A stretch of 64,000 bases of DNA from Pseudomonas helvetica. Its GTDB lineage: Bacteria; Pseudomonadota; Gammaproteobacteria; Pseudomonadales; Pseudomonadaceae. The DNA lies in the NCBI RefSeq assembly GCF_039908645.1, contig NZ_CP150917.1:2739501-2803500 (forward strand), in the 5' to 3' direction. The notes beneath the pieces were generated by a model, which made no database searches, was not told the DNA's origin, and was given only the letters and a program-made list of their open reading frames with translations. Both the position numbers and the translations under genes were made by a program. Below, piece after piece: positions 1 through 64,000 of this stretch (the stretch's first letter is position 1; each line of letters begins with the position of its first letter).

Positions 1-160
1 CGTCTTTCGGGCTCAGTTGCTCCAGCGGTTTGCCACCACCGGCGGCGAGGGCATCGAGGAAGGCCTGGGTGTTGTGTTCGACGCCGGGGCTGCCGGCGGC
101 GAAAGCGTTGCCGATGGACAGGGCGAGGAGGGAAGCGCTGAGGGTTTGCTTGATGTTCAT
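1..160 (-). CDS. Secreted alpha/beta hydrolase, N-terminal part only
   Basis: The reading frame starts at 160 on the minus strand and runs off the left edge, so only 53 residues are visible. They show a Sec signal peptide (MNIKQTLSASLLALSIGNAFA) and the start of a mature chain containing GVEHNTQAFLDALAAGGG. This start is typical of a Pseudomonas family of exported alpha/beta hydrolases (acetyl esterase/lipase type). The catalytic residues lie outside the window, so the enzyme class rests on recalled family resemblance. A GGAATTG stretch lies just upstream of the ATG. The gene is divergent from the LysR gene at 321, which could regulate it. Confidence 0.6.
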   Translation of the reverse strand, partial: MNIKQTLSASLLALSIGNAFAAGSPGVEHNTQAFLDALAAGGGKPLEQLSPKD

Positions 161-320
161 GGTCAATTCCTTTTTCAATCGTTCGAGTTTTTATGCCTTG
201 GGATCGGGCTGCTGTGACGCTGGGGTTCAGGTCTCAGCAACACTGTGAGCACAGATTAATGAGGTGCCTGAAAGTGAAAAAGCGGCTATAAAGCGTTTAA
301 CTGTCAACCAGGGAGTGACA

Positions 321-1214
321 ATGAACCCGTTCGAAGACATGCGTATTTTTTGCCAGGTCATGGACTCCGGCAGCTTCACGGCGGCGGCCGATCAGTTGGG
401 CCTGTCCAAGCAGTTCGTCAGCCGCCGGCTGATGCAATTGGAGGAGCGCCTCGGCGTGCGGCTGCTCAACCGCTCGACTCGGCGACTGGACGTCACGCCC
501 CTGGGGCAGAGTTATTACGAGTCGGCCTTGCGCCTGCTCAGCGAAGTCGAACACGTGGAGCAGGGCATCGCCGGCCAGACCGCCGAGCCACGCGGCACCA
601 TTCGCTTGAGCGCGCCGTTGTCGTTCGCGGTGGCGCACTTGGGGTGCCTGCTGCCGGTGTTCTTGCAGCGCTATCGCGACGTCACGGTAGAAGTGGACTT
701 GAGCGACCGGCCTGTGGACTTGCTCGGCGAAGGCTACGACCTGGCATTGCGCATTGGCGTGCTGGAAGACTCGACGCTGATCGCCCGACGCCTCGCCGCC
801 ATCCAGCGGGTGTACTGCGCCAGCCCGGCCTACCTGGCCGAGCGCGGTACGCCGGTTCACCCCGAAGACTTGCACAGCCATGACTGCCTGCCTTACGGCC
901 ATGGTCGCCAGGTGCAATGGCGGTTCGAAGGGCAGGGCAAACCACTGACCGTGAACGTCACCGGAAGGATGCGGGTCAACAACGGTGAATTGCTCAAGGA
1001 CGCGGCCATCGCCGGCATGGGCATTACTTATTTGCCGACCTTCATTGTCGGTTCGGCCTTGAAGGACGGGCGGCTGGTGCCGGTGCTGGACAACTTCCGC
1101 CCTGCGCCGTTGACGTTATCGGCAGTCTATCCGCAGCATCGCCAGGGCTCGCGACCGGTGCAGGCGTTGATCGAATTCTTGCGTGAACGGCTGGATCGGA
1201 CCGAGGACGCCTGA
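321..1214 (+). CDS. LysR-family transcriptional regulator
   Basis: This 297-residue protein has an N-terminal winged helix-turn-helix (about residues 1-60, with AAADQLGLSKQFVSRRLMQL) and a LysR substrate-binding domain (about 90-290). The short DMRIFCQVMDSGSFTAAA opening is typical of the DsdC/PtxR-like one-domain activators in Pseudomonas. The ATG at 321 follows a good ribosome site (AGGGAGTGACA). An upstream in-frame ATG at 264 would add an AT-rich leader without family resemblance. The gene is divergent from the hydrolase at 1-160 and lies 120 bases before the isochorismatase-like gene. Either may be its target; the effector is unknown. Confidence 0.85.
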   Translation: MNPFEDMRIFCQVMDSGSFTAAADQLGLSKQFVSRRLMQLEERLGVRLLNRSTRRLDVTPLGQSYYESALRLLSEVEHVEQGIAGQTAEPRGTIRLSAPLSFAVAHLGCLLPVFLQRYRDVTVEVDLSDRPVDLLGEGYDLALRIGVLEDSTLIARRLAAIQRVYCASPAYLAERGTPVHPEDLHSHDCLPYGHGRQVQWRFEGQGKPLTVNVTGRMRVNNGELLKDAAIAGMGITYLPTFIVGSALKDGRLVPVLDNFRPAPLTLSAVYPQHRQGSRPVQALIEFLRERLDRTEDA

Positions 1215-1334
1215 GGCGGTGGGCGTAAAAAGAAATTTTATCAGCATGATTTTTCCAGAGTCGCACATCCATACAATCGCTCTGCTACAGCGAAGCCGAA
1301 AATAGCCCCTCTCAAACATATCCGGAGAAGTGTT

Positions 1335-1988
1335 ATGGCAACCGCAAAAGCAGCACCAGGTAAAGGTCTGATCAATCCAAGCAACCACGCTCTGATCCTG
1401 ATCGACTTTCAGTCGCAGATGTCATTTGCGACCAAATCCATCGACGCTGTTTCACTCCGCAATAACGCTGCACTGATCTCCAAGGCAGCGAAGGAGTTTG
1501 GCGTTCCGGCCATTCTTACCACCGTCGCCGAAAAAAGCTTTTCGGGCCCGATGTTTGAAGAAATCACCTCGGTTTTTGCCGGTCAGGAACTGATTGACCG
1601 CACCAGCATGAATACCTGGGAAGACGAGCGCATAGCTGTCGCTGTGAACAAGATCGGTCGCGACCGTATTGTTCTTGCCGGTCTCTGGACTTCGGTCTGC
1701 ATTGTCGGCCCGGCGATCTCGGCGCTTGAACAAGGCTTCGAGGTCTACATCATTTGCGATGCGTGCGGTGACGTTTCGGATGAGGCTCATGAGCGCGCTA
1801 TCGAGCGCATGATTCAAGCCGGTGCGCGTCCGATGACCTCACTCCAGTACTTGCTGGAACTGCAACGTGACTGGGCTCGCAGCGACACCTATAACGAGAC
1901 GGTGAAAACCTCTATCGCTCACGGCGGCGCTTATGGTCTTGGTTTGATTTATGCCAAAACCATGTTTAACGCATCGGAAGGTCACTGA
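1335..1988 (+). CDS. Isochorismatase-family cysteine hydrolase (YcaC-like)
   Basis: The 217-residue protein has the isochorismatase/nicotinamidase fold. Asp24 lies in ALILIDFQ and the nucleophile Cys122 in LAGLWTSVC, followed by a cis-peptide-type hydrophobic stretch. The C-terminal part (HGGAYGLGLIYAKTMF) resembles the YcaC branch, whose members are octameric hydrolases of unknown physiological substrate. The start ATG has a GGAGAAG ribosome site. The gene reads in the same direction as the LysR gene before it and the DoxX gene after it, but gaps of 120 and 68 bases leave the operon uncertain. Catalysis is inferred from the two conserved residues only. Confidence 0.8.
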   Translation: MATAKAAPGKGLINPSNHALILIDFQSQMSFATKSIDAVSLRNNAALISKAAKEFGVPAILTTVAEKSFSGPMFEEITSVFAGQELIDRTSMNTWEDERIAVAVNKIGRDRIVLAGLWTSVCIVGPAISALEQGFEVYIICDACGDVSDEAHERAIERMIQAGARPMTSLQYLLELQRDWARSDTYNETVKTSIAHGGAYGLGLIYAKTMFNASEGH

Positions 1989-2056
1989 TCTGAATTGCGC
2001 CTCTTCCTTGATAGGGGAAGAGGCGCACTCAGGCGAGCGGTGGGGAGCAATGGAAC

Positions 2057-2485
2057 ATGTCCACATCTGATATGAATACGACGACTGCAGCGGATGTAGC
2101 GCTGTGTTGGCTACGCATCACCGGTGTACTGATGCTGTTGCTGGTGCACGGATTGCCTAAGCTGTTCAATTTTGAGCACGAACTGACGTTGATTGAAGAC
2201 CCGTTTGGCATGGGGGCTCGGTTGACCTTGTCGCTGGCAATTTTCGCGGAAGTGTTTTGTCCGATATTCATCGCAGTGGGACTGCTGACGCGCCTTGCGA
2301 CACTGCCTGTGCTCTTTTTGCTGGTTGTCTCGGTTATCCGGGTTCATCCCGAGTGGAGCCTGGCCGAGGGCCAGTTCGCCTGGCTGCTGCTGATCATCTT
2401 CTCGACGATTCTGGTCGGCGGGTCTGGGAAATTGGCAGTGGGTACGAGTCTGTCGCATCGCTGGCCACTCCTGAGCAAACTGTAG
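2057..2485 (+). CDS. DoxX-family inner membrane protein
   Basis: The 142-residue protein has four hydrophobic segments, and its first helix carries LRITGVLMLLLVHGLPKL. A glycine-rich third helix and the length fit the DoxX/SURF4-like family (DUF of the thiosulfate:quinone oxidoreductase small subunit type). Members are membrane proteins often found beside redox or detoxification enzymes. The ATG used (MSTSDMNTTT) has only a weak GGAAC ribosome site; the internal ATG at 2072 is an alternative. It sits 68 bases after the isochorismatase-like gene and may be cotranscribed with it. No substrate can be assigned. Confidence 0.75.
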   Translation: MSTSDMNTTTAADVALCWLRITGVLMLLLVHGLPKLFNFEHELTLIEDPFGMGARLTLSLAIFAEVFCPIFIAVGLLTRLATLPVLFLLVVSVIRVHPEWSLAEGQFAWLLLIIFSTILVGGSGKLAVGTSLSHRWPLLSKL

Positions 2486-2510
2486 GGAGGAAAGTATTAA
2501 TATTGGGTAT

Positions 2511-2573
2511 CAGAACGCCGGTTTGTTAGATGTGTTTGCTCGCACGAACATCATCTATCAAATCGGCGTTCTG
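2511..2573. repeat. 63-base imperfect palindrome downstream of doxX-like gene
   Basis: The sequence CAGAACGCCG at 2511-2520 is repeated as its exact reverse complement at 2564-2573. Pairing continues inward with mismatches through TTTG and TAGATG to a TGTT/AACA core. The whole 63 bases can form one long stem. There is no T run on either side, so it is not a classical terminator. It could be a mobile-element relic, an attenuator-like structure or mRNA-stabilising hairpin. The rest of the gene-free stretch 2486-2873 is AT-richer and shows nothing else I can name except the promoter region of the gene at 2874. Confidence 0.6.
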
Positions 2574-2873
2574 GTTTCTGTGTTTCCTGGTATTCCGTGA
2601 AGAGCCAGAAAATATGGTTTCCTTTCGACTGAACGTTAAGACGTAGCCTTCAACTGGTATATGAATGGGAGGTTTGGATAAGTCTCTGGAAAATGAGAGG
2701 CGTACGGTACAAGCGTTAGCTATTTCGATTTCCTCGCACATCAACAGCCATTAATAAAAGCGGCCCTTTGGCACTGATTACATCGTTTCTCGGGTGCAAT
2801 CCTTTTGACTATATTGGCGACCAGACCCGGCGAATGACTCAACAGTCGCCACCCTTCAGTGCGAGTAGTCTCA

Positions 2874-4151
2874 ATGAACAATAAACCTGACAGCGCAGGG
2901 CTTGATAACGCCGGAACGGGAACCCGAGCGGTCTGGGGCGGGGAGCAAGTCAGGCACCCCTATAACGCCACGCAAACACCTATCGTGGTCAGTGCCGCCT
3001 ACGGTTACGACGACATTGACGTCTGGTACGACGTGGCTTTGGGCAAGGCTCCGGGATTTATCTACAGCCGCATGAGCAACCCGACGGTCGAGACCCTCGA
3101 AGCGAAAATTTGCGAGTTGGAAAAGGCCGAGTCCGCGGTGGCCTTCAGCAGCGGCATGGCGGCCATCAGCAGTGTGCTTTATACCTTCCTTGCCCACGGC
3201 AATCGGGTAGTTTCCACCAAGGACAGCTACGGCGGCACCAACAAGATTTTCGAAGAGTTCCTGCCGCGCATGGGGGTGGACGTGACCTTGTGCGAAACCT
3301 TCGATCATGACGAGATCGAGCGTGAAGTCGCCAAAGGCTGCCAGGTGCTCTACCTGGAAACTCCGACCAACCCGACTCTGAAAATACTCGATATCCAACG
3401 TCTGGTGAGTGCGGCCAAGCGCGTCGGCGCCGTGGTGGTGGCGGACAATACCTTCGCCACTCCGTTGAATCAGAATCCCCTGGCATTGGGCGTAGACGTA
3501 GTCATCCACAGCGCGACCAAGTTCCTCAGCGGCCATGGCGATGTGCTTGGCGGTCTGGTGTGCGGCGTTGAATCCTTGATGGCCAAGGTTCGTCATTACC
3601 GGGAAATCAACGGTGCGGCGCTTGATCCCTTCTCGGCCTATTTGATCATCCGGGGCATGAAAACCCTGGCACTGCGGATGCGTCAGCAACAACACAGTGC
3701 CCGTGCCCTGGCAGAGTTCCTGAGCAACGAGCCCCTTGTGGAATCGGTGAACTATCCCGGCTTGCCCGGTCATCCGAACCACGCTGTGGCGTGCGCGCAA
3801 ATGCGCGGGTTCGGCGCCATCGTCAGTTTTGTCCTGGTCGGTGGCATGGACACCGTCAAAGTACTGTTACCACGCCTGCGCTTTGCCCATTGCGCGGGGA
3901 ATCTGGGCGCGGTGGAAACCATCTACGGCCCGGCCAGGACCACCAGTCATGTGGAGAACACGCTGGAGGAGCGTTTGGCCTTGGGCATTTCCGAAGGGCT
4001 GGTGCGGGTTTCGGTCGGCATCGAAGACACCGACGATTTGCTCGACGATCTGAAGCAGGCATTCGCCTATGTCAGGCGCTCACGGCATGAACAGGTACAG
4101 GTAAAAACACAACCCTCAATCAATGAATCTTGCACCGAGGTACCCAACTAA
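2874..4151 (+). CDS. PLP-dependent cystathionine gamma-synthase-family enzyme (candidate gamma-lyase)
   Basis: The 425-residue enzyme belongs to the Cys/Met metabolism PLP family (fold type I). The Schiff-base lysine is K216 in HSATKFLSGHGDVLGG. Other family marks are SSGMAAISSVL, YLETPTNPT and VADNTFATP. The usual GHSD is GHGD here. Family members perform gamma-elimination or gamma-replacement on homoserine esters, methionine, cystathionine or canavanine. The next genes handle homoserine, so I infer an enzyme whose product is homoserine or its precursor vinylglycine, not a biosynthetic MetB/MetZ. The ATG at 2874 is preferred; an in-frame GTG at 2859 is possible. The true substrate is not readable from sequence. 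Confidence 0.8.
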   Translation: MNNKPDSAGLDNAGTGTRAVWGGEQVRHPYNATQTPIVVSAAYGYDDIDVWYDVALGKAPGFIYSRMSNPTVETLEAKICELEKAESAVAFSSGMAAISSVLYTFLAHGNRVVSTKDSYGGTNKIFEEFLPRMGVDVTLCETFDHDEIEREVAKGCQVLYLETPTNPTLKILDIQRLVSAAKRVGAVVVADNTFATPLNQNPLALGVDVVIHSATKFLSGHGDVLGGLVCGVESLMAKVRHYREINGAALDPFSAYLIIRGMKTLALRMRQQQHSARALAEFLSNEPLVESVNYPGLPGHPNHAVACAQMRGFGAIVSFVLVGGMDTVKVLLPRLRFAHCAGNLGAVETIYGPARTTSHVENTLEERLALGISEGLVRVSVGIEDTDDLLDDLKQAFAYVRRSRHEQVQVKTQPSINESCTEVPN

Positions 4152-4302
4152 AGTTTCAAAGTTAATGCCTCACGACAAGGCAGTCTATGAGGACTTCATG
4201 AAGAGGAATAATAATAAAACTTAGTGGCAACCTGTTTTTATTCTGCCCAGTAACTCATCGCAGAAGTGAATGCGTGCCCTAATAACTTTCATGAGAACAA
4301 TC

Positions 4303-5733
4303 ATGTCCATAAAAGAACAACAGCTCAACGCGCGTGCTGGTTTTAAACAGGAAATGCAGACCCGCCATATTGTCATGTTGGCATTGGGCGGTGTCATTGG
4401 TACCGGGCTTTTCCTCACGTCCGGATACACTGTCAACCAAGCCGGCCCCTTGGGGGCGGTTATCGCTTATATCATCGGCGCGCTCATGGTCTACATGGTC
4501 ATGATGTGCCTGGGCGAGCTGGCAGTGCAGATGCCGGAAACCGGCTCGTTCAGCACCTACGCCACACGCTTTCTCGGCCCGGGGACCGGTTACACGGTGG
4601 CCTGGCTTTACTGGTTGACCTGGACCGTGGCTATTGGCTCGGAATTCACTGCCGCCGGTATCCTTATGGCGCGCTGGTTCCCACAGACTCCGGTATGGAT
4701 CTGGAGTGCGCTGTTCGCTGGAGTGGTGTTTCTGACCAATGTGATTTCGGTGCGCTTGTTCGCCGAGACTGAGTTTTGGTTGTCTCTGGTCAAGGTGGTG
4801 ACGGTGGTAGTGTTCCTGCTGATCGGCGGCGGGGCGATTCTCGGCCTGTTGCATATCGATCAGGCTCACAGTATTGGCCTGGGCAACTTCACCCGTGAGG
4901 GCTTGTTTCCCACTGGGTTCATGTCGATTGCCATGACCTTGCTCGCTGTGTCATTTGCCTTCTCTGGCACCGAGCTGATCGGTATCGCTGCCGGCGAAAC
5001 CAAGGACCCGCAACGCAACGTGCCGCGAGCGATTCGCACCACGGTGCTGCGCCTGGCGATCTTCTTTGTCGGTACCATCTTCGTCCTGGCGACCTTGCTT
5101 CCCCGGGAACAGGCCGGGCTGGTGGAGAGTCCGTTCGTCACGGTGTTCACCTACATCGGTATTCCGTACTCCGCCGACATCATGAACTTCGTGATCATCA
5201 GCGCCTTGCTGTCCGCCGCCAACTCCGGACTTTACGCCGCCTCGCGGATGCTCTGGACCTTGAGCGACCAGGGTCACCTGCCCAAGCAGTTCTCGGTCCT
5301 GACCCGCATGGGCACGCCGTTGAATGCCATCGTGTTGAGCATGGTCGGTGGCGCGGCGTCGTTGCTCAGTAGTGTGTTTGCCGCCGACACCATCTACCTG
5401 GCGTTGGTGTCGATTTCCGGGTTGGCAGTGGTGGTGGTATGGATGAGCATTGCTGCGAGCCAGATCGCTTTCCGTCGACACTATGTGGCCAATGGCGGTG
5501 ATATCCACGACCTGAAGTTCCGCGTGCGGGGTTACCCATGGGTGCCACTGGGGGCGCTGGCCAGCTGCAGCCTGGCCTGTGTCGGGATCGCCTTCGACCC
5601 TGAGCAGCGGGTGGCCCTGTACTTCGGTGTGCCGTTCATCGCCTGGTGCTACTTCGTGTATTACATTACCCGCAAAAGCCGCGAGCGCCGCTTGTCGCTT
5701 GCTCCCTTGGCACAACCGTCCGATGCGTTCTAG
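4303..5733 (+). CDS. APC-superfamily amino acid permease, MmuP-like
   Basis: The 476-residue protein has about 12 membrane helices and the amino acid permease signature ([20 protein letters not shown] near residue 32). Long stretches such as [16 protein letters not shown] and [16 protein letters not shown] recall the E. coli S-methylmethionine permease MmuP and the LysP/AnsP group. It should be a proton-coupled inner-membrane importer of an amino acid. The start ATG at 4303 has a GAGAAC site. ATGs at 4270 and 4291 are in frame and cannot be excluded. It lies 151 bases after the PLP enzyme and probably imports that enzyme's substrate. Confidence 0.85.
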
Positions 5734-5793
5734 ACATTGTCGACGAGGTGGGCAAACGTGCTCGGTGCGGGGGGCGTCAATGAGGTCCAGGCC

Positions 5794-6684
5794 ATGAAGC
5801 AAAAGACGTTACCCCCATTGAACTGGCTGCGAGCATTTGAGGTGTCCGCTCGCTGTCTGAACTTCACCCACGCCGCCGAAGAGCTGTTTTTGACTCAAGG
5901 CGCAATCAGCCAGCAGATCCGCCAATTGGAAAGCCACCTTGGGGTGGCGCTGTTCAAGCGCTTGCCTCGTGGTCTGGGTTTGACCGAGGAAGGCCAAGCC
6001 TATCTGCCGGTGGTACAGGATGCGATTACCCGGTTGGCGGTGGGGACCAACGAGATTTTTGGTCAGCACAAGCGCCGGCCCATCAAGGTACGCGGCAGCC
6101 TGTCGTTTTTCGTGCACTGGCTGGCGCCCAAGCTGGTGGACTTTCGGCAGGCCCATCCGCATGTCGACATCCGTTACATCAGCAACATCTGGGTCAAGGA
6201 GCTCGATGGCGAAGACGACATGGAGATACGCTGGGGCCATGGACAATGGCCGGGGCTGGTGTCTCAGCGTCTGACCTGGGACACCTTGTTCCCGGTTTGC
6301 TCGCCGGCTCTGATGGCCCGCTCGCCGCTGAAGGTGCCAGAGGATGTGGTGCACCATCCACTGCTGCATGTCCTGGGTTACGAAGAAGGTTGGGGTTACT
6401 GGTTGAATATGGTCGGTGCGCACGCCGTCGACTCGTCCACCGGTATGCAGTTCGATACCCTGATTTCCACGTTACGCATGGCCGAGCTAGGGCAGGGCAT
6501 TGCGCTGGCCCGCTCGTCCATGGTCGACGAAATGCTTGAGGACGGGCGTCTGGTCGAGCCCTTCGCGCAACGTATCGAGGCCAGCGAGTCGTTTTACCTG
6601 GTGCGGGGGGCCGAGGCCGATCAGCACCCTGACGCGGTGATGTTTTCCACCTGGCTGGTCGAGCAGGCACATCGTTATAAATGA
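5794..6684 (+). CDS. GcvA-type LysR regulator of the amino acid island
   Basis: The 296-residue protein opens with LPPLNWLRAFEVSARCLNFT and contains FLTQGAISQQIRQLE. These are hallmarks of the GcvA/AmpR branch of LysR regulators. The effector domain spans about residues 90-290. The ATG at 5794 follows GAGGTCCAGG. The gene sits inside the island, 60 bases after the permease and 16 bases before the threonine-synthase-like gene, so all are probably one transcript. A regulator placed within its own operon usually controls that operon's response to its substrate; this is inference. Confidence 0.85.
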   Translation: MKQKTLPPLNWLRAFEVSARCLNFTHAAEELFLTQGAISQQIRQLESHLGVALFKRLPRGLGLTEEGQAYLPVVQDAITRLAVGTNEIFGQHKRRPIKVRGSLSFFVHWLAPKLVDFRQAHPHVDIRYISNIWVKELDGEDDMEIRWGHGQWPGLVSQRLTWDTLFPVCSPALMARSPLKVPEDVVHHPLLHVLGYEEGWGYWLNMVGAHAVDSSTGMQFDTLISTLRMAELGQGIALARSSMVDEMLEDGRLVEPFAQRIEASESFYLVRGAEADQHPDAVMFSTWLVEQAHRYK

Positions 6685-6700
6685 ATGGCCGGAGTCAACC

Positions 6701-8080
6701 ATGCGCTATGTGAGTACACGAAGTTCGGCCGTACAGGCTGATTTCGAGAAGGTTGTGTTATCCGGCGTTGCCGACGACGGCGGGCTGTTCGTGCCTGTTG
6801 GCCTGCCGCTATTCGAGCCACAGGAAATCGCCAATTGGTCGACCTTGCCCTATGACGAACTGGCCTATCGGGTCATCAGTCCTTTTGTCGGCGATGCCAT
6901 TCCCGAGGCGGATTTCAAACGCCTGCTGAAGGAGGCCTACAGTACCTTTAGCCATCGCTCCGTCGCGCCCTTGCACCAGGTCGACCGCAATGAATGGGTG
7001 CTGGAACTGTTCCATGGGCCGACCTGTTCCTCGAAAGACTTTGCCGCCCAGCTACAGGCGCGACTGGTGCAATACTTTCTGCGCAAACGCCAGCGCCGCG
7101 GAATCGTCCTGGGGGCCACCAACGGCGATACCGGGCTGGCCGCCATCGAGGCGTTCAAGCACTGCGACGATACGATGGTAGTGGTGATCTATCCGGAGTC
7201 CGGCATGCCGGAGCAGCAGTTACAGGATCTGCAGGCGGTGGCTCATCCCAGGGTCCACAGATTCGCGGTAAATGGCAGCTTCGACGAGTGCCAGACCATC
7301 GTCACCCGATTGTTCCGGCAATGGCCGTGCGCGCAATACGAGGCCATCAGTTTCAACTCGAACAACTGGGTCGGTGTGCTGGCGCAGCTAGTGTTTTATT
7401 TCCATGCCGTGCTGCAACTGGGGGGTGGACAGCGCCCCATCGGCTTCAGTGTGCCAGCGGCGAGTTTCGCTGAAGTCTACGCCGGCTATATTGCGCAAAA
7501 GATGGGCCTGCCTATTACCCAGATGATTGTCGCAACCAATCAAAACGACGCGCTGCATCAGTTGTTCCTGAAAAACCACTACTCCCGGTTGCGGGCCAAC
7601 AAGACCTTGTCTCCGGCTATGGACTTGTCGATCTTTTCCAACCTCGAGCGCTTTCTCTGGGAACTCTATGGACACGACTATCAGGCGGTGAGCGCATTGA
7701 TGGTCGAGTTCGAATCCAGCGGCGAGATGAGCATCGCCAACGAGTTCTGGCTACGGGCGCGGATGATCATCGATTCCTACTCGGTCAGTGATGAGCAGAC
7801 CCTGAAGGAAATCACCTCGCTGTATCGCGATACCGGTTATGTCATCGACCCTCATGCCGCCACTGGTGTCCTCGCGGCCCGGTTGTACCGCCGAAGTCTT
7901 GTGGCGCCCATGGTCACCCTGGGCGAGATCTCACCGGCCAAGTCCGCGCTACTGCTCGGCGAACTGGGGATCACCGCGCCGGCTCGGCGCAGCCCGGTGC
8001 CGGGGCAAGGGCCGTCACAGGTTTACCGGATTCAGCCCGATGACCTCGAGATCATCCATCAACTGCTCGGCGCTCTGTGA
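6701..8080 (+). CDS. Threonine-synthase-like PLP enzyme, divergent paralogue
   Basis: The 459-residue protein is full length for a ThrC of the proteobacterial type. It keeps the N-terminal domain (MRYVSTRS) and the PLP lysine K112 in ELFHGPTCSSKDF. Several conserved motifs are altered: ATSGDTG reads ATNGDTG, and the usual NSINWARxLAQ reads NSNNWVGVLAQ. Threonine synthase converts O-phosphohomoserine to threonine, but no homoserine kinase lies nearby. The protein may therefore have another beta/gamma-replacement or elimination role on a homoserine-like compound. It starts 16 bases after the LysR gene with a GGAG site and is followed closely by the AsnC regulator. Confidence 0.8.
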   Translation: MRYVSTRSSAVQADFEKVVLSGVADDGGLFVPVGLPLFEPQEIANWSTLPYDELAYRVISPFVGDAIPEADFKRLLKEAYSTFSHRSVAPLHQVDRNEWVLELFHGPTCSSKDFAAQLQARLVQYFLRKRQRRGIVLGATNGDTGLAAIEAFKHCDDTMVVVIYPESGMPEQQLQDLQAVAHPRVHRFAVNGSFDECQTIVTRLFRQWPCAQYEAISFNSNNWVGVLAQLVFYFHAVLQLGGGQRPIGFSVPAASFAEVYAGYIAQKMGLPITQMIVATNQNDALHQLFLKNHYSRLRANKTLSPAMDLSIFSNLERFLWELYGHDYQAVSALMVEFESSGEMSIANEFWLRARMIIDSYSVSDEQTLKEITSLYRDTGYVIDPHAATGVLAARLYRRSLVAPMVTLGEISPAKSALLLGELGITAPARRSPVPGQGPSQVYRIQPDDLEIIHQLLGAL

Positions 8081-8101
8081 AGACGCTGTAAAGGAGGCTA
8101 A

Positions 8102-8539
8102 GTGAAGCGAATTCTGGATCCTCTCGATGAGCGCATCATCGCCGAACTGCGGCTCAATGCCCGGGTCGCCCACGCCGAGTTGGCGGCCAGGGTCAACCTG
8201 TCGCGTAATGCCGTACGCCAGCGCATCGAACGGCTCGAGCGCGACGGGGCGATACAGGGCTACACGGTGCGTACGGGGGAGGGGCGGCAGACTTCTTCGA
8301 ATATCAATGCGGTGATTTTCGTCTATCGCTACGATCGTATGCGTGGCGCGGAAGTGCTGCTGGCCCTGCGGCAGATTCCGGAAGTTATCCAGTGCGATGT
8401 CATGAGCGGCGAGTTCGATCTGATGCTGCGGGTCGGTGCCGCGAGCCCGGAGCGAGTGCATAAAGTCTGGAATGAAATATCCGCGTTGCCTGGGGTGGAA
8501 AACACCGTAACCTCATTCGTGCTTTCGTCTGTTGTCTAG
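8102..8539 (+). CDS. AsnC/Lrp-family transcriptional regulator
   Basis: The 145-residue protein starts with GTG at 8102 behind an ideal AAGGAGG site at 8091-8097. The N-terminal helix-turn-helix (about residues 5-60, with AELAARVNLSRNAVRQRI) is followed by an Lrp-type ligand-binding domain of the RAM/ACT-like fold (about 70-145, with MSGEFDLMLRV). Such proteins are oligomeric amino acid sensors. It is the last gene of the first transcript in the island and is followed by a strong terminator. A matching AsnC-type palindrome lies in front of the homoserine dehydrogenase gene. It probably controls that promoter in response to an amino acid. Confidence 0.9.
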   Translation: MKRILDPLDERIIAELRLNARVAHAELAARVNLSRNAVRQRIERLERDGAIQGYTVRTGEGRQTSSNINAVIFVYRYDRMRGAEVLLALRQIPEVIQCDVMSGEFDLMLRVGAASPERVHKVWNEISALPGVENTVTSFVLSSVV

Positions 8540-8554
8540 CCGCTTTGCCCCGAT

Positions 8555-8583
8555 AAAAAAGCCAACTCATGTTGGCTTTTTTT
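8555..8583 (+). terminator. Rho-independent terminator after the AsnC gene
   Basis: The perfect stem GCCAAC/GTTGGC has a four-base TCAT loop, flanked by an A6 run before and a T7 run after. It can work in both directions and closes the 2.9-8.5 kb transcript. Confidence 0.9.
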
Positions 8584-8631
8584 ATGCCTGACGTTTTGCC
8601 CAGCCACTGGTCAAAACGCCCATGAAATAGA

Positions 8632-8649
8632 GCAAATAGCCATATTTCA
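8632..8649. promoter_or_regulatory. Candidate AsnC/Lrp operator in front of homoserine dehydrogenase
   Basis: GCAAATAGCCATATTTCA is an inverted repeat. GCAAATA and TATTTCA flank a four-base centre and differ from perfect dyad symmetry at one position. The AT-rich half sites and spacing resemble Lrp/AsnC sites. It lies 66 bases before the ATG at 8715 and about 90 bases after the end of the AsnC-family gene. Binding by that protein is inferred from position and symmetry. Confidence 0.5.
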
Positions 8650-8714
8650 CTGCCTTGGCTGCCCGCCTAATCTAGTGCCCAGTAACCCATCATTCGGATC
8701 AAGGGCAATAAAAA

Positions 8715-9758
8715 ATGACTGAATACAAACTGGCGCTGGTCGGCTTCGGTGGTGTCAACCGGGCATTGGCTCAACTGATTGCCGAGCGTAACGAAAGCTG
8801 GAAGAAAGAATTGGGGTTTACCCTGAAAATTGTCGGTGTCACCGACCTGTTCCTCGGCTGCGTGATTGGCTGCGAAGGACTGGATGCCGGTCAGCTGGCT
8901 AACTTGCCTGCGGTCAAGGGTGCTCTGGCGCAGTTGCCGGGAGGGGATGCCGAAGCCTTCAATGAAGCTGTGATCAAACACTCCGGTGCGGACATCGTTG
9001 TCGAAGCGACTTTCACCAACCCGGTCGACGGTGAGCCGGCCACCTCGTTCTGTCGCTGGGCGCTGGAAGGCAGCAAGCATGTGGTCACCACCAACAAGGG
9101 GCCGATTGCCTTGCACGCTGCAGAGCTCAAGGACCTCGCTCGACGCAATAACGTCGCCTTTGAATATGAAGGCTCGGTGATGAGCGGCACTCCGGTGATC
9201 CGCCTGGCCAAGCAGTCGTTGGCGGGCAGCTCGATACTCGGCTTCGAGGGGATTCTCAATGGCACCTCCAACTTTGTGTTGAGCAGCATGGAAGACGGGC
9301 TGGGGTTCGCCGAGGCGGTAAGCAAGGCTCAGGAACTGGGCTACGCCGAAGCCGACCCGACTGCGGATGTCGAGGGGCATGATGTACGCCTCAAAGTAGT
9401 GATCCTGGCCAATGAACTGCTGGACGCCAAACTGAACGTCAGCGATGTCAGCTGCAAGGGTATTTGCGGCCTCAACCTCAGTGATATCGAAAGAGCCCGT
9501 CAGGACGGTGCGCGCTGGAAGCTCATCGGCGCCGCCACACGGCATGCCGATGGTTCGGTCAGTGCCCATGTCGAACCCCGGCTGCTGAGCAACGATCACC
9601 CGCTGGCCGGTATCTGCGGTGCAACTAACGCGGTGTCATTCACTACCGGTTTGCTCGGCACGGTGACGGTCTCGGGGCCGGGGGCCGGGCGCACGGAAAC
9701 CGCATTCGCACTGCTCTCGGACATCATCAATATCCATCAGTCCGTTGCACACAACTAG
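8715..9758 (+). CDS. Homoserine dehydrogenase without ACT domain
   Basis: The 347-residue enzyme interconverts L-homoserine and L-aspartate 4-semialdehyde with NAD(P). It shows the Rossmann motif VGFGGVNRA, a lysine K128 in [12 protein letters not shown], the substrate-site sequence [14 protein letters not shown] and [12 protein letters not shown]. The usual biosynthetic enzyme has a C-terminal ACT domain of about 80 residues for threonine feedback. This one ends before it, which suits a catabolic role. It is followed after 10 bases by an aldehyde dehydrogenase that could take the semialdehyde onward. A separate promoter region with a palindrome precedes it. Confidence 0.88.
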
Positions 9759-9768
9759 GAGAAGGCCT

Positions 9769-11181
9769 GTGAACCTATCGCGTCCGGCCCTGGCCATTGT
9801 GGAGAATCAAATTGATGTACTGAACCCCTTTGACGGCAGCGTCGTCGGGGCCGTAGCGGACGTCTGTATGACACAGGTTCCGCAGTTGCTGGAGCAAGGC
9901 CGCAAGGGAGCTCAGGCCAGCGCCGGGTTACCGCGTTATCTCCGGGCACGGATCCTTGAACAGGCGGCATTGAGTATAGAGCGCGATGCCCGCGCTTTTT
10001 CCCGGTTGATCGTCGACGAAGCCGGCAAGACCCTCAAGCAGGCAGAGAAAGAAGTCAAACGGTGTATCAACACCCTCAAGCTTTCCGCGCAAGAGGCCAC
10101 GCGCAATGCTGGCGAAGTGTTGCCGTTCGACGCCTATGAAGGCTCCGAGTCGCGGCAGGGCTGGTTCTCCCGCGAACCACTGGGCTTGATTGTGGCGATC
10201 ACCCCGTACAACGATCCGTTGAATCTGGTAGCACATAAGCTCGGCCCGGCGATTGCCGGCGGCAACGCGGTGATTCTCAAACCGTCCGAGCTGGCGCCGT
10301 TGTCGGCCATCAGGTTGGTGAGGTATCTGGTCGAGTCCGGGCTGCCGGAGTCAGTGGTCACGGTCGCCACCGGCGGGGCAGAGTTGGGCAGGGCCCTGGT
10401 AGCCGCCCGTGAGGTACGGATGATTTCCTTTACCGGTGGATTCGCTACGGGTGAGCAGATTGCCCGTATCGCTGGCCTGAAGAAATTGACCATGGACCTG
10501 GGCGGCAATGCGCCGGTGATCGTGATGGGCGACTGCGACCTTGACGCGGCCGTCGAGAGTTGCCTGTCCGGGGCCTTCTGGGCGGCGGGACAGAACTGCA
10601 TCGGCACTCAGCGCCTGTTGGTCCAGGCCTCGATCTATGAGGCTTTCCGCGAGCGCTTCGTCAATCAGGCTCAGGCTCTGGTGGTTGGCGACCCGGCGCT
10701 GGCTGGCACCGACATCGGCCCAATGATTACCCCGCAGGCGGCGAAACAAGCTGAGCAAATGGTGAGCGAAGCCCTGCTGGAGGGCGCCAGGTTACTGTGC
10801 GGTAATCAGCGTCAGGGCGCATGCTACACAGCGACCGTGCTGGAAAATGTCGATCACGCCAGCCGGCTGTGGCGCAACGAAGTGTTTGCTCCGGTGGTGA
10901 TGTTGCAGCCCTTCGAGACCTTCGATGAGGCTATCGCCCTGGCGAACGAACCGGAATACAGCCTGCATGCGGGGATCTTCACCAATAATCTGGCAACGGC
11001 CATGAGCGCTGCGCGCAGGATCGAAGCCGGGGGCGTGATGATCAACGACTCCTCCGACTATCGCTTCGATGCGATGCCATTTGGTGGCTTCAAGTACGGC
11101 AGCCTGGGGCGGGAAGGGGTGCGCTTCGCCTATGAGGAAATGACGCAACCCAAGGTGGTGTGTCTGAATATCCTTCGTTAG
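9769..11181 (+). CDS. Aldehyde dehydrogenase (candidate aspartate-semialdehyde oxidising)
   Basis: The 470-residue protein starts at GTG 9769 behind AGGAGAAGG, 10 bases after the homoserine dehydrogenase. It has the ALDH fold with the nucleophile Cys277 in [11 protein letters not shown] and NAD-site motifs ITPYNDPLN and SFTGGFATG. At the position of the usual catalytic glutamate (LELGG) it has Asp243 in [12 protein letters not shown]. Pairing with homoserine dehydrogenase suggests oxidation of aspartate semialdehyde to aspartate. Relatives of the phosphonoacetaldehyde/sulfoacetaldehyde type give an alternative. The substrate is inference. Confidence 0.8.
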
Positions 11182-11231
11182 GTGATTCAAGGAAAAAAAG
11201 CCACTGCTTGTTTGGCATTGGGACGGTTTGG

Positions 11232-11396
11232 TCACCGTCCCAGTGCTTTGTTCGCGTTGTAGAACATCTCGATTTAATCGAAAACATCGCAACGGGCATC
11301 TTGCCGCGTGGTATGGATTTTTGGCGTGATCCGTTCCTGCTTTAGACGCTGAAAAAGCTCTCGGCTATGGCGTTGTCGTAGCCGTTCTGCAGCTGC
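11232..11396 (-). pseudogene. IS3-family transposase remnant (C-terminal end)
   Basis: On the minus strand the sequence reads YDNAIAESFFSV, then after a one-base shift LKQERITPKIHTTRQDARC. It continues DVFD-stop-IEMFYNANKALGR and then a stop. This is the DDE C-terminus of IS3-type OrfB transposases (typical form DNAxAESFFxxLKxER...DVFDYIExFYN). It has one frameshift and one internal stop, so it is dead. No terminal inverted repeats were recognised. The gene-free stretch 11182-11574 holds this relic and the promoter region of the porin gene. Confidence 0.8.
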
Positions 11397-11574
11397 TCAC
11401 AAGGCTTGCACCTTAAGTAGTGCATCGTGGCGTGACCCGGTCAGGGTCCAAATCATCGCGCTATACCCACTGACCCAAAGCATCTGCCAACCCCTTCCAA
11501 GGCACCGTATAAGGCTGTTCGCCAGCTTTCGATAATCGCCTCCGACATTTCGTCCCCCGATTCCGGAGCGCGCC

Positions 11575-12759
11575 ATGCACAACAACAATAAGAATTTGCC
11601 CCAGCTTCTGCCAGCGGTCATTGTCGGCCTGTCGATGCTTGGCCTGAGCACTATCGCCAAGGCCGATATCATGCTGTACGACAAGGACCAGACCACGTTC
11701 TCTACCGACGGCTACATCAATGCCTTTTACGTGAACAGCAAGGTTGATCGCGCCGGCGATCAGTTCGACCGCCGCCAGGCCCGGGTGAAGATGGGGTTTC
11801 TGCCCAACTATCTGGGCTTCAACATGGGCAAGCAGGTCGATGACCTGAAACTCGGGGCCCGGGCGTCCTTCTGGGTGACCATCAACGATAGCCAGACCAA
11901 GGGCACCGACACCGCCATCGACGTGCGCCAGTTCTATGGCACCGTGGCCAATCCGGAATGGGGCGAGGTGCTGATCGGTAAGGATTTCGGGCTGTTTGCG
12001 CGCTCCAACATCCTGCTCGATGAACTGCTCTCCGGGTATGGTCAGGTCAGCGATAGCCTGGGCTTGGTCGATGGCGGCGGGGTGTCGTTCGGCAATATCG
12101 GCAGCGGTTATCCGTACCCATTCCCCACCTCGCAGATCACCTACCGCACGCCGGTCATGGACGGCTTGCGAGTCGCGGTGGGCATCATGGATCCGGTGAG
12201 CACCAACGACAGCAGCCCGACCGGCAAGGCCTATCAGCAGAACCCTCGCACCGAGAGCGAGATCACTTACCAGTTCGATGTCGCGGGGGCGAAAATTTAC
12301 AGTTGGGTCAACGGCAGCTACCAGACCTCGGACAACACCGACTCTACCGTCAACTCGGTCACCTCCAAAGGCGTCGGTTACGGTGTGCAGGCGAAGATGG
12401 GCGGCCTGTCGCTCACCGGTTCCGGCTTTCAGGCCAAGGGTATCAATCCGTTCTTTACCAACAACGCCGGCCAGCCGACCCTGAGAAATGTCGACAGCGA
12501 TGGCTACTTGCTGCAGGGCTCCTACACGCTCGGCAAGAATCGCCTGGCGCTGTCTTATGGCAAAACCAAGGACGATGGTAATGGCGTAGTCGGCAGCGGG
12601 GCGGATTACCAAACCCGCGGTGTGGCACTGTTCCATGAGGTCAATGACAACCTCAAGCTGGTTGCCGAATACAACCAGTTTGAAATCAAAGGCCATCAAA
12701 CCATTGCCCAGAACGAGAATACCGATACCTTCGCCGTCGGGGCCGTGCTGACCTGGTAA
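11575..12759 (+). CDS. Outer-membrane porin of the Gram-negative general porin type
   Basis: The 394-residue protein has a signal peptide ending near STIAKA, followed by DIMLYDKDQTTFSTDGYINAFY and alternating beta strands throughout. It ends in an aromatic residue (VLTW), as needed for barrel assembly. A loop-3-like segment (ARSNILLDELLSGYG) precedes the second half. It fits the Burkholderia/Pseudomonas porin_4 group. Lying directly before the PQQ alcohol-oxidation genes, it may admit alcohols or related small substrates to the periplasm. The substrate is not known. Confidence 0.85.
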   Translation: MHNNNKNLPQLLPAVIVGLSMLGLSTIAKADIMLYDKDQTTFSTDGYINAFYVNSKVDRAGDQFDRRQARVKMGFLPNYLGFNMGKQVDDLKLGARASFWVTINDSQTKGTDTAIDVRQFYGTVANPEWGEVLIGKDFGLFARSNILLDELLSGYGQVSDSLGLVDGGGVSFGNIGSGYPYPFPTSQITYRTPVMDGLRVAVGIMDPVSTNDSSPTGKAYQQNPRTESEITYQFDVAGAKIYSWVNGSYQTSDNTDSTVNSVTSKGVGYGVQAKMGGLSLTGSGFQAKGINPFFTNNAGQPTLRNVDSDGYLLQGSYTLGKNRLALSYGKTKDDGNGVVGSGADYQTRGVALFHEVNDNLKLVAEYNQFEIKGHQTIAQNENTDTFAVGAVLTW

Positions 12760-12788
12760 CCCCCCGATCATCCGCCCGGCTGTCTTTG

Positions 12789-12816
12789 CAGGCGCGATCG
12801 CCAGGATCGCCGCCTG
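12789..12816 (+). terminator. Hairpin after the porin gene
   Basis: CAGGCGCGATC pairs with GATCGCCGCCTG with a one-base bulge and a small loop. It lies 30 bases after the porin stop. It lacks a T run, so it is only a possible terminator or mRNA-end stabiliser. Confidence 0.35.
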
Positions 12817-13014
12817 TTGCAGTGCCTGTTCAGATGGCTGCACACACACACATCCCATAGGCACCGCCGAAGACTGCGACCCTTCGGCGGCAACGCCTGA
12901 TCGACTGGCCTTTTCATCCCATGGAAGCGGTTAACCCCTACCCAAGTAGCATTCGTGGCCCCCGGCAGACTTCGTACACTCAGGCCTCGTATTGCGCGCC
13001 GGCAGGAGGCGAAG

Positions 13015-14178
13015 ATGCAGCAGGCCCAGAATGAGGGTGTCGTCAGTGCAATGTCCCAGGCGACCGATGCCCGGCTGGTGGCCCAGGAACTGGCGCGACA
13101 GCTGTTACACCCGCACTTGGGCTTCGTGCTGTTTTTCTGTTCCGCCGAATACGATTTGCAGGCCCTGGGCATAGCCCTGGAGCAGAGTTTCGGCGGTATC
13201 CGCCTGGTGGGTTGCACCAGCGCCGGCGAAATCACGCCCCTTGGCTATGGCCGCAATTGCGTGACAGCGGTCGGTTTCGATCATCGGCACTTTTCCATCG
13301 CCACCGAACGGATCGACGAAATGGAACGCTTCAGCCTGATCGACGCCCAGCGGATGGTCGAGAGGCTGGTCAGCGACTGTCGCAGCAACACCCTGGCGCC
13401 GATCAAGGGCAACAGCTTCGCCCTGACCCTGCTTGATGGCCTGTCCAGTCGTGAAGAGATGGTCCTGGCTGCCTTGAGCGCGGCACTGGGGGACATTCCG
13501 CATTTCGGTGGCTCTGCCGGCGACGACAATTACCTGACTCACACTCACGTCTATTTCGATGGTGAATTCCATTGCGGCGCGGCGGTGGTGGTGCTGGTCA
13601 ATACCTGGCTGGATTTCGAAGTGTTCACCACCCATCACATCCTGCCCCGCGAAGAGAAGCTGGTGGTGACGGGTGCTGACAGTGCCCAGCGTCGGGTCTT
13701 CGAGCTTAACGCCGAGCCCGCCGCCGAAGAGTACGCGCGCCACATCGGTGTGCCGGTGGCCGAGCTCGATCACCGGGTATTCGCCGCCCACCCGCTGGCG
13801 GTGCGGATCCACGACCAGTATTACGTCCGGGCGATCCAGCAGGTTCATCCGGACCTGAGCCTGAGTTTTTATTGTGCGGTGGAGAACGGCATCGTGCTGA
13901 CCGCCATGACCCCCGGGCCCATGCTGCCGAATCTGCAACATTTGTTCGACGGTTTGCAGGCGCGCCTCGGCGAGCTGCTGCTGACCATCGGTTGCGATTG
14001 TTTTCTCCGGCGCCTGGAGCTGGAAGACGGAGATGGCCTGGAACAGATCGGCGCGTTTTTGCGCGAGCAGCGGGTGATGGGTTTCAACACCTATGGAGAA
14101 CAGTTCAATGGCATGCACATCAACCAAACCTTCACCGGAGTTGCCATTGCCCGGAACCGAACCCCTGTCAGTCGTTGA
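13015..14178 (+). CDS. nosP: FIST-domain sensor, NosP-like
   Basis: The 387-residue protein carries a FIST domain (about residues 30-220, with LVGCTSAGEITPLGYG and GGSAGDDNYL) and a FIST_C domain (about 230-370). In P. aeruginosa the FIST protein next to the hybrid kinase NahK/ErcS' is NosP, a haem-based nitric oxide sensor. The order here is the same, and the next gene starts inside this one. The ATG at 13015 has an AGGAGG site; upstream in-frame codons lack one. It should be cytoplasmic and act by modulating the kinase. Haem binding cannot be confirmed by eye. Confidence 0.85.
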   Translation: MQQAQNEGVVSAMSQATDARLVAQELARQLLHPHLGFVLFFCSAEYDLQALGIALEQSFGGIRLVGCTSAGEITPLGYGRNCVTAVGFDHRHFSIATERIDEMERFSLIDAQRMVERLVSDCRSNTLAPIKGNSFALTLLDGLSSREEMVLAALSAALGDIPHFGGSAGDDNYLTHTHVYFDGEFHCGAAVVVLVNTWLDFEVFTTHHILPREEKLVVTGADSAQRRVFELNAEPAAEEYARHIGVPVAELDHRVFAAHPLAVRIHDQYYVRAIQQVHPDLSLSFYCAVENGIVLTAMTPGPMLPNLQHLFDGLQARLGELLLTIGCDCFLRRLELEDGDGLEQIGAFLREQRVMGFNTYGEQFNGMHINQTFTGVAIARNRTPVSR

Positions 14179-16741
14179 ACTGCAACAGCAGGTCGCCCGA
14201 CTGCAGCATGAGAACCGCAAGTTACAGCGCATCAATGACGCGCTGATCGAGCGGATCGAGTCCGGGGTGACGCGGGGCAACGACCCTTATTCGGCATTTC
14301 AGCATTCGGTGGTGCTGGCCGAGCAGGTCCGCGAGCGCACCGATGCATTGAACCAGGCCATGGCCGAACTCAAGGCCGGCAATCACTTGCTCAGCGAAGC
14401 CCGGCTACGGGCCGAAACCGCTCACCGGTATCTGATCGACGCGATCGAGAGCATCTCCGATGCCTTCGTGCTGTTCGACGAAGACCAGCGCATTGTGCTG
14501 TTCAATAGCCGATTCAAGGCATTCTGGGCCAACAGCCAGGTGCGGATCATTGCCGGTATGCGGCTGGCCGAGGTCAAGCGACTGATGACCGCCACCGGGC
14601 TGTTCAACGAAGAACCGCGAGGCCATGCCGACGAGCAACTGCTCTATCGGCTGCAGAGCGGTTGTTGGCTGCAAGTCAGCGAGCGCTCCACCCGGGAAGG
14701 TGGGCGGGTGATGCTGTTTACCGACATCACCGAGGTCAAGCTCAGCGAAACCGTGCGCCGCGAACAGGCTGTCGCGCAAAAATCCCGTCTGTTACAGCGA
14801 GCGGTGGACAACCTGTCCCAAGGGGTGGCCATGGTCAGCGCCGAGGGCATCCTGGAGTTGTGGAACCGGCGCTTCCTCGAACTCAGCGGCCTGGCGCCGG
14901 TGGCCGCTCACCGGCCCTTTGCCGAGGTGATCGGCGACAGTGAGTTGCGCCTGCTGACCCCGGACAGTCGCGACGATAACGGGAGGATCATCCACGAATG
15001 CGAGCAGCGCCTCTACGACGGGCGGGTACTGGAAATCCGCACCCATCCGCTGCCCACCGGCGGCTTCGTCAACACCTTCACCGACATCACTGAACGCTAT
15101 CAGCATGCCGAGGCCCTCAGTGAGAGCGAGCGCTGGATTCGCCTGATCACCGACCATGTGCCGGCGCTGATCGCCTATCTGAATGCCGATCTGGTCTACG
15201 AGTTCACCAACAAGGTCTATGAAGAGTGGTATTGCTGGCCACGGGGCGTGATGCTCGGCCAGAGTCTGCGCGAGGTGCACAGCGAACAGCACTATCAGCG
15301 GCTGGAGAGCTATGTGGCGCGGGCCTTGGCGGGTGAAAGTGTAACTTTTGAAGTGGCCGAAACCAACATCAATAATCAGGAGCGCTACATGCTGCGCTCC
15401 TATGTCCCGAACCGCCTGGCCAGTGGTGAGGTGGTGGGGATTTTTGTGCTGATTCGCGACATCACCGAGCGTCGCAGAACGGCGCAGGCGCTGCACCAGG
15501 CCTATCAGAATCTGGAGCTACGGGTGCGCGAGCGCACAGCCGAACTGACCACCCTGAATGACCAGTTGCTGCGCGAGATCGACGAACGCAGCCGGGTCGA
15601 ATCGCGCTTGCGCGAGGCCAAGCTGGAGGCCGAACAGGCCAACCTGTCGAAAACCAAATTCCTCGCTGCCGTCAGTCACGACCTGCTGCAACCGTTGAAC
15701 GCGGCGCGGCTGTTTACCAGTGCACTGCTCGAGCGCCGCGAGCCGGTAGCCAATGCGACACTGGTGCGCAATGTCAGCAATTCCCTGGAGGATGTGGAGA
15801 ATCTGCTGGGCACATTGGTGGATATTTCCAAGCTCGATGCCGGGGTGATCAAGGCCGATATCGCGCCGTTCGCCCTCAGCGAATTGATCGACAACCTGGC
15901 CACCGAATATGCCCAGATAGCGCGCAGCGAAGGGCTTGAGTTGCACTTCGTGGCCTGCTCGGCGCTGGTGCGCAGCGACATCCAGCTCTTGGCGCGGATC
16001 CTGCGTAACCTGTTGAGCAATGCGATTCGCTACACCCCTGGCGGCCGAGTAGTGCTGGGCTGCCGACGGCATCGTCGGCACCTGTCGATCGAAGTCTGGG
16101 ACAGCGGCATCGGGATCGCCGAGGAGCGTCTGGAAGAGATTTTCCAGGAATTCAAACGCGGTGATGTGCAGCGCCCGAACCAGGACCGCGGATTGGGCCT
16201 CGGGTTGGCTATCGTCGAGAAGATATCCGGCATTCTCGGCCACCGGATTCGGGTGCGTTCGTGGCCGGGCAAGGGCTCGATGTTTGCCGTCGAAGTCCCT
16301 CTCAGCGCCACCGCGCCCAAGGCTCAGCCGAGCCCGGTGATCAGCGAGCCGATGCTCGAACGCCTGCGCGGTGCGCGGGTGTGGGTGCTGGACAACGATG
16401 CTGCGATTTGTGCCGGTATGCGGACCTTGCTGGAAGGCTGGGGCTGCCTGGTGGTCACTGCATTATCGGAAGAAGACCTGGCGCGTCAGGTGGACAATTA
16501 CCATGCCGAAGCCGACCTGCTGATCGCCGACTACCACCTGGATAACGACTGCAACGGTGTCGATGCCGTGGCGCGGATCAACGCGCGTCGGGCCCTGCCG
16601 ATACCGGCGATGATGATCACTGCCAACTACAGCAACGAACTCAAGCAACAGATCCGCGAACGCGGCCACACCCTGATGCACAAACCGGTGCGGCCGATGA
16701 AACTCAAGACTGCGATGAGCCATCTGCTCGGACAGCCTTGA
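14108..16741 (+). CDS. nahK: PAS-containing hybrid histidine kinase, NahK/ErcS'/PedS1-like
   Basis: The 877-residue cytoplasmic kinase begins with a coiled coil (about 25-110), then three PAS-like regions (about 115-480) and a second coiled coil. The HisKA box follows, with His524 in AVSHDLLQPLNAARLF. The HATPase domain shows NLLSNAIRYTPGG and GLGLGLAIVEK. It ends in a receiver domain with the acceptor aspartate in LLIADYHLD. The ATG at 14108 has a GGAG site and lies inside nosP, a 71-base overlap that suggests translational coupling. Its homologue in P. aeruginosa feeds the HptB/GacA network and alcohol-oxidation control. No membrane segment is present. Confidence 0.88.
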   Translation: MACTSTKPSPELPLPGTEPLSVVELQQQVARLQHENRKLQRINDALIERIESGVTRGNDPYSAFQHSVVLAEQVRERTDALNQAMAELKAGNHLLSEARLRAETAHRYLIDAIESISDAFVLFDEDQRIVLFNSRFKAFWANSQVRIIAGMRLAEVKRLMTATGLFNEEPRGHADEQLLYRLQSGCWLQVSERSTREGGRVMLFTDITEVKLSETVRREQAVAQKSRLLQRAVDNLSQGVAMVSAEGILELWNRRFLELSGLAPVAAHRPFAEVIGDSELRLLTPDSRDDNGRIIHECEQRLYDGRVLEIRTHPLPTGGFVNTFTDITERYQHAEALSESERWIRLITDHVPALIAYLNADLVYEFTNKVYEEWYCWPRGVMLGQSLREVHSEQHYQRLESYVARALAGESVTFEVAETNINNQERYMLRSYVPNRLASGEVVGIFVLIRDITERRRTAQALHQAYQNLELRVRERTAELTTLNDQLLREIDERSRVESRLREAKLEAEQANLSKTKFLAAVSHDLLQPLNAARLFTSALLERREPVANATLVRNVSNSLEDVENLLGTLVDISKLDAGVIKADIAPFALSELIDNLATEYAQIARSEGLELHFVACSALVRSDIQLLARILRNLLSNAIRYTPGGRVVLGCRRHRRHLSIEVWDSGIGIAEERLEEIFQEFKRGDVQRPNQDRGLGLGLAIVEKISGILGHRIRVRSWPGKGSMFAVEVPLSATAPKAQPSPVISEPMLERLRGARVWVLDNDAAICAGMRTLLEGWGCLVVTALSEEDLARQVDNYHAEADLLIADYHLDNDCNGVDAVARINARRALPIPAMMITANYSNELKQQIRERGHTLMHKPVRPMKLKTAMSHLLGQP

Positions 16742-16757
16742 GGCGCGATCGAAGAGC

Positions 16758-16836
16758 AAAAGATCGCAGCCTTCGGCAGCTCCTACAGGGACGGTATAGG
16801 TACAGGCGTAGGAGCTGGCGCAGCCTGCGATCTTTT
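16758..16836. repeat. REP pair (REPIN-like inverted repeat)
   Basis: AAAAGATCGCAGCCTTCGGC followed by AGCTCCTAC is answered by the near-reverse complement GTAGGAGCTGGCGCAGCCTGCG followed by ATCTTTT. The centre is about 21 bases. The arms match the common Pseudomonas REP core. It lies between the convergent nahK and erbR genes and may serve as a transcript end. A second copy is at 26913-26995. Confidence 0.85.
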
Positions 16837-16855
16837 GATCTTGCGCCAGAAGAAC

Positions 16856-17521
16856 CTAGCGCCGCAGATAAGCGCCGAAGTCGATATCCCCGGCACTGAG
16901 GATCGCTTGCACCCGGTTGTGCACATTGAGCTTGCGCAGGATCGCCGAGACGTGGGCCTTGACCGTGGTTTCGGCGATGTCCAGGGTGTAGGCGATCTGC
17001 TTGTTCGATTCGCCCTTGGTCATGCGTTCGAGCACCAGCAGTTGCTTGCGGGTCAGGGCCTGGAGCAATTCGGGAGGAAAGCTCGGGGTTTCGCTCATGC
17101 GTCGAGTGAAGGCGCTTTTTTGCGTGCGAATGATGTCCGGCGGCAGGTAGACGTTGCCGTTGAGGATCTGCTCGATCGCCTCGGTCATTTGCGAGCGTGG
17201 CGAAGACTTGGTGATAAAACCCACGGCGCCATAGGTGATGGCTTGCAGCACCACCTGTTTGTCCTGCTCGGCAGAGACGATCACCACCGGAATGGTCGGC
17301 GCCTCGTTGCGCAGATTGATCAGGCCATTGAGGCCATGCATGCCGGGCATGTTCAAATCCAGCAGGATCAGGTCCAGGTCGTCGTGCTGCCGGGTCAGCG
17401 TCAGGGCGCTCTCGAGGTCGGCGGTCTCCATCACCTCGCTGCCCGGAAAGCCGTCGCTGATAACGTTGTGAATGGCTTCGCGAAACAGTGGGTGATCGTC
17501 GGCAATCAGAATTTTATACAT
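16856..17521 (-). CDS. erbR: LuxR/NarL-type response regulator ErbR/AgmR (PedR1)
   Basis: The 221-residue protein has a receiver domain (1-120) with an intact acidic pocket (ADDH) and acceptor Asp55 in LLDLNMPG. A GerE-type DNA-binding domain follows (about 150-210, with [20 protein letters not shown]). In Pseudomonas this regulator (AgmR, ErbR, ExaE-like, PedR1) activates quinoprotein alcohol dehydrogenase and pqq genes. It is convergent with nahK across a REP pair and upstream of the ABC/propeller genes on the same strand, though separated from them by nearly 200 bases. Partner kinases are probably ErcS and NahK; this is inferred from family knowledge. Confidence 0.88.
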
Positions 17522-17717
17522 GGCCTTTCACCTCGTTATTGTGATTAGGGTGGGGCAAGGGTTCTCAGGCTATGGCGTCAGGGAAAGGGGCTGCCGGCGA
17601 CGCAAGGCACTCGGCACAGGCTCTCATCCTGTTTGTCATGGACCCATTACATGCCAGGGACGGTGCTTTGTGAATGCGACCATAGATAAGAAAACCAGTA
17701 CTAAAGTAGGAGACGGG

Positions 17718-18509
17718 TTATCCGGCCTTGCGTAACGCCGCATGCTGGGGATTGAAGGTCAGCACTGCAAGCGCGCTGAACAGCAGGGTCAGCCCCAGGC
17801 ACACCGCCAATGCCAACGGATTGAGGCGTTCGTACAGGGCAAAACGCACCAGCTCCACCGCATGGGTGAACGGGTTCAGGGCACAGAGCCAGTATAACCA
17901 CTGACTGGCCTCGAGCATCTTCCACAACGGGTACAGGGCCGATGACAGGAAAAACAGCGGGAAGATCACGAAATTCATCACCCCGGCAAAGTTCTCCAAC
18001 TGGCGAATCGCGTTGGACAGCAGCAGCCCCAAGGCACTGAGCATCAGGGCCACCAGCAGCAACACCGGTAACGCCAGCAGCAGTCCCGCCGCCGGTGGTT
18101 GCACGCCGTACAGCCAGGCGACGGCGAGGAAAGCATAAACCTGCAACAGGGAAATCAACGAGGTGGCCACTAGTTTGCTGCCCAGCAGAAAGGCTCGCGG
18201 CAGAGGGCTGGTCAGCAGCACCCGCATGCTGCCCATCTCCCGGTCGTAGACCATCGACAGCGAGCCCTGCATACCGTTGAACAGCAGGATCATGCAGGCC
18301 AGGCCCGGGATGATGTACACCTCATAGGGAATGTAGGTGTCGTAGGGTTCGATAATCGCGATACCCAGGGCGGCGCGAAAACCTGCGGCGAACACCAGCA
18401 GCCACAGTAGCGGGCGCACCAGGGCGCTGAGAAAGCGCGTGCGCTGCAACACGAAGCGCAGCCATTCGCGCAACACGATACCGCTGAAACACCGCCAGTA
18501 TGCGTTCAT
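17718..18509 (-). CDS. pedC: PQQ-linked ABC transporter permease, PedC-type
   Basis: The 263-residue integral membrane protein has six hydrophobic segments and the ABC-2 exporter motif region (LLTSPLPRAFLLGSKL). Its start overlaps the stop of the ATPase gene by four bases (ATGA), so the two are translationally coupled. In P. putida U the PedC family is found only next to PQQ alcohol dehydrogenases and is thought to export toxic alcohol or aldehyde intermediates. The direction of transport is inferred from the ABC-2 type. Confidence 0.82.
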   Translation of the reverse strand: MNAYWRCFSGIVLREWLRFVLQRTRFLSALVRPLLWLLVFAAGFRAALGIAIIEPYDTYIPYEVYIIPGLACMILLFNGMQGSLSMVYDREMGSMRVLLTSPLPRAFLLGSKLVATSLISLLQVYAFLAVAWLYGVQPPAAGLLLALPVLLLVALMLSALGLLLSNAIRQLENFAGVMNFVIFPLFFLSSALYPLWKMLEASQWLYWLCALNPFTHAVELVRFALYERLNPLALAVCLGLTLLFSALAVLTFNPQHAALRKAG

Positions 18510-19261
18510 CGGGTGCTGACTCCGGTAGCGGCCGCGAGGCCAGGTGAAGGGGTGAGGCGGGCGAACGCGGCATCAAGGTCGCCGCCGTGCTCCCGGCTCA
18601 GCGCGTCCGCCTGTCCGCTGGCGACCAGCCGGCCCTGATGGAGGATCAGCAGGTCATCGTCGGGATGCACTTCGTCCAGCAGGTGGGTGGTCCAGAGCGC
18701 ACTGATCTGTTGTTCGTGACACAGCGTGCGAATGTGCCGATTGAGCGCCAGGCGGCTGGCCGGGTCGAGGCCGGCACTGGCTTCATCCAGTAGCAGCAAG
18801 CGTGGTTCGTGGAGCAGGGCGCGGGCAATTTCCACCCGCCGGCGATGCCCGCCATTGAGTTCACGAACCCGTTCGTGCCGTCGCTCGCTCAGGCCTTGGC
18901 GCGCCAGTTCGGCATCGATCCGCCGCTGGCTCTGGCCGCGCGACAAACCCTGCAACGCGGCGTGATAGCGCAGGTTCTGTTCAATGCTCAGGTCCAGGTC
19001 CAGAGTGCTTTGCTGGAACACCACCCCCAATTGACGCAAGGCCGGGCGCGCGGCGTTGCGCAACGAGCAACCGCCGACTCGAATGTCCCCGCGTTGCAGG
19101 TCATAGAGCCGGGTGAGCAGGGCGATCAGCGTTGACTTGCCCGCGCCGTTGGGCCCCAGCAATGCCGCGAAACGCCCCGGTGCCAGGCTGAAACTGACCT
19201 GTTTCAGTGCTTCGCGCGGGCCGTAGGCGAAGCTCACGTCGCAGACATCAAGGGCGTTCAT
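18506..19261 (-). CDS. pedB: PQQ-linked ABC transporter ATP-binding protein, PedB-type
   Basis: The 251-residue ATPase has Walker A GPNGAGKST, a signature written LNGGHRRRVEIARAL in place of LSGGQ, and Walker B LLLLDEAS. An H-loop region with TTHLLDEV follows. The ATG at 19261 overlaps the end of the beta-propeller gene by four bases. An upstream codon would extend it further into that gene without a ribosome site. It powers the permease encoded directly after it. The unusual signature is seen in this PQQ-associated subfamily as I recall it. Confidence 0.85.
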   Translation of the reverse strand: MNALDVCDVSFAYGPREALKQVSFSLAPGRFAALLGPNGAGKSTLIALLTRLYDLQRGDIRVGGCSLRNAARPALRQLGVVFQQSTLDLDLSIEQNLRYHAALQGLSRGQSQRRIDAELARQGLSERRHERVRELNGGHRRRVEIARALLHEPRLLLLDEASAGLDPASRLALNRHIRTLCHEQQISALWTTHLLDEVHPDDDLLILHQGRLVASGQADALSREHGGDLDAAFARLTPSPGLAAATGVSTR

Positions 19262-20217
19262 GGCGTGACCACCACGCCCCATGGGTAGCGTCCGACCTTC
19301 ACCGATTTGATGACCTTGAGGCTGTTGACATCGATCACTGATACATCGCCGCTGACCCCGTTGGTCGCCAGCAACTGGCTCTGATCCGGGGTGAACGACA
19401 TTTGCCAGACACGTCGCCCGACCAACAGGTAGTCGAGGATTTCGAAGGTTTTTGCATCGATGACCGCCACATGGTTGGCCGGGCCCAGTGCGACGAAGGC
19501 GTACTTGCCGTCGGCGCTGAGCTTGACGCCCACCGGCTGTACTTTGTCCGGGTGCACGCCCTTGATCTGGAACTTCAGGGTCTTGAGGATCTTGCGGGTC
19601 GCCACATCGAGAATGGTTACGGTGCCGCCGATTTCGGCGGAAGCCCAGAGTTGCGAGCCATCCCGATTGAACTCGACGAAACGCGGCCGCTGATCCACCA
19701 GGGTGCTGTCGGTCAGGGTCTGGGTGCTGGTGTCGATCCAGTGCAGCATGTTCGTGGTTTCACTGGTGTTGACCGCCCACTTGCCGTCGGGGCTGACCGC
19801 CATGCCTTCGGGTTCGACGCCGACATTGACCTGGCCCAGGACCTTGGCGGTTTCGGTGTCGATCACCGTCACCAGTGCATCGTCCTCGTTGGAGACATAC
19901 AGCCAGCGGTTGTTGGGGTGCAGGGCGAACTGCTCCGGGTCCTTGCCGGAGGGCAGCTCCTTGATGATCTTGCGGGTGGCCACATCCATCACCTGGACCC
20001 GGTCCGAGTCGCTGGCGCAGATGTACAGCAATTTGTTGTCGTGGGACAGCAACAGCCCGCGCGGACGCTGGCCTACGGGCAGGGTCTCGGTGACTTGCAG
20101 GGTCTGCATGTCGATCAGGCTCAGGCTGTTGTCTTTCTCGTTGGAGACCCAGGCGGTGCTCGCCACGGCTTGCCCGGCGGCGAGCAGGAGGGCGCAAGTG
20201 AGCAGGGTGCGGCGCAT
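19258..20217 (-). CDS. Periplasmic YVTN beta-propeller protein of PQQ alcohol catabolism
   Basis: The 319-residue protein has a signal peptide (ending near GQAVAS) and seven repeats of about 42 residues. These carry the pattern LLYICASDSDRVQVMDVATR, LYVSNEDDALVTVIDTE and so on, typical of YVTN/NHL propellers. The family is restricted to PQQ-dependent catabolic clusters. Its role is unknown. A periplasmic partner of the dehydrogenase or ABC system is a fair guess, supported by the four-base overlap with the ATPase gene. No metal or haem motif is visible. Confidence 0.82.
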   Translation of the reverse strand: MRRTLLTCALLLAAGQAVASTAWVSNEKDNSLSLIDMQTLQVTETLPVGQRPRGLLLSHDNKLLYICASDSDRVQVMDVATRKIIKELPSGKDPEQFALHPNNRWLYVSNEDDALVTVIDTETAKVLGQVNVGVEPEGMAVSPDGKWAVNTSETTNMLHWIDTSTQTLTDSTLVDQRPRFVEFNRDGSQLWASAEIGGTVTILDVATRKILKTLKFQIKGVHPDKVQPVGVKLSADGKYAFVALGPANHVAVIDAKTFEILDYLLVGRRVWQMSFTPDQSQLLATNGVSGDVSVIDVNSLKVIKSVKVGRYPWGVVVTP

Positions 20218-20250
20218 GGCGGATTCCTTATTGTTGTTGTGGTGGTTTGA

Positions 20251-21435
20251 TCAGGGATAGCGGCAACTCACTTCAGGTTTGTCGAAACCCAGGCTGTCCA
20301 TTTCATTGGTGGGGTGTAAAAAGCCGTCCTCGGGCGCGGTGCTGACCAGTGCTCGCGGCTGGACGATGGGGATCGGCTGGCGCAACTGGCCGTTCCATGG
20401 GCGATAGCTGAGTTTGCGGCCCTTGAAACCGTCCAGTGGCAACTGGTCACTGAGTTCCAGTTGGCGAATGGCCACCGGGTCGGTCTGGCGCAGTTTACTG
20501 ACTGCGCTGGCGATGCTGCGCACGGCGACCCAGGCGGCGAAGTCGCGGTCGTTCATATAGCGTCCGGCCAAGGCTTCGAAGCGCTTCTGCAACTGGGCGG
20601 CCCCGTAGGTTTCCACGCTGTGGTGCCAGCCGGTTGGGGTCAGCCCCTGAGTGCCGGCCACGGGGCGCGGGTACCAGGTCTGGTAGGGGACGTATTCGCC
20701 GAAGTCGCCGCGCTCATCCGCCACCAGCACCACGTCGTATTCGGCGGTCTGGGTGAACAGGGGCATGTCGGCCTGGGCGCTGCGGCGCTGGTCGTTGTCG
20801 AACGTCCAGGGTTTCTCGGCGACGATCTTCAGCCCGAAGCGTTTCATGGCCCGTCGCAGAGCGGCGGCATAGGCCTGGTCTTCCGGCGTCTGACCGACGA
20901 TCAGCAACGCCCGCTGCCATTTGCGCACCACCATGAACTGCACCAGTGCATCGGCCAGCATGGCCCGGCTGGGCAGACTGTGCAGCACGTTGACCAGGCA
21001 GTCGGTGCTGCGCAGGCTGTCATCGGCACTGCCGGCATTGAACAGCAGGCTGTCGGGCAGGGCGGCGCTGAGCTGGCGCAGACTGTCCAGCGGCACATTC
21101 ACCACGAACAATCGCAGGCCTTGAGCGTGCTGGACTCTGGCGGCTTCGAGCAACGCTTCGGGACTGTCGACGACGGTGCTTTGCAGGTGATAGTCGTGTT
21201 TGAGAAAGCGCCCGGTGCTGTTGCTGTCGATGATTGCCAACTCGGCACCTCGCAGCCCCGCATCAGTGGGTTCGGGGATGACAGTGGAGAGCAATGGTCC
21301 GGGATCGGGGCGATAACCCAGGTAACCGATGCGCACTTGCAACGGGTCGTCGTCCGCCTGGCTCTGGGTGGCCAGCAACGCGGAGCAGGCAATCGCCAAC
21401 CAATAGAACAGGGCGTAACCAATAAGCTGGCGCAT
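20251..21435 (-). CDS. ABC-type periplasmic binding protein of the PQQ cluster
   Basis: The 394-residue protein has a signal peptide (MRQLIGYALFYWLAIACSALLA) and a type 1 periplasmic binding fold like the branched-chain amino acid binding proteins. Recognisable parts are VRIGYLGYRPDPG at the N-terminus and ALLIVGQTPEDQAYAAALRR in the middle. Family members accompany PQQ alcohol dehydrogenases. The start at 21435 is chosen for its GGAG site; an in-frame ATG 30 bases earlier lacks one. It is the first gene of the minus-strand set that continues with the propeller, ATPase and permease. The ligand is unknown. Confidence 0.8.
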   Translation of the reverse strand: MRQLIGYALFYWLAIACSALLATQSQADDDPLQVRIGYLGYRPDPGPLLSTVIPEPTDAGLRGAELAIIDSNSTGRFLKHDYHLQSTVVDSPEALLEAARVQHAQGLRLFVVNVPLDSLRQLSAALPDSLLFNAGSADDSLRSTDCLVNVLHSLPSRAMLADALVQFMVVRKWQRALLIVGQTPEDQAYAAALRRAMKRFGLKIVAEKPWTFDNDQRRSAQADMPLFTQTAEYDVVLVADERGDFGEYVPYQTWYPRPVAGTQGLTPTGWHHSVETYGAAQLQKRFEALAGRYMNDRDFAAWVAVRSIASAVSKLRQTDPVAIRQLELSDQLPLDGFKGRKLSYRPWNGQLRQPIPIVQPRALVSTAPEDGFLHPTNEMDSLGFDKPEVSCRYP

Positions 21436-21589
21436 AGGGCACTCCACTTCGTATGGCGCCAGCATAGGAAGTCCGGGAGGGCAGCGAAATATGCAGAAAG
21501 TACCAGTGAGCCAGTACCAAGGTCGTAACTTGCCGCGTGCGGCGCGGTTTTAGCATGGGTAACAGCCACCCATCCAGAGCACAACGATC

Positions 21590-21712
21590 ATGCGAATTCT
21601 TAAAGCATTGCTCCTGCCGTTGCTGCTGATCCTGAGCCTGATCGGCGTCGACAAACTGCACGGAGCCCGCCCTGTCTCCGTGCCGGTGGTCCCCGTGACC
21701 CCAGGGAATTAG
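21590..21712 (+). CDS. Possible small membrane or exported peptide (40 residues)
   Basis: A 40-codon frame begins MRILKALLLPLLLILSLIGV and ends in a proline/valine-rich tail (VPVVPVTPGN). It has one hydrophobic segment and could be a signal anchor. It lies in the divergent gap between the periplasmic binding protein and cytochrome c550 genes. No strong ribosome site precedes it (CCAGAGCACAACG). It is listed because the composition looks coding and the hydrophobic stretch is sharply bounded. It may still be chance. Confidence 0.4.
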   Translation: MRILKALLLPLLLILSLIGVDKLHGARPVSVPVVPVTPGN

Positions 21713-21872
21713 GTGCGCACGCCGCCGATCGCCCAGCGCTTCGCCACAAGCCCTACTACCAAGGGATGAGCGGGCGACCACCAAAGCAGCATTCGGATCG
21801 TGCCGCGCTGTTCCTAAGATGAGTCCGTAGCCTCTGTAGAGAGGTATTGCGTGCAATCTTGAGGGCAAAACA

Positions 21873-22334
21873 ATGACAACAAAACGCAACGCCTTGCTGG
21901 TTGCCGGGCTGCTGACCGGCCTGTTCGGTGCCGGTGCAACCTGGGCTCATGGCAATGTGGTCCCCCAGGCAGTGGAAACCAAGGGCCTGACCCCGATCAA
22001 GGATGCCGGCGTGCAGGTCGATGCCGATGGCTGGGCTGCGGCGAATCCCTATCGGTCCTCCCCTGAACATGACAAGGCTCTGGAAATCGGCTCTTCGGCC
22101 TACAACCAGAACTGCGCCGCCTGCCATGGCCTGGAAGCCAAGTCCGGCGGTATTGCCCCTGACCTGCGCCTGCTGGATGTCGGCGAAGCGGGTGATGAAT
22201 GGTTCGTCCAGCGTGTCCGTAATGGCGCGGTGCGCGACGGTCGGGTCTACATGCCGAAGATGGCCGACTACCTGAGCCAGGAAGCGCTGTGGGCGGTGCG
22301 CACCTACCTCGACAGCGTGCATGTCGAGCAATGA
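21873..22334 (+). CDS. pedF: Cytochrome c550, electron acceptor of the quinoprotein dehydrogenase
   Basis: The 153-residue protein has a signal peptide (ending near GATWA) and one haem-c site, CAACH, at about residues 82-86. A distal methionine candidate lies in RVYMPKMADYL. It corresponds to ExaB/PedF, the periplasmic cytochrome that takes electrons from the PQQ enzyme and passes them to the oxidase chain. The next gene begins three bases after the stop, so they are cotranscribed. It is divergent from the ABC-binding protein gene. Confidence 0.9.
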   Translation: MTTKRNALLVAGLLTGLFGAGATWAHGNVVPQAVETKGLTPIKDAGVQVDADGWAAANPYRSSPEHDKALEIGSSAYNQNCAACHGLEAKSGGIAPDLRLLDVGEAGDEWFVQRVRNGAVRDGRVYMPKMADYLSQEALWAVRTYLDSVHVEQ

Positions 22335-22337
22335 CCC

Positions 22338-23213
22338 ATGCGCCTGCTCGCGGTGTTCATCAGTGCAGTGTTGTTGTGTTGCCAGGCGGTGCAGGCGCAA
22401 GTCCGCACCTTTGACCAAATGATCGCCGAAGGGGAGCTGAAGGTCGCGGTCTACAAGGATTTCGCTCCCTACAGCTTCGAAGATGCGGGCACGCCACGCG
22501 GGGTTGATGTTGAACTGGCCCGGGCCCTGGCCAAGGCGCTCGGTGTCCGTCTCACGCTGATCTGGGCGCCGCCGGGAGAAAAGCTCGACGACGATTTGCG
22601 CGACTACATCTGGCGCGGCAGCCAACTGCGCAACCAGCAGTTGGCCGACCTGATGATGCGCGTACCTTACGACCGCGACTACTCACAAAAGCGCAACGAG
22701 CTCGGTGAACTGGAGAACGGCCACGTAGTGATGTTCGGGCCTTACCAGAACGAGCAATGGCAGGTCGCTTACGACCGTCGTCGACTGGAGTCGGTAGGCA
22801 GCGTTGCGGTGTTCGAACATCACCCCATCGGGGTTGAGGTCGACAGTGTGCCGTCGTTCTACCTGACCTCGGTGTTCAACGGCATGCTCAGGGCCAGTAC
22901 TCACCACTATCCGGGCGTACCCCAGGCCTTTGCTGCCATGAAGGCCGGCGAGGTCGATGCGGTGATGGCGATGCGCGGCGAGATCGACTGGCAGGTGCAC
23001 GAGGCGGCCGATCCGCAATTGGCGCTGGCAGAAAACGCCTACCCGAACATGGGCAAGCAGCTCTGGGAGATCGGCATGGCGGTGCATGAAAGCAACCGTC
23101 AGCTGGCCTATGCGGTAGAGGAAGCGCTGGAAGGCTTGATCCGCGACGGCACGCTCAAGGCGATCTATGCCAGCTATGGCCTGCGCTATGACGTGCCCGA
23201 CATGTACCAATAA
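22338..23213 (+). CDS. MoxJ-like periplasmic binding protein of quinoprotein systems
   Basis: The 291-residue protein has a signal peptide (ending near AVQAQ) and an extracellular solute-binding type 3 domain. Examples are LKVAVYKDFAPYSFEDAG and GVDVELARALAKALGV. It occupies the place of pedG in P. putida and resembles MoxJ/XoxJ. Those proteins bind or activate the methanol dehydrogenase rather than import nutrients, as established for XoxJ-type proteins by structural work. It starts three bases after the cytochrome gene and precedes the dehydrogenase, which suits a role in enzyme maturation. Confidence 0.85.
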   Translation: MRLLAVFISAVLLCCQAVQAQVRTFDQMIAEGELKVAVYKDFAPYSFEDAGTPRGVDVELARALAKALGVRLTLIWAPPGEKLDDDLRDYIWRGSQLRNQQLADLMMRVPYDRDYSQKRNELGELENGHVVMFGPYQNEQWQVAYDRRRLESVGSVAVFEHHPIGVEVDSVPSFYLTSVFNGMLRASTHHYPGVPQAFAAMKAGEVDAVMAMRGEIDWQVHEAADPQLALAENAYPNMGKQLWEIGMAVHESNRQLAYAVEEALEGLIRDGTLKAIYASYGLRYDVPDMYQ

Positions 23214-23416
23214 CCAATAGGCGTCATTGTGTCGGCTGTTGCGCTGCGGGCGAGCGCTGGCAGTACCGGCACTGATGCTCCCCTCATCCTCGATATGTAC
23301 TAAGGAACTAGCAATCTCCGCACTGCGGGCAATTGTTGCGTCGGCGGCGGCGCCCAAGAATCTGCGTCAGACCGGAGAAATTTCCGGGTACAACAATAAC
23401 CGCAGAGGTAGCCGTC

Positions 23417-25192
23417 ATGACCCACCCCGTACGTCGTCAACCCTTCGCCCTCAGTGTGCTGCTCAGTGCCATGTTGCTGTCCGGCTCGGCCCTGGCCGCC
23501 GTCACCGATCAGGACATTCTCCAGGATCCGAAAAACCCCGGGCAGGTCGTCACCAACGGCCTCGGCGTCCAGGGCCAGCGTTACAGTCCGCTGGACATCC
23601 TCAATGTCAATAACGTGAAGGAACTGCGCCCGGTCTGGGCCTTTTCGTTCGGCGGTGAAAAGCAGCGCGGTCAGCAGGCGCAGCCGATGGTCAAGGATGG
23701 CGTGATGTACATGACCGGATCCTACTCGCGGGTGTTTGCGGTGGATGCCCACACCGGCAAGAAACTCTGGCAGTACGATGCACGCCTGCCGGACGATATC
23801 CGGCCGTGCTGCGACGTGATCAACCGTGGTGTGGCGCTGTACGACGACCTGGTGATTTTCGGCACCCTGGACGCCAAGCTCGTGGCCTTGAACAAAGACA
23901 CCGGCAAAGTGGTCTGGAGCAAGAAAGTGGCCGACCACAAGGAAGGCTACTCCATCAGCGCCGCGCCTCTGGTGATCAACGGCAAGCTGATCACCGGCGT
24001 GGCCGGCGGCGAGTTCGGGGTGGTGGGCAAGATCGAAGCCTACAACCCGAAAAACGGTGACCTGCTGTGGACCCGGCCAACGGTCGAAGGGCACATGGGG
24101 TACGTCTACAAGGACGGCAAGGCCATCGAGAACGGCATCTCTGGAGGAGAGGCCGGCAAGACCTGGCCGGGTGACCTCTGGAAAACCGGCGGTGCCGCGC
24201 CCTGGCTCGGCGGCTACTACGATCCGGAAACCAATCTGCTGTTGTTCGGTACCGGCAACCCGGCACCGTGGAACTCCCACCTGCGCCCTGGCGACAACCT
24301 CTATTCCTCATCGCGTCTGGCGCTGAACCCGGACGACGGCACCATCAAGTGGCACTTCCAGAGCACTCCGCACGATGGCTGGGACTTTGACGGCGTCAAC
24401 GAGCTGATCTCGTTCAACTACAAGGACGGCGGCAAAGAGATCAAGGCTGCGGCCACCGCTGACCGCAACGGCTTCTTCTACGTGCTGGACCGCACCAACG
24501 GCAAGTTCATCCGTGGCTTCCCGTTTGTCGACAAGATCACCTGGGCCAGCGGCCTCGATAAGGACGGCCGGCCTATTTACAACGAAGCCAGCCGCCCGGG
24601 CGCGCCGGGCACTGAAGAAAAAGGCAGTTCGGTGTTTGTCGCACCGGCATTCCTCGGTGCGAAAAACTGGATGCCCATGGCCTACAACCAGGACACCGGA
24701 CTGTTCTACGTACCGTCCAACGAATGGGGCATGGACATCTGGAACGAAGGCATCGCCTACAAGAAAGGCGCGGCGTTCCTGGGCGCCGGCTTCACCATCA
24801 AGCCGTTGAACGAAGACTACATCGGCGTGCTGCGCGCCATTGACCCGAAAACCGGCAAGGAAGTCTGGCGGCACAAGAACTACGCGCCACTCTGGGGCGG
24901 GGTGCTGACCACCAAGGGCAATCTGGTGTTTACCGGTACGCCGGAAGGCTTCCTGCAGGCCTTCAACGCCAAGACCGGGGAAAAGGTCTGGGAGTTCCAG
25001 ACCGGCTCCGGCGTGCTCGGCTCGCCGATTACCTGGGAGATGGATGGCGAGCAGTACGTCTCGGTGCTGTCCGGCTGGGGCGGTGCTGTCCCGTTGTGGG
25101 GGGGCGAAGTGGCCAAGCGGGTCAAGGACTTCAACCAGGGCGGCATGCTCTGGACCTTCAAACTGCCCAAGGACCTGGTGGCCAAGCATTGA
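23417..25192 (+). CDS. pedH: PQQ-dependent alcohol dehydrogenase of the lanthanide type (PedH)
   Basis: The 591-residue periplasmic enzyme oxidises primary alcohols to aldehydes and passes electrons to cytochrome c550. It has a signal peptide (ending near GSALA) and an eight-bladed propeller with tryptophan-docking repeats. The PQQ-contacting vicinal cysteines lie in RPCCDVI. Metal-site residues read from the codons are Glu199 (GGEFG), Asn281 (GTGNPAPWN), Asp323 and Asp325 in GWDFDGVNE. The extra aspartate two positions after the catalytic one marks lanthanide-dependent enzymes (XoxF, PedH); calcium enzymes have Ala, Ser or Thr there. Start ATG 23417 follows GAGGTAGCC. An aldehyde dehydrogenase follows, as in P. 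putida. Confidence 0.92.
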
Positions 25193-25347
25193 TCTGAGCC
25201 TGGAGGGGCCTGAATACCCTCAAGGCAAAACTACGACCAAATGACGAGAGTCCCCCTGCCAACGGCGCATTCGTCCGGGCTGTGGGGCTCTCTACTATCG
25301 GTCTATCGCCTGTTGACCGACAGGCCTCGACCCAGCAGAGGTTCATC

Positions 25348-26868
25348 ATGATCTACGCTCAACCCGGAACACCCGGCGCCGTCGTTTCCTTCAAGGCACG
25401 CTACGGCAATTTCATCGGCGGTGAGTTTGTCGCCCCGGTCAAAGGCCAGTACTTCACCACGACTTCACCGGTCAACGGCCAGCCGATCGCCGAGTTCCCG
25501 CGCTCCACCGCCGAAGACATCGACAAGGCCCTGGACGCCGCCCATGCAGCGGCCGATGCCTGGGGCAAGACCTCGGCTCAGGATCGCTCGCTGGTGCTGC
25601 TGAAAATCGCCGACCGCATCGAACAGAACCTCGAAGTGCTTGCGGTGACCGAAACCTGGGACAACGGCAAGGCTGTGCGCGAAACCCTCAACGCCGATGT
25701 ACCGCTGGCGGCAGACCATTTTCGCTACTTCGCTGGCTGCATTCGTGCCCAGGAAGGTGGTGCTGCCGAGATCAACGAACTGACCACCGCCTACCATTTC
25801 CACGAACCGCTGGGCGTGGTCGGGCAGATCATCCCGTGGAACTTCCCGCTGCTGATGGCCGCCTGGAAGCTCGCTCCGGCCCTGGCCGCCGGTAACTGCA
25901 TCGTCCTCAAACCGGCCGAGCAGACGCCGCTGTCGATCATGGTCTTCGCCGAGTTGATCGCTGACTTGCTGCCGCCGGGCGTGCTGAACATCGTCCAGGG
26001 CTTTGGTCGCGAAGCCGGCGAGGCCCTGGCCACCAGTAAGCGTATCGCCAAGATTGCCTTCACCGGTTCCACCCCGGTCGGTTCGCACATCATGAAATGC
26101 GCCGCCGAGAACATCATCCCGTCGACCGTGGAGCTGGGCGGCAAGTCGCCGAACATTTTCTTCGCCGACATCATGCAGGCAGAGCCCCAGTTCATCGAAA
26201 AAGCCGCTGAAGGCCTGGTGCTGGCGTTCTTCAACCAGGGCGAAGTCTGCACTTGCCCGTCCCGCGCGCTGGTGCAGGAGTCGATCTACGAACCGTTCAT
26301 GGCCGAGGTCATGAAGAAGATCGTCAAGATCAAACGTGGCAACCCGCTGGACACCGAGACCATGGTCGGCGCCCAGGCGTCCGAGCAGCAATACGACAAG
26401 ATCCTCTCGTACTTGAAAATCGCTCAGGAGGAGGGCGCCGAGCTGCTCACCGGCGGTGCGGCTGAACGTCTTGAAGGCGACCTGTCGAGCGGCTATTACA
26501 TCCAACCGACCCTGCTCAAGGGCCACAACAAAATGCGCGTGTTCCAGGAAGAAATCTTTGGTCCGGTGGTGGGTGTCACCACCTTCAAGGACGAAGCCGA
26601 AGCCCTGGCGATTGCCAACGACAGCGAGTTCGGCCTCGGTGCCGGTCTGTGGACCCGCGACATCAACCGTGCCTATCGCATGGGCCGGGCGATCAAGGCC
26701 GGTCGTGTCTGGACCAACTGCTACCACCTGTACCCGGCGCACGCGGCGTTCGGTGGTTACAAGAAGTCCGGCGTTGGCCGTGAGACCCACAAAATGATGC
26801 TCGACCACTACCAGCAAACCAAAAACCTGCTGGTGAGCTACGACATCAACCCGCTGGGTTTCTTCTGA
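25348..26868 (+). CDS. pedI: NAD-dependent aldehyde dehydrogenase ExaC/PedI
   Basis: The 506-residue cytoplasmic enzyme oxidises the aldehyde formed by the quinoprotein dehydrogenase to the acid. It shows the coenzyme motif [16 protein letters not shown], the catalytic glutamate in [12 protein letters not shown] and the nucleophile cysteine in [14 protein letters not shown]. Length and termini match ExaC of P. aeruginosa. The ATG at 25348 is preferred over an upstream codon at 25282. The gap to pedH is 155 bases, so it may have its own promoter. A REP pair follows it. Confidence 0.92.
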
Positions 26869-26912
26869 CCTGCAACGTTAACCGCTCGTAGACGCTGCCA
26901 CAGGTTCGGGCC

Positions 26913-26995
26913 AAAAGATCGCAGCCTTGCGGCAGCTCCTAAGGACTCGGGATGTACTCCCGCGATGTAGGAGCTGGCGCAGCCTGCGATCTTTT
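26913..26995. repeat. REP pair (REPIN-like), second copy
   Basis: AAAAGATCGCAGCCTTGCGG followed by CAGCTCCT is answered by GTAGGAGCTGGCGCAGCCTG followed by CGATCTTTT, with a 26-base centre. The arms are nearly those at 16758-16836. It lies between pedI and pqqA and may separate the two transcripts or stabilise the pedI mRNA end. Confidence 0.85.
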
Positions 26996-27144
26996 GATTT
27001 TCGCGTTTAACCGTCTCGGCCCTGCCTCGTGTACCCCCTACCAAGGCACCCCGCCACCTCCTTCGAAAGTAGCATTCGGGCGTCAGTCCTCGCGTGTATT
27101 AATGCCTCTACCGGAATGCACCGGCACAAGAAGAGGATTGACCC

Positions 27145-27216
27145 ATGTGGACTAAACCCGCGTTTACCGACCTGCGTATTGGCTTCGAAGTGACGATGTA
27201 TTTCGCCAATCGTTGA
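27145..27216 (+). CDS. pqqA: PQQ precursor peptide PqqA
   Basis: The 23-residue peptide starts MWTKPAFTDLRIGFE and carries the conserved E-V-T-M-Y motif, here Glu15 and Tyr19. These two side chains are crosslinked by PqqE and become the PQQ skeleton. The ATG at 27145 follows AGAGGATTGACCC. The peptide precedes pqqB by 54 bases, the normal arrangement, where high PqqA translation is separated from the lower expressed enzymes. Confidence 0.95.
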   Translation: MWTKPAFTDLRIGFEVTMYFANR

Positions 27217-27270
27217 TGTTCCGTCCGGCCATCTGCACGGTGGCCGGGCCTCTTGTCGGGAGCACTGTCC

Positions 27271-28185
27271 ATGCATATCCGTATTCTTGGTTCCGCCGCT
27301 GGCGGTGGTTTTCCGCAATGGAACTGCAATTGTCGCCAGTGCAGCGGCGTGCGTAATGGCCGCCTGAGGGCGCAGCGTCGTACCCAGTCATCGATTGCCT
27401 TGAGTGACAATGGCGTGGACTGGGTCTTGTGCAATGCTTCACCGGACATCCGCACCCAACTCGAGAGCTTCGCCCCCCTGCAACCGGCGCGTCGCTTGCG
27501 TGATACGGCGATTGCCGGAGTCGTGCTGCTGGACAGCCAGATCGACCATTGCACCGGTCTGCTCAGTCTGCGCGAAGGCTGCCCGCATCAGGTCTGGTGC
27601 ACCGAGCGGGTCCATCAGGACCTGAGCAGCGGCTTCCCTTTGTTCAACATGCTCAGCCACTGGAACGGTGGTTTGCAGTGGCAGCCCATCGGGCTGGACA
27701 GTCAGCCATTCCCTATCGCGGCTTGCGCGCACCTGCAATGGCGGGCGATCCCGTTGCGCAGCAACGCGCCACCGTATTCACCCAATCGCGGCAACCCGCA
27801 ACCGGGCGACACCATCGGCCTGTTCATCGAGGACCTGCGCAGCGGCGCGAGCCTGTTCTATGCCCCCGGCCTGGGCGAGGTCGATGCCGAGGTGCTGGGC
27901 TGGATGCAGCGCGCCGACTGCCTGCTGCTCGACGGCACGCTGTGGCGCGACGATGAAATGCGCCTGTGCGAAGTCGGCCAGAGTCTGGGCAGCGAGATGG
28001 GCCACCTGGCGCAAAGCGGCCCCGGCGGCATGCTCGACGTGCTGGAGGGATTTCCCCGTCAACGCAAGATTCTCATCCACATCAATAACACCAACCCGAT
28101 CCTCGACGAAGACTCGGCCGAACGCGCCGAACTGGCACGGCGCAACGTTGAAGTGGCCTATGACGGCATGAGCATCGAGCTGTGA
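27271..28185 (+). CDS. pqqB: PQQ biosynthesis protein PqqB (metallo-beta-lactamase fold)
   Basis: The 304-residue protein begins [20 protein letters not shown], the PqqB signature with two of its zinc-ligand cysteines (NCNCRQC). Further metal-site residues are in [11 protein letters not shown]. It hydroxylates the tyrosine-derived part of the crosslinked precursor according to family work. The ATG at 27271 follows GGGAGCACTG. The frame extends upstream to 27253 but without a ribosome site. It is the second gene of the pqq operon. Confidence 0.95.
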
Positions 28186-28220
28186 ACGCGTTGCCCGCAG
28201 CGTTCCACCGGAGAACCGAG

Positions 28221-28973
28221 ATGACTGACACACCACTGGCTCCCGCCGAGTTCGAACAGGCACTGCGTGCCAAGGGCGCCTATTACCACATTCACCATCC
28301 GTTCCATCAGGCGATGTACGCTGGGCGCGCCACGCGTGAACAGATCCAGGGCTGGGTCGCCAATCGTTTCTATTATCAGCTGAACATCCCGCTCAAGGAC
28401 GCGGCTATTCTGGCCAACTGCCCGGATCGCGAGGTGCGTCGGGAGTGGCTGCAACGCCTTGTCGATCACGATGGCGTGCCCGGCAGCGAGGGCGGGATCG
28501 AGGCCTGGCTGCGGCTGGGGGAGGCGGTGGGCGTTGAGCGTGAGCGGATGCTCTCTCAGGAAATGGTCCTGCCGGGGGTGCGCTTTGCGGTGGATGCCTA
28601 CGTCAACTTCGCCCGCCGCGCCTGTTGGCAGGAGGCCGCCAGCAGTTCGCTCACTGAACTCTTTGCACCGCAGATCCATCAATCCCGACTCGACGCCTGG
28701 CCGCAGCACTACCCGTGGATCGACCCTGCCGGCTACGAGTATTTCCGTACACGCCTGAGTCAGGCGCGGCGTGATGTCGAACATGGCTTGCACATTACCC
28801 TGGCGCATTACGTCACGCGCGAGGGGCAGCTGCGGATGCTGGAGATTCTGCAATTCAAGCTCGACGTACTGTGGAGCATGCTTGATGCCATGAGCATGGC
28901 CTATGAACTGGAACGTCCGCCGTACCACAGCGTCACCCGCGAGGCAGTCTGGCATCGGGGGATTGTCCTGTGA
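28221..28973 (+). CDS. pqqC: Pyrroloquinoline-quinone synthase PqqC
   Basis: The 250-residue enzyme performs the final ring closure and oxygen-dependent eight-electron oxidation to PQQ. It contains the conserved [12 protein letters not shown] segment and [20 protein letters not shown] with active-site Arg, Tyr and His residues. The ATG at 28221 has a GGAGAACC site. The in-frame ATG... at 28182 would overlap pqqB. The gene overlaps pqqD by four bases. Confidence 0.95.
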
Positions 28974-29242
28974 GCGGCATCGAACGTCACCTGCAACCGG
29001 CACTGCGTCGCGGCTTTCGCCTGCAGTGGGAAGCACGTCAGGATTGCCATGTGCTGCTCTACCCGGAAGGCATGATCAAACTCAATCGCAGTGCTGGCGA
29101 GATCCTCAGCCTGGTGGACGGTCAGCGCAATGTGGCGTCGATCATCGAGCTGCTGTCGGCGCGTTTCCCCGAGGTGCCGGGGATCGATGAAGATGTGCTG
29201 GCGTTCCTGGAGGTGGCCCATGCTCAATACTGGATCGAATGA
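28970..29242 (+). CDS. pqqD: PqqA chaperone PqqD
   Basis: The 90-residue protein begins at GTG 28970 inside the pqqC stop (GTGA overlap). It has the RiPP recognition element fold: [21 protein letters not shown] is the typical central part. It binds PqqA and presents it to PqqE. Its end overlaps the start of pqqE by 23 bases, so the three proteins are translationally coupled. Confidence 0.93.
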
Positions 29243-30362
29243 CCCGCGTCCGGGCCCGCCGTTGTGGCTGCTGGCGGAACTGACTTATCGCTGCCCGTTG
29301 CAGTGCCCGTATTGCTCCAATCCCCTGGACTTCGCCCTGCACGGTGAGGAATTGAGCACCGCCGAGTGGATCCGCGTGTTCCGCGAGGCACGGGACATGG
29401 GCGCTGCGCAACTGGGGTTTTCCGGTGGCGAACCGCTGGTACGCCAGGACCTGGCCGAGCTGATCAAGGCCGCCCGGGACATGGGCTACTACACCAACCT
29501 CATCACCTCGGGGATCGGCCTGACCACGCGCAAGGTCCGGCAGTTCAAGGAGGCTGGACTGGACCATATCCAGATCAGCTTCCAGGCCGCCGACGAGGCG
29601 GTCAACAACATGCTCGCCGGCTCGCGCAAGGCATTCGCCCAGAAGCTGGCGATGGCCCGGGCGGTGAAGGCCCAGGGCTATCCGATGGTGCTGAACTTCG
29701 TCACCCATCGGCACAACATCGACCAGATCGGACAGATCATCGAGCTGTGCCTGGAGCTGGAGGCGGATTTCGTCGAGTTGGCCACCTGCCAGTTCTACGG
29801 TTGGGCCGAACTCAACCGCGTCGGCCTGTTGCCGACCCGTGAGCAGTTGCAGCGTGCCGAACGCATTACCAATGAGTATCGCCAGCGTCTGGAGCAGCAG
29901 GGTCACCCCTGCAAGCTGATCTTCGTCACCCCGGATTACTATGAAGAACGCCCCAAGACCTGCATGAACGGCTGGGCCAACCTGTTTCTCGATATCACCC
30001 CGGACGGCACCGCGTTGCCGTGCCACAGCGCCCGGCAGTTGCCGGTGCAGTTTCCCAATGTGCGTGACCACAGCATCGAGCACATCTGGAACGACTCCTT
30101 CGGTTTCAATCGCTTTCGCGGCGATGAGTGGATGACCGAGCCCTGTCGTTCCTGCGATGAAAAACACCAGGACCTGGGTGGCTGCCGTTGCCAGGCGTTC
30201 ATGCTCACCGGCGATGCCGCCAATGCGGACCCGGTGTGCAGCAAGTCACCGCACCATGGCAAGATCCTCGAGGCCCGCCGGCAAGCCGAAGCGCCGGGGC
30301 AGGGGATCGAGCAGCTGACCTTGCGCAACGAGAAGGCGTCGCAGTTGATCTTTCGCGGCTGA
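29220..30362 (+). CDS. pqqE: Radical SAM enzyme PqqE
   Basis: The 380-residue radical SAM protein carries CPLQCPYC near residue 20, the CxxxCxxC [4Fe-4S] site. The C-terminal SPASM region has further cysteines ([27 protein letters not shown]). It forms the Glu-Tyr carbon-carbon bond in PqqA with PqqD as partner. The ATG at 29220 lies within pqqD and follows GGAGG at 29209-29213. Longer upstream in-frame codons would only translate the pqqD region out of frame. Confidence 0.95.
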
Positions 30363-30452
30363 AACGCAGGCTACCCTTTGGTCTGATTGCATTCGCAGCG
30401 GGATGCTTTAGGCTGGCTATTACCTTCCAAAACAATAAAAACAGGCTTTCCA

Positions 30453-31616
30453 ATGAGCCAGAATCTTAGCCAGCTGCGTAAATTCGTTTCGCCTGAAATC
30501 ATCTTCGGTGCCGGCTGCCGGCATAACGTCGGCAACTATGCCAAGACCTTCGGCGCGCGCAAGGTGTTGGTGGTCAGCGACCCCGGCGTGATCGCTGCCG
30601 GTTGGGTCGCCGATGTCGAGGCCAGCCTGCAGGCCCTCGGCATCGACTATTGCCTGTACAGCGCCGTGTCGCCCAACCCGCGGGTCGAAGAAGTCATGCT
30701 GGGGGCCGAAATCTACCGTGAAAACCACTGCGATGTGATCGTCGCCGTAGGCGGCGGCAGCCCCATGGACTGTGGCAAGGGCATCGGCATCGTCGTTGCC
30801 CACGGTCGCAGCATTCTCGAGTTCGAGGGCGTGGACATGATCCGCGTACCGAGCCCGCCGCTGATCCTGATCCCCACCACCGCCGGCACCTCGGCGGATG
30901 TTTCGCAGTTCGTGATCATCTCCAACCAGCAGGAGCGGATGAAGTTCTCCATCGTCAGCAAGGCGGTGGTGCCGGACGTGTCGCTGATTGACCCGGAAAC
31001 CACCCTGAGCATGGACCCGTTTCTGTCGGCCTGTACCGGCATCGATGCCCTGGTGCACGCTATCGAGGCATTCGTCTCCACCGGTCACGGCCCGTTGACC
31101 GACCCGCATGCGCTTGAGGCCATGCGGCTGATCAACGGCAATCTGGTACAGATGATCGCCAACCCGACAGATATCGCCCTGCGCGAAAAGATCATGCTGG
31201 GCAGCATGCAGGCCGGCCTGGCGTTCTCCAACGCGATTCTCGGTGCGGTGCACGCCATGTCGCACAGCCTGGGCGGTTTCCTCGACCTGCCTCATGGCTT
31301 GTGCAACGCGGTACTGGTGGAACATGTCGTGGCGTTCAATTTCAGCTCGGCACCGGAGCGTTTCAAAGTGATTGCCGAGACCTTCGGCATCGACTGCCGC
31401 GGCCTCAATCATCGACAGATCTGTGGGCGCCTGGTGGAGCACCTGATCGCGCTGAAGCACGCCATTGGCTTCCACGAAACCCTGGGACTGCACGGAGTCG
31501 GCACGTCTGACATTCCGTTCCTGTCCCAGCATGCGATGGATGACCCGTGCATTCTCACCAACCCCCGCGAGTCCAGCCAGCGTGATGTCGAGGTCGTCTA
31601 TGGCGAAGCCCTCTGA
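30453..31616 (+). CDS. ercA: Iron-containing alcohol dehydrogenase ErcA
   Basis: The 387-residue protein is a group III (iron-dependent) alcohol dehydrogenase. It shows GGGSPMDCGKGIGI, a coenzyme loop (LILIPTTAGTSADVSQF), and metal histidines in DALVHAIEAF, HAMSHSLGGF and DLPHGLCNAV. In P. aeruginosa, ErcA next to pqq is needed for regulation of ethanol oxidation rather than for bulk catalysis. The ATG at 30453 has only a weak site. It overlaps the ErcS gene by 17 bases, which favours a joint signalling role. Confidence 0.9.
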   Translation: MSQNLSQLRKFVSPEIIFGAGCRHNVGNYAKTFGARKVLVVSDPGVIAAGWVADVEASLQALGIDYCLYSAVSPNPRVEEVMLGAEIYRENHCDVIVAVGGGSPMDCGKGIGIVVAHGRSILEFEGVDMIRVPSPPLILIPTTAGTSADVSQFVIISNQQERMKFSIVSKAVVPDVSLIDPETTLSMDPFLSACTGIDALVHAIEAFVSTGHGPLTDPHALEAMRLINGNLVQMIANPTDIALREKIMLGSMQAGLAFSNAILGAVHAMSHSLGGFLDLPHGLCNAVLVEHVVAFNFSSAPERFKVIAETFGIDCRGLNHRQICGRLVEHLIALKHAIGFHETLGLHGVGTSDIPFLSQHAMDDPCILTNPRESSQRDVEVVYGEAL

Positions 31617-33327
31617 CGAGCAACAACGGGCGCTGACCGGATTGCTGGGGCTGGGCAATCATTCTGCGCGCAAGAGTCATTACCCGGAGCTGGCGGCCCG
31701 TCTCGACGAGCTGGAAGCCGAACGCAACCGCTACAAATGGTTGTTCGAAAACGCTGTCCACGGAATTTTCCAGGCCAGCCTGCAACAGGGCATGCTCGCC
31801 GCCAACCCGGCGCTGGCGCACATGCTGGGTTACGAGACGCCTCAGGAAGTGCTGTTCTCCCGAGCCGATCTGGCAAGCCAGTTGTTCGTCGGCGATGCGC
31901 AGGAAGTGCAGGACATCGCTGAGACCCTGCAAGCTCAACGCAGCCTGCTGGGTTATGAAACCCAGCTGCGACGCAAGGACGGCAGCCACATCGATGTGTT
32001 GATGAACCTGCTGCTCAAGCCGGATCAGGAGGGCCTGGTGGAAGGTTTTGTCGCCGATATCACCGAGCGCAAATTGGCCCAGCAACGCTTGCAGACGCTC
32101 AACGATGAGCTGGAACAACGGGTCACTGCGCGCACCGATGAATTGCTCGAAGCCAACCGTAACCTGCAACAGCAGATTGCCCAGCGTGAGCAGGTCGAAC
32201 AGGCCTTGCGCGATGCCCGGGATGCAGCGCAGGCAGCCAACAACAGCAAGGACAAATATCTCGCCGCCGCCAGCCACGACTTGCTGCAACCGCTGAATGC
32301 GGCGCGCTTGCTGATCTCCACTTTACGCGAACGCCCGTTGCCCAGTGTTGAACAGGTGTTGGTCGAACGCACCCACCAGGCGCTGGAAGGTGCCGAAGAC
32401 CTGCTCACCGATCTGTTGGATATTTCCCGTCTCGATCAGGCCGCGGTCAAGCCGGACATCGCCCTGTATCGCCTCGATGAACTGCTGGGCCCGTTGGTCT
32501 CGGAGTTCCAGTCGGTGGCCGGAGCGGCCGGGTTGAACCTGCGGGTACACATGGGCAATTTCGCCATCCACACCGACCTGCGGCTGATGTCGCGGATCAT
32601 CCGTAACTTGCTCAGCAATGCCTGTCGCTATACCGAGCAGGGCAGCATCCTGCTGGGCGCCCGGCGACGTGGCAAGAACCTGCGCCTGGAAGTCTGGGAC
32701 ACTGGTCGCGGTATTCCGGCCGACCGCCTGGACTCGATCTTCCTGGAGTTCAACCAGTTGGACGTCGGACGTGCCGCCGACCGTAAGGGCGTGGGACTGG
32801 GACTGGCTATCGTCGAGCGTATCGCGAGAATTCTCGAGCACAAGGTCGAGGTCCGCTCGTTGCCGGGGCGCGGTTCGATGTTCAGCATTCAGGTGCCGAT
32901 CGGCGAGCAAGTGCCGCTGCCCATCCATCAGGCGGCGCCGCAGCCGAGTACCGGCAACCCTCTGCCGGGCCGTCGTTTGCTGGTGCTGGATAACGAAGTG
33001 AGCATCCTCGAGAGCATGAGCGCATTGCTCGGCCAGTGGGGCTGCGAGGTGGTGACAGCAACCGACGAGAGCGGTGCGCTGCTGGCCTTGCAGGGGCGGG
33101 CGCCGGAATTGATTCTGGCGGATTTCCATCTGGACCATGGGGTCATCGGCTGCGACGTGATTCGCCACCTGCGCGAGCATTTCGCCGCCGCCATTCCTGC
33201 CGTGATCATCACCGCAGACCGCAGTGACCAATGTCGCCGCGCCTTGCAACGACTCGGCGCGCCGCTGCTGAACAAACCGGTCAAACCCGGAAAGCTGCGA
33301 GCGGCGTTGAGTCAGTTGCTTGGGTAG
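31600..33327 (+). CDS. ercS: Hybrid histidine kinase ErcS
   Basis: The 575-residue cytoplasmic kinase has a PAS domain (about 40-155), a coiled coil, and HisKA with His226 in AAASHDLLQPLNAARLL. A HATPase domain follows (NLLSNACRYTEQG, GVGLGLAIVER). The C-terminal receiver has its acceptor aspartate in LILADFHLDHG. It closely resembles the C-terminal half of NahK in this window, indicating an old duplication. The ATG at 31600 lies inside ercA. It is thought to signal alcohol availability toward the ErbR regulator. Confidence 0.88.
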   Translation: MAKPSDEQQRALTGLLGLGNHSARKSHYPELAARLDELEAERNRYKWLFENAVHGIFQASLQQGMLAANPALAHMLGYETPQEVLFSRADLASQLFVGDAQEVQDIAETLQAQRSLLGYETQLRRKDGSHIDVLMNLLLKPDQEGLVEGFVADITERKLAQQRLQTLNDELEQRVTARTDELLEANRNLQQQIAQREQVEQALRDARDAAQAANNSKDKYLAAASHDLLQPLNAARLLISTLRERPLPSVEQVLVERTHQALEGAEDLLTDLLDISRLDQAAVKPDIALYRLDELLGPLVSEFQSVAGAAGLNLRVHMGNFAIHTDLRLMSRIIRNLLSNACRYTEQGSILLGARRRGKNLRLEVWDTGRGIPADRLDSIFLEFNQLDVGRAADRKGVGLGLAIVERIARILEHKVEVRSLPGRGSMFSIQVPIGEQVPLPIHQAAPQPSTGNPLPGRRLLVLDNEVSILESMSALLGQWGCEVVTATDESGALLALQGRAPELILADFHLDHGVIGCDVIRHLREHFAAAIPAVIITADRSDQCRRALQRLGAPLLNKPVKPGKLRAALSQLLG

Positions 33328-33433
33328 CGCCCGATCCGAGCTCTGCTTTCGATCAAGCGATCAAGCCGGCCCGATAGAAATCTTCAGAGGTCGTTAAGCG
33401 CGATCGCCAGCGTCTCTTGGCCATTTGATGACG

Positions 33434-33680
33434 TCATTGATCGATACGGATTTTCGGTGTGACGGACATACCGACTCGCAGCTTCACCGCAGTGGGCTGA
33501 TCGGGATCGATGCGAATGCGCACAGGCAAGCGCTGCCCTGGCTTTTTCCAGATCAGCTTTCAGAACGTCCACTTGCTGCCGGGCAGCCTGTTGCTGCGCT
33601 TGCACAGTTCCCGACCCGTCAGTAGCCAGATTGCGATAACGCACATGATTGACTCCGGTCAGCTTGTAGCTTGAACTCTT
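33434..33680 (-). pseudogene. Remnant of a HlyD/EmrA-type membrane fusion protein
   Basis: On the minus strand an upstream part reads RYRNLATDGSGTVQAQQQAA and continues VLKADLEKA. In a second frame the sequence is GQRLPVRIRIDPDQPTAVKL followed by RVGMSVTPKIRIDQ and a stop at 33434. These are the coiled-coil edge and the extreme C-terminus of a HlyD-family periplasmic adaptor; the hairpin and barrel between them are gone. The gene is therefore a deletion and frameshift relic. It occupies most of the gene-free stretch 33328-33800. The rest is the leader of the secretion operon. Confidence 0.75.
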
Positions 33681-33800
33681 CACCGACGGGGCTTGGCAGG
33701 GATAGTTCTGGTTGCCTGAGGCGATATCGCCAATTGCTACGCACAGTCGTTTGGCATGATCTAATCTCCACGAAAGATGACTTTTCTATCAGGAGTTTCA

Positions 33801-35588
33801 ATGCGAAGCCCACCTGAAAATAGTCTGCAAAATGCGTTGAAAGCCTGTAGGAGCAGCTTTGTTTCCGTTGGTTTTTTCAGCTTATTCATTAACGCATTAA
33901 TGCTTGTTCCTACTTTCTATATGCTTCAGGTGTATGGGCGAGTGATAACCAGCGGAAGTCTGACCACCCTGGCAATGCTGACGCTGATCATGACCGGACT
34001 GGTGGTCACGCTCGGCTCCCTGGAGTGGGTTCGTTCGCGCATCATGGTTCGGGTCAGTACACGGCTGGATGTGTTGCTGAGCCGCCAAGTCTATAAGGCC
34101 AGTTTCAAACGGGCTCTGGAAAGTGGCGGCATGGATGCTTCGGCCCAGTCGCTCAACGACTTGACGGGCTTGAGACAGTTTCTCACCGGTAATGGATTGT
34201 TCGCCTTTTTCGATGCGCCCTGGTTGCCTATCTATATCGCTGTGATGTTCCTGTTTCATCCCTGGTTTGGCTGGGTAGCGATAGGCAGTGCGCTGTTGTT
34301 GTTACTGCTTGCGTTTATCAATGAGAAATTGACAGGGCCGGCGCTCGCTCAGGCTAACAAGGAACATATAAGCGCGACGCTCCATACCACTAAAAATCTG
34401 CGTAATGCTGAAGTCATCGAGTCCATGGGCATGCTTGAAACCCTTATGGACCGTTGGGCGCGCCGGCAAAGAAACGTCCTTTTTCTGCAGGCCTGGGCGA
34501 GCGATCGGGGTGCCATAGTCAGCACACTTTCCAGGTCCTTCCGGATCCTGGTGCAATCATTGATCCTTGGCTTGGGGGCGTACCTGGCCGTGGATCATCA
34601 GGTGGGGGCCGGCATGGTGTTTGCCGGGTCCGTACTGCTAGGGCGCGCATTGGCCCCCATCGATTTGATCATCGGCAGCTGGAAGGGCTTTATTGCCGCC
34701 CGCTCGCAGTACGGTCGTCTCAACGACATCCTCGGCAAACAACAGGCTCAGCCCGAACGTATGTCGTTGCCTGCGCCTCAGGGGCACGTGCAAGTAGAAA
34801 ATTTAATCGTCGCGGCACCCGGCTCGAAAACCCCGATCATCAAAAACATGAGTTTCAGCGTACCTGCCGGTTGTGTTGTCGGAATCATCGGTCCAAGTGC
34901 CGCGGGCAAGTCCACCCTGGCCAGGGCATTGATGGGGGTCTGGGTGCCGCTGCATGGTGTGGTTCGGCTCGATGGTGCGGACATCAGCGCGTGGGACAAA
35001 CATGAGCTTGGGCCGTATATAGGCTACTTGCCCCAAGACATTGAATTATTCGAAGGCAGCATCAGCGAGAACATTGCCCGCTTCGCCGAGGTCGATTCCG
35101 AGAAGGTCGTTCTGGCTGCCAGGTCGGCTGGCGTTCACGAAATGATTTTGATGTTGCCGGATGGCTATGACACCGTCATTGGCAGCGATGGCGTCATGCT
35201 TTCGGCAGGGCAGCGCCAACGCGTAGGCCTGGCCCGTGCCCTGTATGGCAACCCGCGACTGATTATCCTCGATGAGCCCAACTCCAATCTCGACGATGTC
35301 GGTGATCGCGCCCTGGCGGCGGCCATCCAGCAGCTCAAGCTGACAGGCGCAACCGTTTTTGTGATTACCCACCGAACCAACATCGTGTCCCAACTTGACC
35401 GGCTCATGGTGATGAACGGTGGAGCTATCAGTCTCTATGGGCCACGCAAGAACGTGCTGGACGAACTAAACGCGCAGCAGCAGCAGGCGCAAAAGCATGC
35501 CGCGCAAGCAGCCGTCGCAAGTACGGCTTCGGTTGCTACCGGTAAGGGCGATGTCGATGAATCGTACGATTCCCAGTCATCAAATTGA
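33801..35588 (+). CDS. aprD: Type I secretion ABC transporter, AprD/PrtD-like
   Basis: The 595-residue inner-membrane protein fuses a six-helix ABC membrane domain (about 20-310) with an ATPase domain. Walker A is GPSAAGKST, the signature LSAGQRQRVGLARAL, and Walker B LIILDEPNSNLDD. Length and pattern match the PrtD/AprD branch that exports proteases, lipases and repeat proteins with C-terminal signals. The ATG at 33801 has an AGGAG site. The gene overlaps the next by 38 bases. The low-complexity tail (QQQQAQKHAAQAA) is unusual but common in this branch. The likely cargo is the large protein at 39602-44134. Confidence 0.88.
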   Translation: MRSPPENSLQNALKACRSSFVSVGFFSLFINALMLVPTFYMLQVYGRVITSGSLTTLAMLTLIMTGLVVTLGSLEWVRSRIMVRVSTRLDVLLSRQVYKASFKRALESGGMDASAQSLNDLTGLRQFLTGNGLFAFFDAPWLPIYIAVMFLFHPWFGWVAIGSALLLLLLAFINEKLTGPALAQANKEHISATLHTTKNLRNAEVIESMGMLETLMDRWARRQRNVLFLQAWASDRGAIVSTLSRSFRILVQSLILGLGAYLAVDHQVGAGMVFAGSVLLGRALAPIDLIIGSWKGFIAARSQYGRLNDILGKQQAQPERMSLPAPQGHVQVENLIVAAPGSKTPIIKNMSFSVPAGCVVGIIGPSAAGKSTLARALMGVWVPLHGVVRLDGADISAWDKHELGPYIGYLPQDIELFEGSISENIARFAEVDSEKVVLAARSAGVHEMILMLPDGYDTVIGSDGVMLSAGQRQRVGLARALYGNPRLIILDEPNSNLDDVGDRALAAAIQQLKLTGATVFVITHRTNIVSQLDRLMVMNGGAISLYGPRKNVLDELNAQQQQAQKHAAQAAVASTASVATGKGDVDESYDSQSSN

Positions 35589-36882
35589 TAGCTTCGCTGA
35601 CCTGGCGGTATCTGACCGGAAAGTACGTCGCCTGGGTTTTGGCATTGTATTGGTCACTTTCGGACTGTTCGGCACCTGGGCGGCGCTCGCACCACTCGAT
35701 GGCGCTGCCTACGCGCCTGGCGTGGTCACCGTGCAGGCTTACCGAAAAACGGTTCAACACCTCGAAGGTGGCATCGTCAAAGAGGTGTTGGCCCATGACG
35801 GTGACATCGTCAAGCGTGATGACCCGCTGATTATTCTCGATGATGCCCAGTTGCGATTCGAATACGAGACGACCCGAAGTCAGCTCGTTGCAGCCAGTGC
35901 CATGCAGGCAAGACTCAGAGCTGAGCGGGACAATCTGTCGGTAATCGGCTTTGGCACCATGCCCGATCCCGACAGTCTGCGAGGTGCCGAAGCGCGCCAG
36001 AGCGAGACACAGGTATTCAACGCACGACGGGGATCACGGCTGGGCCAGATATCGGTGCTGCAAGAGCGTATTGGTCAGTTGAATCAACATATCAAAGGGA
36101 TGGAGGCGATGATCGGTGCCAAGGGGCATCTGGATAAATCCTACAGCGGTGAAATAGTTGAATTGAGTGACCTGTTGTCCCAAGGGTTCGTTGACAAACA
36201 ACGTCTGCTTGAGCAGCAGCGCAAGCTCGAAATGCTCAGGACCGAAATGGTCGATCACCGTTCCACCATTACCAAGACTCGCCTGCAGATCAACGAAACA
36301 CAGCTGCAGATTCTACAAATCGATAAAGACTTCAATGCCGACGTCACCAAACAATTGGCCGAGGTTCAGACCAGGATTTACGACCTGCAAGAGAAAGCTT
36401 CCGCATTGGAGGACCGGCTCAGCCATATCATCATCCGCGCACCCGATCCAGGTATGGTGATTGGCATGACGGTGCATACGATCGGGGGCATCGTGCGCCC
36501 GGCGACACCGCTGCTGGATATTGTTCCCTCGGTTTCAGAGCTGGTCATAGAGGCCCAGGTAGCGCCCGTCGATATCGATCGCATCGCCATCGGCAAGCGT
36601 GCCGATATCCGTTTCGGCGCGTTCAATAGCTATACGACGCCGGTGATCGAAGGCGTGGTCAGCAGTGTCTCGGCAGACCGGCTGGTCAATGAAAAGACCG
36701 GGACTCCCTATTACCTGGCCCGGGTCCGGGTCACCGAAGCCGGTGCGCGCGCCTTGGGTGAGCGCAAATTACTGCCGGGAATGCCAGCGGATGTGTTGAT
36801 CATCACGGGGCAACGCACGCTGTTGCACTACCTGATGCAGCCGGCCCGTAACGCCTTCTCTCAGTCGATGATCGAGGAATGA
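35551..36882 (+). CDS. aprE: Type I secretion membrane fusion protein, AprE-like
   Basis: The 443-residue adaptor has one N-terminal membrane helix (about 22-45, GIVLVTFGLFGTWAAL) and a biotinyl-lipoyl-like edge (GVVTVQAYRKTVQHLEGGIV). A long alpha-helical hairpin follows (about 100-290), then a beta-barrel region with IIIRAPDPGMVIGM. It links the ABC transporter to the outer-membrane channel. The start is inside aprD; ATG 35551 and 35557 are both possible. It overlaps the channel gene by four bases. Confidence 0.87.
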   Translation: MSMNRTIPSHQIDSFADLAVSDRKVRRLGFGIVLVTFGLFGTWAALAPLDGAAYAPGVVTVQAYRKTVQHLEGGIVKEVLAHDGDIVKRDDPLIILDDAQLRFEYETTRSQLVAASAMQARLRAERDNLSVIGFGTMPDPDSLRGAEARQSETQVFNARRGSRLGQISVLQERIGQLNQHIKGMEAMIGAKGHLDKSYSGEIVELSDLLSQGFVDKQRLLEQQRKLEMLRTEMVDHRSTITKTRLQINETQLQILQIDKDFNADVTKQLAEVQTRIYDLQEKASALEDRLSHIIIRAPDPGMVIGMTVHTIGGIVRPATPLLDIVPSVSELVIEAQVAPVDIDRIAIGKRADIRFGAFNSYTTPVIEGVVSSVSADRLVNEKTGTPYYLARVRVTEAGARALGERKLLPGMPADVLIITGQRTLLHYLMQPARNAFSQSMIEE

Positions 36883-38270
36883 CCGTGCGAGTGCTTGCAG
36901 CTCTGCCAGGCGGTCTGCTCATGCTTGCACTGGGAATCGATATTGCCTTGGCGCAATCCGCTGCGTCGGCGTCGAACGGGGTCAGTGCCTCGGCGTTCTC
37001 CACCGATCTGATGCAGCTGTATCGCGAGGCCCGGCTGGAGGACCCGCGGATATTGGCCTCGTATGCACGAGCGCAGGCGGGCAAGGAATACCAGAGGGAA
37101 GCGATGGGGACGCTGTTACCGCAAGTCTCGCTCAATGCAGGGGCGAATCGGATTCACCAGGAAAACGACCTGCTGCAGCGCAGTTTTGATAGCGAAAGCT
37201 ACAGCTTGGTGTTGCGTCAGTACCTCTACAACAAGGCCGCGTGGGAGAACTACCAAAAACTCAAGAGTCTGGCCAGACAATCCGAGTCCGAAGCGCTGGA
37301 GGCTCAGGCCGAAGCTACGGTGGAACTGGCCCAGCGTTACTTCACTGCGTTGGCAGCCGAGGACGAACTGGAATTGACCCGGGCCGAACTTCGGACCACG
37401 CAAAAGAGTCTGGATCGAGTCAATGCATTGTACGAAAAGCAGTTGGCATTGATTACCGATCAGCTCGACCTCAAAGCGAGGGTCGATGGGCTGACTGCTC
37501 AGGAGCTGGATAACCAGAACCAGGTCAGCGTCAGCCGGGAGGCGCTGGCGGAGATCGTTGGTCGTCCCGTCAAGGAGAAACTCAGTCGCGTTCGCGACGA
37601 TGTTCCATTACGAATATCAGCGCAGAGTCTTGAAACGTGGGTCCGCGAGGGGGTAGCGCAAAACCCGGCACTCAAGGCCAACGAAAGCAGCGTCGAAGCG
37701 GCGGGCGCTGCGTTGCGCAGCGGGAAAGGCGGGCACTATCCGACCCTGAGCCTGACTCTGAGCGCGCAGCGGACCAACGAGGGCTACAACAATGCCCTGG
37801 TGCCGCGCACCGACAGTTATGTTGCCGGTATTGGCTTGCAAGTGCCGCTTTACAGCGGCGGCTCAACCTCGGCGCGGGTGCGTGGGCTCTACCAGGATCA
37901 GATTTCGGCCGAGCAGCAACTGGAATCGGTCCGGCGCCGGGTGGTCAAGGAGATCACCAGCGCTTACCTGACCGCCAACTCGAGCGGAGAAAAGGTCAGC
38001 GCGAGCCGGCATGCCCTGGCTTCGGCACAGCTGTCCAGAGTGGCAGTAGAGAAAGCGCTCACTTACGGTATGGTCAATGCCGTCGATGTACTGACCAGCG
38101 TACGCAACGAGTTCCGGGCTCGTCGTGATCTGCTCAAGACGCAATACGATTTCGTCAGCAATGTCTTGACGCTCAATCGCTGGGCGGGAAAGCCGCCTGC
38201 CGAGAGTGTCGAGAATGTTAATGCCTGGTTGAGCCCCGGCAGCTCCAGCCAAAAACCCACATCTCCCTGA
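36879..38270 (+). CDS. aprF: TolC-type outer-membrane channel, AprF-like
   Basis: The 463-residue protein has a signal peptide (ending near DIALAQ) and two outer-membrane efflux repeats. The repeats start near DLMQLYREARLEDPRILASY and SLETWVREGVAQNPALKANE. These are the helical halves of a TolC trimer subunit. It provides the outer-membrane exit for the type I system. The ATG is in a four-base ATGA overlap with the fusion-protein gene. It ends the three-gene operon. Confidence 0.87.
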   Translation: MTVRVLAALPGGLLMLALGIDIALAQSAASASNGVSASAFSTDLMQLYREARLEDPRILASYARAQAGKEYQREAMGTLLPQVSLNAGANRIHQENDLLQRSFDSESYSLVLRQYLYNKAAWENYQKLKSLARQSESEALEAQAEATVELAQRYFTALAAEDELELTRAELRTTQKSLDRVNALYEKQLALITDQLDLKARVDGLTAQELDNQNQVSVSREALAEIVGRPVKEKLSRVRDDVPLRISAQSLETWVREGVAQNPALKANESSVEAAGAALRSGKGGHYPTLSLTLSAQRTNEGYNNALVPRTDSYVAGIGLQVPLYSGGSTSARVRGLYQDQISAEQQLESVRRRVVKEITSAYLTANSSGEKVSASRHALASAQLSRVAVEKALTYGMVNAVDVLTSVRNEFRARRDLLKTQYDFVSNVLTLNRWAGKPPAESVENVNAWLSPGSSSQKPTSP

Positions 38271-38362
38271 TCCTGCAAGGCAAAAAACGCGGCGAGACTC
38301 ACTTGCATGACTGGTGCGGGCGCCAGTTGCCATTTCGCACCAGCAGGGCGGTGAGGTCCGTG

Positions 38363-38563
38363 CTATTTGCTGATTTCGCCAAGGTTTGGCTCGTAGAGAA
38401 ATATTGTCGCCGGGAAATTGACGATTGCGTTGCTGTTGCGCTTGGTTGCACACCACTCGTCGAGTAATTGACGACTCTGATCGAGACCAGACTTTGGTCG
38501 CAGGTCGCCCGTGACAATCCTAAGACCTTGATTTTCGAGGAGTGAGGGCAGACATCGGCCGGG
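38363..38563 (-). pseudogene. Coding-like stretch without start codon (possible gene relic)
   Basis: On the minus strand a 66-codon frame lies between two in-frame stops. It reads for example ENQGLRIVTGDLRPKSGLDQ and further on NAIVNFPATIFLYEPNLGEI. The amino acid balance looks protein-like and AT-richer than usual antisense shadows, but there is no start codon. It may be the tail of a decayed gene or chance. It is the only notable content of the gene-free stretch 38271-38770 apart from the regulator's promoter. Confidence 0.3.
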
Positions 38564-38770
38564 CTATCCGCATGAGGCTAACGTTTACGCCTGGCGGATG
38601 GACGGCAGGCAGTATATTGGGCTGGCCTAGACTCAGTTGAGCGGCTCGAGGGAGAACTTCATCACCTGTCGGCGCTCGCACCTGTCCTTCAATCGCGTTG
38701 GTCAGGTGAGCGAGCTGTTGATCCAGGAAGGTCAGTGGGGGCCATAGTTCATTTTCAAGGGAATCGCGTA

Positions 38771-39487
38771 ATGCCAGCCCACAGAAAACCGATACGCGTG
38801 ATGCTGATCGATTGTCGTCCCCTCGTTCTCATGGGCCTTCACGACTTGATCAATGCCAAGAAGCCCCAGATGGAAGTGAGCGGCCAGGCCACCACCTATA
38901 CCCATGCGCTGAATCTTGCTGATCAGTTGCGTCCCGATGTCATTTTTTTCAGTTTTTTTCCGGATGCACTGAACCCGCTGGCGGTCGTCGCGGGACTCGC
39001 TCGCAGTGCCGAAATGAAAGTGCTGGTGCTCAAGGGATTGTACGAATCCGTCCCCGTTGCCCAGGCGATAGAGGCGGGCGCACGCGGCATCGTGCTGGCG
39101 GAAGACCCGACGGAATCGATCACCCAAGCCATTATCAAGGTCTACCATAACGACATCGGACTGGACAGAGCCTGGGCTGGTGGGCTTTCCGGCTATGCCA
39201 CAACCAGGTATGTCCCCCGCAGATGTAATCTGGAGCAGGCGAAACAGGCGCGGTTGACGTTGCGCGAGAGGGAACTGATTCGCGCCATCGTGGGGGACCC
39301 GTCCGCTAAATACACGTGCATTGCCGAGCGCCTGGGCATCAGCGAGCACACTGTGCACAACCACCTCAGCAACATCTATCAAAAGCTTGATCTCATCAAC
39401 CGCATCGACTTGCTGATGTACGCGATGAAGCACGGGCTCACCAACAACGAAGAACCGCCCGAGTCTACTTGGGTGGAATTGGATTGA
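38771..39487 (+). CDS. LuxR-type regulator with degenerate receiver domain
   Basis: The 238-residue protein has a receiver-like N-terminus (about 8-125) and a LuxR/GerE DNA-binding domain (about 160-222, with IAERLGISEHTVHNHLSNIY). The phosphoacceptor aspartate is replaced by Ser61 in DVIFFSFFPD. The acidic pocket is reduced to IDCRP and the conserved threonine position reads VLKGL. So it is probably not phosphorylated. It lies between the secretion operon and the convergent large secreted protein, the natural place for their regulator. ATG 38771 was chosen with an upstream AAGGGA; its target genes are inferred from location. Confidence 0.82.
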   Translation: MPAHRKPIRVMLIDCRPLVLMGLHDLINAKKPQMEVSGQATTYTHALNLADQLRPDVIFFSFFPDALNPLAVVAGLARSAEMKVLVLKGLYESVPVAQAIEAGARGIVLAEDPTESITQAIIKVYHNDIGLDRAWAGGLSGYATTRYVPRRCNLEQAKQARLTLRERELIRAIVGDPSAKYTCIAERLGISEHTVHNHLSNIYQKLDLINRIDLLMYAMKHGLTNNEEPPESTWVELD

Positions 39488-39548
39488 ACTCCTCAAGCGT
39501 TCGCAGCGGATACGATCGTTCGGATTTCATATTAGAACGGCTGGAAGC

Positions 39549-39588
39549 AATGCGAGGGTGGCTCCTACGCCACCCTCGCATTTTTTCA
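39549..39588 (+). terminator. Strong terminator after the LuxR-type regulator
   Basis: The 14-base perfect stem AATGCGAGGGTGGC/GCCACCCTCGCATT has a six-base loop and is followed by a T run. It separates the regulator from the convergent gene ending at 39602. On the minus strand no T run follows the stem. Confidence 0.85.
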
Positions 39589-39601
39589 CGCGCGCGATGT
39601 A

Positions 39602-42600
39602 TCAGGCGCCAAAAACAATGTCGCTAGCCTGAAGATCAATCCCGACCAAGGTGATGGTCGTTATTTGTCCGCCAGACTCGGCAACCGTCACGACGCTGTT
39701 TGCTCCTGTGTTGTCGATCGATTGGACAGTCGCGTTGTGGTCGCCGTTGAGCACCAGGGTGTCTCTCTGCCCTGGGTTCACATCGAACCCCGTGATCTGG
39801 TACTTGTTCTCAGTGGCTGCCAAATCGACGTTGAAGGCATCATTCACACCGGTCGTGCCAACCAGCGTGTAGTCGAAGGTTGCGTTGTGCGGGTCATTGG
39901 CGAACAGGTTGGCGTTAAACGTACTCGTCGCCGAGTCCCCATCCTTGTCCGTCAGCTTCGCGTTGAACGACAGTTTGACATCGCTGGCAAGGTTATCGGT
40001 TTGCTGAATGAACTGGATCACCGGGATCTTGACTGCGCCCCGGCCCATCGTGAGCTGGACTGCATCGATTAACGACGATCCCTGCTTCTCAACGAGGAAG
40101 GACACCTCTCCACCGGCCTCTGGCGTCAGGGTGTTCACCTTGGTGAGGTTCGAAAACGTGCCATCCTCGTAGTAGATCCTGTAGTACAGGTCCTCGGTCG
40201 CCGGGTCGTAACCCCCCACGGAGTTGTCGATAAAAACCTTCATTCCCGTCAGCAGGGTCTGGGGATTGATGACGAAACTTTCATCGGCAGCGCCGATAGC
40301 CACCAGGTTGTCTCCCTGGAGAAGGTTATTGCCGACGCCGATGCCGGACGTACTGACGTTCATGGCCGCCGGGTCGATGTACGACGGCAGGGGATTGGTC
40401 TGTAGCTGGGCCTCGGTGGGGTCGGGAGCTCCGAGCCCGATACCGGTCAGGATGTCCGAAGTCGATGCGAGCGCCTTCGCGGAAAAGAAGACAACATCCT
40501 CAGATCCCGAAGGATTCGTCGTCGGAATTACCAATGTGCGCACTGGATCCGGGCCGCCGGCAGAGAGCGAGCCGTCGGCACTGCTGAGCACGATTGTCGA
40601 ACTGAAGCCTTGCACCAGATCCAGTGCATAGGTGCCATTCGCAAAAGCGGTCAGCGTGTAGTCGACGCTGGTGTTCGGTGTTGCGGCGTTGTTGTCGAAA
40701 TCACCGGTCAACGTTCCTGCGAAATGGAACGCGCCATTGGCGTCCGGTGAGGACGCCTGCTCGGTGAGCGTGCCGGTCCCGGTCGTGGTCGTGTGGTCTG
40801 GCCTGACGAGGGTGAACTGGCCATTCACCAACGAAATATCCAGTCCGGTTGCACCTAGCCCGTCGGCTCCGGTTGAATGATCCCAGAACCCGTATTGCGC
40901 AAGGGTGCTACCGGTTCCGACCAGGTTGCCGTACGCCAGTGATGGGCCGTCGTCGTGGAATACCAGGTTCTGCCCGATGTTGAGGGTCGCATGGGCGCTG
41001 TCGCCGTCCTTGTCGGTCTTGGTCGCCGTCAACGTCACCAGATTGTCCGAACTCAGAGTTATCGAGTCATCGGGATTGGTGGCGTCGGGATGTATCAACG
41101 CCCGGATCTGGTCGAGGGTGACGTCGCCATTGGCAGCCACGCTGACCGTGAACACCAACAGGTTGGTCGTGGCCGTGCGGCCTTCCACCACGGTGCCGTT
41201 GAGCGACAGGTTCACCGCTTCACCGGTGGCCGTGTCCGTGAGCCCGGAGCCTCCGGCTACCACGCCCAGCGCATAGGTCAGTGTGCCGGCGCCGTCGGCG
41301 CCATACGCCGAACTGAAGTTGGCGGCAAAGTTCTGCGTGGCATTGATGGCCAGGTTTGTCTCGTCCACCGTCAGCGTTGGTTCGGTACCGGTGGTGCTGA
41401 TGCTTGGTCCATCGTCCTTGAACACCAGGTTCTGTCCGATGTTGAGGGTCGCATGAGCGCTGTCGCCATCCTTGTCGGTCGTTGTCGCCGTCAGCGTGAC
41501 CAGATTGTCCGAGCTCAGACTCTTCGAATCGTCAGGATTGGTGGTGTCGGGATGTACGATTGCGCGGAGCTGGTCGAGGGTGACGTCGCCATTGGCAGCC
41601 ACGCTGACCGTGAACACCAGCAGGTTGGTCGTGGCCGTACGACCTTCCACCACGGTGCCGTTGAGCGACAGGTTCACCGCTTCACCGGTGGCCGTGTCCG
41701 TGAGCCCGGAGCCTCCGGCTACCACGCCCAGCGCATAGGTCAGTGTGCCGGCGCCGTCAGCGCCATACGCCGAGTTGAAGTTGGCGGCAAAGTTCTGCGT
41801 GGCGTTGATGGCCAGGTTTGTCTCGTCCACCGTCAGCGTCGGCTCGGTACCGGTGGTGCTGATGCTTGGCCCATCGTCCTTGAACACCAGGTTCTGTCCG
41901 ATGTTGAGGGTGGCATGAGCGCTGTCGCCGTCCCCATCGGTCTTGGTCGCCGTCAGCGTGACCAGATTGTCCGAGCTCAGGCTCTTCGAATCGTCAGGAT
42001 TGGTGGTGTCGGGATGCACGATTGCGCGGAGCTGGTCGAGGGTGACGTCGCCATTGGCGGCCACGCTGACCGTGAACACCAGCAGGTTGGTCGTGGCTGT
42101 GCGGCCTTCCACCACGGTGCCGTTGAGCGACAGGTTCACCGCTTCACCGGTGGCCGTGTCCGTGAGCCCGGAGGCCCCGGCTACCACGCCCAGTGCATAG
42201 GTCAGTGTGCCGGCGCCGTCAGCGCCATACGCCGAACTGAAGTTGGCGGCAAAGTTCTGCGTGGCATTGATGGCCAGGTTTGACTCGTCCACCGTCAGCG
42301 TCGGCTCGGTGCCGGTGGTGCTGATGCTCGGCCCGTCGTCTTCGAAGGCTATCTTGGAGCCGATTTCGGCAGTTGCCGCGCTGCTCTGCAGCACCTGGAA
42401 GCCGCCGATGTCGAAGTCGGCGTGCGTCTTGTCACCGTTCTTGTCGGTCAGCAATCCGGCGTTTTCGATCAGTACGCGGTTGTGGTCGGTCGACGTGCCG
42501 TAGGTGATCTGCGAGTCGGTCGGAACGCCGGTGACCAGCACTGTGCCGTCGGCGTTGTAGGTGATGACGGCGCTGCTGATGGTGACGCCGGCGAACGTCT

Positions 42601-44134
42601 TCACGGTGACGCTGCCGTTAGTGATCGCGACCTTTTCGGAGCTGTCGTCGGCGTAGCTGTTGATGAAGTTGACGCCGCTCTGTGACCCGTTGACGTTGTC
42701 GGCGTTCTTGAAGGCGGCGAGCAGTATTTTCGCGGTCGTGCCGCCCGTCTCCTGCACGATCTTGAAGGTCGCGGAGCGGGCACCGAAGTACTGGTTGAAG
42801 TCGATGTTCGCTTCGACACCTGCTTCGCCCGGGCTCAGGTTGGGGATCGTGAAGTCCGCCTTGGCACCGCTGACGAAGCTGAAGCGCAGGCCTTCCTGTT
42901 CGGTGATCGCCTGGTTGTTGGTGCCCAGGGTCGTACTGCCGCCGCCCTGGCTGCTGTTGACCGTGTCAGCACTGGTGATGGCAGCGCTGCTGGCCGACTG
43001 ATCCAGTGGATCCTTGCCGGTGACGACGATCGATACACCAGGAATCCGGCCGTTCGCATCGGCCGTTGCGCCCGGGGTGGTGAACATCAGGAACAACTGC
43101 TGGCCCGACGGCGCCCCATCCAGGCTGAAATTCGAGTCTTGGCTGGCGCCGATGAAGACCTTGTTCAGCAGATTCACCGAATCGTCGGGGTTCGTAATAT
43201 CCGGATGCTTGAGCGGTTGGAATTCCACGGTCCAGATCTTGCCGCCCGTGACCGGCGATCCGCTTTCTTCAATATAGGCAGCGAACACGATCGCGCCGGT
43301 TGGTCCCCCGGCTCGGCCCAAAACGATGTTGTTGTTCGTATCCGTGTAGAGAAGGATGCTGGTGCCATCGAGGGTACTCAGTCCGCTGTCCAGGCCATTA
43401 AGCGCCGCGCCAGAACTGTCGACGAAGCTGATGTCGGTAATGATTGCTCCGGGCGCAGCGGTGATGGTGAATGCATTGCTGCCCGTGTCGCCCGCGGCTC
43501 CGGTATAGCCACTCAAGGCCGCACCCATTGGGGCGCCTGCCCCAAGTGCGGTCAAACGGGTCGAGAAGGTCGAGGGCAGGGCCGTCACCAGAATGTCATT
43601 GTCATTAGCGTCTTCCGCAGGGCTTGGAGTGGCGGTGCTGTTCTGCAACCCGGCCGTTTCGTCCTGCGTAACGTTCACTCCAGTTGCGACAACGCTCAGA
43701 GAGCTGTCGGTAAACGACGTTGTCGCCACAGAGTCGTCACTGGTGCCGAACACACCATCGGCGCCCGCAGAGGTCGCGGTGAGCAGAAACGTCGCGCCTG
43801 CCGAGTCGTCGGGATTCACGTACCAGGAGGTCGTGATGCTGCCGTTGACTTTACCGTCGAGATCGCCGACGCCGCCGTCGGTCACGTACCAGGGGTCGTG
43901 CCCCTCGCCAGTGTCAGTATCGAGCACGTCATCGGGCGTGCCCCACACATTATCGGCGCCGGGGCCGGTGGCGTGCTCCACTTGAAATTCCACTGTGCTG
44001 CCGGGGGCGAAGCCGCTAGCCGTGACGGTTGCGGTACTGCCGGGCGCGTAGTCTTTCAGGTCGGAGGTGACGATTGGAGTGTATTGGGGGTCCGTATCGC
44101 TCGTTGGCGATGATGGATGCTCGCGATTAGCCAT
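39602..44134 (-). CDS. Large type I secreted repeat protein (T1SS-143/DUF5801-type repeats)
   Basis: The 1510-residue acidic protein begins MANREHPSSPTSDTDPQYTP and has no Sec signal. An N-terminal module of about 170 residues (YAPGSTATVTASGFAPGST) leads into the body. Two diverged units precede three near-identical 154-residue repeats, each starting at DDGPSISTTGTEPTLTVDE. A fourth, different unit follows. The C-terminus ITLVGIDLQASDIVFGA fits an uncleaved type I signal. No RTX nonapeptides (GGxGxD) are visible. It should be exported by the convergent AprDEF-like system and act outside the cell, perhaps in adhesion or a matrix. ATG 44134 has AGGAGAG; ATG 44161 is less likely. Confidence 0.8.
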   Translation of the reverse strand: MANREHPSSPTSDTDPQYTPIVTSDLKDYAPGSTATVTASGFAPGSTVEFQVEHATGPGADNVWGTPDDVLDTDTGEGHDPWYVTDGGVGDLDGKVNGSITTSWYVNPDDSAGATFLLTATSAGADGVFGTSDDSVATTSFTDSSLSVVATGVNVTQDETAGLQNSTATPSPAEDANDNDILVTALPSTFSTRLTALGAGAPMGAALSGYTGAAGDTGSNAFTITAAPGAIITDISFVDSSGAALNGLDSGLSTLDGTSILLYTDTNNNIVLGRAGGPTGAIVFAAYIEESGSPVTGGKIWTVEFQPLKHPDITNPDDSVNLLNKVFIGASQDSNFSLDGAPSGQQLFLMFTTPGATADANGRIPGVSIVVTGKDPLDQSASSAAITSADTVNSSQGGGSTTLGTNNQAITEQEGLRFSFVSGAKADFTIPNLSPGEAGVEANIDFNQYFGARSATFKIVQETGGTTAKILLAAFKNADNVNGSQSGVNFINSYADDSSEKVAITNGSVTVKTFAGVTISSAVITYNADGTVLVTGVPTDSQITYGTSTDHNRVLIENAGLLTDKNGDKTHADFDIGGFQVLQSSAATAEIGSKIAFEDDGPSISTTGTEPTLTVDESNLAINATQNFAANFSSAYGADGAGTLTYALGVVAGASGLTDTATGEAVNLSLNGTVVEGRTATTNLLVFTVSVAANGDVTLDQLRAIVHPDTTNPDDSKSLSSDNLVTLTATKTDGDGDSAHATLNIGQNLVFKDDGPSISTTGTEPTLTVDETNLAINATQNFAANFNSAYGADGAGTLTYALGVVAGGSGLTDTATGEAVNLSLNGTVVEGRTATTNLLVFTVSVAANGDVTLDQLRAIVHPDTTNPDDSKSLSSDNLVTLTATTTDKDGDSAHATLNIGQNLVFKDDGPSISTTGTEPTLTVDETNLAINATQNFAANFSSAYGADGAGTLTYALGVVAGGSGLTDTATGEAVNLSLNGTVVEGRTATTNLLVFTVSVAANGDVTLDQIRALIHPDATNPDDSITLSSDNLVTLTATKTDKDGDSAHATLNIGQNLVFHDDGPSLAYGNLVGTGSTLAQYGFWDHSTGADGLGATGLDISLVNGQFTLVRPDHTTTTGTGTLTEQASSPDANGAFHFAGTLTGDFDNNAATPNTSVDYTLTAFANGTYALDLVQGFSSTIVLSSADGSLSAGGPDPVRTLVIPTTNPSGSEDVVFFSAKALASTSDILTGIGLGAPDPTEAQLQTNPLPSYIDPAAMNVSTSGIGVGNNLLQGDNLVAIGAADESFVINPQTLLTGMKVFIDNSVGGYDPATEDLYYRIYYEDGTFSNLTKVNTLTPEAGGEVSFLVEKQGSSLIDAVQLTMGRGAVKIPVIQFIQQTDNLASDVKLSFNAKLTDKDGDSATSTFNANLFANDPHNATFDYTLVGTTGVNDAFNVDLAATENKYQITGFDVNPGQRDTLVLNGDHNATVQSIDNTGANSVVTVAESGGQITTITLVGIDLQASDIVFGA
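40957..42342 (-). repeat. Three tandem 462-base repeats inside the secreted-protein gene
   Basis: Units run at about 40957-41418, 41419-41880 and 41881-42342. Each encodes 154 residues starting at a DDGPSIS block and including the shared segment NLSLNGTVVEGRTATTNLLV. They differ at only a few codons. This suggests recent duplication or gene conversion, so copy number may vary between strains and assemblies. Confidence 0.88.
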
Positions 44135-44567
44135 GACTCTCTCCTGAGCAATTGCGGTCATCGAGGCCTGACCGTTGACCTATAACCGCAACTATGGATA
44201 AGCGCCGGAGATTGCGCATCGGCCGAAACTCCCACGCGAGATAGGAGTTTCAGGCTACTTGGGAGGGGGAATCGGGATGAATAGGTGAAGGAGCGGCGCC
44301 GCATATTCCGTTTGTGAATGAGGGCCGGCCGCCGGTGCTCAAAGTCGCCCGGGATTTAACCGTCAACGCGTCGCGCTGAACCTGAGCGAGCTCAGGCAGC
44401 CGGGTGCGGGGGCAGTATTTCTACTGCGTTGCTGGTCGCCGAATAGACCGGAGCAGCGAAAGAGGCCCAGACAGCTGAAAGGCCCTTCTTTCGTTCCATA
44501 ATCCTCTAAACGGATTCAAGACAATCAAGGAAATGGACCCGCCAGAATAGCGGGTCCGAAAGGCAGA
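44135..44567. other. Gene-free stretch before the secreted-protein gene
   Basis: This 433-base gap holds the promoter region of the large secreted protein and the end of the peptidase transcript. A small hairpin, GGACCCGC/GCGGGTCC at about 44535-44557, lies just after the peptidase stop and could end that minus-strand transcript, though it has only a short T stretch. I see no further gene. Confidence 0.5.
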
Positions 44568-46307
44568 TCAGAGCTTCGGCAACTGCCCGACGCGCCCCAG
44601 CATCTCGGTCACGATCTGCAGGTCCAGCAGGAACTGGTCGACAGTCTTGAATTCATTGTCGGTGTGGCCGGTGTACTTGACCTCGGGCCTGGCCAGGCCG
44701 AACTGCACACCATTGGGCAGTTCATGGACCGAGGTGGCGCCGGCGGAGGTGCCGAACTTGTGTTCCATGCCAAGGTTTTCACTGGCCACGGCCAGCAGGG
44801 CCTTGACCCATTCACCCTCGGGGTTGCGGTGCATCGGCTCGGCGATCGAGTAGTTGAAGACCACGGCAATCTGGGTCTGCTTGCTCCAGGCGCCAAGCTT
44901 ATCGGCGATTTCGGTTTTGAGCGTCTCCGGGGATTTACCGACCGGCACGCGCAGGTTGACCGCGAGTTTGAAGGCTTTGTCATCCATCCCGACATAGGTC
45001 AGGGAAGTGGTCAGCGGTCCCATGAAGGCATCGGTAAAACCGACCCCCAATTTGCCACCCAGGTAGTCCAGGCCCCAGTTGTCGGCGGCGTAGCGGGCGG
45101 CGTCGGTAATGTGGTTGTGCTTGAGCGCAACCTTACCGTCGAGGTTGTTGATCAAGCCCAGCATCCTTGCCACCGGGTTGACGCCTGACTCGGGCTCGGA
45201 GGAGTGGGCGGAAACGCCGGTGACCGTCAGCTTGACGTCCTTGCCGACGACCTTGGCGGTCACCTCGAAGTTGCCGCCATTGCGCTTGGCATAATCAGTG
45301 CCGGCCTTCTGCAAGCTGGCGGCCAATTCGGCAGGCTTGTCACCCACAACGGTGGCGACCGAGGTCGACGGAATCTGGTTGGTGGCCAGGCCGCCCGTCA
45401 TGGACGTGATTTCGGCGCCTTTGCCCTCTGCTGCACGCCGGGCAAAACTGGCCATGACGGTGCCGTAGCCTTTCTCGGCAATCACCACTGGATAGCCGCC
45501 ATCCAGCGCCAGGTTGTAGTCGGGTGTCGGGTTGTGCTCGAAGTAATAGGGGATGGCGTCGCCGGTGGTTTCCTCGGTGGTATCTACCAGCAGCTTGAAA
45601 TTCCTCGCCAGCGGCAGCTTTTCTTCCTTGATGATCTTCATGGCATAGAGCGCCACCACGATGCCGTTCTTGTCATCCTCGGTGCCCCGGCCGTACATGC
45701 GGTCGCCGACCTGGGTGACCTTGAACGGATCGAGTCGGGTGCCGTCTTTCAGGACCCAGTTCTCTGGAGTCACGGGGACTACGTCGGCATGTGCGTGAAT
45801 GCCCACGACTTCATCGCCAGCACCTTCGAGGGAGATTTCATAGACGCGGTTGTCGATGTTGCGAAAGTTCAGGTTGAAAGCCTCGGCCAGGCCCTTGAGC
45901 TTGTCGGCGATCTTGATGAATTCGGGATTATCGTGCTGGGCAACGCCCTCCACGCGGAAGGTCGGGATTGCCACCAGTTCGCGCAGAGTCTCGGTGGCAG
46001 CGTTACCGTATTTCACCCGTGCGTAGATGCCAAGCAGGCGATGGATCTCGTTCTGCTGTTCAGGAGAAAGGGGCTTGTTGCCCTGGAAAGCATTGATTGC
46101 CGGGCCGAAGTCGGCGGTTTTGGCGAGGTCGCTGTTGGCCAGGCTGCCCAGGAACTGCCTGAAGTCCGTGACCGATGCGTCACTGAAAGTCTTGAGGATA
46201 GTCGCGCTCTGTAGCGGTGTGATGTTGGCGTGAGCTGACGTGGTGAACGCCGAAAGGCTGGCCAGCATCAACGTTGTCGCGGCCAGGTGCTTGAGTGAGA
46301 AGTCCAT
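44568..46307 (-). CDS. Exported M20-family dipeptidase/metallopeptidase
   Basis: The 579-residue protein has a signal peptide (ending near TTSAHA) and an M20 metallopeptidase core. Metal-site motifs are VGIHAHADVVP, RGTEDDKNG and DTTEETTGD, with a dimerisation domain in the middle. The length exceeds standard PepV-type dipeptidases of about 470 residues. The extra part is an N-terminal segment (about residues 25-115) without a motif I can name. It should hydrolyse dipeptides or short peptides in the periplasm. Start 46307 is chosen as the ATG directly before DFSLKHL; 46319 is possible. It stands alone, divergent from the nuclease gene. Confidence 0.85.
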   Translation of the reverse strand: MDFSLKHLAATTLMLASLSAFTTSAHANITPLQSATILKTFSDASVTDFRQFLGSLANSDLAKTADFGPAINAFQGNKPLSPEQQNEIHRLLGIYARVKYGNAATETLRELVAIPTFRVEGVAQHDNPEFIKIADKLKGLAEAFNLNFRNIDNRVYEISLEGAGDEVVGIHAHADVVPVTPENWVLKDGTRLDPFKVTQVGDRMYGRGTEDDKNGIVVALYAMKIIKEEKLPLARNFKLLVDTTEETTGDAIPYYFEHNPTPDYNLALDGGYPVVIAEKGYGTVMASFARRAAEGKGAEITSMTGGLATNQIPSTSVATVVGDKPAELAASLQKAGTDYAKRNGGNFEVTAKVVGKDVKLTVTGVSAHSSEPESGVNPVARMLGLINNLDGKVALKHNHITDAARYAADNWGLDYLGGKLGVGFTDAFMGPLTTSLTYVGMDDKAFKLAVNLRVPVGKSPETLKTEIADKLGAWSKQTQIAVVFNYSIAEPMHRNPEGEWVKALLAVASENLGMEHKFGTSAGATSVHELPNGVQFGLARPEVKYTGHTDNEFKTVDQFLLDLQIVTEMLGRVGQLPKL

Positions 46308-46696
46308 TGCTGGTGGCATTCCTTTGCAGGTGGTTTGTGAGAAATTTCTGATCGATGAGACAGAAACATTTCCAAACTAACACCATGAGGAAGTGGTACG
46401 GGAGTCCCTTAAGTGAGATCTGTCGCACAGAAATGCAAAAGCGACGCAGAAACGAAAAAGTCCCGGGAGGGTTTCCCGAGCTTTTAGTGTCGTCGATCAC
46501 GTCTTTGCGGATCATGCCCACTCTTGTTTTTGGAGTAAAAGAAACTCCTTTGATTTCAATAGGTCAGACGCTAGCTGCGAGTCTGGTTATTATGTTGTCC
46601 GCATTAAAAAAGAGGCATTGGCCTCTTTTTTCGTGCCGACGATTTCAGGGCTTTGCCGCCAGTATCCTCCCTTAATCCAATTCAAAGATTCCAAGC
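46308..46696. other. Divergent gap with two orphan hairpins
   Basis: The 389 bases between the peptidase and nuclease genes are AT-rich and contain two terminator-like hairpins (about 46456-46488 and 46606-46631) although both flanking genes start here. No protein-coding frame with family character was recognised. The two hairpins could bound a small RNA or mark a deleted gene. Confidence 0.5.
46606..46631 (+). terminator. Bidirectional terminator-like hairpin
   Basis: AAAAAAGAGGC and GCCTCTTTTTT flank a four-base loop. This is an excellent intrinsic terminator with A and T runs, 66 bases before the nuclease start. No obvious upstream gene uses it. Confidence 0.8.
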
Positions 46697-47572
46697 ATGA
46701 ACCTACGCAAAATAGCAGTGGGGCTGTCGGCCCTTGTTTTGTTCTCGACCGGTACGGCAGAAGCTCGCAACCTGCTGGATTTCCTCAAGCCGTCCAGCCA
46801 GCATGAGGAGCAGGGGCACCGTTCAGGCTCGATCAGCCAGAGCGCGGCGATCGAGCTGTATTCAAGCAAGCAGCAACAGGCATCGTTTGATGGGTGCGCA
46901 GACCTGTTCCCGGCAGCCAGGCCGATCAGCATGGCCACTGTGCCTGCAACGATGAAGCCATTGGCCCTGTGTTCCGACAACTTCGCGGTGCTATATTCGC
47001 AAACCAGCAAGACGCCATTGGTTGTGGTTGAGCGTCTGAATTCAGCCCAGTTGGCGGATGCCAAGGGAGAGGAGCGAACCAATCAGTTCTATCCTGATCC
47101 GCGTATTCCCAAGGACGGGCGGGCAGAGTTGAGCGACTACCGCGGCCAGCATCCGGCCGTGGATCGTGGCCATCAGTCCCCGGCCGCCGATGCCCCGAAT
47201 CCGCATGCAATGGCCCAGACCTTTGCACTGTCGAACATGGTGCCGCAAGACCCGACCAATAACCGCAAGATCTGGAGCAAGGTCGAGTCTGATGTCAGGA
47301 AGTTCGCGAAGCGCGCCGATGGCAATGTCTTTGTCTTCACCGGCCCGCTCTTTGATGCAGGTCATACCACCATTGGCGACAACAAGGTCTGGGTGCCAAA
47401 CCGCCTGTTCAAACTGGTGTACGACGCTTCGTCCAAACGTGCCTGGGCTTATGTGCTACCTAACGCGGAAACCCGCATTGAGAAGCCGGTGGACTATGAG
47501 ACTTTTGTGAAGATCACCGGACTCAACCTGCTCGGAAATCTGCCGGTCTCGGGTTCGGTGGGTCGCTCTTGA
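46697..47572 (+). CDS. Exported DNA/RNA non-specific endonuclease
   Basis: The 291-residue protein has a signal peptide (ending near GTAEA) and a NUC-type nuclease domain (about 95-275). The catalytic motif is DRGHQSPAAD, the DRGH form found in the Serratia nuclease family. The magnesium-binding asparagine probably lies in NMVPQDPTNNRKIW. It cuts single- and double-stranded nucleic acid, probably in the periplasm or outside. No immunity protein lies beside it, which is normal for exported nucleases of this family. The ATG is 66 bases after a terminator hairpin. Confidence 0.88.
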   Translation: MNLRKIAVGLSALVLFSTGTAEARNLLDFLKPSSQHEEQGHRSGSISQSAAIELYSSKQQQASFDGCADLFPAARPISMATVPATMKPLALCSDNFAVLYSQTSKTPLVVVERLNSAQLADAKGEERTNQFYPDPRIPKDGRAELSDYRGQHPAVDRGHQSPAADAPNPHAMAQTFALSNMVPQDPTNNRKIWSKVESDVRKFAKRADGNVFVFTGPLFDAGHTTIGDNKVWVPNRLFKLVYDASSKRAWAYVLPNAETRIEKPVDYETFVKITGLNLLGNLPVSGSVGRS

Positions 47573-47634
47573 TCTTCAAGGGACCACTTTGCTGAATGCC
47601 ACGCCGTTGACCAACGCTGACTGTTCAGCTGAGG

Positions 47635-48345
47635 TCACGGCTTGCGAGCCAGACAAAACACGGTCAGACCGGCCAGACGGTTTACGCGCATGAACGGAAG
47701 TTCGAGGGTGCACAGCGTCTTCAGCAGGGTATTGACCAGCGGATGATGGCGCTTGAGTTGCGAGCGTGGCGGCGAAGGTTGTGCGCCTGTTGGCAGCAAC
47801 CTCAGGGTCGCCGCAATCGGGAACACCAGGCCGAAGTAATAGACCCCTTGCATCACCGTCAAGCCGGCGTCCCTGGCCACCGTTTCCAGTTGCGGCAAGG
47901 TGTAGCGACGCTTGTGTTCGAGGAACTCGTCGTGCCCGCTCCAGAGAAACCGGAACGCCGGCACCGTCATCAGGAAACGGCTGCCGGACGGGACTTTATC
48001 GACATAGGCCTTGAGCAATCCGACATCGTCATCGACATGCTCCAGCACGTCCATCAACAGCACCAGATCAGTGTCCACCGAATCAATCGAACGACGGTAG
48101 TGCAGCGGTTTACCGGCGGTTGTGGTGTCCGAGTCCGCCTCATAGCTGATATCCACGCACCAGGCCTCGGTGGCGGTTGTCCGGGCCAGCAGATGCTGGG
48201 TGAAAAAGCCGGAGCCAGCGCCAATGTCGAGAATCCTTTTGACGGGGGTATCACCCAGCAGACAAGTCATCGCCGCAGCTTTTGAACAGTAATACCAATG
48301 CTGACCGATGCTTGAACCGAGAATGTCGATTTCCTTGAGATCCAT
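47635..48345 (-). CDS. Class I SAM-dependent methyltransferase
   Basis: The 236-residue protein has motif I ILDIGAGSGFFTQHLL and post-motif VLLMDVLEHVDDD, typical of small-molecule or lipid/quinone methyltransferases of the Methyltransf_11/12 group. The C-terminal part (YYFGLVFPIAATLRLLP) has a hydrophobic stretch that may associate with the membrane. It is on the minus strand, convergent with the nuclease gene and 143 bases after the binding-protein gene that precedes it on that strand. No substrate can be assigned. Confidence 0.8.
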   Translation of the reverse strand: MDLKEIDILGSSIGQHWYYCSKAAAMTCLLGDTPVKRILDIGAGSGFFTQHLLARTTATEAWCVDISYEADSDTTTAGKPLHYRRSIDSVDTDLVLLMDVLEHVDDDVGLLKAYVDKVPSGSRFLMTVPAFRFLWSGHDEFLEHKRRYTLPQLETVARDAGLTVMQGVYYFGLVFPIAATLRLLPTGAQPSPPRSQLKRHHPLVNTLLKTLCTLELPFMRVNRLAGLTVFCLARKP

Positions 48346-48488
48346 GGTTCAGTCCTGGACGGTATAGACCCGGCGCAACCGACGCCGATCAGTTGCAGAC
48401 CACCGGCAAAGGTGACGGCGACCATCAGCGAAGCGTAGTCCGGTACCGGAGAGACTCAAGACCGCGCTGCATGTATTTGAAACAGCGC

Positions 48489-49253
48489 TTATTGCGACAA
48501 ATAGCCCTTATGTATTCGTGCCAGGGTGCCGTCACGGCGAAGCGTTTCAATCGCTTTGCGCAAGCTTTGTACCTGTTGAGGGGAACATTGTTTCGAGCAG
48601 GCCAGATAGAGATCTGTTCTGTTCATGACGGGACTCATCAGCAGCGTGCGTCGAGACACCTTCGGCCAAATGTATTGAGTCTCCGGGACACCGTTGAACC
48701 AGGCATCGATGCGTCCTCTCAAGAGCATTTGCGCGGGGTTGTCGCCAATGGTCAGCGGGTAGATCTGTCGGTTGTCGAAGCCCTGCGCGCGCAGGATTTC
48801 CTCTTGTGCGCTGCCCAGACCTACACCGATCACGCGGTAGGTTTTCCTGGCTTCAGCGAAGCTGCTCACTGGCCGGTCAAGACTGAAAAAGGCTCGCTCC
48901 ATGGACATGATGGGAGCGATCCAGCTGAAGTGCTCCTCACGTTCTGGCGTACGTGACAACGGGGCTATCAGGATGTCCTGCTTCTCATTGACGTGTTTTT
49001 GCGCTCTGGCCCAAGGCAGCGCCTGTACATCAGCGGCATAGCCGGCGTTGGCAATGGCCATCAGGACCGCGTCTCCGACGATTCCGTGACCTTTGGGATC
49101 ATCGACAAATGTCAAGGGGGGCGCATCGGGGATAAACAGTTCAACCGGTAATGGTGCACCGCACGCGTTATAGGTCATCAGCAGCGATACCGACAGACAC
49201 AGCCTGCAAAGGGCCGTGGTCCAGGTGCTCGATACGCGTGTGGTCCGGTTCAT
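48489..49253 (-). CDS. Periplasmic substrate-binding protein (family 3-like)
   Basis: The 254-residue protein has a signal sequence (hydrophobic LCRLCLSVSLLMTYNACGA) and an extracellular solute-binding domain. An example is GIVGDAVLMAIANAGYAADV with the contact region WARAQKHVNEKQDILIAPLS. Such stand-alone proteins in Pseudomonas often lack a permease nearby, as here. They act as sensors or as amino acid/polyamine scavengers. The start 49253 (MNRTTR) is preferred to 49271, but neither has a good ribosome site. The ligand is unknown. Confidence 0.78.
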   Translation of the reverse strand: MNRTTRVSSTWTTALCRLCLSVSLLMTYNACGAPLPVELFIPDAPPLTFVDDPKGHGIVGDAVLMAIANAGYAADVQALPWARAQKHVNEKQDILIAPLSRTPEREEHFSWIAPIMSMERAFFSLDRPVSSFAEARKTYRVIGVGLGSAQEEILRAQGFDNRQIYPLTIGDNPAQMLLRGRIDAWFNGVPETQYIWPKVSRRTLLMSPVMNRTDLYLACSKQCSPQQVQSLRKAIETLRRDGTLARIHKGYLSQ

Positions 49254-49579
49254 GATCGATAGTTCAGGCATTGGAAGTAGAGGGTCGACTCAACTCATCG
49301 CCGACTCAAGGCGGCAAGCATCTTCCCATAGGTGCAGGTGTTAAGCGATGGCAGCGAACCCGGGGGAGGCCTCTACATCGGGTTTCAGAGCCCGGGACTG
49401 CGAGTCGGATCATCGTGTGCCACGGGGCAACGAAATAACTCGTTCGGGCTCTTGCAGACGGGAAAATCCCTGCTTAACTCTGAACCTCCGGTCAGTCAGT
49501 GACTTGTCAGTCACAAAGGCCGTCCGGGAAGTCGCTCACGCTGTGCGCTTAGTTAAATTTGTTCAGGGAAGAAAATGAC
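49254..49579. other. Divergent promoter gap before the PhaG-like gene
   Basis: The 326 bases hold the two divergent promoter regions. Apart from the ribosome site CAGGGAAG just before 49580, I recognise no further element or gene. Confidence 0.4.
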
Positions 49580-50464
49580 ATGATGCCGAAAACTGCCATC
49601 GTCGAGATTTGCAAGAAGTACAAGGTTTATACCGAGCACTATCTCAACGCCGCCGCTGACAAAACCATCATTCTGGTCAACGGCTCGCTGGCAACTACCG
49701 CATCCTTTGCTCAAACGGTGCGTTACCTGCAGCCGCGATTCAATGTGGTGCTGTACGACCAGCCTTACGCCGGTCAGTCGAGAGAGCACAACCTTCATGG
49801 CCAACCGATCCGAAAGGAAGACGAGGCGCAGATCCTGCTGGAATTGATCGAACACTTTTCCGTGCACCATGTGCTGTCCTTTTCCTGGGGCGGCGCGGCT
49901 ACCTTGCTGGCGCTGGCCCAGCGGCCGCGTCGAATCGAGAAGGCGGTGATCAATTCATTTGCAGCGCGGATCAATACGCCGATGCGCGATTACCTGGAGA
50001 GCGGCCTGAACTTTCTCCAGGCCTGTGATCGGCCCAATGTCGGGCACTTGATCAACAGCACCATCGGCAAGCACCTGCCATCGTTGTTCAAGCGTTTCAA
50101 TCACCGGCATGTCAGCAGCCTGGCCGAACACGAATACCGGCAGATGCATTTCCACGTCAACGAGATCCTGACCCAGGACATCCACTGCTACTCGGTCTGT
50201 GCCGACGCGATCGAAGTCCCGATGTTGTTCGTCAACGGCGAATGGGATGAATACACCTCGGTGGAGGACGCCCGGCTTTTTGCCGCTCATGCCCGTCAGT
50301 CCCGGTTCCACACCATCAAGAACGCCGGGCACTTCCTCGATATGGAACACCCGGCGGCCTGGCATGACACACGGCAGGCCTTACTCGGCTTTCTGCAGCC
50401 GGCTTGCGGGGCACCGAGCCAGGTCCGTCATCACGCTTACAGTAGAGAAGCCTCACTGATGTGA
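49580..50464 (+). CDS. phaG: PhaG/RhlA-family 3-hydroxyacyl transferase
   Basis: The 294-residue protein has an alpha/beta hydrolase fold. TIILVNGSLATTASFAQTVR and VLSFSWGGAATLLALA surround the nucleophile Ser region, and NAGHFLDMEHPAA holds a late histidine. From recall it is closer to PhaG, in segments such as GKHLPSLFKRFN and RHVSSLAEHEY, than to RhlA. PhaG diverts 3-hydroxyacyl-ACP toward polyhydroxyalkanoate, while RhlA makes hydroxyalkanoyloxy acids. No rhlB lies beside it. Start ATG 49580 follows AGGGAAG. It could also be a paralogue of another acyl specificity. Confidence 0.75.
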   Translation: MMPKTAIVEICKKYKVYTEHYLNAAADKTIILVNGSLATTASFAQTVRYLQPRFNVVLYDQPYAGQSREHNLHGQPIRKEDEAQILLELIEHFSVHHVLSFSWGGAATLLALAQRPRRIEKAVINSFAARINTPMRDYLESGLNFLQACDRPNVGHLINSTIGKHLPSLFKRFNHRHVSSLAEHEYRQMHFHVNEILTQDIHCYSVCADAIEVPMLFVNGEWDEYTSVEDARLFAAHARQSRFHTIKNAGHFLDMEHPAAWHDTRQALLGFLQPACGAPSQVRHHAYSREASLM

Positions 50465-50465
50465 G

Positions 50466-51236
50466 CTACGCCAGGATGATGTGTTTCAGCTTGGCGTTCA
50501 ATGCAGCGAACGCTGCTTCGGTGCTGGCCTTGTGGTTGGTGATGAGCACGTCGATGCGCTCTGGCGGACAAAAGGCTACACGGCTCTCCACGCCGATCTT
50601 GCTGTAGTCGGCGAGGATGACCACGCGCTCGGCATGCTCGGTCATGGCGCGGGCCACTTCGGCCTCACGGTGGTCGTAGTTGCTGGCACCGCGCTGGGCG
50701 TCGATGCCCACGGGCGACAACAGCGCGAGGTCGGCCCGATAGCGGCCAATCTCCGCCACCGTGGTGCCGCCAACCGTAGCGGGAGCACGGTCGTCGAGCG
50801 AACCGCCGAGCACGATCACCTCGTTGTGCTGGTCGCCCGAGGTGGCGGGATTACGCAGTTGCAGCGCCACGTTGAACGAGTTGGTGATCACGGTCAGCCC
50901 GCCCAGCTTGGCCAGCTCTTCGGCGAGAATGACAGTGGTGGTGCCCGCGTCGATAAACACGGTCTGTCCGTGCGACAGCAGGCCGACCGCTGCCCGCGCG
51001 AGGTCACGCTTGAATTTGACATTGCTGTGCGCCCGCTCGGCGATGGGCGCCTCGTCTTCGACGCGAATGGCGCCGCCGTGTATCCGCTTCAACTCCCCAA
51101 GGTCTTCCAGGGCGACCAGATCGCGCCGCACGGTCTCGCGTGAAACATTCAGCTCCGTGACGATGCGGTCGGTGGTGACGCGCTGCAAGGTCGATAGCAG
51201 TGCGCGGATTCGCTGGTAACGCTCTTCTTGCCACAT
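50466..51236 (-). CDS. DeoR-family transcriptional repressor
   Basis: The 256-residue protein has an N-terminal DeoR helix-turn-helix (about 5-57, with IVTELNVSRETVRRDLVALE) and a sugar-phosphate sensor domain. The sensor motifs are VFIDAGTTTVILAEEL and NYDHREAEVARAM. Such repressors respond to phosphorylated metabolites. The ATG at 51236 gives the normal family length; the frame is open further upstream to 51374. It is divergent from the phosphatase gene, and a perfect 17-base palindrome lies between them, a likely shared operator. Confidence 0.88.
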   Translation of the reverse strand: MWQEERYQRIRALLSTLQRVTTDRIVTELNVSRETVRRDLVALEDLGELKRIHGGAIRVEDEAPIAERAHSNVKFKRDLARAAVGLLSHGQTVFIDAGTTTVILAEELAKLGGLTVITNSFNVALQLRNPATSGDQHNEVIVLGGSLDDRAPATVGGTTVAEIGRYRADLALLSPVGIDAQRGASNYDHREAEVARAMTEHAERVVILADYSKIGVESRVAFCPPERIDVLITNHKASTEAAFAALNAKLKHIILA

Positions 51237-51361
51237 GCCTGGTGTCCCTGCTGTTTGAGTCGCTTTCCGAGCATGCATTGTGGAGGGGCGTCGGTCACTG
51301 TCAAGTTCGCCCCGGCCTCCTTTAGCCTGGCTCGGGCGCGGTCTGCAAATCATCAAAATGT

Positions 51362-51378
51362 AATATTGTGGCAATATT
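51362..51378. promoter_or_regulatory. Candidate DeoR operator (palindrome)
   Basis: AATATTGTGGCAATATT is a perfect 7-base inverted repeat with a 3-base spacer. It lies in the 266-base divergent region between the DeoR-family gene (start 51236) and the HAD-family gene (start 51503), in an AT-rich patch. Binding is inferred from symmetry and position. Confidence 0.55.
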
Positions 51379-51502
51379 GTGTTTTTGTGTATTTGAAGTT
51401 AGCCTCGTCGCGGGACGGTTTTTCCCCTCGTCCCTATTTTTCGAAACACGCTTTCGCCATCGCCTCGGTTGTAACCTATCGTCTAGAAGTAGGAGCTATA
51501 CC

Positions 51503-52783
51503 ATGCAGCGTCGCCAGTTTCTGAACACCCTCGCTACTGTTTCCGTCGTAACCCCGCTGTTGTTGTCCTCCCGTATAACGCAAGCCGCCACGCCCGCGGC
51601 CACACCGAGCGCGCTGGATCCGGCACGCTGGTCACCACTGAACACCCAGCGCCTGCAGGCGGTCATTGACCGGCACGGCGTCAAAAGCGCGTCTTACCGT
51701 CCTGACCAACGCCCGTACGCGGTGTTCGACTGGGACAACACCTGCATCATGAATGACTGTGAAGAAGCGCTGTTGGTCTATCAGATCAATCATTTGCAGT
51801 ACAAGCTGACGCCCGATGAGTTCGCCGCCGTGCTGCGCCAGGACGTGCCGAATGGCGCGTTCATGAAGGACTACACCACGGTGGACGGTAAACCGGTCAC
51901 CATGGAAGACATCTCCAGCGATGTGGAAGCTGACTACCGCTGGTTGCACGCCAACTACAAGGGACTTGCTGGCGACAAAAGCCTGGAAGAGATCCAGGCC
52001 AGCGAGCAGTACAAGGACTTTCTCGCCAAGCTCTACTTCATGTACGACGCGATCTGCGACAGCTACCCGGTGGAAATCGGCTACAAGTGGATTCTGTACT
52101 TCTACAAGAACATGACCACGGCCGAATTGCAGGCGATGGCCGAGGCCTCCAACAACTACGCCATGGGCGACGCGCTGCGCAAGGTCAAGTACGAGAGTTC
52201 ACGTACGTTGCCGGGCAAGGTAGGGGTAGTGGCGGACACGCACTTCCATGGCATTCGCATCCATGAGGAAATCCGCGGCCTGATGCACACGTTGCGCGCC
52301 AACGGTATCGACGTCTACGTCAGCACCGCCTCGATCGACGACGTGGTGCGGGTGTTCGCCGGCCACCCCAACTACGGCTACGGCGTACCGCCCGAGAACG
52401 TGATCGGCCTGCGCATGGCGATGGAAAACGGCAAGTACACCAGTCGCTATCAACCGGACTGGCACTTCAATTACGGGCCGGGCAAGACCGTCGGCATCAA
52501 GAATGTACTGGTGAAACAGAAGGGCTACGGCCCGGTGCTGGTGGCCGGTGACAGCGACGGTGATGCATGGATGCTGCGCGACTTCAACGATACGGCGGTG
52601 GGCGTGATCGTCAACCGCATGAAGAAAGGCGAGATTGGTGCCGACAGCCAGCAGGCTGCCACCCAATTGGGTAAGCCGGACGCCCGTTTCATCCTGCAAG
52701 GACGCGACGAGCATACCGGTCTGATGATTCCGGACGAAAAATCGCTCAAGTACGGTAAAGACGAACGCAAGTTGCTGGCCTGA
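51503..52783 (+). CDS. Exported HAD-family phosphatase, phosphorylcholine-phosphatase-like
   Basis: The 426-residue protein starts MQRRQFLNTLATVSVVTPLL, which has a twin-arginine-like RRQFL motif and a hydrophobic signal core ending near TQAAT. The HAD catalytic motif I is FDWDNTC and the late acidic motif is GDSDGDAWML. The general layout, including RLQAVIDRHG and the large cap domain, recalls phosphorylcholine phosphatase PchP, but the protein is longer than that enzyme. It should release phosphate from an organic phosphate in the periplasm. ATG 51503 follows AGGAGCTATACC. Confidence 0.8.
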   Translation: MQRRQFLNTLATVSVVTPLLLSSRITQAATPAATPSALDPARWSPLNTQRLQAVIDRHGVKSASYRPDQRPYAVFDWDNTCIMNDCEEALLVYQINHLQYKLTPDEFAAVLRQDVPNGAFMKDYTTVDGKPVTMEDISSDVEADYRWLHANYKGLAGDKSLEEIQASEQYKDFLAKLYFMYDAICDSYPVEIGYKWILYFYKNMTTAELQAMAEASNNYAMGDALRKVKYESSRTLPGKVGVVADTHFHGIRIHEEIRGLMHTLRANGIDVYVSTASIDDVVRVFAGHPNYGYGVPPENVIGLRMAMENGKYTSRYQPDWHFNYGPGKTVGIKNVLVKQKGYGPVLVAGDSDGDAWMLRDFNDTAVGVIVNRMKKGEIGADSQQAATQLGKPDARFILQGRDEHTGLMIPDEKSLKYGKDERKLLA

Positions 52784-52920
52784 TGGTGCTGGCTCGCGGG
52801 TGGTCGACGGCCATCCGCGAGCCGCAATGCACGACTCTGATCAGCTTGGCCAGAGACAGGAACTAAACCCTCCAATACCGTCTACAGTGCAGGGGATAAC
52901 CCTTATCTGAGAGAACGGAC

Positions 52921-53361
52921 ATGTTCAGATCGCGCTCGCTGATTGCAGCTGTTACCTGCCTCGCCCTTGTCACGGGTTCTGCGACAGCTTTTGCCGACCC
53001 GGGTAATGGCGGCGGCCAGGGCCATGGAAACCAGGGAGGTCATGGCAAGGGCAAAAAACCGTACGATGACAGAAACTGGGACCAAGGGCCGAGCATCGAC
53101 CGTGGCGGTGTACTCGGCATCATCGGTGGTTACCGCGACTACTGGAGACCAGGTCCGGCATTGCCTCCCGGTATTCAGAAAAACCTCGCCCGCGGAAAAC
53201 CCCTGCCTCCCGGTATCGCCAAAAAACTGGATGGCCGGCTGATCGGCAGATTGCCTCACTACGATGGTTATGAATGGCAGCAGGCCGGGACTGATTTGAT
53301 TCTTGTCGCTATTACTACCGGGATCATTTATGAGGTTTTAAACGGCGCTCTCGATCAGTAG
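52921..53361 (+). CDS. CigR/RcnB-like exported protein
   Basis: The 146-residue protein has a signal peptide (ending near ATAFA), a Gly/His/Lys-rich segment (DPGNGGGQGHGNQGGHGKG) and a conserved core with two LPPGI repeats (ALPPGIQKNLARGKPLPPGI). A hydrophobic end follows (LILVAITTGIIYEVL). This layout is that of CigR-family proteins. One member is an anti-virulence regulator in Salmonella. In Pseudomonas the role is unknown. It precedes a second Gly/His-rich exported protein, but the two are not otherwise similar. ATG 52921 follows GAGAGAACGG. Confidence 0.78.
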   Translation: MFRSRSLIAAVTCLALVTGSATAFADPGNGGGQGHGNQGGHGKGKKPYDDRNWDQGPSIDRGGVLGIIGGYRDYWRPGPALPPGIQKNLARGKPLPPGIAKKLDGRLIGRLPHYDGYEWQQAGTDLILVAITTGIIYEVLNGALDQ

Positions 53362-53536
53362 GCAGGGTGCCGTTGAGTCAATGTTCGCATCGTCCTGTTT
53401 GTGCGGCTGGCTAACAAGAAGGGATCGGCTGCCAGTGCAGCTGATTCCATCAATGCAGGGGCATGGATCCGTTCGTCGTCTGTTCTGAACTACAAGCAAG
53501 TGCTTTTGTCAGACAATTTGTAAAAAACGAACCACT

Positions 53537-54088
53537 ATGGAATCTATCATGCCTTTGAAAAACAAGAAGCTAGCCGCAGTTATGTCGTGTGTATTGATGC
53601 TTGCTGCCGCGCCTCTGCTCCCCGCCGGGTTGTCTGTAATGGGTACGGCCTATGCCAAAGAAGGTGGTGGTCACGGCGGCGGTAATGGCGGCGGTAATGG
53701 TGGTGGAAATGGTGGTGGTGGCGGAAATGGCGGCAGCGGTGGCGGTGGTGCTCATGCGGGTGAAGGTCACTCTGCGGGCGCCAAGAGCAATGGTCGCGCT
53801 GAAGGCCAGGAAACCGATCACGACGGCCGGGCTGTTCGAGACCGTGGATTGAGCGGTAAACACCTTGGACGTGATCGCGATGACCACGTTGGACGTGACC
53901 GTGATGACCACCTTGGACGTGATCGCGATAGCCATCGTGGTCATGGGGCAGTGACTTCGGGTATTGCGCACTCGAAAACAACGCGAGGGGTGACGAAAGC
54001 GACGGCTATCTCGGCGACAACGCCCGGTGATCACAATGCAAAAGGTTTGAGTAAGGCAGTGACTTCGACCACTGACAAAATCCGATAA
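53537..54088 (+). CDS. Gly/His-rich exported protein, copy 1 of a paralogous pair
   Basis: The 183-residue protein has a signal sequence (MSCVLMLAAAPLLPAGLSV) and a glycine-rich segment with repeated GGGNGG. Then come an acidic/basic octapeptide repeat GRDRDDH(V/L) and a conserved tail, SGIAHSKTT then VTKATAISATTPGDHNAKGL. The tail is almost the same as in the protein at 60049-60561, as is the MESIM/MDAIM opening, which supports the start at 53537. I do not recognise the family. The charged repeats could bind metal ions or the cell surface; this is speculation. Confidence 0.7.
   Translation: MESIMPLKNKKLAAVMSCVLMLAAAPLLPAGLSVMGTAYAKEGGGHGGGNGGGNGGGNGGGGGNGGSGGGGAHAGEGHSAGAKSNGRAEGQETDHDGRAVRDRGLSGKHLGRDRDDHVGRDRDDHLGRDRDSHRGHGAVTSGIAHSKTTRGVTKATAISATTPGDHNAKGLSKAVTSTTDKIR
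53865..53936 (+). repeat. Three 24-base tandem repeats in copy 1
   Basis: Three 24-base units (53865-53888, 53889-53912, 53913-53936) encode LGRDRDDH, LGRDRDDH and LGRDRDSH-like octapeptides. The DNA units differ at only a few bases, so copy number could change by slippage. The paralogue at 60049-60561 lacks this block. Confidence 0.8.
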
Positions 54089-54157
54089 GCACAACGCATT
54101 CAAAAAGCCGGGAAGCCATTGGTTGCCCGGCTTGATGAGAAGGTCAGTCTGACCGAG

Positions 54158-54195
54158 AAGCCCTGCAGGTTTGCGCTTGCAGGGCTTTTCTCGTT
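54158..54195 (+). terminator. Terminator after the Gly/His-rich gene
   Basis: AAGCCCTGCA and TGCAGGGCTT form a perfect 10-base stem with a 10-base loop, followed by TTCTCGTTTT. A second stem (AAGCCGGG/CCCGGCTT) lies shortly before, at about 54104-54133. Confidence 0.75.
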
Positions 54196-54246
54196 TTCGG
54201 CCGGGGATCGGCTACAGTTGAGAAGTCATCGATAGGGAGATCTCAT

Positions 54247-54552
54247 ATGAAGTGCTTAATTTGTCAGGCTGCCGCCAAGACTGTTCACGCGCCGGGAGAC
54301 TGCTCAGAGGTCAAATGCTCAGCCGGTTGTGGACACTTCAAAGTCTCGGCCAATCTTGTTGCGAAAATGATGTTGAAGCACGAATCCTTTGACCTTGAAC
54401 GCACAAGGCGATGGCTTGAGATGGCTCGAAATGATGAGCCAGTGCCCTTGATATCGACCTACGATTACAACGTTTCCTTATTGCATCGCGACGCCGAAGA
54501 GCGGTCGGCCAGCCGGCCAAATCGTTCCAGAGAATCGGTAGCGTCGGATTAG
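54247..54552 (+). CDS. Small CxxC protein, zinc-ribbon-like, copy 1
   Basis: The 101-residue protein begins MKCLICQAAAKT and contains CSAGCGHFKVS, so it has four or five cysteines in CxxC-like pairs, as in a zinc ribbon. A helical segment with FDLERTRRWLEMAR follows. The same plan (CLIC, CGHF, FDxERTRxWL, then P-V-I/L) occurs in the protein at 57604-57843. The ATG has a strong AGGGAGATCTC site and a terminator follows, so it is a real transcription unit. I do not recognise the family. A DNA- or RNA-binding or redox role is possible. Confidence 0.7.
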   Translation: MKCLICQAAAKTVHAPGDCSEVKCSAGCGHFKVSANLVAKMMLKHESFDLERTRRWLEMARNDEPVPLISTYDYNVSLLHRDAEERSASRPNRSRESVASD

Positions 54553-54581
54553 ATGGGGGTTCTTGCTTTGATGTGACGAAG

Positions 54582-54609
54582 CAGCCAACTACTGCTTGGC
54601 TGTTTTTTT
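54582..54609 (+). terminator. Rho-independent terminator
   Basis: CAGCCAA and TTGGCTG form a seven-base stem with loop CTACTGC and a T7 run. It closes the small CxxC-protein gene before the convergent diguanylate cyclase gene. Confidence 0.88.
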
Positions 54610-54629
54610 ACTGCTGTCTGTCATCCTTG

Positions 54630-56180
54630 CTAATTTGAAATGACGGTCCTGTTTCTCCCGCTGGACTTGGCGATGTATAGCGCTTTGTCGGCGATATCCA
54701 CCAAGCTCTCTACCGTATCGACTTCCCGTTCGGAGAGTGAACTAATGCCAATACTGATCGTGACCACCCCTAGTGGAGAGTCGCTGTGTTGTATTTTAGC
54801 GTGCTCCAAATCGAGTCGGATTTTTTCGGCCAGCAGGAAAGCCCCGACATAATCGGTGTTTGACAGTACAACGGCAAACTCTTCCCCGCCGTACCGGGCG
54901 GCGAGATCACCGGTTCGGCTTACATGCTTTCTGATTATTGCGCCCACGGCCTTCAGGCACTCATCACCCTGTACGTGGCCGTAGAGGTCGTTGTAGCTCT
55001 TGAAGAGGTCAACGTCGATCATGATCAGTGCAGTGCCGTCCAGTTTCTTGCGTTTTTTCCTGGCAACTTCAGCTTCTATGAAGAAATCAAAGTGGCGTCG
55101 GTTGGCCAGCCGTGTCAGTCCATCTTCGAGGGCCATCAAACCAAGAATCTTATTGGCTTCAATGTAGTCTTTCTGAGAGGCTTGCAATTCTCTTTGCGCT
55201 TGAATTTGCTGACCCATGAGCTTGATGAGTCGATAACCAATAAAGCTGAGAATTATTAATAATATGGAGGAAATGATCAGGCTGGCGAGGGATTCGCTCC
55301 GCCAGTCCGCCAGTACTTCATTTCGATCAAATTCGGCGACGACGACAAGGGGGTACCCATTAATGCGTCTAAAACCTATGACCCGCTCGACACCGTCGAT
55401 AAACGATTTTATGGTCGCCGTGCCGGAGTTCACGTCAGGCTTTAACAGGGCGAACACTTCGCCTTTTGATATGTTAATGCCGATGTCCTGGTCGCGAAAT
55501 GGCTTGCGCACCACAATGTTACCGCTGGAGGTCACCAGATTGATGAGGCCATTCGTTCCGGTGTCGACACCTTCGTAAAGGTTGAGGAAGTAGTTTAGGT
55601 AAATGGTAGCGAGTGCAACGCCGGCAAAACTCCCGTCTGGATGGTTGATTCGGCGCGATACCGTCATGATCCATTCATTGGTTGAGCGACTGCGTATGGA
55701 AGGGCCAAGATAAGGTCCCAGGTCCGTATGGTCGCGATGATAAATGAAATAGTCACGGTCCGAGTTGTTGGCGCCTGCGGGTATGACACCGTTTGAATTG
55801 AGTAGCCAGCGTCCCTGTTCATCATAGATAAAAAAGCCATGTATTTGAGGCAGGCGTTTTTGTTGTATTTTAAGTAACTCTTCCAGTTTGTTTAAGTTTT
55901 CTGCGTTGCTGCCTTCTGTTTCCAGTCGTTCCTTGACCCCTATAAGTACTGTGTCAGCCTGCGTAAGGGTTGCCTCGATATTGGACGATAAAGTCTTCGA
56001 GAGATTTGACATCTCGGTTTCCTTGTCGTGCAAATGGTACTCCAGGGAGTTGAAGATTCCCCATGTACTGATTGCTATCAGCGAGATGCATACGATGGCC
56101 ACAAAGAGGATGACGTGTCCGACTTTGAGTTTGGCATCGGTCCACTCAGCGGAAAAAAAAGAAGCCTTCCTTGTCAACAT
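54630..56180 (-). CDS. Membrane diguanylate cyclase with periplasmic Cache sensor
   Basis: The 516-residue protein has a first membrane helix (about 20-42), a periplasmic double-Cache domain (about 45-290, with GFFIYDEQGRWLLNSNGV) and a second helix (about 298-320). A short coiled linker leads to a GGDEF domain (about 350-516). The active motif is RYGGEEF, and an inhibitory site RxxD (RTGD) lies five residues before GGEEF. It should therefore make cyclic di-GMP with product control. The Cache domain should sense a small periplasmic ligand. No EAL domain is present. It is convergent with the small CxxC gene. Confidence 0.9.
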   Translation of the reverse strand: MLTRKASFFSAEWTDAKLKVGHVILFVAIVCISLIAISTWGIFNSLEYHLHDKETEMSNLSKTLSSNIEATLTQADTVLIGVKERLETEGSNAENLNKLEELLKIQQKRLPQIHGFFIYDEQGRWLLNSNGVIPAGANNSDRDYFIYHRDHTDLGPYLGPSIRSRSTNEWIMTVSRRINHPDGSFAGVALATIYLNYFLNLYEGVDTGTNGLINLVTSSGNIVVRKPFRDQDIGINISKGEVFALLKPDVNSGTATIKSFIDGVERVIGFRRINGYPLVVVAEFDRNEVLADWRSESLASLIISSILLIILSFIGYRLIKLMGQQIQAQRELQASQKDYIEANKILGLMALEDGLTRLANRRHFDFFIEAEVARKKRKKLDGTALIMIDVDLFKSYNDLYGHVQGDECLKAVGAIIRKHVSRTGDLAARYGGEEFAVVLSNTDYVGAFLLAEKIRLDLEHAKIQHSDSPLGVVTISIGISSLSEREVDTVESLVDIADKALYIAKSSGRNRTVISN

Positions 56181-56449
56181 GAAATCCTGCCATTCGACGT
56201 GGGTATCAATAGTTAGCGTATTCTATTTTTTTTATACCGTTGAGGTATTTTTAGCGTGGGTATTCGTTTTTGCCATATGCCCATCTTGCTTATTGCCAAA
56301 TGTGCAGGCGGTCAAATAACGACAGCGTGATTGCCCCGCAATCACTCCCTCCCAGGAGCGTCAGAGAGAGGTGAAGGCTTTCGGTATGGAATCTTGGAGA
56401 TGACAGGAGTAAAAAATACCTTACCTGCCTCAATCCAGAGGATGTGCAA

Positions 56450-56644
56450 ATGGTCATTACCATCAAAGAGCGCGATGAGCATCACATGTCTCATGAATCA
56501 AGTAGCGCGGGAATCAGGATGTGGGATGTCTTTCAGGGAGATGTTCTGGTCGGCGTCTATCACAGTGAAGCTGAGGCGTTGAAGTACAAGGATTTGCTGG
56601 AGAGCGGTCGATTGGACAGCCACAAAAAACCTCCGAAAAGATAA
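56450..56644 (+). CDS. Small hypothetical protein (64 residues)
   Basis: The protein starts MVITIKERDEHHMSHESSSA and includes a compact core WDVFQGDVLVGVYHSEAEAL, then a basic tail (HKKPPKR). The core looks like a small beta hairpin with a helix. The ATG at 56450 is preceded by AGAGG with correct spacing, and a good terminator follows at 56660. I do not recognise the family. It is probably cytoplasmic. Confidence 0.6.
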   Translation: MVITIKERDEHHMSHESSSAGIRMWDVFQGDVLVGVYHSEAEALKYKDLLESGRLDSHKKPPKR

Positions 56645-56659
56645 GCTCAACGGAGTGAA

Positions 56660-56688
56660 AAAGCCCAGCCCAGTGCTGGGCTTTGTTG
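56660..56688 (+). terminator. Terminator after the 64-residue protein gene
   Basis: AAAGCCCAGC and GCTGGGCTTT form a 10-base perfect stem with loop CCAGT-like bases and a short T-rich tail (GTTGGTTTT). Confidence 0.8.
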
Positions 56689-56894
56689 GTTTTGGGGCGG
56701 ATGGATGCTGACAGTCGGCAGAGCGTGTCTGTTCAGTTGTGAATTGTTCAGAATTGGCTTGAGGACGCGGTGTTATGGAGCGCGTAAGGTTTACCTGTTC
56801 GCCCTGCCAGATGCTTCAGGAAACGTGCTGAGTGGCCAGCTGCTGGTCAGGGCGAACACTTGCCGCTATAGCGGCTGACTTTGAGGGGAGGGGG

Positions 56895-57251
56895 TTACTT
56901 GAGGGGAGAAGCAGAGATCTTTGAGTAAGTACCTTTATCGGTAGTGGCCAGTAAGCAGCGGCCATCCTTGAATTTTGCATAGAACGTTATTTCCCTTTCT
57001 GTATCGCATAGTAACCAGCCCGCCACTAGCCCGATTGGCCCTAGAAGCAATGCTCCCGCCAGACTCCATCGAATGACGCTGCCTTTCTTGTTGACGACTT
57101 CTTCGGTTGCTGTTTCCAGCGTTTCCAGATTTGACAGGGGAATCTTTAGTTCGAGAGAAGGTTTCAGTGCGGATTTCAGAGTGAAAGATCCAGATTGAAA
57201 TTCGGCATCGCCTGCCAGAAAGTCACCGGATATCACCGTTATTTTCGACAT
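56895..57251 (-). CDS. Hypothetical protein with one or two membrane segments
   Basis: The 118-residue protein has an N-terminal beta-rich part (ITVISGDFLAGDAEFQSGSF), a hydrophobic segment (SLAGALLLGPIGLVAGWLL) and a C-terminal beta part (ITFYAKFKDGRCLLATTDKG). This plan is common to small uncharacterised membrane-associated proteins in proteobacteria. The ATG has an AAGAAAAAATC leader. Base composition is AT-richer than the neighbours, which hints at transfer. No function can be given. Confidence 0.6.
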   Translation of the reverse strand: MSKITVISGDFLAGDAEFQSGSFTLKSALKPSLELKIPLSNLETLETATEEVVNKKGSVIRWSLAGALLLGPIGLVAGWLLCDTEREITFYAKFKDGRCLLATTDKGTYSKISASPLK

Positions 57252-57603
57252 GATTTTTTCTTCGTATGATCTGGTCTGGCCCGTTGAGTACTGGGCTCCA
57301 AAGGCTCCCCTCAGTCAATCGACTTGCGACAAAAGGCGAGGCCGGCGGTCACTTGATCGATACCCGTCGAGGGTATTCAAAACCGTCTGATCGAGTTCAG
57401 GCTGCCGGTTTTTCTCTGGGTAAAAGGAATTTTTTGTCGAGGTAGCGTGACGGTTGGAAATGGTCTATTAATTGACAACCTGCACCGTGAGGGTAGGCGA
57501 GAAGTCAGCGCCTGGAAGATGTTCGATGATGCCCGGCGGTGGGGCATGAGTTGGCGGCTAGATTGCTTGGTCGTGGAAACTGACAGGTGCTCGGGAGTGG
57601 CTC
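57252..57603. other. Gene-free stretch before the second CxxC gene
   Basis: The 352 bases are of ordinary composition. A 65-codon frame at 57447-57644 lacks a ribosome site and family character and overlaps the CxxC gene, so I do not call it. Nothing else is seen. Confidence 0.4.
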
Positions 57604-57843
57604 ATGTGGTGTTTGATCTGCTCGCAAGACGCGCGACATATTGAATCCGCAATGGATGGCATTGAACTGATTTGTCCTGAGTGCGGGCATTTCGGCATAT
57701 CCGGCATCGTTATGAGGGAACGGAACGAGCGAAAATTCGATGTCGAGCGAACCAGGGTCTGGCTTCATCGCGAACGCGAGATCAACCCTGACCGGTGTCC
57801 GGTTATCAATAGCTTGAACGTTATCTGGGCGTCAGAGCCCTGA
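57604..57843 (+). CDS. Small CxxC protein, zinc-ribbon-like, copy 2
   Basis: The 79-residue protein starts MWCLICSQDARHIES and continues ELICPECGHFGISG. It thus has two CxxC pairs spaced as in a zinc ribbon, then FDVERTRVWLHRERE. It is the shorter relative of the protein at 54247-54552. The first CxxC is CLIC in both, the second CxxC is followed by GHF in both, and the helix ERTRxWL is shared. The ATG follows GGGAGTGGCTC. It stands alone on the plus strand. Confidence 0.68.
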   Translation: MWCLICSQDARHIESAMDGIELICPECGHFGISGIVMRERNERKFDVERTRVWLHREREINPDRCPVINSLNVIWASEP

Positions 57844-57968
57844 CGGTTGAGATCCCGTAGGTTATCCAGTTGAATCCAGCGGGTTGGCTACCATTCGAGT
57901 GAGGCAGGGCGTTACTGGGATTCGTACAGGGAAATGCGTTGCTGATAACGTCTCGCCAATCTCAATTC

Positions 57969-59081
57969 CTACCAACACAACGTGAAGACATTTTTCGCGC
58001 CTGGCTGGATGCGGCTGCCCAAGCGTGCGCATTCGCGAGAAAGGGTGTCGTGCAGCCATTGACGGTCATCCCCTTCGGCGCGACAGATGCGAAAGCGATG
58101 AAGGTGGATGGGGATCAGGTCCAGCGATTGCAGGCACCCGCTTGGGTCCAGGGCGGCAAAGTACAGAAGCCCCAGGTCGCCACGAAAGTCTGCGTGGTTC
58201 TCGATACCTTCGTAATCGTTCAGGAGATCACCGCAGCCATAGAGAATCAGGCGTTCGCGGTACACCTCGATACCCTTGATGTGGTGCGAGGAATGCCCGT
58301 GCACCACGTCGACTCCGGCCTCGTCGATCAACGCATGGGCGAACCGGACCTGCTCCCGCGGGATATCGAAGCCCCAGTTACCGCCCCAGTGAATGGAGGC
58401 GACCACTCGGTCTCCCGGGTTTTTGCCCGCAAGAATCCGTTTGGCCACAAGGTCCAGGCTTTGCATCGACAGGTCCTCCAGCCGCGCAACGCCTGCGCGC
58501 TTGTCCGTGGCGGCCCAGTCCGGTGGGATGCCACAGTCGGGTGCACCGAGGCCAAACACCAGCAAACGCCCTCCGCCTGGCTGCGGCAGCACGGCAGGCG
58601 CTTCGGCAGTTTGCCGGTTACGCCCGGCGCCGGCGCTGCGCATACCGTTGCTCGACAGGGTGTCTAGCGTATCGGCCAGACCGGCTTCCCCCCAGTCCAG
58701 CACATGATTGTTGGCCAGCATGCAGCAGTCGATGCCGGCTGCTCTGATGACCGGGAAGTTCTCCGGGCTCATGCGGTAATTGATGCCTTTTGGCTCCGGT
58801 CGTCCGCGGCGGGACACCGCAGTTTCCAGATTGATGATGCGTGCGTGTGGCTGGTGAAGTTCGAACTCATCCAGCGCGGTGCCCCAGACATAGGCGAAAT
58901 CGACCGGGCGGGGAATCGGGCCATTGAGCCTTTCTGCCAGACGGACGTAATCGCCGGCATGCTTGACGTAAGCTTCGTAAAGCCGCGGATCGCCAGGATG
59001 CGGCAGTACCGAATCGATGCCGCGGGCGGTCATGACGTCGCCCGCGAGAAACAGCTTCAGCGTATCGCTAACAGCGGCCAT
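57969..59081 (-). CDS. CapA-family metallophosphatase-like protein
   Basis: The 370-residue protein has the CapA/PgsA fold of calcineurin-like phosphatases. FLAGDVMTARGID lies at the N-terminus, then NLETAVSRRG, MLANNHVLDWGEAGL, SIHWGGNWGFD and VVHGHSSHHIKGIEVY. These supply the expected metal-site Asp, Asn and His residues. CapA is known from poly-gamma-glutamate export in Bacillus, but no capB or capC is near and there is no signal peptide. An isolated cytoplasmic phosphatase-like role is more likely here. The ATG at 59081 follows GGGAGGGTGTC. Confidence 0.82.
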   Translation of the reverse strand: MAAVSDTLKLFLAGDVMTARGIDSVLPHPGDPRLYEAYVKHAGDYVRLAERLNGPIPRPVDFAYVWGTALDEFELHQPHARIINLETAVSRRGRPEPKGINYRMSPENFPVIRAAGIDCCMLANNHVLDWGEAGLADTLDTLSSNGMRSAGAGRNRQTAEAPAVLPQPGGGRLLVFGLGAPDCGIPPDWAATDKRAGVARLEDLSMQSLDLVAKRILAGKNPGDRVVASIHWGGNWGFDIPREQVRFAHALIDEAGVDVVHGHSSHHIKGIEVYRERLILYGCGDLLNDYEGIENHADFRGDLGLLYFAALDPSGCLQSLDLIPIHLHRFRICRAEGDDRQWLHDTLSRECARLGSRIQPGAKNVFTLCW

Positions 59082-59209
59082 GACACCCTCCCGGATATCC
59101 CGATCAGCTCACCGTACGTTTTGCTCGCACACCGTTCAAAATATCAATTTTTCTGCGTGGCCTGCGACAAGCCGATGACGAACCAACCCGGTATTGAGAT
59201 CAAACGCTG

Positions 59210-59416
59210 TCAGAGCAAGTAGCCAGTTGCCTGTTCGAAGTGGTTGTCCTGCACCCCGGCGATCAGGTGCAGTGGAATGTGCTGTTGTGCATCGATGGCG
59301 GGGATTTCAAAGCTGCCCACTATTTGAAGGTGTCGCTCACTCAGCCCGGTCGACTCTTCTTCGTTTGCCTTAGCCATTCTCGCGTGGTTCGCTGCGATTT
59401 CATTGAGAGTTGACAC
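59210..59416 (-). CDS. Small hypothetical protein (68 residues)
   Basis: The frame starts with GTG at 59416, seven bases after GGAGATG, a usable ribosome site. The protein reads MSTLNEIAANHARMAKANEE and later HLIAGVQDNHFEQATGY. It is soluble and acidic, with a helical N-terminus. The stop lies 129 bases before the CapA-like start. I do not recognise the family. Confidence 0.5.
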   Translation of the reverse strand: MSTLNEIAANHARMAKANEEESTGLSERHLQIVGSFEIPAIDAQQHIPLHLIAGVQDNHFEQATGYLL

Positions 59417-59693
59417 GTTACATCTCCGGTGACTGACCAGGCGTATCGCTGGAGTCCTTAAGCGTTAATGTTGATTGCTGCCGCGTCAGAATAATGTCGT
59501 CCTGGGGCCGCTACGGGCGTACTTAGCAATCCTTGAGCCGTATCCTGCACCACGTTTTAATAGGCGACGAATGGTGTCGTAGAGTTCTCTCTAAAGGACT
59601 TTTACCGAGACCGAATCCTTTGGTCAGGAAATGCGAACATCTCTTTGCAGACAGCGTTCTAAACAGGTATGGGAGCTCAACAGGAGAAGCATC

Positions 59694-59957
59694 ATGGTTC
59701 AGCGCCGCCGACACCATATCTCACAGATATCTCTTCGATTAGAGGGCTTGCGCGCCAACCTTTCGCAATTCAAGCAAGACGAGCTTGAAATACAGGAGAC
59801 ATTACGTGGATCTCCTGCACTCGAGATCGAAAAAGCTCTGGATGAGGCGTTTGACGAGATACGTGAATCGATAAACCATACCGAAGAACTCTTGAACGCG
59901 TTGGTTCAAGAGGCTGAAAGAGGTCGTGAAACGCAGGCGAGCCAAGAGGCTGGTTAA
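59694..59957 (+). CDS. Small coiled-coil protein (87 residues)
   Basis: The protein starts MVQRRRHHISQISLRLEGLR and is almost wholly helical with heptad-like spacing (LRLEGLRANLSQF, ALDEAFDEIRESINHTEELL). It ends in a charged tail. The ATG at 59694 has an AGGAG site; the frame is open to 59631 without one. A hairpin at about 59990 follows. The family is unknown. A partner-binding or assembly role would suit its form. Confidence 0.6.
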   Translation: MVQRRRHHISQISLRLEGLRANLSQFKQDELEIQETLRGSPALEIEKALDEAFDEIRESINHTEELLNALVQEAERGRETQASQEAG

Positions 59958-59989
59958 GATGTTCAAGGTCGGCTGAGGTGGAATGAGAA

Positions 59990-60012
59990 AGCCCGCAACC
60001 GGCGGGCTCTCT
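59990..60012. terminator. Shared hairpin between convergent genes
   Basis: AGCCCGC and GCGGGCT pair around AACCG. The T run is poor on both sides (CTCTC), so this is a possible bidirectional terminator for the genes at 59694 and 60049. Confidence 0.5.
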
Positions 60013-60048
60013 GCATCATACTGGAGCATGAAGATGTAAAGATCGGGT

Positions 60049-60561
60049 CTACTGATCCTTATCCTGATCTTGTTTGGTGCTCGAATGTTTGGTGCTCGAA
60101 GTAGCAGCGTTACTCAGCCCCTTTTCATTGTGATCGCCAGGTGTGGTGGTCGAGATCGCAGTGGCCTTTGTAAGTCCGTGTGTAGTTTTGGAGTGTGCGA
60201 TCCCTGAAGTCGCCGAACCATGACCTTTGCTGTCATGGCGAATACTCCCGGTGTGCTTGCCACTGATTCCATGATCCCTGATTGCTTTACCGTCATGATC
60301 GCTATCCAGACCTTCGCTACGGCCAGTGCTATCAGCGTCAGCAGTATGGCCTTCGCTACGGCCATTGCTGTCAGCGTCAGCAGAATGACCTACTCCCTGG
60401 CCGCCGGCACCGCTACTGCTGCCGTGACCTGCACTGTTTCCGCCGCCACCACTTTTTGCATAGGCGGAGGACATTGGGAGTAAGGGCGCTGCAGCCAGCA
60501 TCATTACGCATGTCATCAAAGCTACGAAATTCGTCTTCTTTAAATGCATGATGGCGTCCAT
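60049..60561 (-). CDS. Gly/Ser-rich exported protein, copy 2 of the paralogous pair
   Basis: The 170-residue protein has a signal sequence (VMMLAAAPLLPMSSAYA), a Gly/Ser-rich segment, and a repeated SADADSNGRSEGH/TADADSTGRSEGL unit. It ends in a tail with SGIAHSKTTHG followed by LTKATAISTTTPGDHNEKGL. That tail matches the protein at 53537-54088 almost residue for residue. The middle differs: undecapeptide-type units here, octapeptides there. The MDAIM opening parallels MESIM in copy 1 and decides the start. The function is unknown. The gene is on the opposite strand from copy 1. Confidence 0.68.
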   Translation of the reverse strand: MDAIMHLKKTNFVALMTCVMMLAAAPLLPMSSAYAKSGGGGNSAGHGSSSGAGGQGVGHSADADSNGRSEGHTADADSTGRSEGLDSDHDGKAIRDHGISGKHTGSIRHDSKGHGSATSGIAHSKTTHGLTKATAISTTTPGDHNEKGLSNAATSSTKHSSTKQDQDKDQ

Positions 60562-60727
60562 CGATGTGAGTGGGTTTGCATGAATTAAGACGCACGGCAT
60601 TCGTTTATAGTTCTCAGGCTTCAGACCGACGGTGTGAGGAGTCTGGAAACACTATGCGCTGGGTGCCTGCGTACCTATGAGGGGCGAGGTTTAGATCAGG
60701 CATGTCATTTCAGGAGAAGGGATAACA

Positions 60728-61330
60728 ATGATCCACCGTAAGCCAATAGAGCCTTGGGCTGTTGACGCGATAGCCTACATTCGGGCCTCTTCGGCTTTGA
60801 AACGAGAGTTTGCTTTGCTGCAAAACCGTGTCTATCCGGAGACGGGAGAAGATGAAATCAATACGGCGATACCGCTGCACGATCCGGTGTTCGATGCATT
60901 CTCGTTCTATACCTGCGCGCACGACAGGGTCGTCAGTTATGCCGCGGTCGTAATGAAAGCGATTGAACATGCGGGTGACACATTTGAAATCGCCGGGCTG
61001 AGTTGCGTCATGACCGATCCAGATTGTCAGGGGCGAGGCCTTGGGTTGAATACCGTCGCCGCGGCGACTCGTTGTATGGAGCGCAGTAATCTTGATATCG
61101 GCGTCTTCACGTGTGATCCGCCGCTCGCTCGTTTCTATGCGCAGGCTGGCGGCTGGTCTGTAGCGCCCAATATCGTCCTGATCGGCAACCAGGATGAAGA
61201 GGCTTTACGCAGCGATACGTTGGGCAAAGTTGTCATGTTGCGGCTGTTTTCGCAGAAGGCAATCGCGAACGCATCGACATTTACGCACGGGGTTATAAAT
61301 CTCGCCTTGCCGCAAGGGCAGTTTTTATAG
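60728..61330 (+). CDS. GNAT-family N-acetyltransferase
   Basis: The 200-residue protein has the acetyl-CoA loop in MTDPDCQGRGLGLNTVAAAT, the Q/R-x-x-G-x-G/A motif of GNAT enzymes. The following helix (RCMERSNLDIGVFTCDPPLA) and the C-terminal RFYAQAGGW are also typical. It may acetylate a small molecule such as an aminoglycoside or polyamine, but the acceptor is not readable. The ATG follows GGAGAAGG. It stands alone. Confidence 0.85.
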   Translation: MIHRKPIEPWAVDAIAYIRASSALKREFALLQNRVYPETGEDEINTAIPLHDPVFDAFSFYTCAHDRVVSYAAVVMKAIEHAGDTFEIAGLSCVMTDPDCQGRGLGLNTVAAATRCMERSNLDIGVFTCDPPLARFYAQAGGWSVAPNIVLIGNQDEEALRSDTLGKVVMLRLFSQKAIANASTFTHGVINLALPQGQFL

Positions 61331-61500
61331 TCCGGGTGTCAATGTGCTCTGCCGCTTGCTGCTCCTGTGTAGCGTAGCTGCATAGACGTAGGCGGGCGCC
61401 CGAGTGGCTGGCGCCGTCAGATTGGACGGCACCAAGCTTTTCCTGCGGGGGCTGAGATAAGAAGCACAGTCATCCACGGAAGCTGACTGACACTTCATTG

Positions 61501-62175
61501 CTATTCGATGAATGCTTGTATATCGCCGTCCAGTTTTTTGATTGCCGCTTTGAAATCGTTAGCGGTAACCGGCTGGCTTGCATTTTTCAATTGTTCACCG
61601 AAGACCTTGCGCACCACTTTGGCCACAGTCCGGCCATTACTTGCGTCGATTATCTCGGCCTCAATGTACAACTCGGTCTCTTGATTACGGTGGCCGGTGG
61701 CCGCCTGAGTCGCGCCTATCGCGGCCGCAACCGGAACCACTTCATACCATTTCATACCTTCATTGGACGTGCTGACCCCGGTAATCGCAGCGCGTACGAC
61801 CAGGACTCGCGAACCGGCAGGGGCCGACGGAACATTGGGTACCACACGGTACTTCTGGCCCAGTGCGCTCTTGGCATTGTTCGTCATGTAGGTTTGCAAC
61901 TGGTCCAGCGTCTGGCGGTTGACCCGTTCATTGGGCTGTGGTGTCGGGTACAGTTCCAATCGCTTGAAGGCCACCGTGTCATAAGCGTTCGGGTTCCAGG
62001 ACGGGGTCACCCAACGCATGGCCTTCTCACCGCTGGGTGTACTGACCTCCTGCAAATTGTTGTAGTCGGGAAGAAACCCTGAGTACTGTTCCTTCTCCGT
62101 GACTCTTGAAGTGCATCCGCCGAGCAGCAGACCGCTCAAGGCAACGCCGACAAGCATTTTTCTGGACAGACTCAT
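61501..62175 (-). CDS. DUF3313-family lipoprotein
   Basis: The 224-residue protein begins with a lipoprotein signal ending in the lipobox LLGGC (Cys21). A DUF3313-like domain follows (YSGFLPDYNNLQEV, then a beta-rich middle with VLVVRAAITGVSTSNEG). It should be anchored to the outer membrane facing the periplasm. The family has no known function. The ATG at 62175 has a GGAGTAAAC leader. Confidence 0.85.
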   Translation of the reverse strand: MSLSRKMLVGVALSGLLLGGCTSRVTEKEQYSGFLPDYNNLQEVSTPSGEKAMRWVTPSWNPNAYDTVAFKRLELYPTPQPNERVNRQTLDQLQTYMTNNAKSALGQKYRVVPNVPSAPAGSRVLVVRAAITGVSTSNEGMKWYEVVPVAAAIGATQAATGHRNQETELYIEAEIIDASNGRTVAKVVRKVFGEQLKNASQPVTANDFKAAIKKLDGDIQAFIE

Positions 62176-62458
62176 ACTGTTTACTCCATGGATTAAGACG
62201 TTCTATACCGCATCGAGTTGACGGCAGTGACAGGCTATAGGGCTAATACCTGCACGCTGGATTCCTTATGACGCGGCCTGCATAGAGTGCCTTGTGTCCT
62301 TTGCTGGAGTATGTCCCGCTTATTTCCATGCAGTAGAAATGTTACCCAAATGAAATATATGACTGGCCGATGTTCCAGCTTTTTCTCCTTCGGAAAAATG
62401 TTCCCGTTGGGGCGCTTTGGGTGAGCGCGTATCCAACAGTTGACTCAGCCTGCTCAGG

Positions 62459-63139
62459 CTATGTAACCCCGAAGGCAAAATCCGAGGGATCGAAGCGATC
62501 GGTCGTCTTCATCCGAATACTTCGCAGGCCCACCGTTTCCAGGTGCGACGCATAGAGAGGCTCCGAAAAGTAACTTATCAGGATGGAGCGACGGCGTGCG
62601 CCGATTAAGTTCAGACTGGCCGCATGCACTAAATCGACATCAAACACCAGGATGTCACCCGCGGAGCCTGAAAGCCGTACGGACCGGGACTCGTCATTGA
62701 AGTCGAATGGCGGCTCTCCCTGCTCAGGGCGATGGCTGCCAGGGACGATACGAGTTGCGCCGTTCTCGGGACCATAATCGTCGAAATAAGCCAGGACGTT
62801 CACAATGTCGCCTGGCCGTTGGGCCGACAAGTCGCGGTGCAACTGCTGATGACCGCCACCTGCAAGAGGCTCGCGACCTTCTACCTGCGAGAGGAAGAAC
62901 CGTTCTCCGATCAACTCACCCACCACCGCCAGCACCTCCGGCAGACGACACACAGCCTGAATCTTCGAATCAGCGTCCAGCAGCGAATGGCGCCAATCCA
63001 TGCCACGCGGCACTGGCCATTGGTCCGCCGGCTTCACGCCCGCATCGAACACGGCACGAAGGTCATCCAGCCACTTGGCCGGGATCGCTCGACGGAGCAG
63101 TGCATAGCCATTTCGATGAAGTTGCTCGCGGTCAGTCAT
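62459..63139 (-). CDS. Phytanoyl-CoA-dioxygenase (PhyH)-family oxygenase
   Basis: The 226-residue protein has the double-stranded beta-helix of Fe(II)/2-oxoglutarate oxygenases. The first iron ligands are in QQLHRDLSA (HxD), the distal histidine in VDLVHAASLN, and the 2-oxoglutarate arginine in IGARRRSIL. GATRIVPGSHRPEQ is the typical PhyH loop. It hydroxylates an unknown small molecule. Ectoine or halogenation enzymes share this fold, but no such genes are near. The ATG at 63139 follows GAGGAATCC. Confidence 0.85.
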   Translation of the reverse strand: MTDREQLHRNGYALLRRAIPAKWLDDLRAVFDAGVKPADQWPVPRGMDWRHSLLDADSKIQAVCRLPEVLAVVGELIGERFFLSQVEGREPLAGGGHQQLHRDLSAQRPGDIVNVLAYFDDYGPENGATRIVPGSHRPEQGEPPFDFNDESRSVRLSGSAGDILVFDVDLVHAASLNLIGARRRSILISYFSEPLYASHLETVGLRSIRMKTTDRFDPSDFAFGVT

Positions 63140-63476
63140 GGATTCCTCAATTCCCTCGCCATTTACGCGTCTTGCAAAGCGCCCCCGGGCTGGACAACAG
63201 CATTGGGCAATGATCGGCCAATGTTTAAGCGTAGCTTTTACGAGTCTAGTGAGCAGAGCGAGCGGTGTTGAGTATTAGCTGTGGGTGACTGAGCGTTTTT
63301 GGTCCACTAGCGACGGGCCGGGGAAGGCCTGTTCAGTGGAAAGTCGGGAACTGGGTAGTGGGCTTTCTGTATCGGAAAAATTGGGGGGATTTATGCGTGC
63401 CAACTTTCAAATCGGTTCGATTGCCATACTTGGTGCGCAGATAGAGAGGTGGCGCCGGTTTCAATGAAGGGGAGTG
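63140..63476. other. Gene-free stretch between PhyH and LysR genes
   Basis: The 337 bases contain only the PhyH promoter region and a short run-on after the LysR gene. A 60-codon frame at 63285-63467 has no ribosome site or family character. Nothing further is seen. Confidence 0.4.
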
Positions 63477-64000
63477 CTACCGGCCCTGCAAAAGTTCATC
63501 GACCACGCCCAAGAATGCCTCGACTAGCAGGGTGCGTCCTTGTGTTCGCGTGAGTATCAGCAGTTGCGCGCAGGTTTCGGGGTCTGCCAGCGGGCGGTAG
63601 GTCACCCCCTTTTTGGCCAGGGTCTTGGTGCACTGGGGCACCAGAGCGACGCCTTGGCCAGCGGCCACCAAGGCGATGATCGAGGTGATCTGTCGCCCAG
63701 ACGGACCTGGACGTATTGGCAGACCGTTGTGTCGGTACAGATGCTCTATGGATTCATTGAGCCCGGAGCCATAATCGGCCGGAAACAGAATCAACGGGTG
63801 CGCACTGAGCTGGGCCAGGGTGACCTTGTCCTGGCTGGCCAGCGGGTTGTCACTGGAAAGGGCGGCCACCAGTGGTTCTCCCCCGAGAGACAATACCTGT
63901 ACATCGGTTTGCCCGCTTTCAGGCTGCAGCCGGCTCATGCCGATATCGATGCGGCCATCGACGACTTGCGAATAAAGACTGCCGGAAGCACTTTCCACCA
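63477..64000 (-). CDS. LysR-family regulator, C-terminal part (cut by window edge)
   Basis: The visible 174 residues are the effector domain of a LysR regulator. They include SLYSQVVDGRIDIGMSRLQP, GGEPLVAALSSDNPLA and ALVAAGQGVALVPQC, which is the CbnR/CatR/BenM-like C-terminal pattern. The DNA-binding N-terminus lies beyond 64000. A LysR of this branch often controls aromatic or organic acid genes. Its target would lie outside the window. Confidence 0.82.
   Translation of the reverse strand, partial: VESASGSLYSQVVDGRIDIGMSRLQPESGQTDVQVLSLGGEPLVAALSSDNPLASQDKVTLAQLSAHPLILFPADYGSGLNESIEHLYRHNGLPIRPGPSGRQITSIIALVAAGQGVALVPQCTKTLAKKGVTYRPLADPETCAQLLILTRTQGRTLLVEAFLGVVDELLQGR

Follow-up and report, generated by a model that had tools for sequence, protein, structure and literature searches.

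Seven genes on one strand occupy positions 2,874 to 11,181 of the window, by which we mean the whole 64,000-nucleotide stretch of Pseudomonas helvetica DNA analysed in this study, and are preceded by a conserved upstream block (Table 1). Coordinates and domain matches bear out the gene order and common orientation given by a first-pass annotation, as well as its two more specific statements: that the homoserine dehydrogenase (HSD) has no ACT domain (a domain search matched NAD-binding and Homoserine_dh domains and nothing else) and that the aldehyde dehydrogenase (ALDH) follows closely, with its GTG start 10 bases after the HSD stop. A second HSD frame elsewhere in the P. helvetica genome is 444 aa long.

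Table 1 Features of the island, in window coordinates
Feature	Position	Strand	Evidence
Conserved promoter/operator-like block, CCATTAA...GATnnCATCGTTT...TATA	2746..2818	+	Upstream of PLP gene; cross-locus comparison
PLP-dependent Cys/Met-metabolism enzyme, PRK08249 family; predicted S-methylmethionine gamma-lyase yielding homoserine	2874..4151	+	NF006097, 740.6 bits; PLP Lys; YGGTN motif
MmuP-like APC amino acid permease	4303..5733 (ATG 4303 likely)	+	PRK11387, 654.7 bits
LysR-type regulator, GcvA-like	5794..6684 (ATG 5794 likely)	+	Profile match
Threonine-synthase-like (ThrC-like) enzyme, PLP lysine retained	6701..8080	+	TIGR00260, 192.5 bits (cut-off 167.1)
Lrp/AsnC regulator	8102..8539	+	Profile/domain match; 59–61% identity to canavanine-type operon Lrp
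HSD, no ACT domain; predicted direction towards aspartate semialdehyde	8715..9758	+	NF004912, 459 bits (cut-off 373)
ALDH; predicted aspartate-semialdehyde dehydrogenase yielding aspartate	9769 (GTG)..11181	+	PF00171, 469.7 bits

Conservation of the island and its upstream block

A scan of named genomes for related loci, from which the best 80 of 98 loci were kept (75 titled Pseudomonas), recovered the full set on one strand and in identical order at 70 of those 80; the seven genes are not a chance cluster. Among the same 80, four marine loci hold a partial set (L069, L076, L083 and L086), four others are incomplete at contig ends (L036, L042, L047 and L078, with L047 also lacking a matched permease), and at two full-length Pseudomonas loci (L044 and L054) HSD and ALDH were not found in the flank. 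The PLP orthologue, called at an identity of at least 79%, is present in 56 genomes of a genus sample of 298 Pseudomonas genomes, and 55 of these 56 also carry the window-type HSD. Outside the Pseudomonadaceae, HSD and ALDH are absent from the available flanks of all nine loci, and Marinomonas and relatives retain the lyase and LysR without the HSD module. Candidate extensions of the island were rejected on either side: both genes of an upstream isochorismatase–DoxX pair adjoin it only in a 99% relative (L010) among the best 80 of 98 loci, with isochorismatase-family matches farther away in L054, L072 and L077, and a downstream porin-like gene recurs at none of the same 80.

The upstream block was found by comparing loci and not by promoter scan; sigma-70 promoter and terminator scans at the locus gave no more than shuffled sequences did, and an Rfam search of window positions 1–16,000 returned no match at the gathering score, with neither a guanidine nor another known riboswitch found. 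CCATTAA-N53–57-TATA occurs at 73 of the best 80 of 98 loci, 107–158 bases before the match start, is weaker yet recognisable in Marinomonas and Oceanospirillales loci (scores of 13–41, other best sites scoring below 0) and was not found in L143. Across the whole P. helvetica genome it matches once with up to three mismatches allowed, and the scan gave no second copy, for example at the genome's own methyltransferase. No gene accompanies the PLP gene more consistently than LysR, copies of which, 63–69% identical, stand beside it at eight of the nine loci outside the Pseudomonadaceae; in L143, where the contig breaks off immediately upstream, none was found. We infer that LysR binds the block as a putative operator.

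The PLP enzyme among the gamma-lyases

The PLP enzyme passes the cut-off of the PRK08249 cystathionine gamma-synthase family (600 bits). Members of this family carry the database name 'cystathionine gamma-synthase family protein'. In a tree of 36 rows its clade (support 100/100) stands apart from MGL, OSHS, CGS and the canavanine-operon enzyme, on a long stem and with no characterised relative among those rows. Asn123, Glu244 and Asp251 are residues specific to its family. It does not cluster with MetB or MetZ, and the genome's own CGS (L001) and OSHS (L002), each above its cut-off, are separate from it. The first-pass annotation had named a position among biosynthetic cystathionine synthases as the finding that would speak against a gamma-lyase; because the phylogeny places the enzyme outside that clade, its gamma-lyase assignment stands. 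The proposed comparison with canavanine gamma-lyases and methionine gamma-lyases placed the enzyme outside both groups.

The enzyme could alternatively be a methionine gamma-lyase or transsulfuration enzyme that recycles or degrades methionine together with the methyltransferase, with HSD and ALDH serving a separate function. Its best-scoring solved structures are methionine gamma-lyases, and a homocysteine methyltransferase family gene adjoins it in some loci, but its scores miss the methionine gamma-lyase cut-offs (383 bits, far below the 549.7 of TIGR01328, and 364.4 against 666 for PRK07503) and its clade lies outside the groups just named. A cysteine following the PLP-stacking tyrosine (YGC) is an active-site residue of methionine gamma-lyases; all 12 rows taken as the MGL side (three above cut-off, nine unlabelled) have it, whereas the PLP enzyme shows YGG, with glycine in its place. 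Since HSD would also be superfluous for a methionine lyase, we regard this alternative as improbable.

A homoserine module also present in the canavanine operon

Other Pseudomonas carry the same four gene types, ThrC, Lrp, HSD and ALDH, in their CtdA-flanked canavanine operon, and the families and their order are those of the operon for canavanine utilisation in Pseudomonas canavaninivorans (= P. alvandae) and Rhizobium. Relatives with CtdA-like neighbours stood in for the published operon in our comparison. HSD is 68–70% identical in three such canavanine-type operons (L097 showed no HSD) and ALDH 70–71% identical in four, with the motifs FWAAGQNC and MDLGGN shared. The ThrC-like enzymes are 39–41% identical between the two systems and differ in their PLP lysine, lost in all eight canavanine-operon copies and retained in all 81 copies that best match the window gene; no defence link was found for the latter. 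Both systems also include a PF01053 enzyme, the one in the canavanine operon forming homoserine. Passages of the published work describe homoserine formation for that operon (PMC10018355) and, from homoserine-rich habitats, an HSD group that runs towards homoserine oxidation (PMC10228743). The common module, with HSD and ALDH identities of 68–71%, supports the proposal of the first-pass annotation that a gamma-lyase-family enzyme feeds homoserine to HSD and ALDH.

Canavanine, one of the three substrates put forward there, is contradicted, because a different lyase stands beside CtdA elsewhere and CtdA is absent here. The lyase of the CtdA-flanked operon is 33–34% identical to the PLP enzyme and forms a separate group in the 36-row tree (support 100/99); its 73% relative P0235 is named canavanine-gamma-lyase, and the UniRef name of P0217 begins 'Canav'. 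The P. helvetica genome contains no standalone B3/4 gene (CtdA), its sole PF03483 match lying in a 795 aa frame that we take to be PheT. The island also differs from the canavanine operon in its permease, which is MmuP-like, and in having its own LysR and upstream block, and of the 13 genomes with a canavanine-type HSD in the 298-genome sample, 10 have this island too. An island that imports canavanine and cleaves it to hydroxyguanidine and homoserine would account for the shared Lrp–HSD–ALDH gene types and the PF01053 enzyme, but on this evidence it is very improbable.

Homoserine itself, another of the three candidates, is a less likely substrate because a lyase-free variant exists in G161 (L150), consisting of ThrC–Lrp–HSD–ALDH and a permease. 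The same variant favours a rival reading in which the island uses only external homoserine, or homoserine from lactones, with the PLP enzyme relegated to a side activity. We give this reading scarcely any credence: the lyase is the first gene, lies behind the conserved block and is accompanied by HSD in all but one of the PLP-positive genomes, and it is the lyase and LysR, not the HSD module, that Marinomonas and relatives keep.

S-methylmethionine as the predicted substrate and comparison with known systems

S-methylmethionine (SMM), a common sulfonium amino acid of plants, fits best of the three candidates, and is favoured because of the permease and the neighbouring methyltransferase family. 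As first annotated, the permease is MmuP-like: over 459 positions it shares 56% identity with E. coli MmuP, and the corresponding figure for a canavanine-operon permease is 29%. It scores best in the MmuP family by far (the next family reaches 395.5 bits) yet below the PRK11387 cut-off of 716, so our claim is confined to its working like MmuP. Of the 79 named loci scored, 9 have a homocysteine S-methyltransferase family gene as the immediate neighbour of the PLP gene; it is collinear and just upstream in six from Pseudomonas (L050, L053, L070, L080, L081 and L085) and divergent in Marinomonas spartinae (L083 and L086) and an Oceanospirillales MAG (L069). By coordinates, the collinear pair recurs in 5 of the 56 PLP-positive genomes of the genus sample, perhaps all one species. 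Methyltransferase orthologues are present in 44 of these 56 and in 85 of the 242 PLP-negative genomes, kinship being ignored in this comparison.

Several observations were counted against SMM. The neighbouring methyltransferases fall below the MmuM cut-off (27–28% identity to E. coli MmuM), are not beside the island at most Pseudomonas loci and have no orthologue in 12 of the 56 PLP-positive genomes; the permease lies below its own cut-off. Four presumed Marinomonas loci carry an ABC transporter for amino acids in place of MmuP, with no methyltransferase nearby, and M. balearica has neither. To these were added the nine outside loci without HSD or ALDH, and a 60% relative located in an ectoine operon with the genes doeA–doeB. 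A homoserine route fed by some other gamma-substituted compound (an O-acyl or O-alkyl homoserine, a vinylglycine-type toxin or another substrate), with the permease and methyltransferase links coincidental, would accommodate this relative, the permease score and the long stem without characterised clade members, and the homoserine module does not itself specify a substrate. The MmuP identity and methyltransferase adjacency in three lineages nevertheless point to SMM, and we consider another substrate unlikely, though it deserves serious attention.

We think it probable that the island imports SMM and degrades it to aspartate by way of homoserine. What we observe is which genes are present, their conservation, the clade of the PLP enzyme, the module in common with the canavanine operon, the relation to MmuP and the S-methyltransferase neighbours; substrate, products, the direction of HSD and regulation are predicted from genomes. 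SMM would enter through the MmuP-type permease and form an external aldimine with the PLP enzyme, dimethyl sulfide would be eliminated from C-gamma, and water would add to the vinylglycine-type intermediate to give L-homoserine; canavanine-gamma-lyase likewise replaces its gamma substituent with water. Next, HSD would oxidize homoserine to aspartate semialdehyde and ALDH would convert this to aspartate, which enters central metabolism (net, S-methylmethionine + H2O to dimethyl sulfide + homoserine, then aspartate semialdehyde and aspartate), with the ThrC-like enzyme as a presumed side branch. The upstream block is probably where LysR senses the substrate, and Lrp probably responds to the amino acid products.

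More broadly, we are evenly divided over whether the PRK08249 family is a bacterial SMM gamma-lyase, the gene for conversion of SMM to dimethyl sulfide and homoserine, and one of several interchangeable front ends (SMM lyase, canavanine-gamma-lyase or permease only) on a common homoserine-to-aspartate module, with plant SMM feeding dimethyl sulfide production in the rhizosphere and, through Marinomonas relatives, at sea. If so, bacterial SMM breakdown would have a testable gene, soil Pseudomonas (with the orthologue in 56 of 298 genomes) would constitute an unrecognised, plant-fed and DMSP-independent source of dimethyl sulfide, homoserine catabolism would be a reusable module with exchangeable gamma-lyases, and the present database name of the family would mislead.

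An orthologue of the PLP enzyme is present in Pseudomonas putida NBRC 14671. In P. putida KT2440 we take the island to be PP_0658–PP_0665; our literature search on these tags found no paper for PP_0664 and four papers covering six of the others, two passages from which name neither SMM nor homoserine. Nor did our searches of an open-licence library yield a gene for an SMM sulfonium hydrolase or SMM lyase. Like methionine gamma-lyases (TIGR01328, PRK07503), the PLP enzyme has the PLP lysine and fold of that family and matches their solved structures best, but it differs in score, in grouping and in its active-site glycine. In E. coli, SMM serves as a methyl donor; the mmuP–mmuM locus shares with the island the MmuP-type permease and, in some relatives, a lyase neighbour from the S-methyltransferase family, but has no gamma-lyase, and the methyltransferases of those relatives are only distantly similar to MmuM. 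An SMM sulfonium hydrolase enzyme was reportedly known from a soil bacterium in the 1960s literature. Conversion of SMM to dimethyl sulfide and homoserine is described for animal tissue in passages of a review (PMC13209565); SMM sulfonium hydrolase activity thus gives the same products as those predicted here, whereas the island enzyme is predicted to be PLP-dependent.

Gene set and distribution of the island

All seven genes that the first-pass annotation had assigned to the island (PLP enzyme, MmuP-like permease, LysR, ThrC-like enzyme, Lrp, homoserine dehydrogenase (HSD) and aldehyde dehydrogenase (ALDH)) are present, on one strand and in the order it gave. A scan of named genomes with patterns of the window PLP protein, which favours close relatives, yielded 98 loci, of which the best 80 were kept, 75 of them titled Pseudomonas; the closest named relative was Pseudomonas sp. 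H3(2019), with a PLP gene 99% identical. Because the full set recurs one-stranded and in order in 70 of these best 80 loci, the cluster is old. A separate sample of 298 genomes, drawn evenly across the genus, has the PLP gene at an identity of at least 79% in 56 (the next match by E-value is 42%) and the window-type HSD (at least 73%) also in 56, with 55 common to both sets; the exceptions are G126, with the PLP gene and without the window-type HSD, and G161, the reverse. Outside the genus the PLP family is rare, exceeding its cut-off in 3/398 Pseudomonadota genomes and 7/390 genomes of the order, own genome counted in each. In genome G111 an ORF of 2696 aa separates Lrp from HSD. The gene downstream of the island, which on reading its sequence we judge to encode a secreted, porin-like protein, is without Pfam or NCBIfam match and is not conserved beside the island in related loci.

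Coordinates of the features discussed
Feature	Location	Positions
Window	genome of 6.44 Mb, one contig	2739501-2803500
Conserved upstream block	window	2746-2818
Seven-gene island	window	2874-11181
Porin-like gene	window	11575-12759
Methyltransferase and ABC transporter	L158 (own genome, C1 ~6.33 Mb)	7335-10002
PLP relative with doeA-like gene and doeB	L143 (G846)	7175-10576
Module with permease	L150 (G161)	5665-11808
Island interrupted by ORF	L151 (G111)	4527-12617
Canavanine-type operon, window-type ThrC-like gene	L152	16016-19164
Canavanine-type operon, window-type ThrC-like gene	L154	281-3084

Some 125 bases upstream of the PLP gene lies a block, CCATTAA-N53-57-TATA, found in 73 of the 80 loci (best 80 of 98) and only once in the own genome; it is recognizable in Marinomonas and Oceanospirillales loci and not in L143. 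In 8/9 loci from outside Pseudomonadaceae the PLP gene has a LysR gene beside it. We infer that LysR binds the upstream block.

The PLP enzyme and its candidate substrate

NCBIfam assigns the window PLP enzyme, at 740.6 bits against a cut-off of 600, to PRK08249, whose name, 'cystathionine gamma-synthase family protein', says nothing of an assayed substrate; the second-best family, methionine gamma-lyase (MGL), scores 383 bits against a cut-off of 549.7. The first-pass annotation had named a phylogenetic position among biosynthetic cystathionine synthases as refuting its reading; in our tree the window family forms its own branch (100/100). The tree's 36 rows comprise 11 of the window family, 6 from the canavanine type (another Pseudomonas operon with the canavanyl-tRNA deacylase CtdA, a standalone B3/4 domain gene, and its own PLP lyase), 3 MGL above cut-off, 12 unlabelled, the genome's own cystathionine gamma-synthase (CGS) and O-succinylhomoserine sulfhydrylase, and E. 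coli MetB and MetC; 15 of 27 fetched non-family loci entered it. The canavanine type falls on another branch (100/99), and each of the two groups is one side of a branch in 200/200 bootstrap trees. Two long-branch joins were flagged as possibly false, that of the canavanine type with MetC and that of L110, an MGL-like row below cut-off, with the window family (88/80). The active site retains the PLP lysine and the YSRxxNPT motif. Another motif reads YGGTN in the window family, YGC in MGL rows and YQAVW in the canavanine type; YGG also occurs in the genome's own CGS and in MetB, so this motif alone does not separate the window family from them. Asn123, Arg243-Glu244, Asp251 and Asn343 are invariant in ten family rows, and Asp251 differs in a 60% relative.

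Among the candidates first named, S-methylmethionine (SMM) is now favoured, with three lines pointing to it. E. coli MmuP, which carries the annotation S-methyl-L-methionine transporter, shares 56% identity with the island's permease (a canavanine-operon permease gives 29%), and the best family of the island's permease is the SMM permease, at a score below that cut-off. Next to the PLP gene, 9/79 named loci (80 minus L075, whose PLP gene was missed in the scoring) have a gene of the homocysteine S-methyltransferase family: in six Pseudomonas loci (P. monteilii L050, P. putida L053, P. pudica L085, and L070, L080 and L081) it is collinear, immediately before the PLP gene and adjoined by an amino acid ABC transporter gene, and in two Marinomonas spartinae loci and an Oceanospirillales MAG it is divergent, two layouts that suggest separate events. 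Across the genus sample, a methyltransferase orthologue (at least 71%) occurs in 44/56 genomes with the PLP gene versus 85/242 without, kinship being ignored in these counts. The own genome carries its orthologue elsewhere (L158), in divergent orientation to an amino acid ABC transporter; this pair also stands beside the island in the six Pseudomonas loci.

Against SMM, however, the methyltransferases share no more than 27-28% identity with MmuM and score below its cut-off, 12/56 genomes with the PLP gene are without an orthologue, and four loci taken as Marinomonas (L138-L141) have an ABC transporter in place of the permease. Moreover, in L143 the 60% relative overlaps by four bases a doeA-like gene (ectoine hydrolase; 548.5 bits, cut-off 613), behind which lies doeB (483.5 bits, cut-off 402.7), and this neighbourhood may represent a second function of the family. 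On these sequence comparisons, SMM is a modestly favoured candidate.

Proposed route and the homoserine module

In the proposed route, the permease would import SMM, the PLP enzyme would eliminate dimethyl sulfide from the gamma position and then add water to yield homoserine, and HSD and ALDH would convert this to aspartate semialdehyde and on to aspartate. A homoserine route for the island is, in our assessment, likely. The window HSD exceeds the cut-offs of PRK06270 and PRK06349; for the ALDH, none of the 25 best families listed is above its cut-off. PMC10228743 describes, from habitats rich in homoserine, a group of homoserine dehydrogenases whose reaction goes strongly in the oxidative direction. 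At the island, a gamma-lyase family with only a candidate substrate heads a known homoserine module.

L150 lacks a gamma-lyase and holds the ThrC-Lrp-HSD-ALDH module, 69-79% identical to that of the window, with a permease closest to the D-serine/D-alanine/glycine transporter model (706.7 bits against a cut-off of 732). This variant is perhaps one of direct homoserine use, and its existence indicates that the module is also coupled to inputs of other kinds.

The task of the ThrC-like enzyme is the least certain point of the route. Its PLP lysine is kept in 81/81 copies that have the window gene as best match, and in the canavanine type Gln replaces it in 8/8 loci (L097, L099, L100, L101, L153, L155, L156 and L157, with L100 and L157 probably one species); the latter looks like a pseudoenzyme or sensor retained in a catabolic operon.

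Relationship to the canavanine-type operon

The B3/4 domain was searched for in 50 genomes from the 80 loci, and eight loci in which it forms a gene by itself were examined; the own genome has no such standalone gene. Four of the eight (L097, L099, L100 and L101) hold homologues of the later genes of the island: ThrC-like (39-41% identical), Lrp (59-61%), ALDH (70-71%) and, in three, HSD (68-70%; none found in L097). A PLP enzyme 33-34% identical to the window's is likewise present in three, with none in L099's stretch. The more complete L153 has, in sequence, CtdA, DHDPS-like, FMN-binding protein, ThrC-like, Lrp, HSD, ALDH, permease and PLP enzyme. Homologues of this canavanine-type PLP enzyme include P0235 (73%), named canavanine-gamma-lyase by its source, and P0217 from Rhizobium leguminosarum, whose UniRef name begins 'Canav'; the remainder mostly bear generic names.

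Both systems are found together in G015 (L097 and the window-type island L034), and 10 of the 13 sampled genomes with a canavanine-type HSD (68-69% to the window's) also carry the window island, neighbourhoods having been annotated for three of the 13 (L152, L153 and L154). The distinct lyase and this co-residence indicate that the two are, as read from their genes, paralogous modules with different front ends. Canavanine, another of the first-pass candidates, is for the same reasons not a likely substrate here. In L152 and L154 a window-type ThrC-like gene (57-58% identical), its PLP lysine kept, stands beside CtdA, so the modules exchange parts. Compared with the canavanine system of P. canavaninivorans (species now P. 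alvandae), as far as the available text of PMC10018355 describes it, the route proposed for the island would run parallel in its last steps, from homoserine onward.
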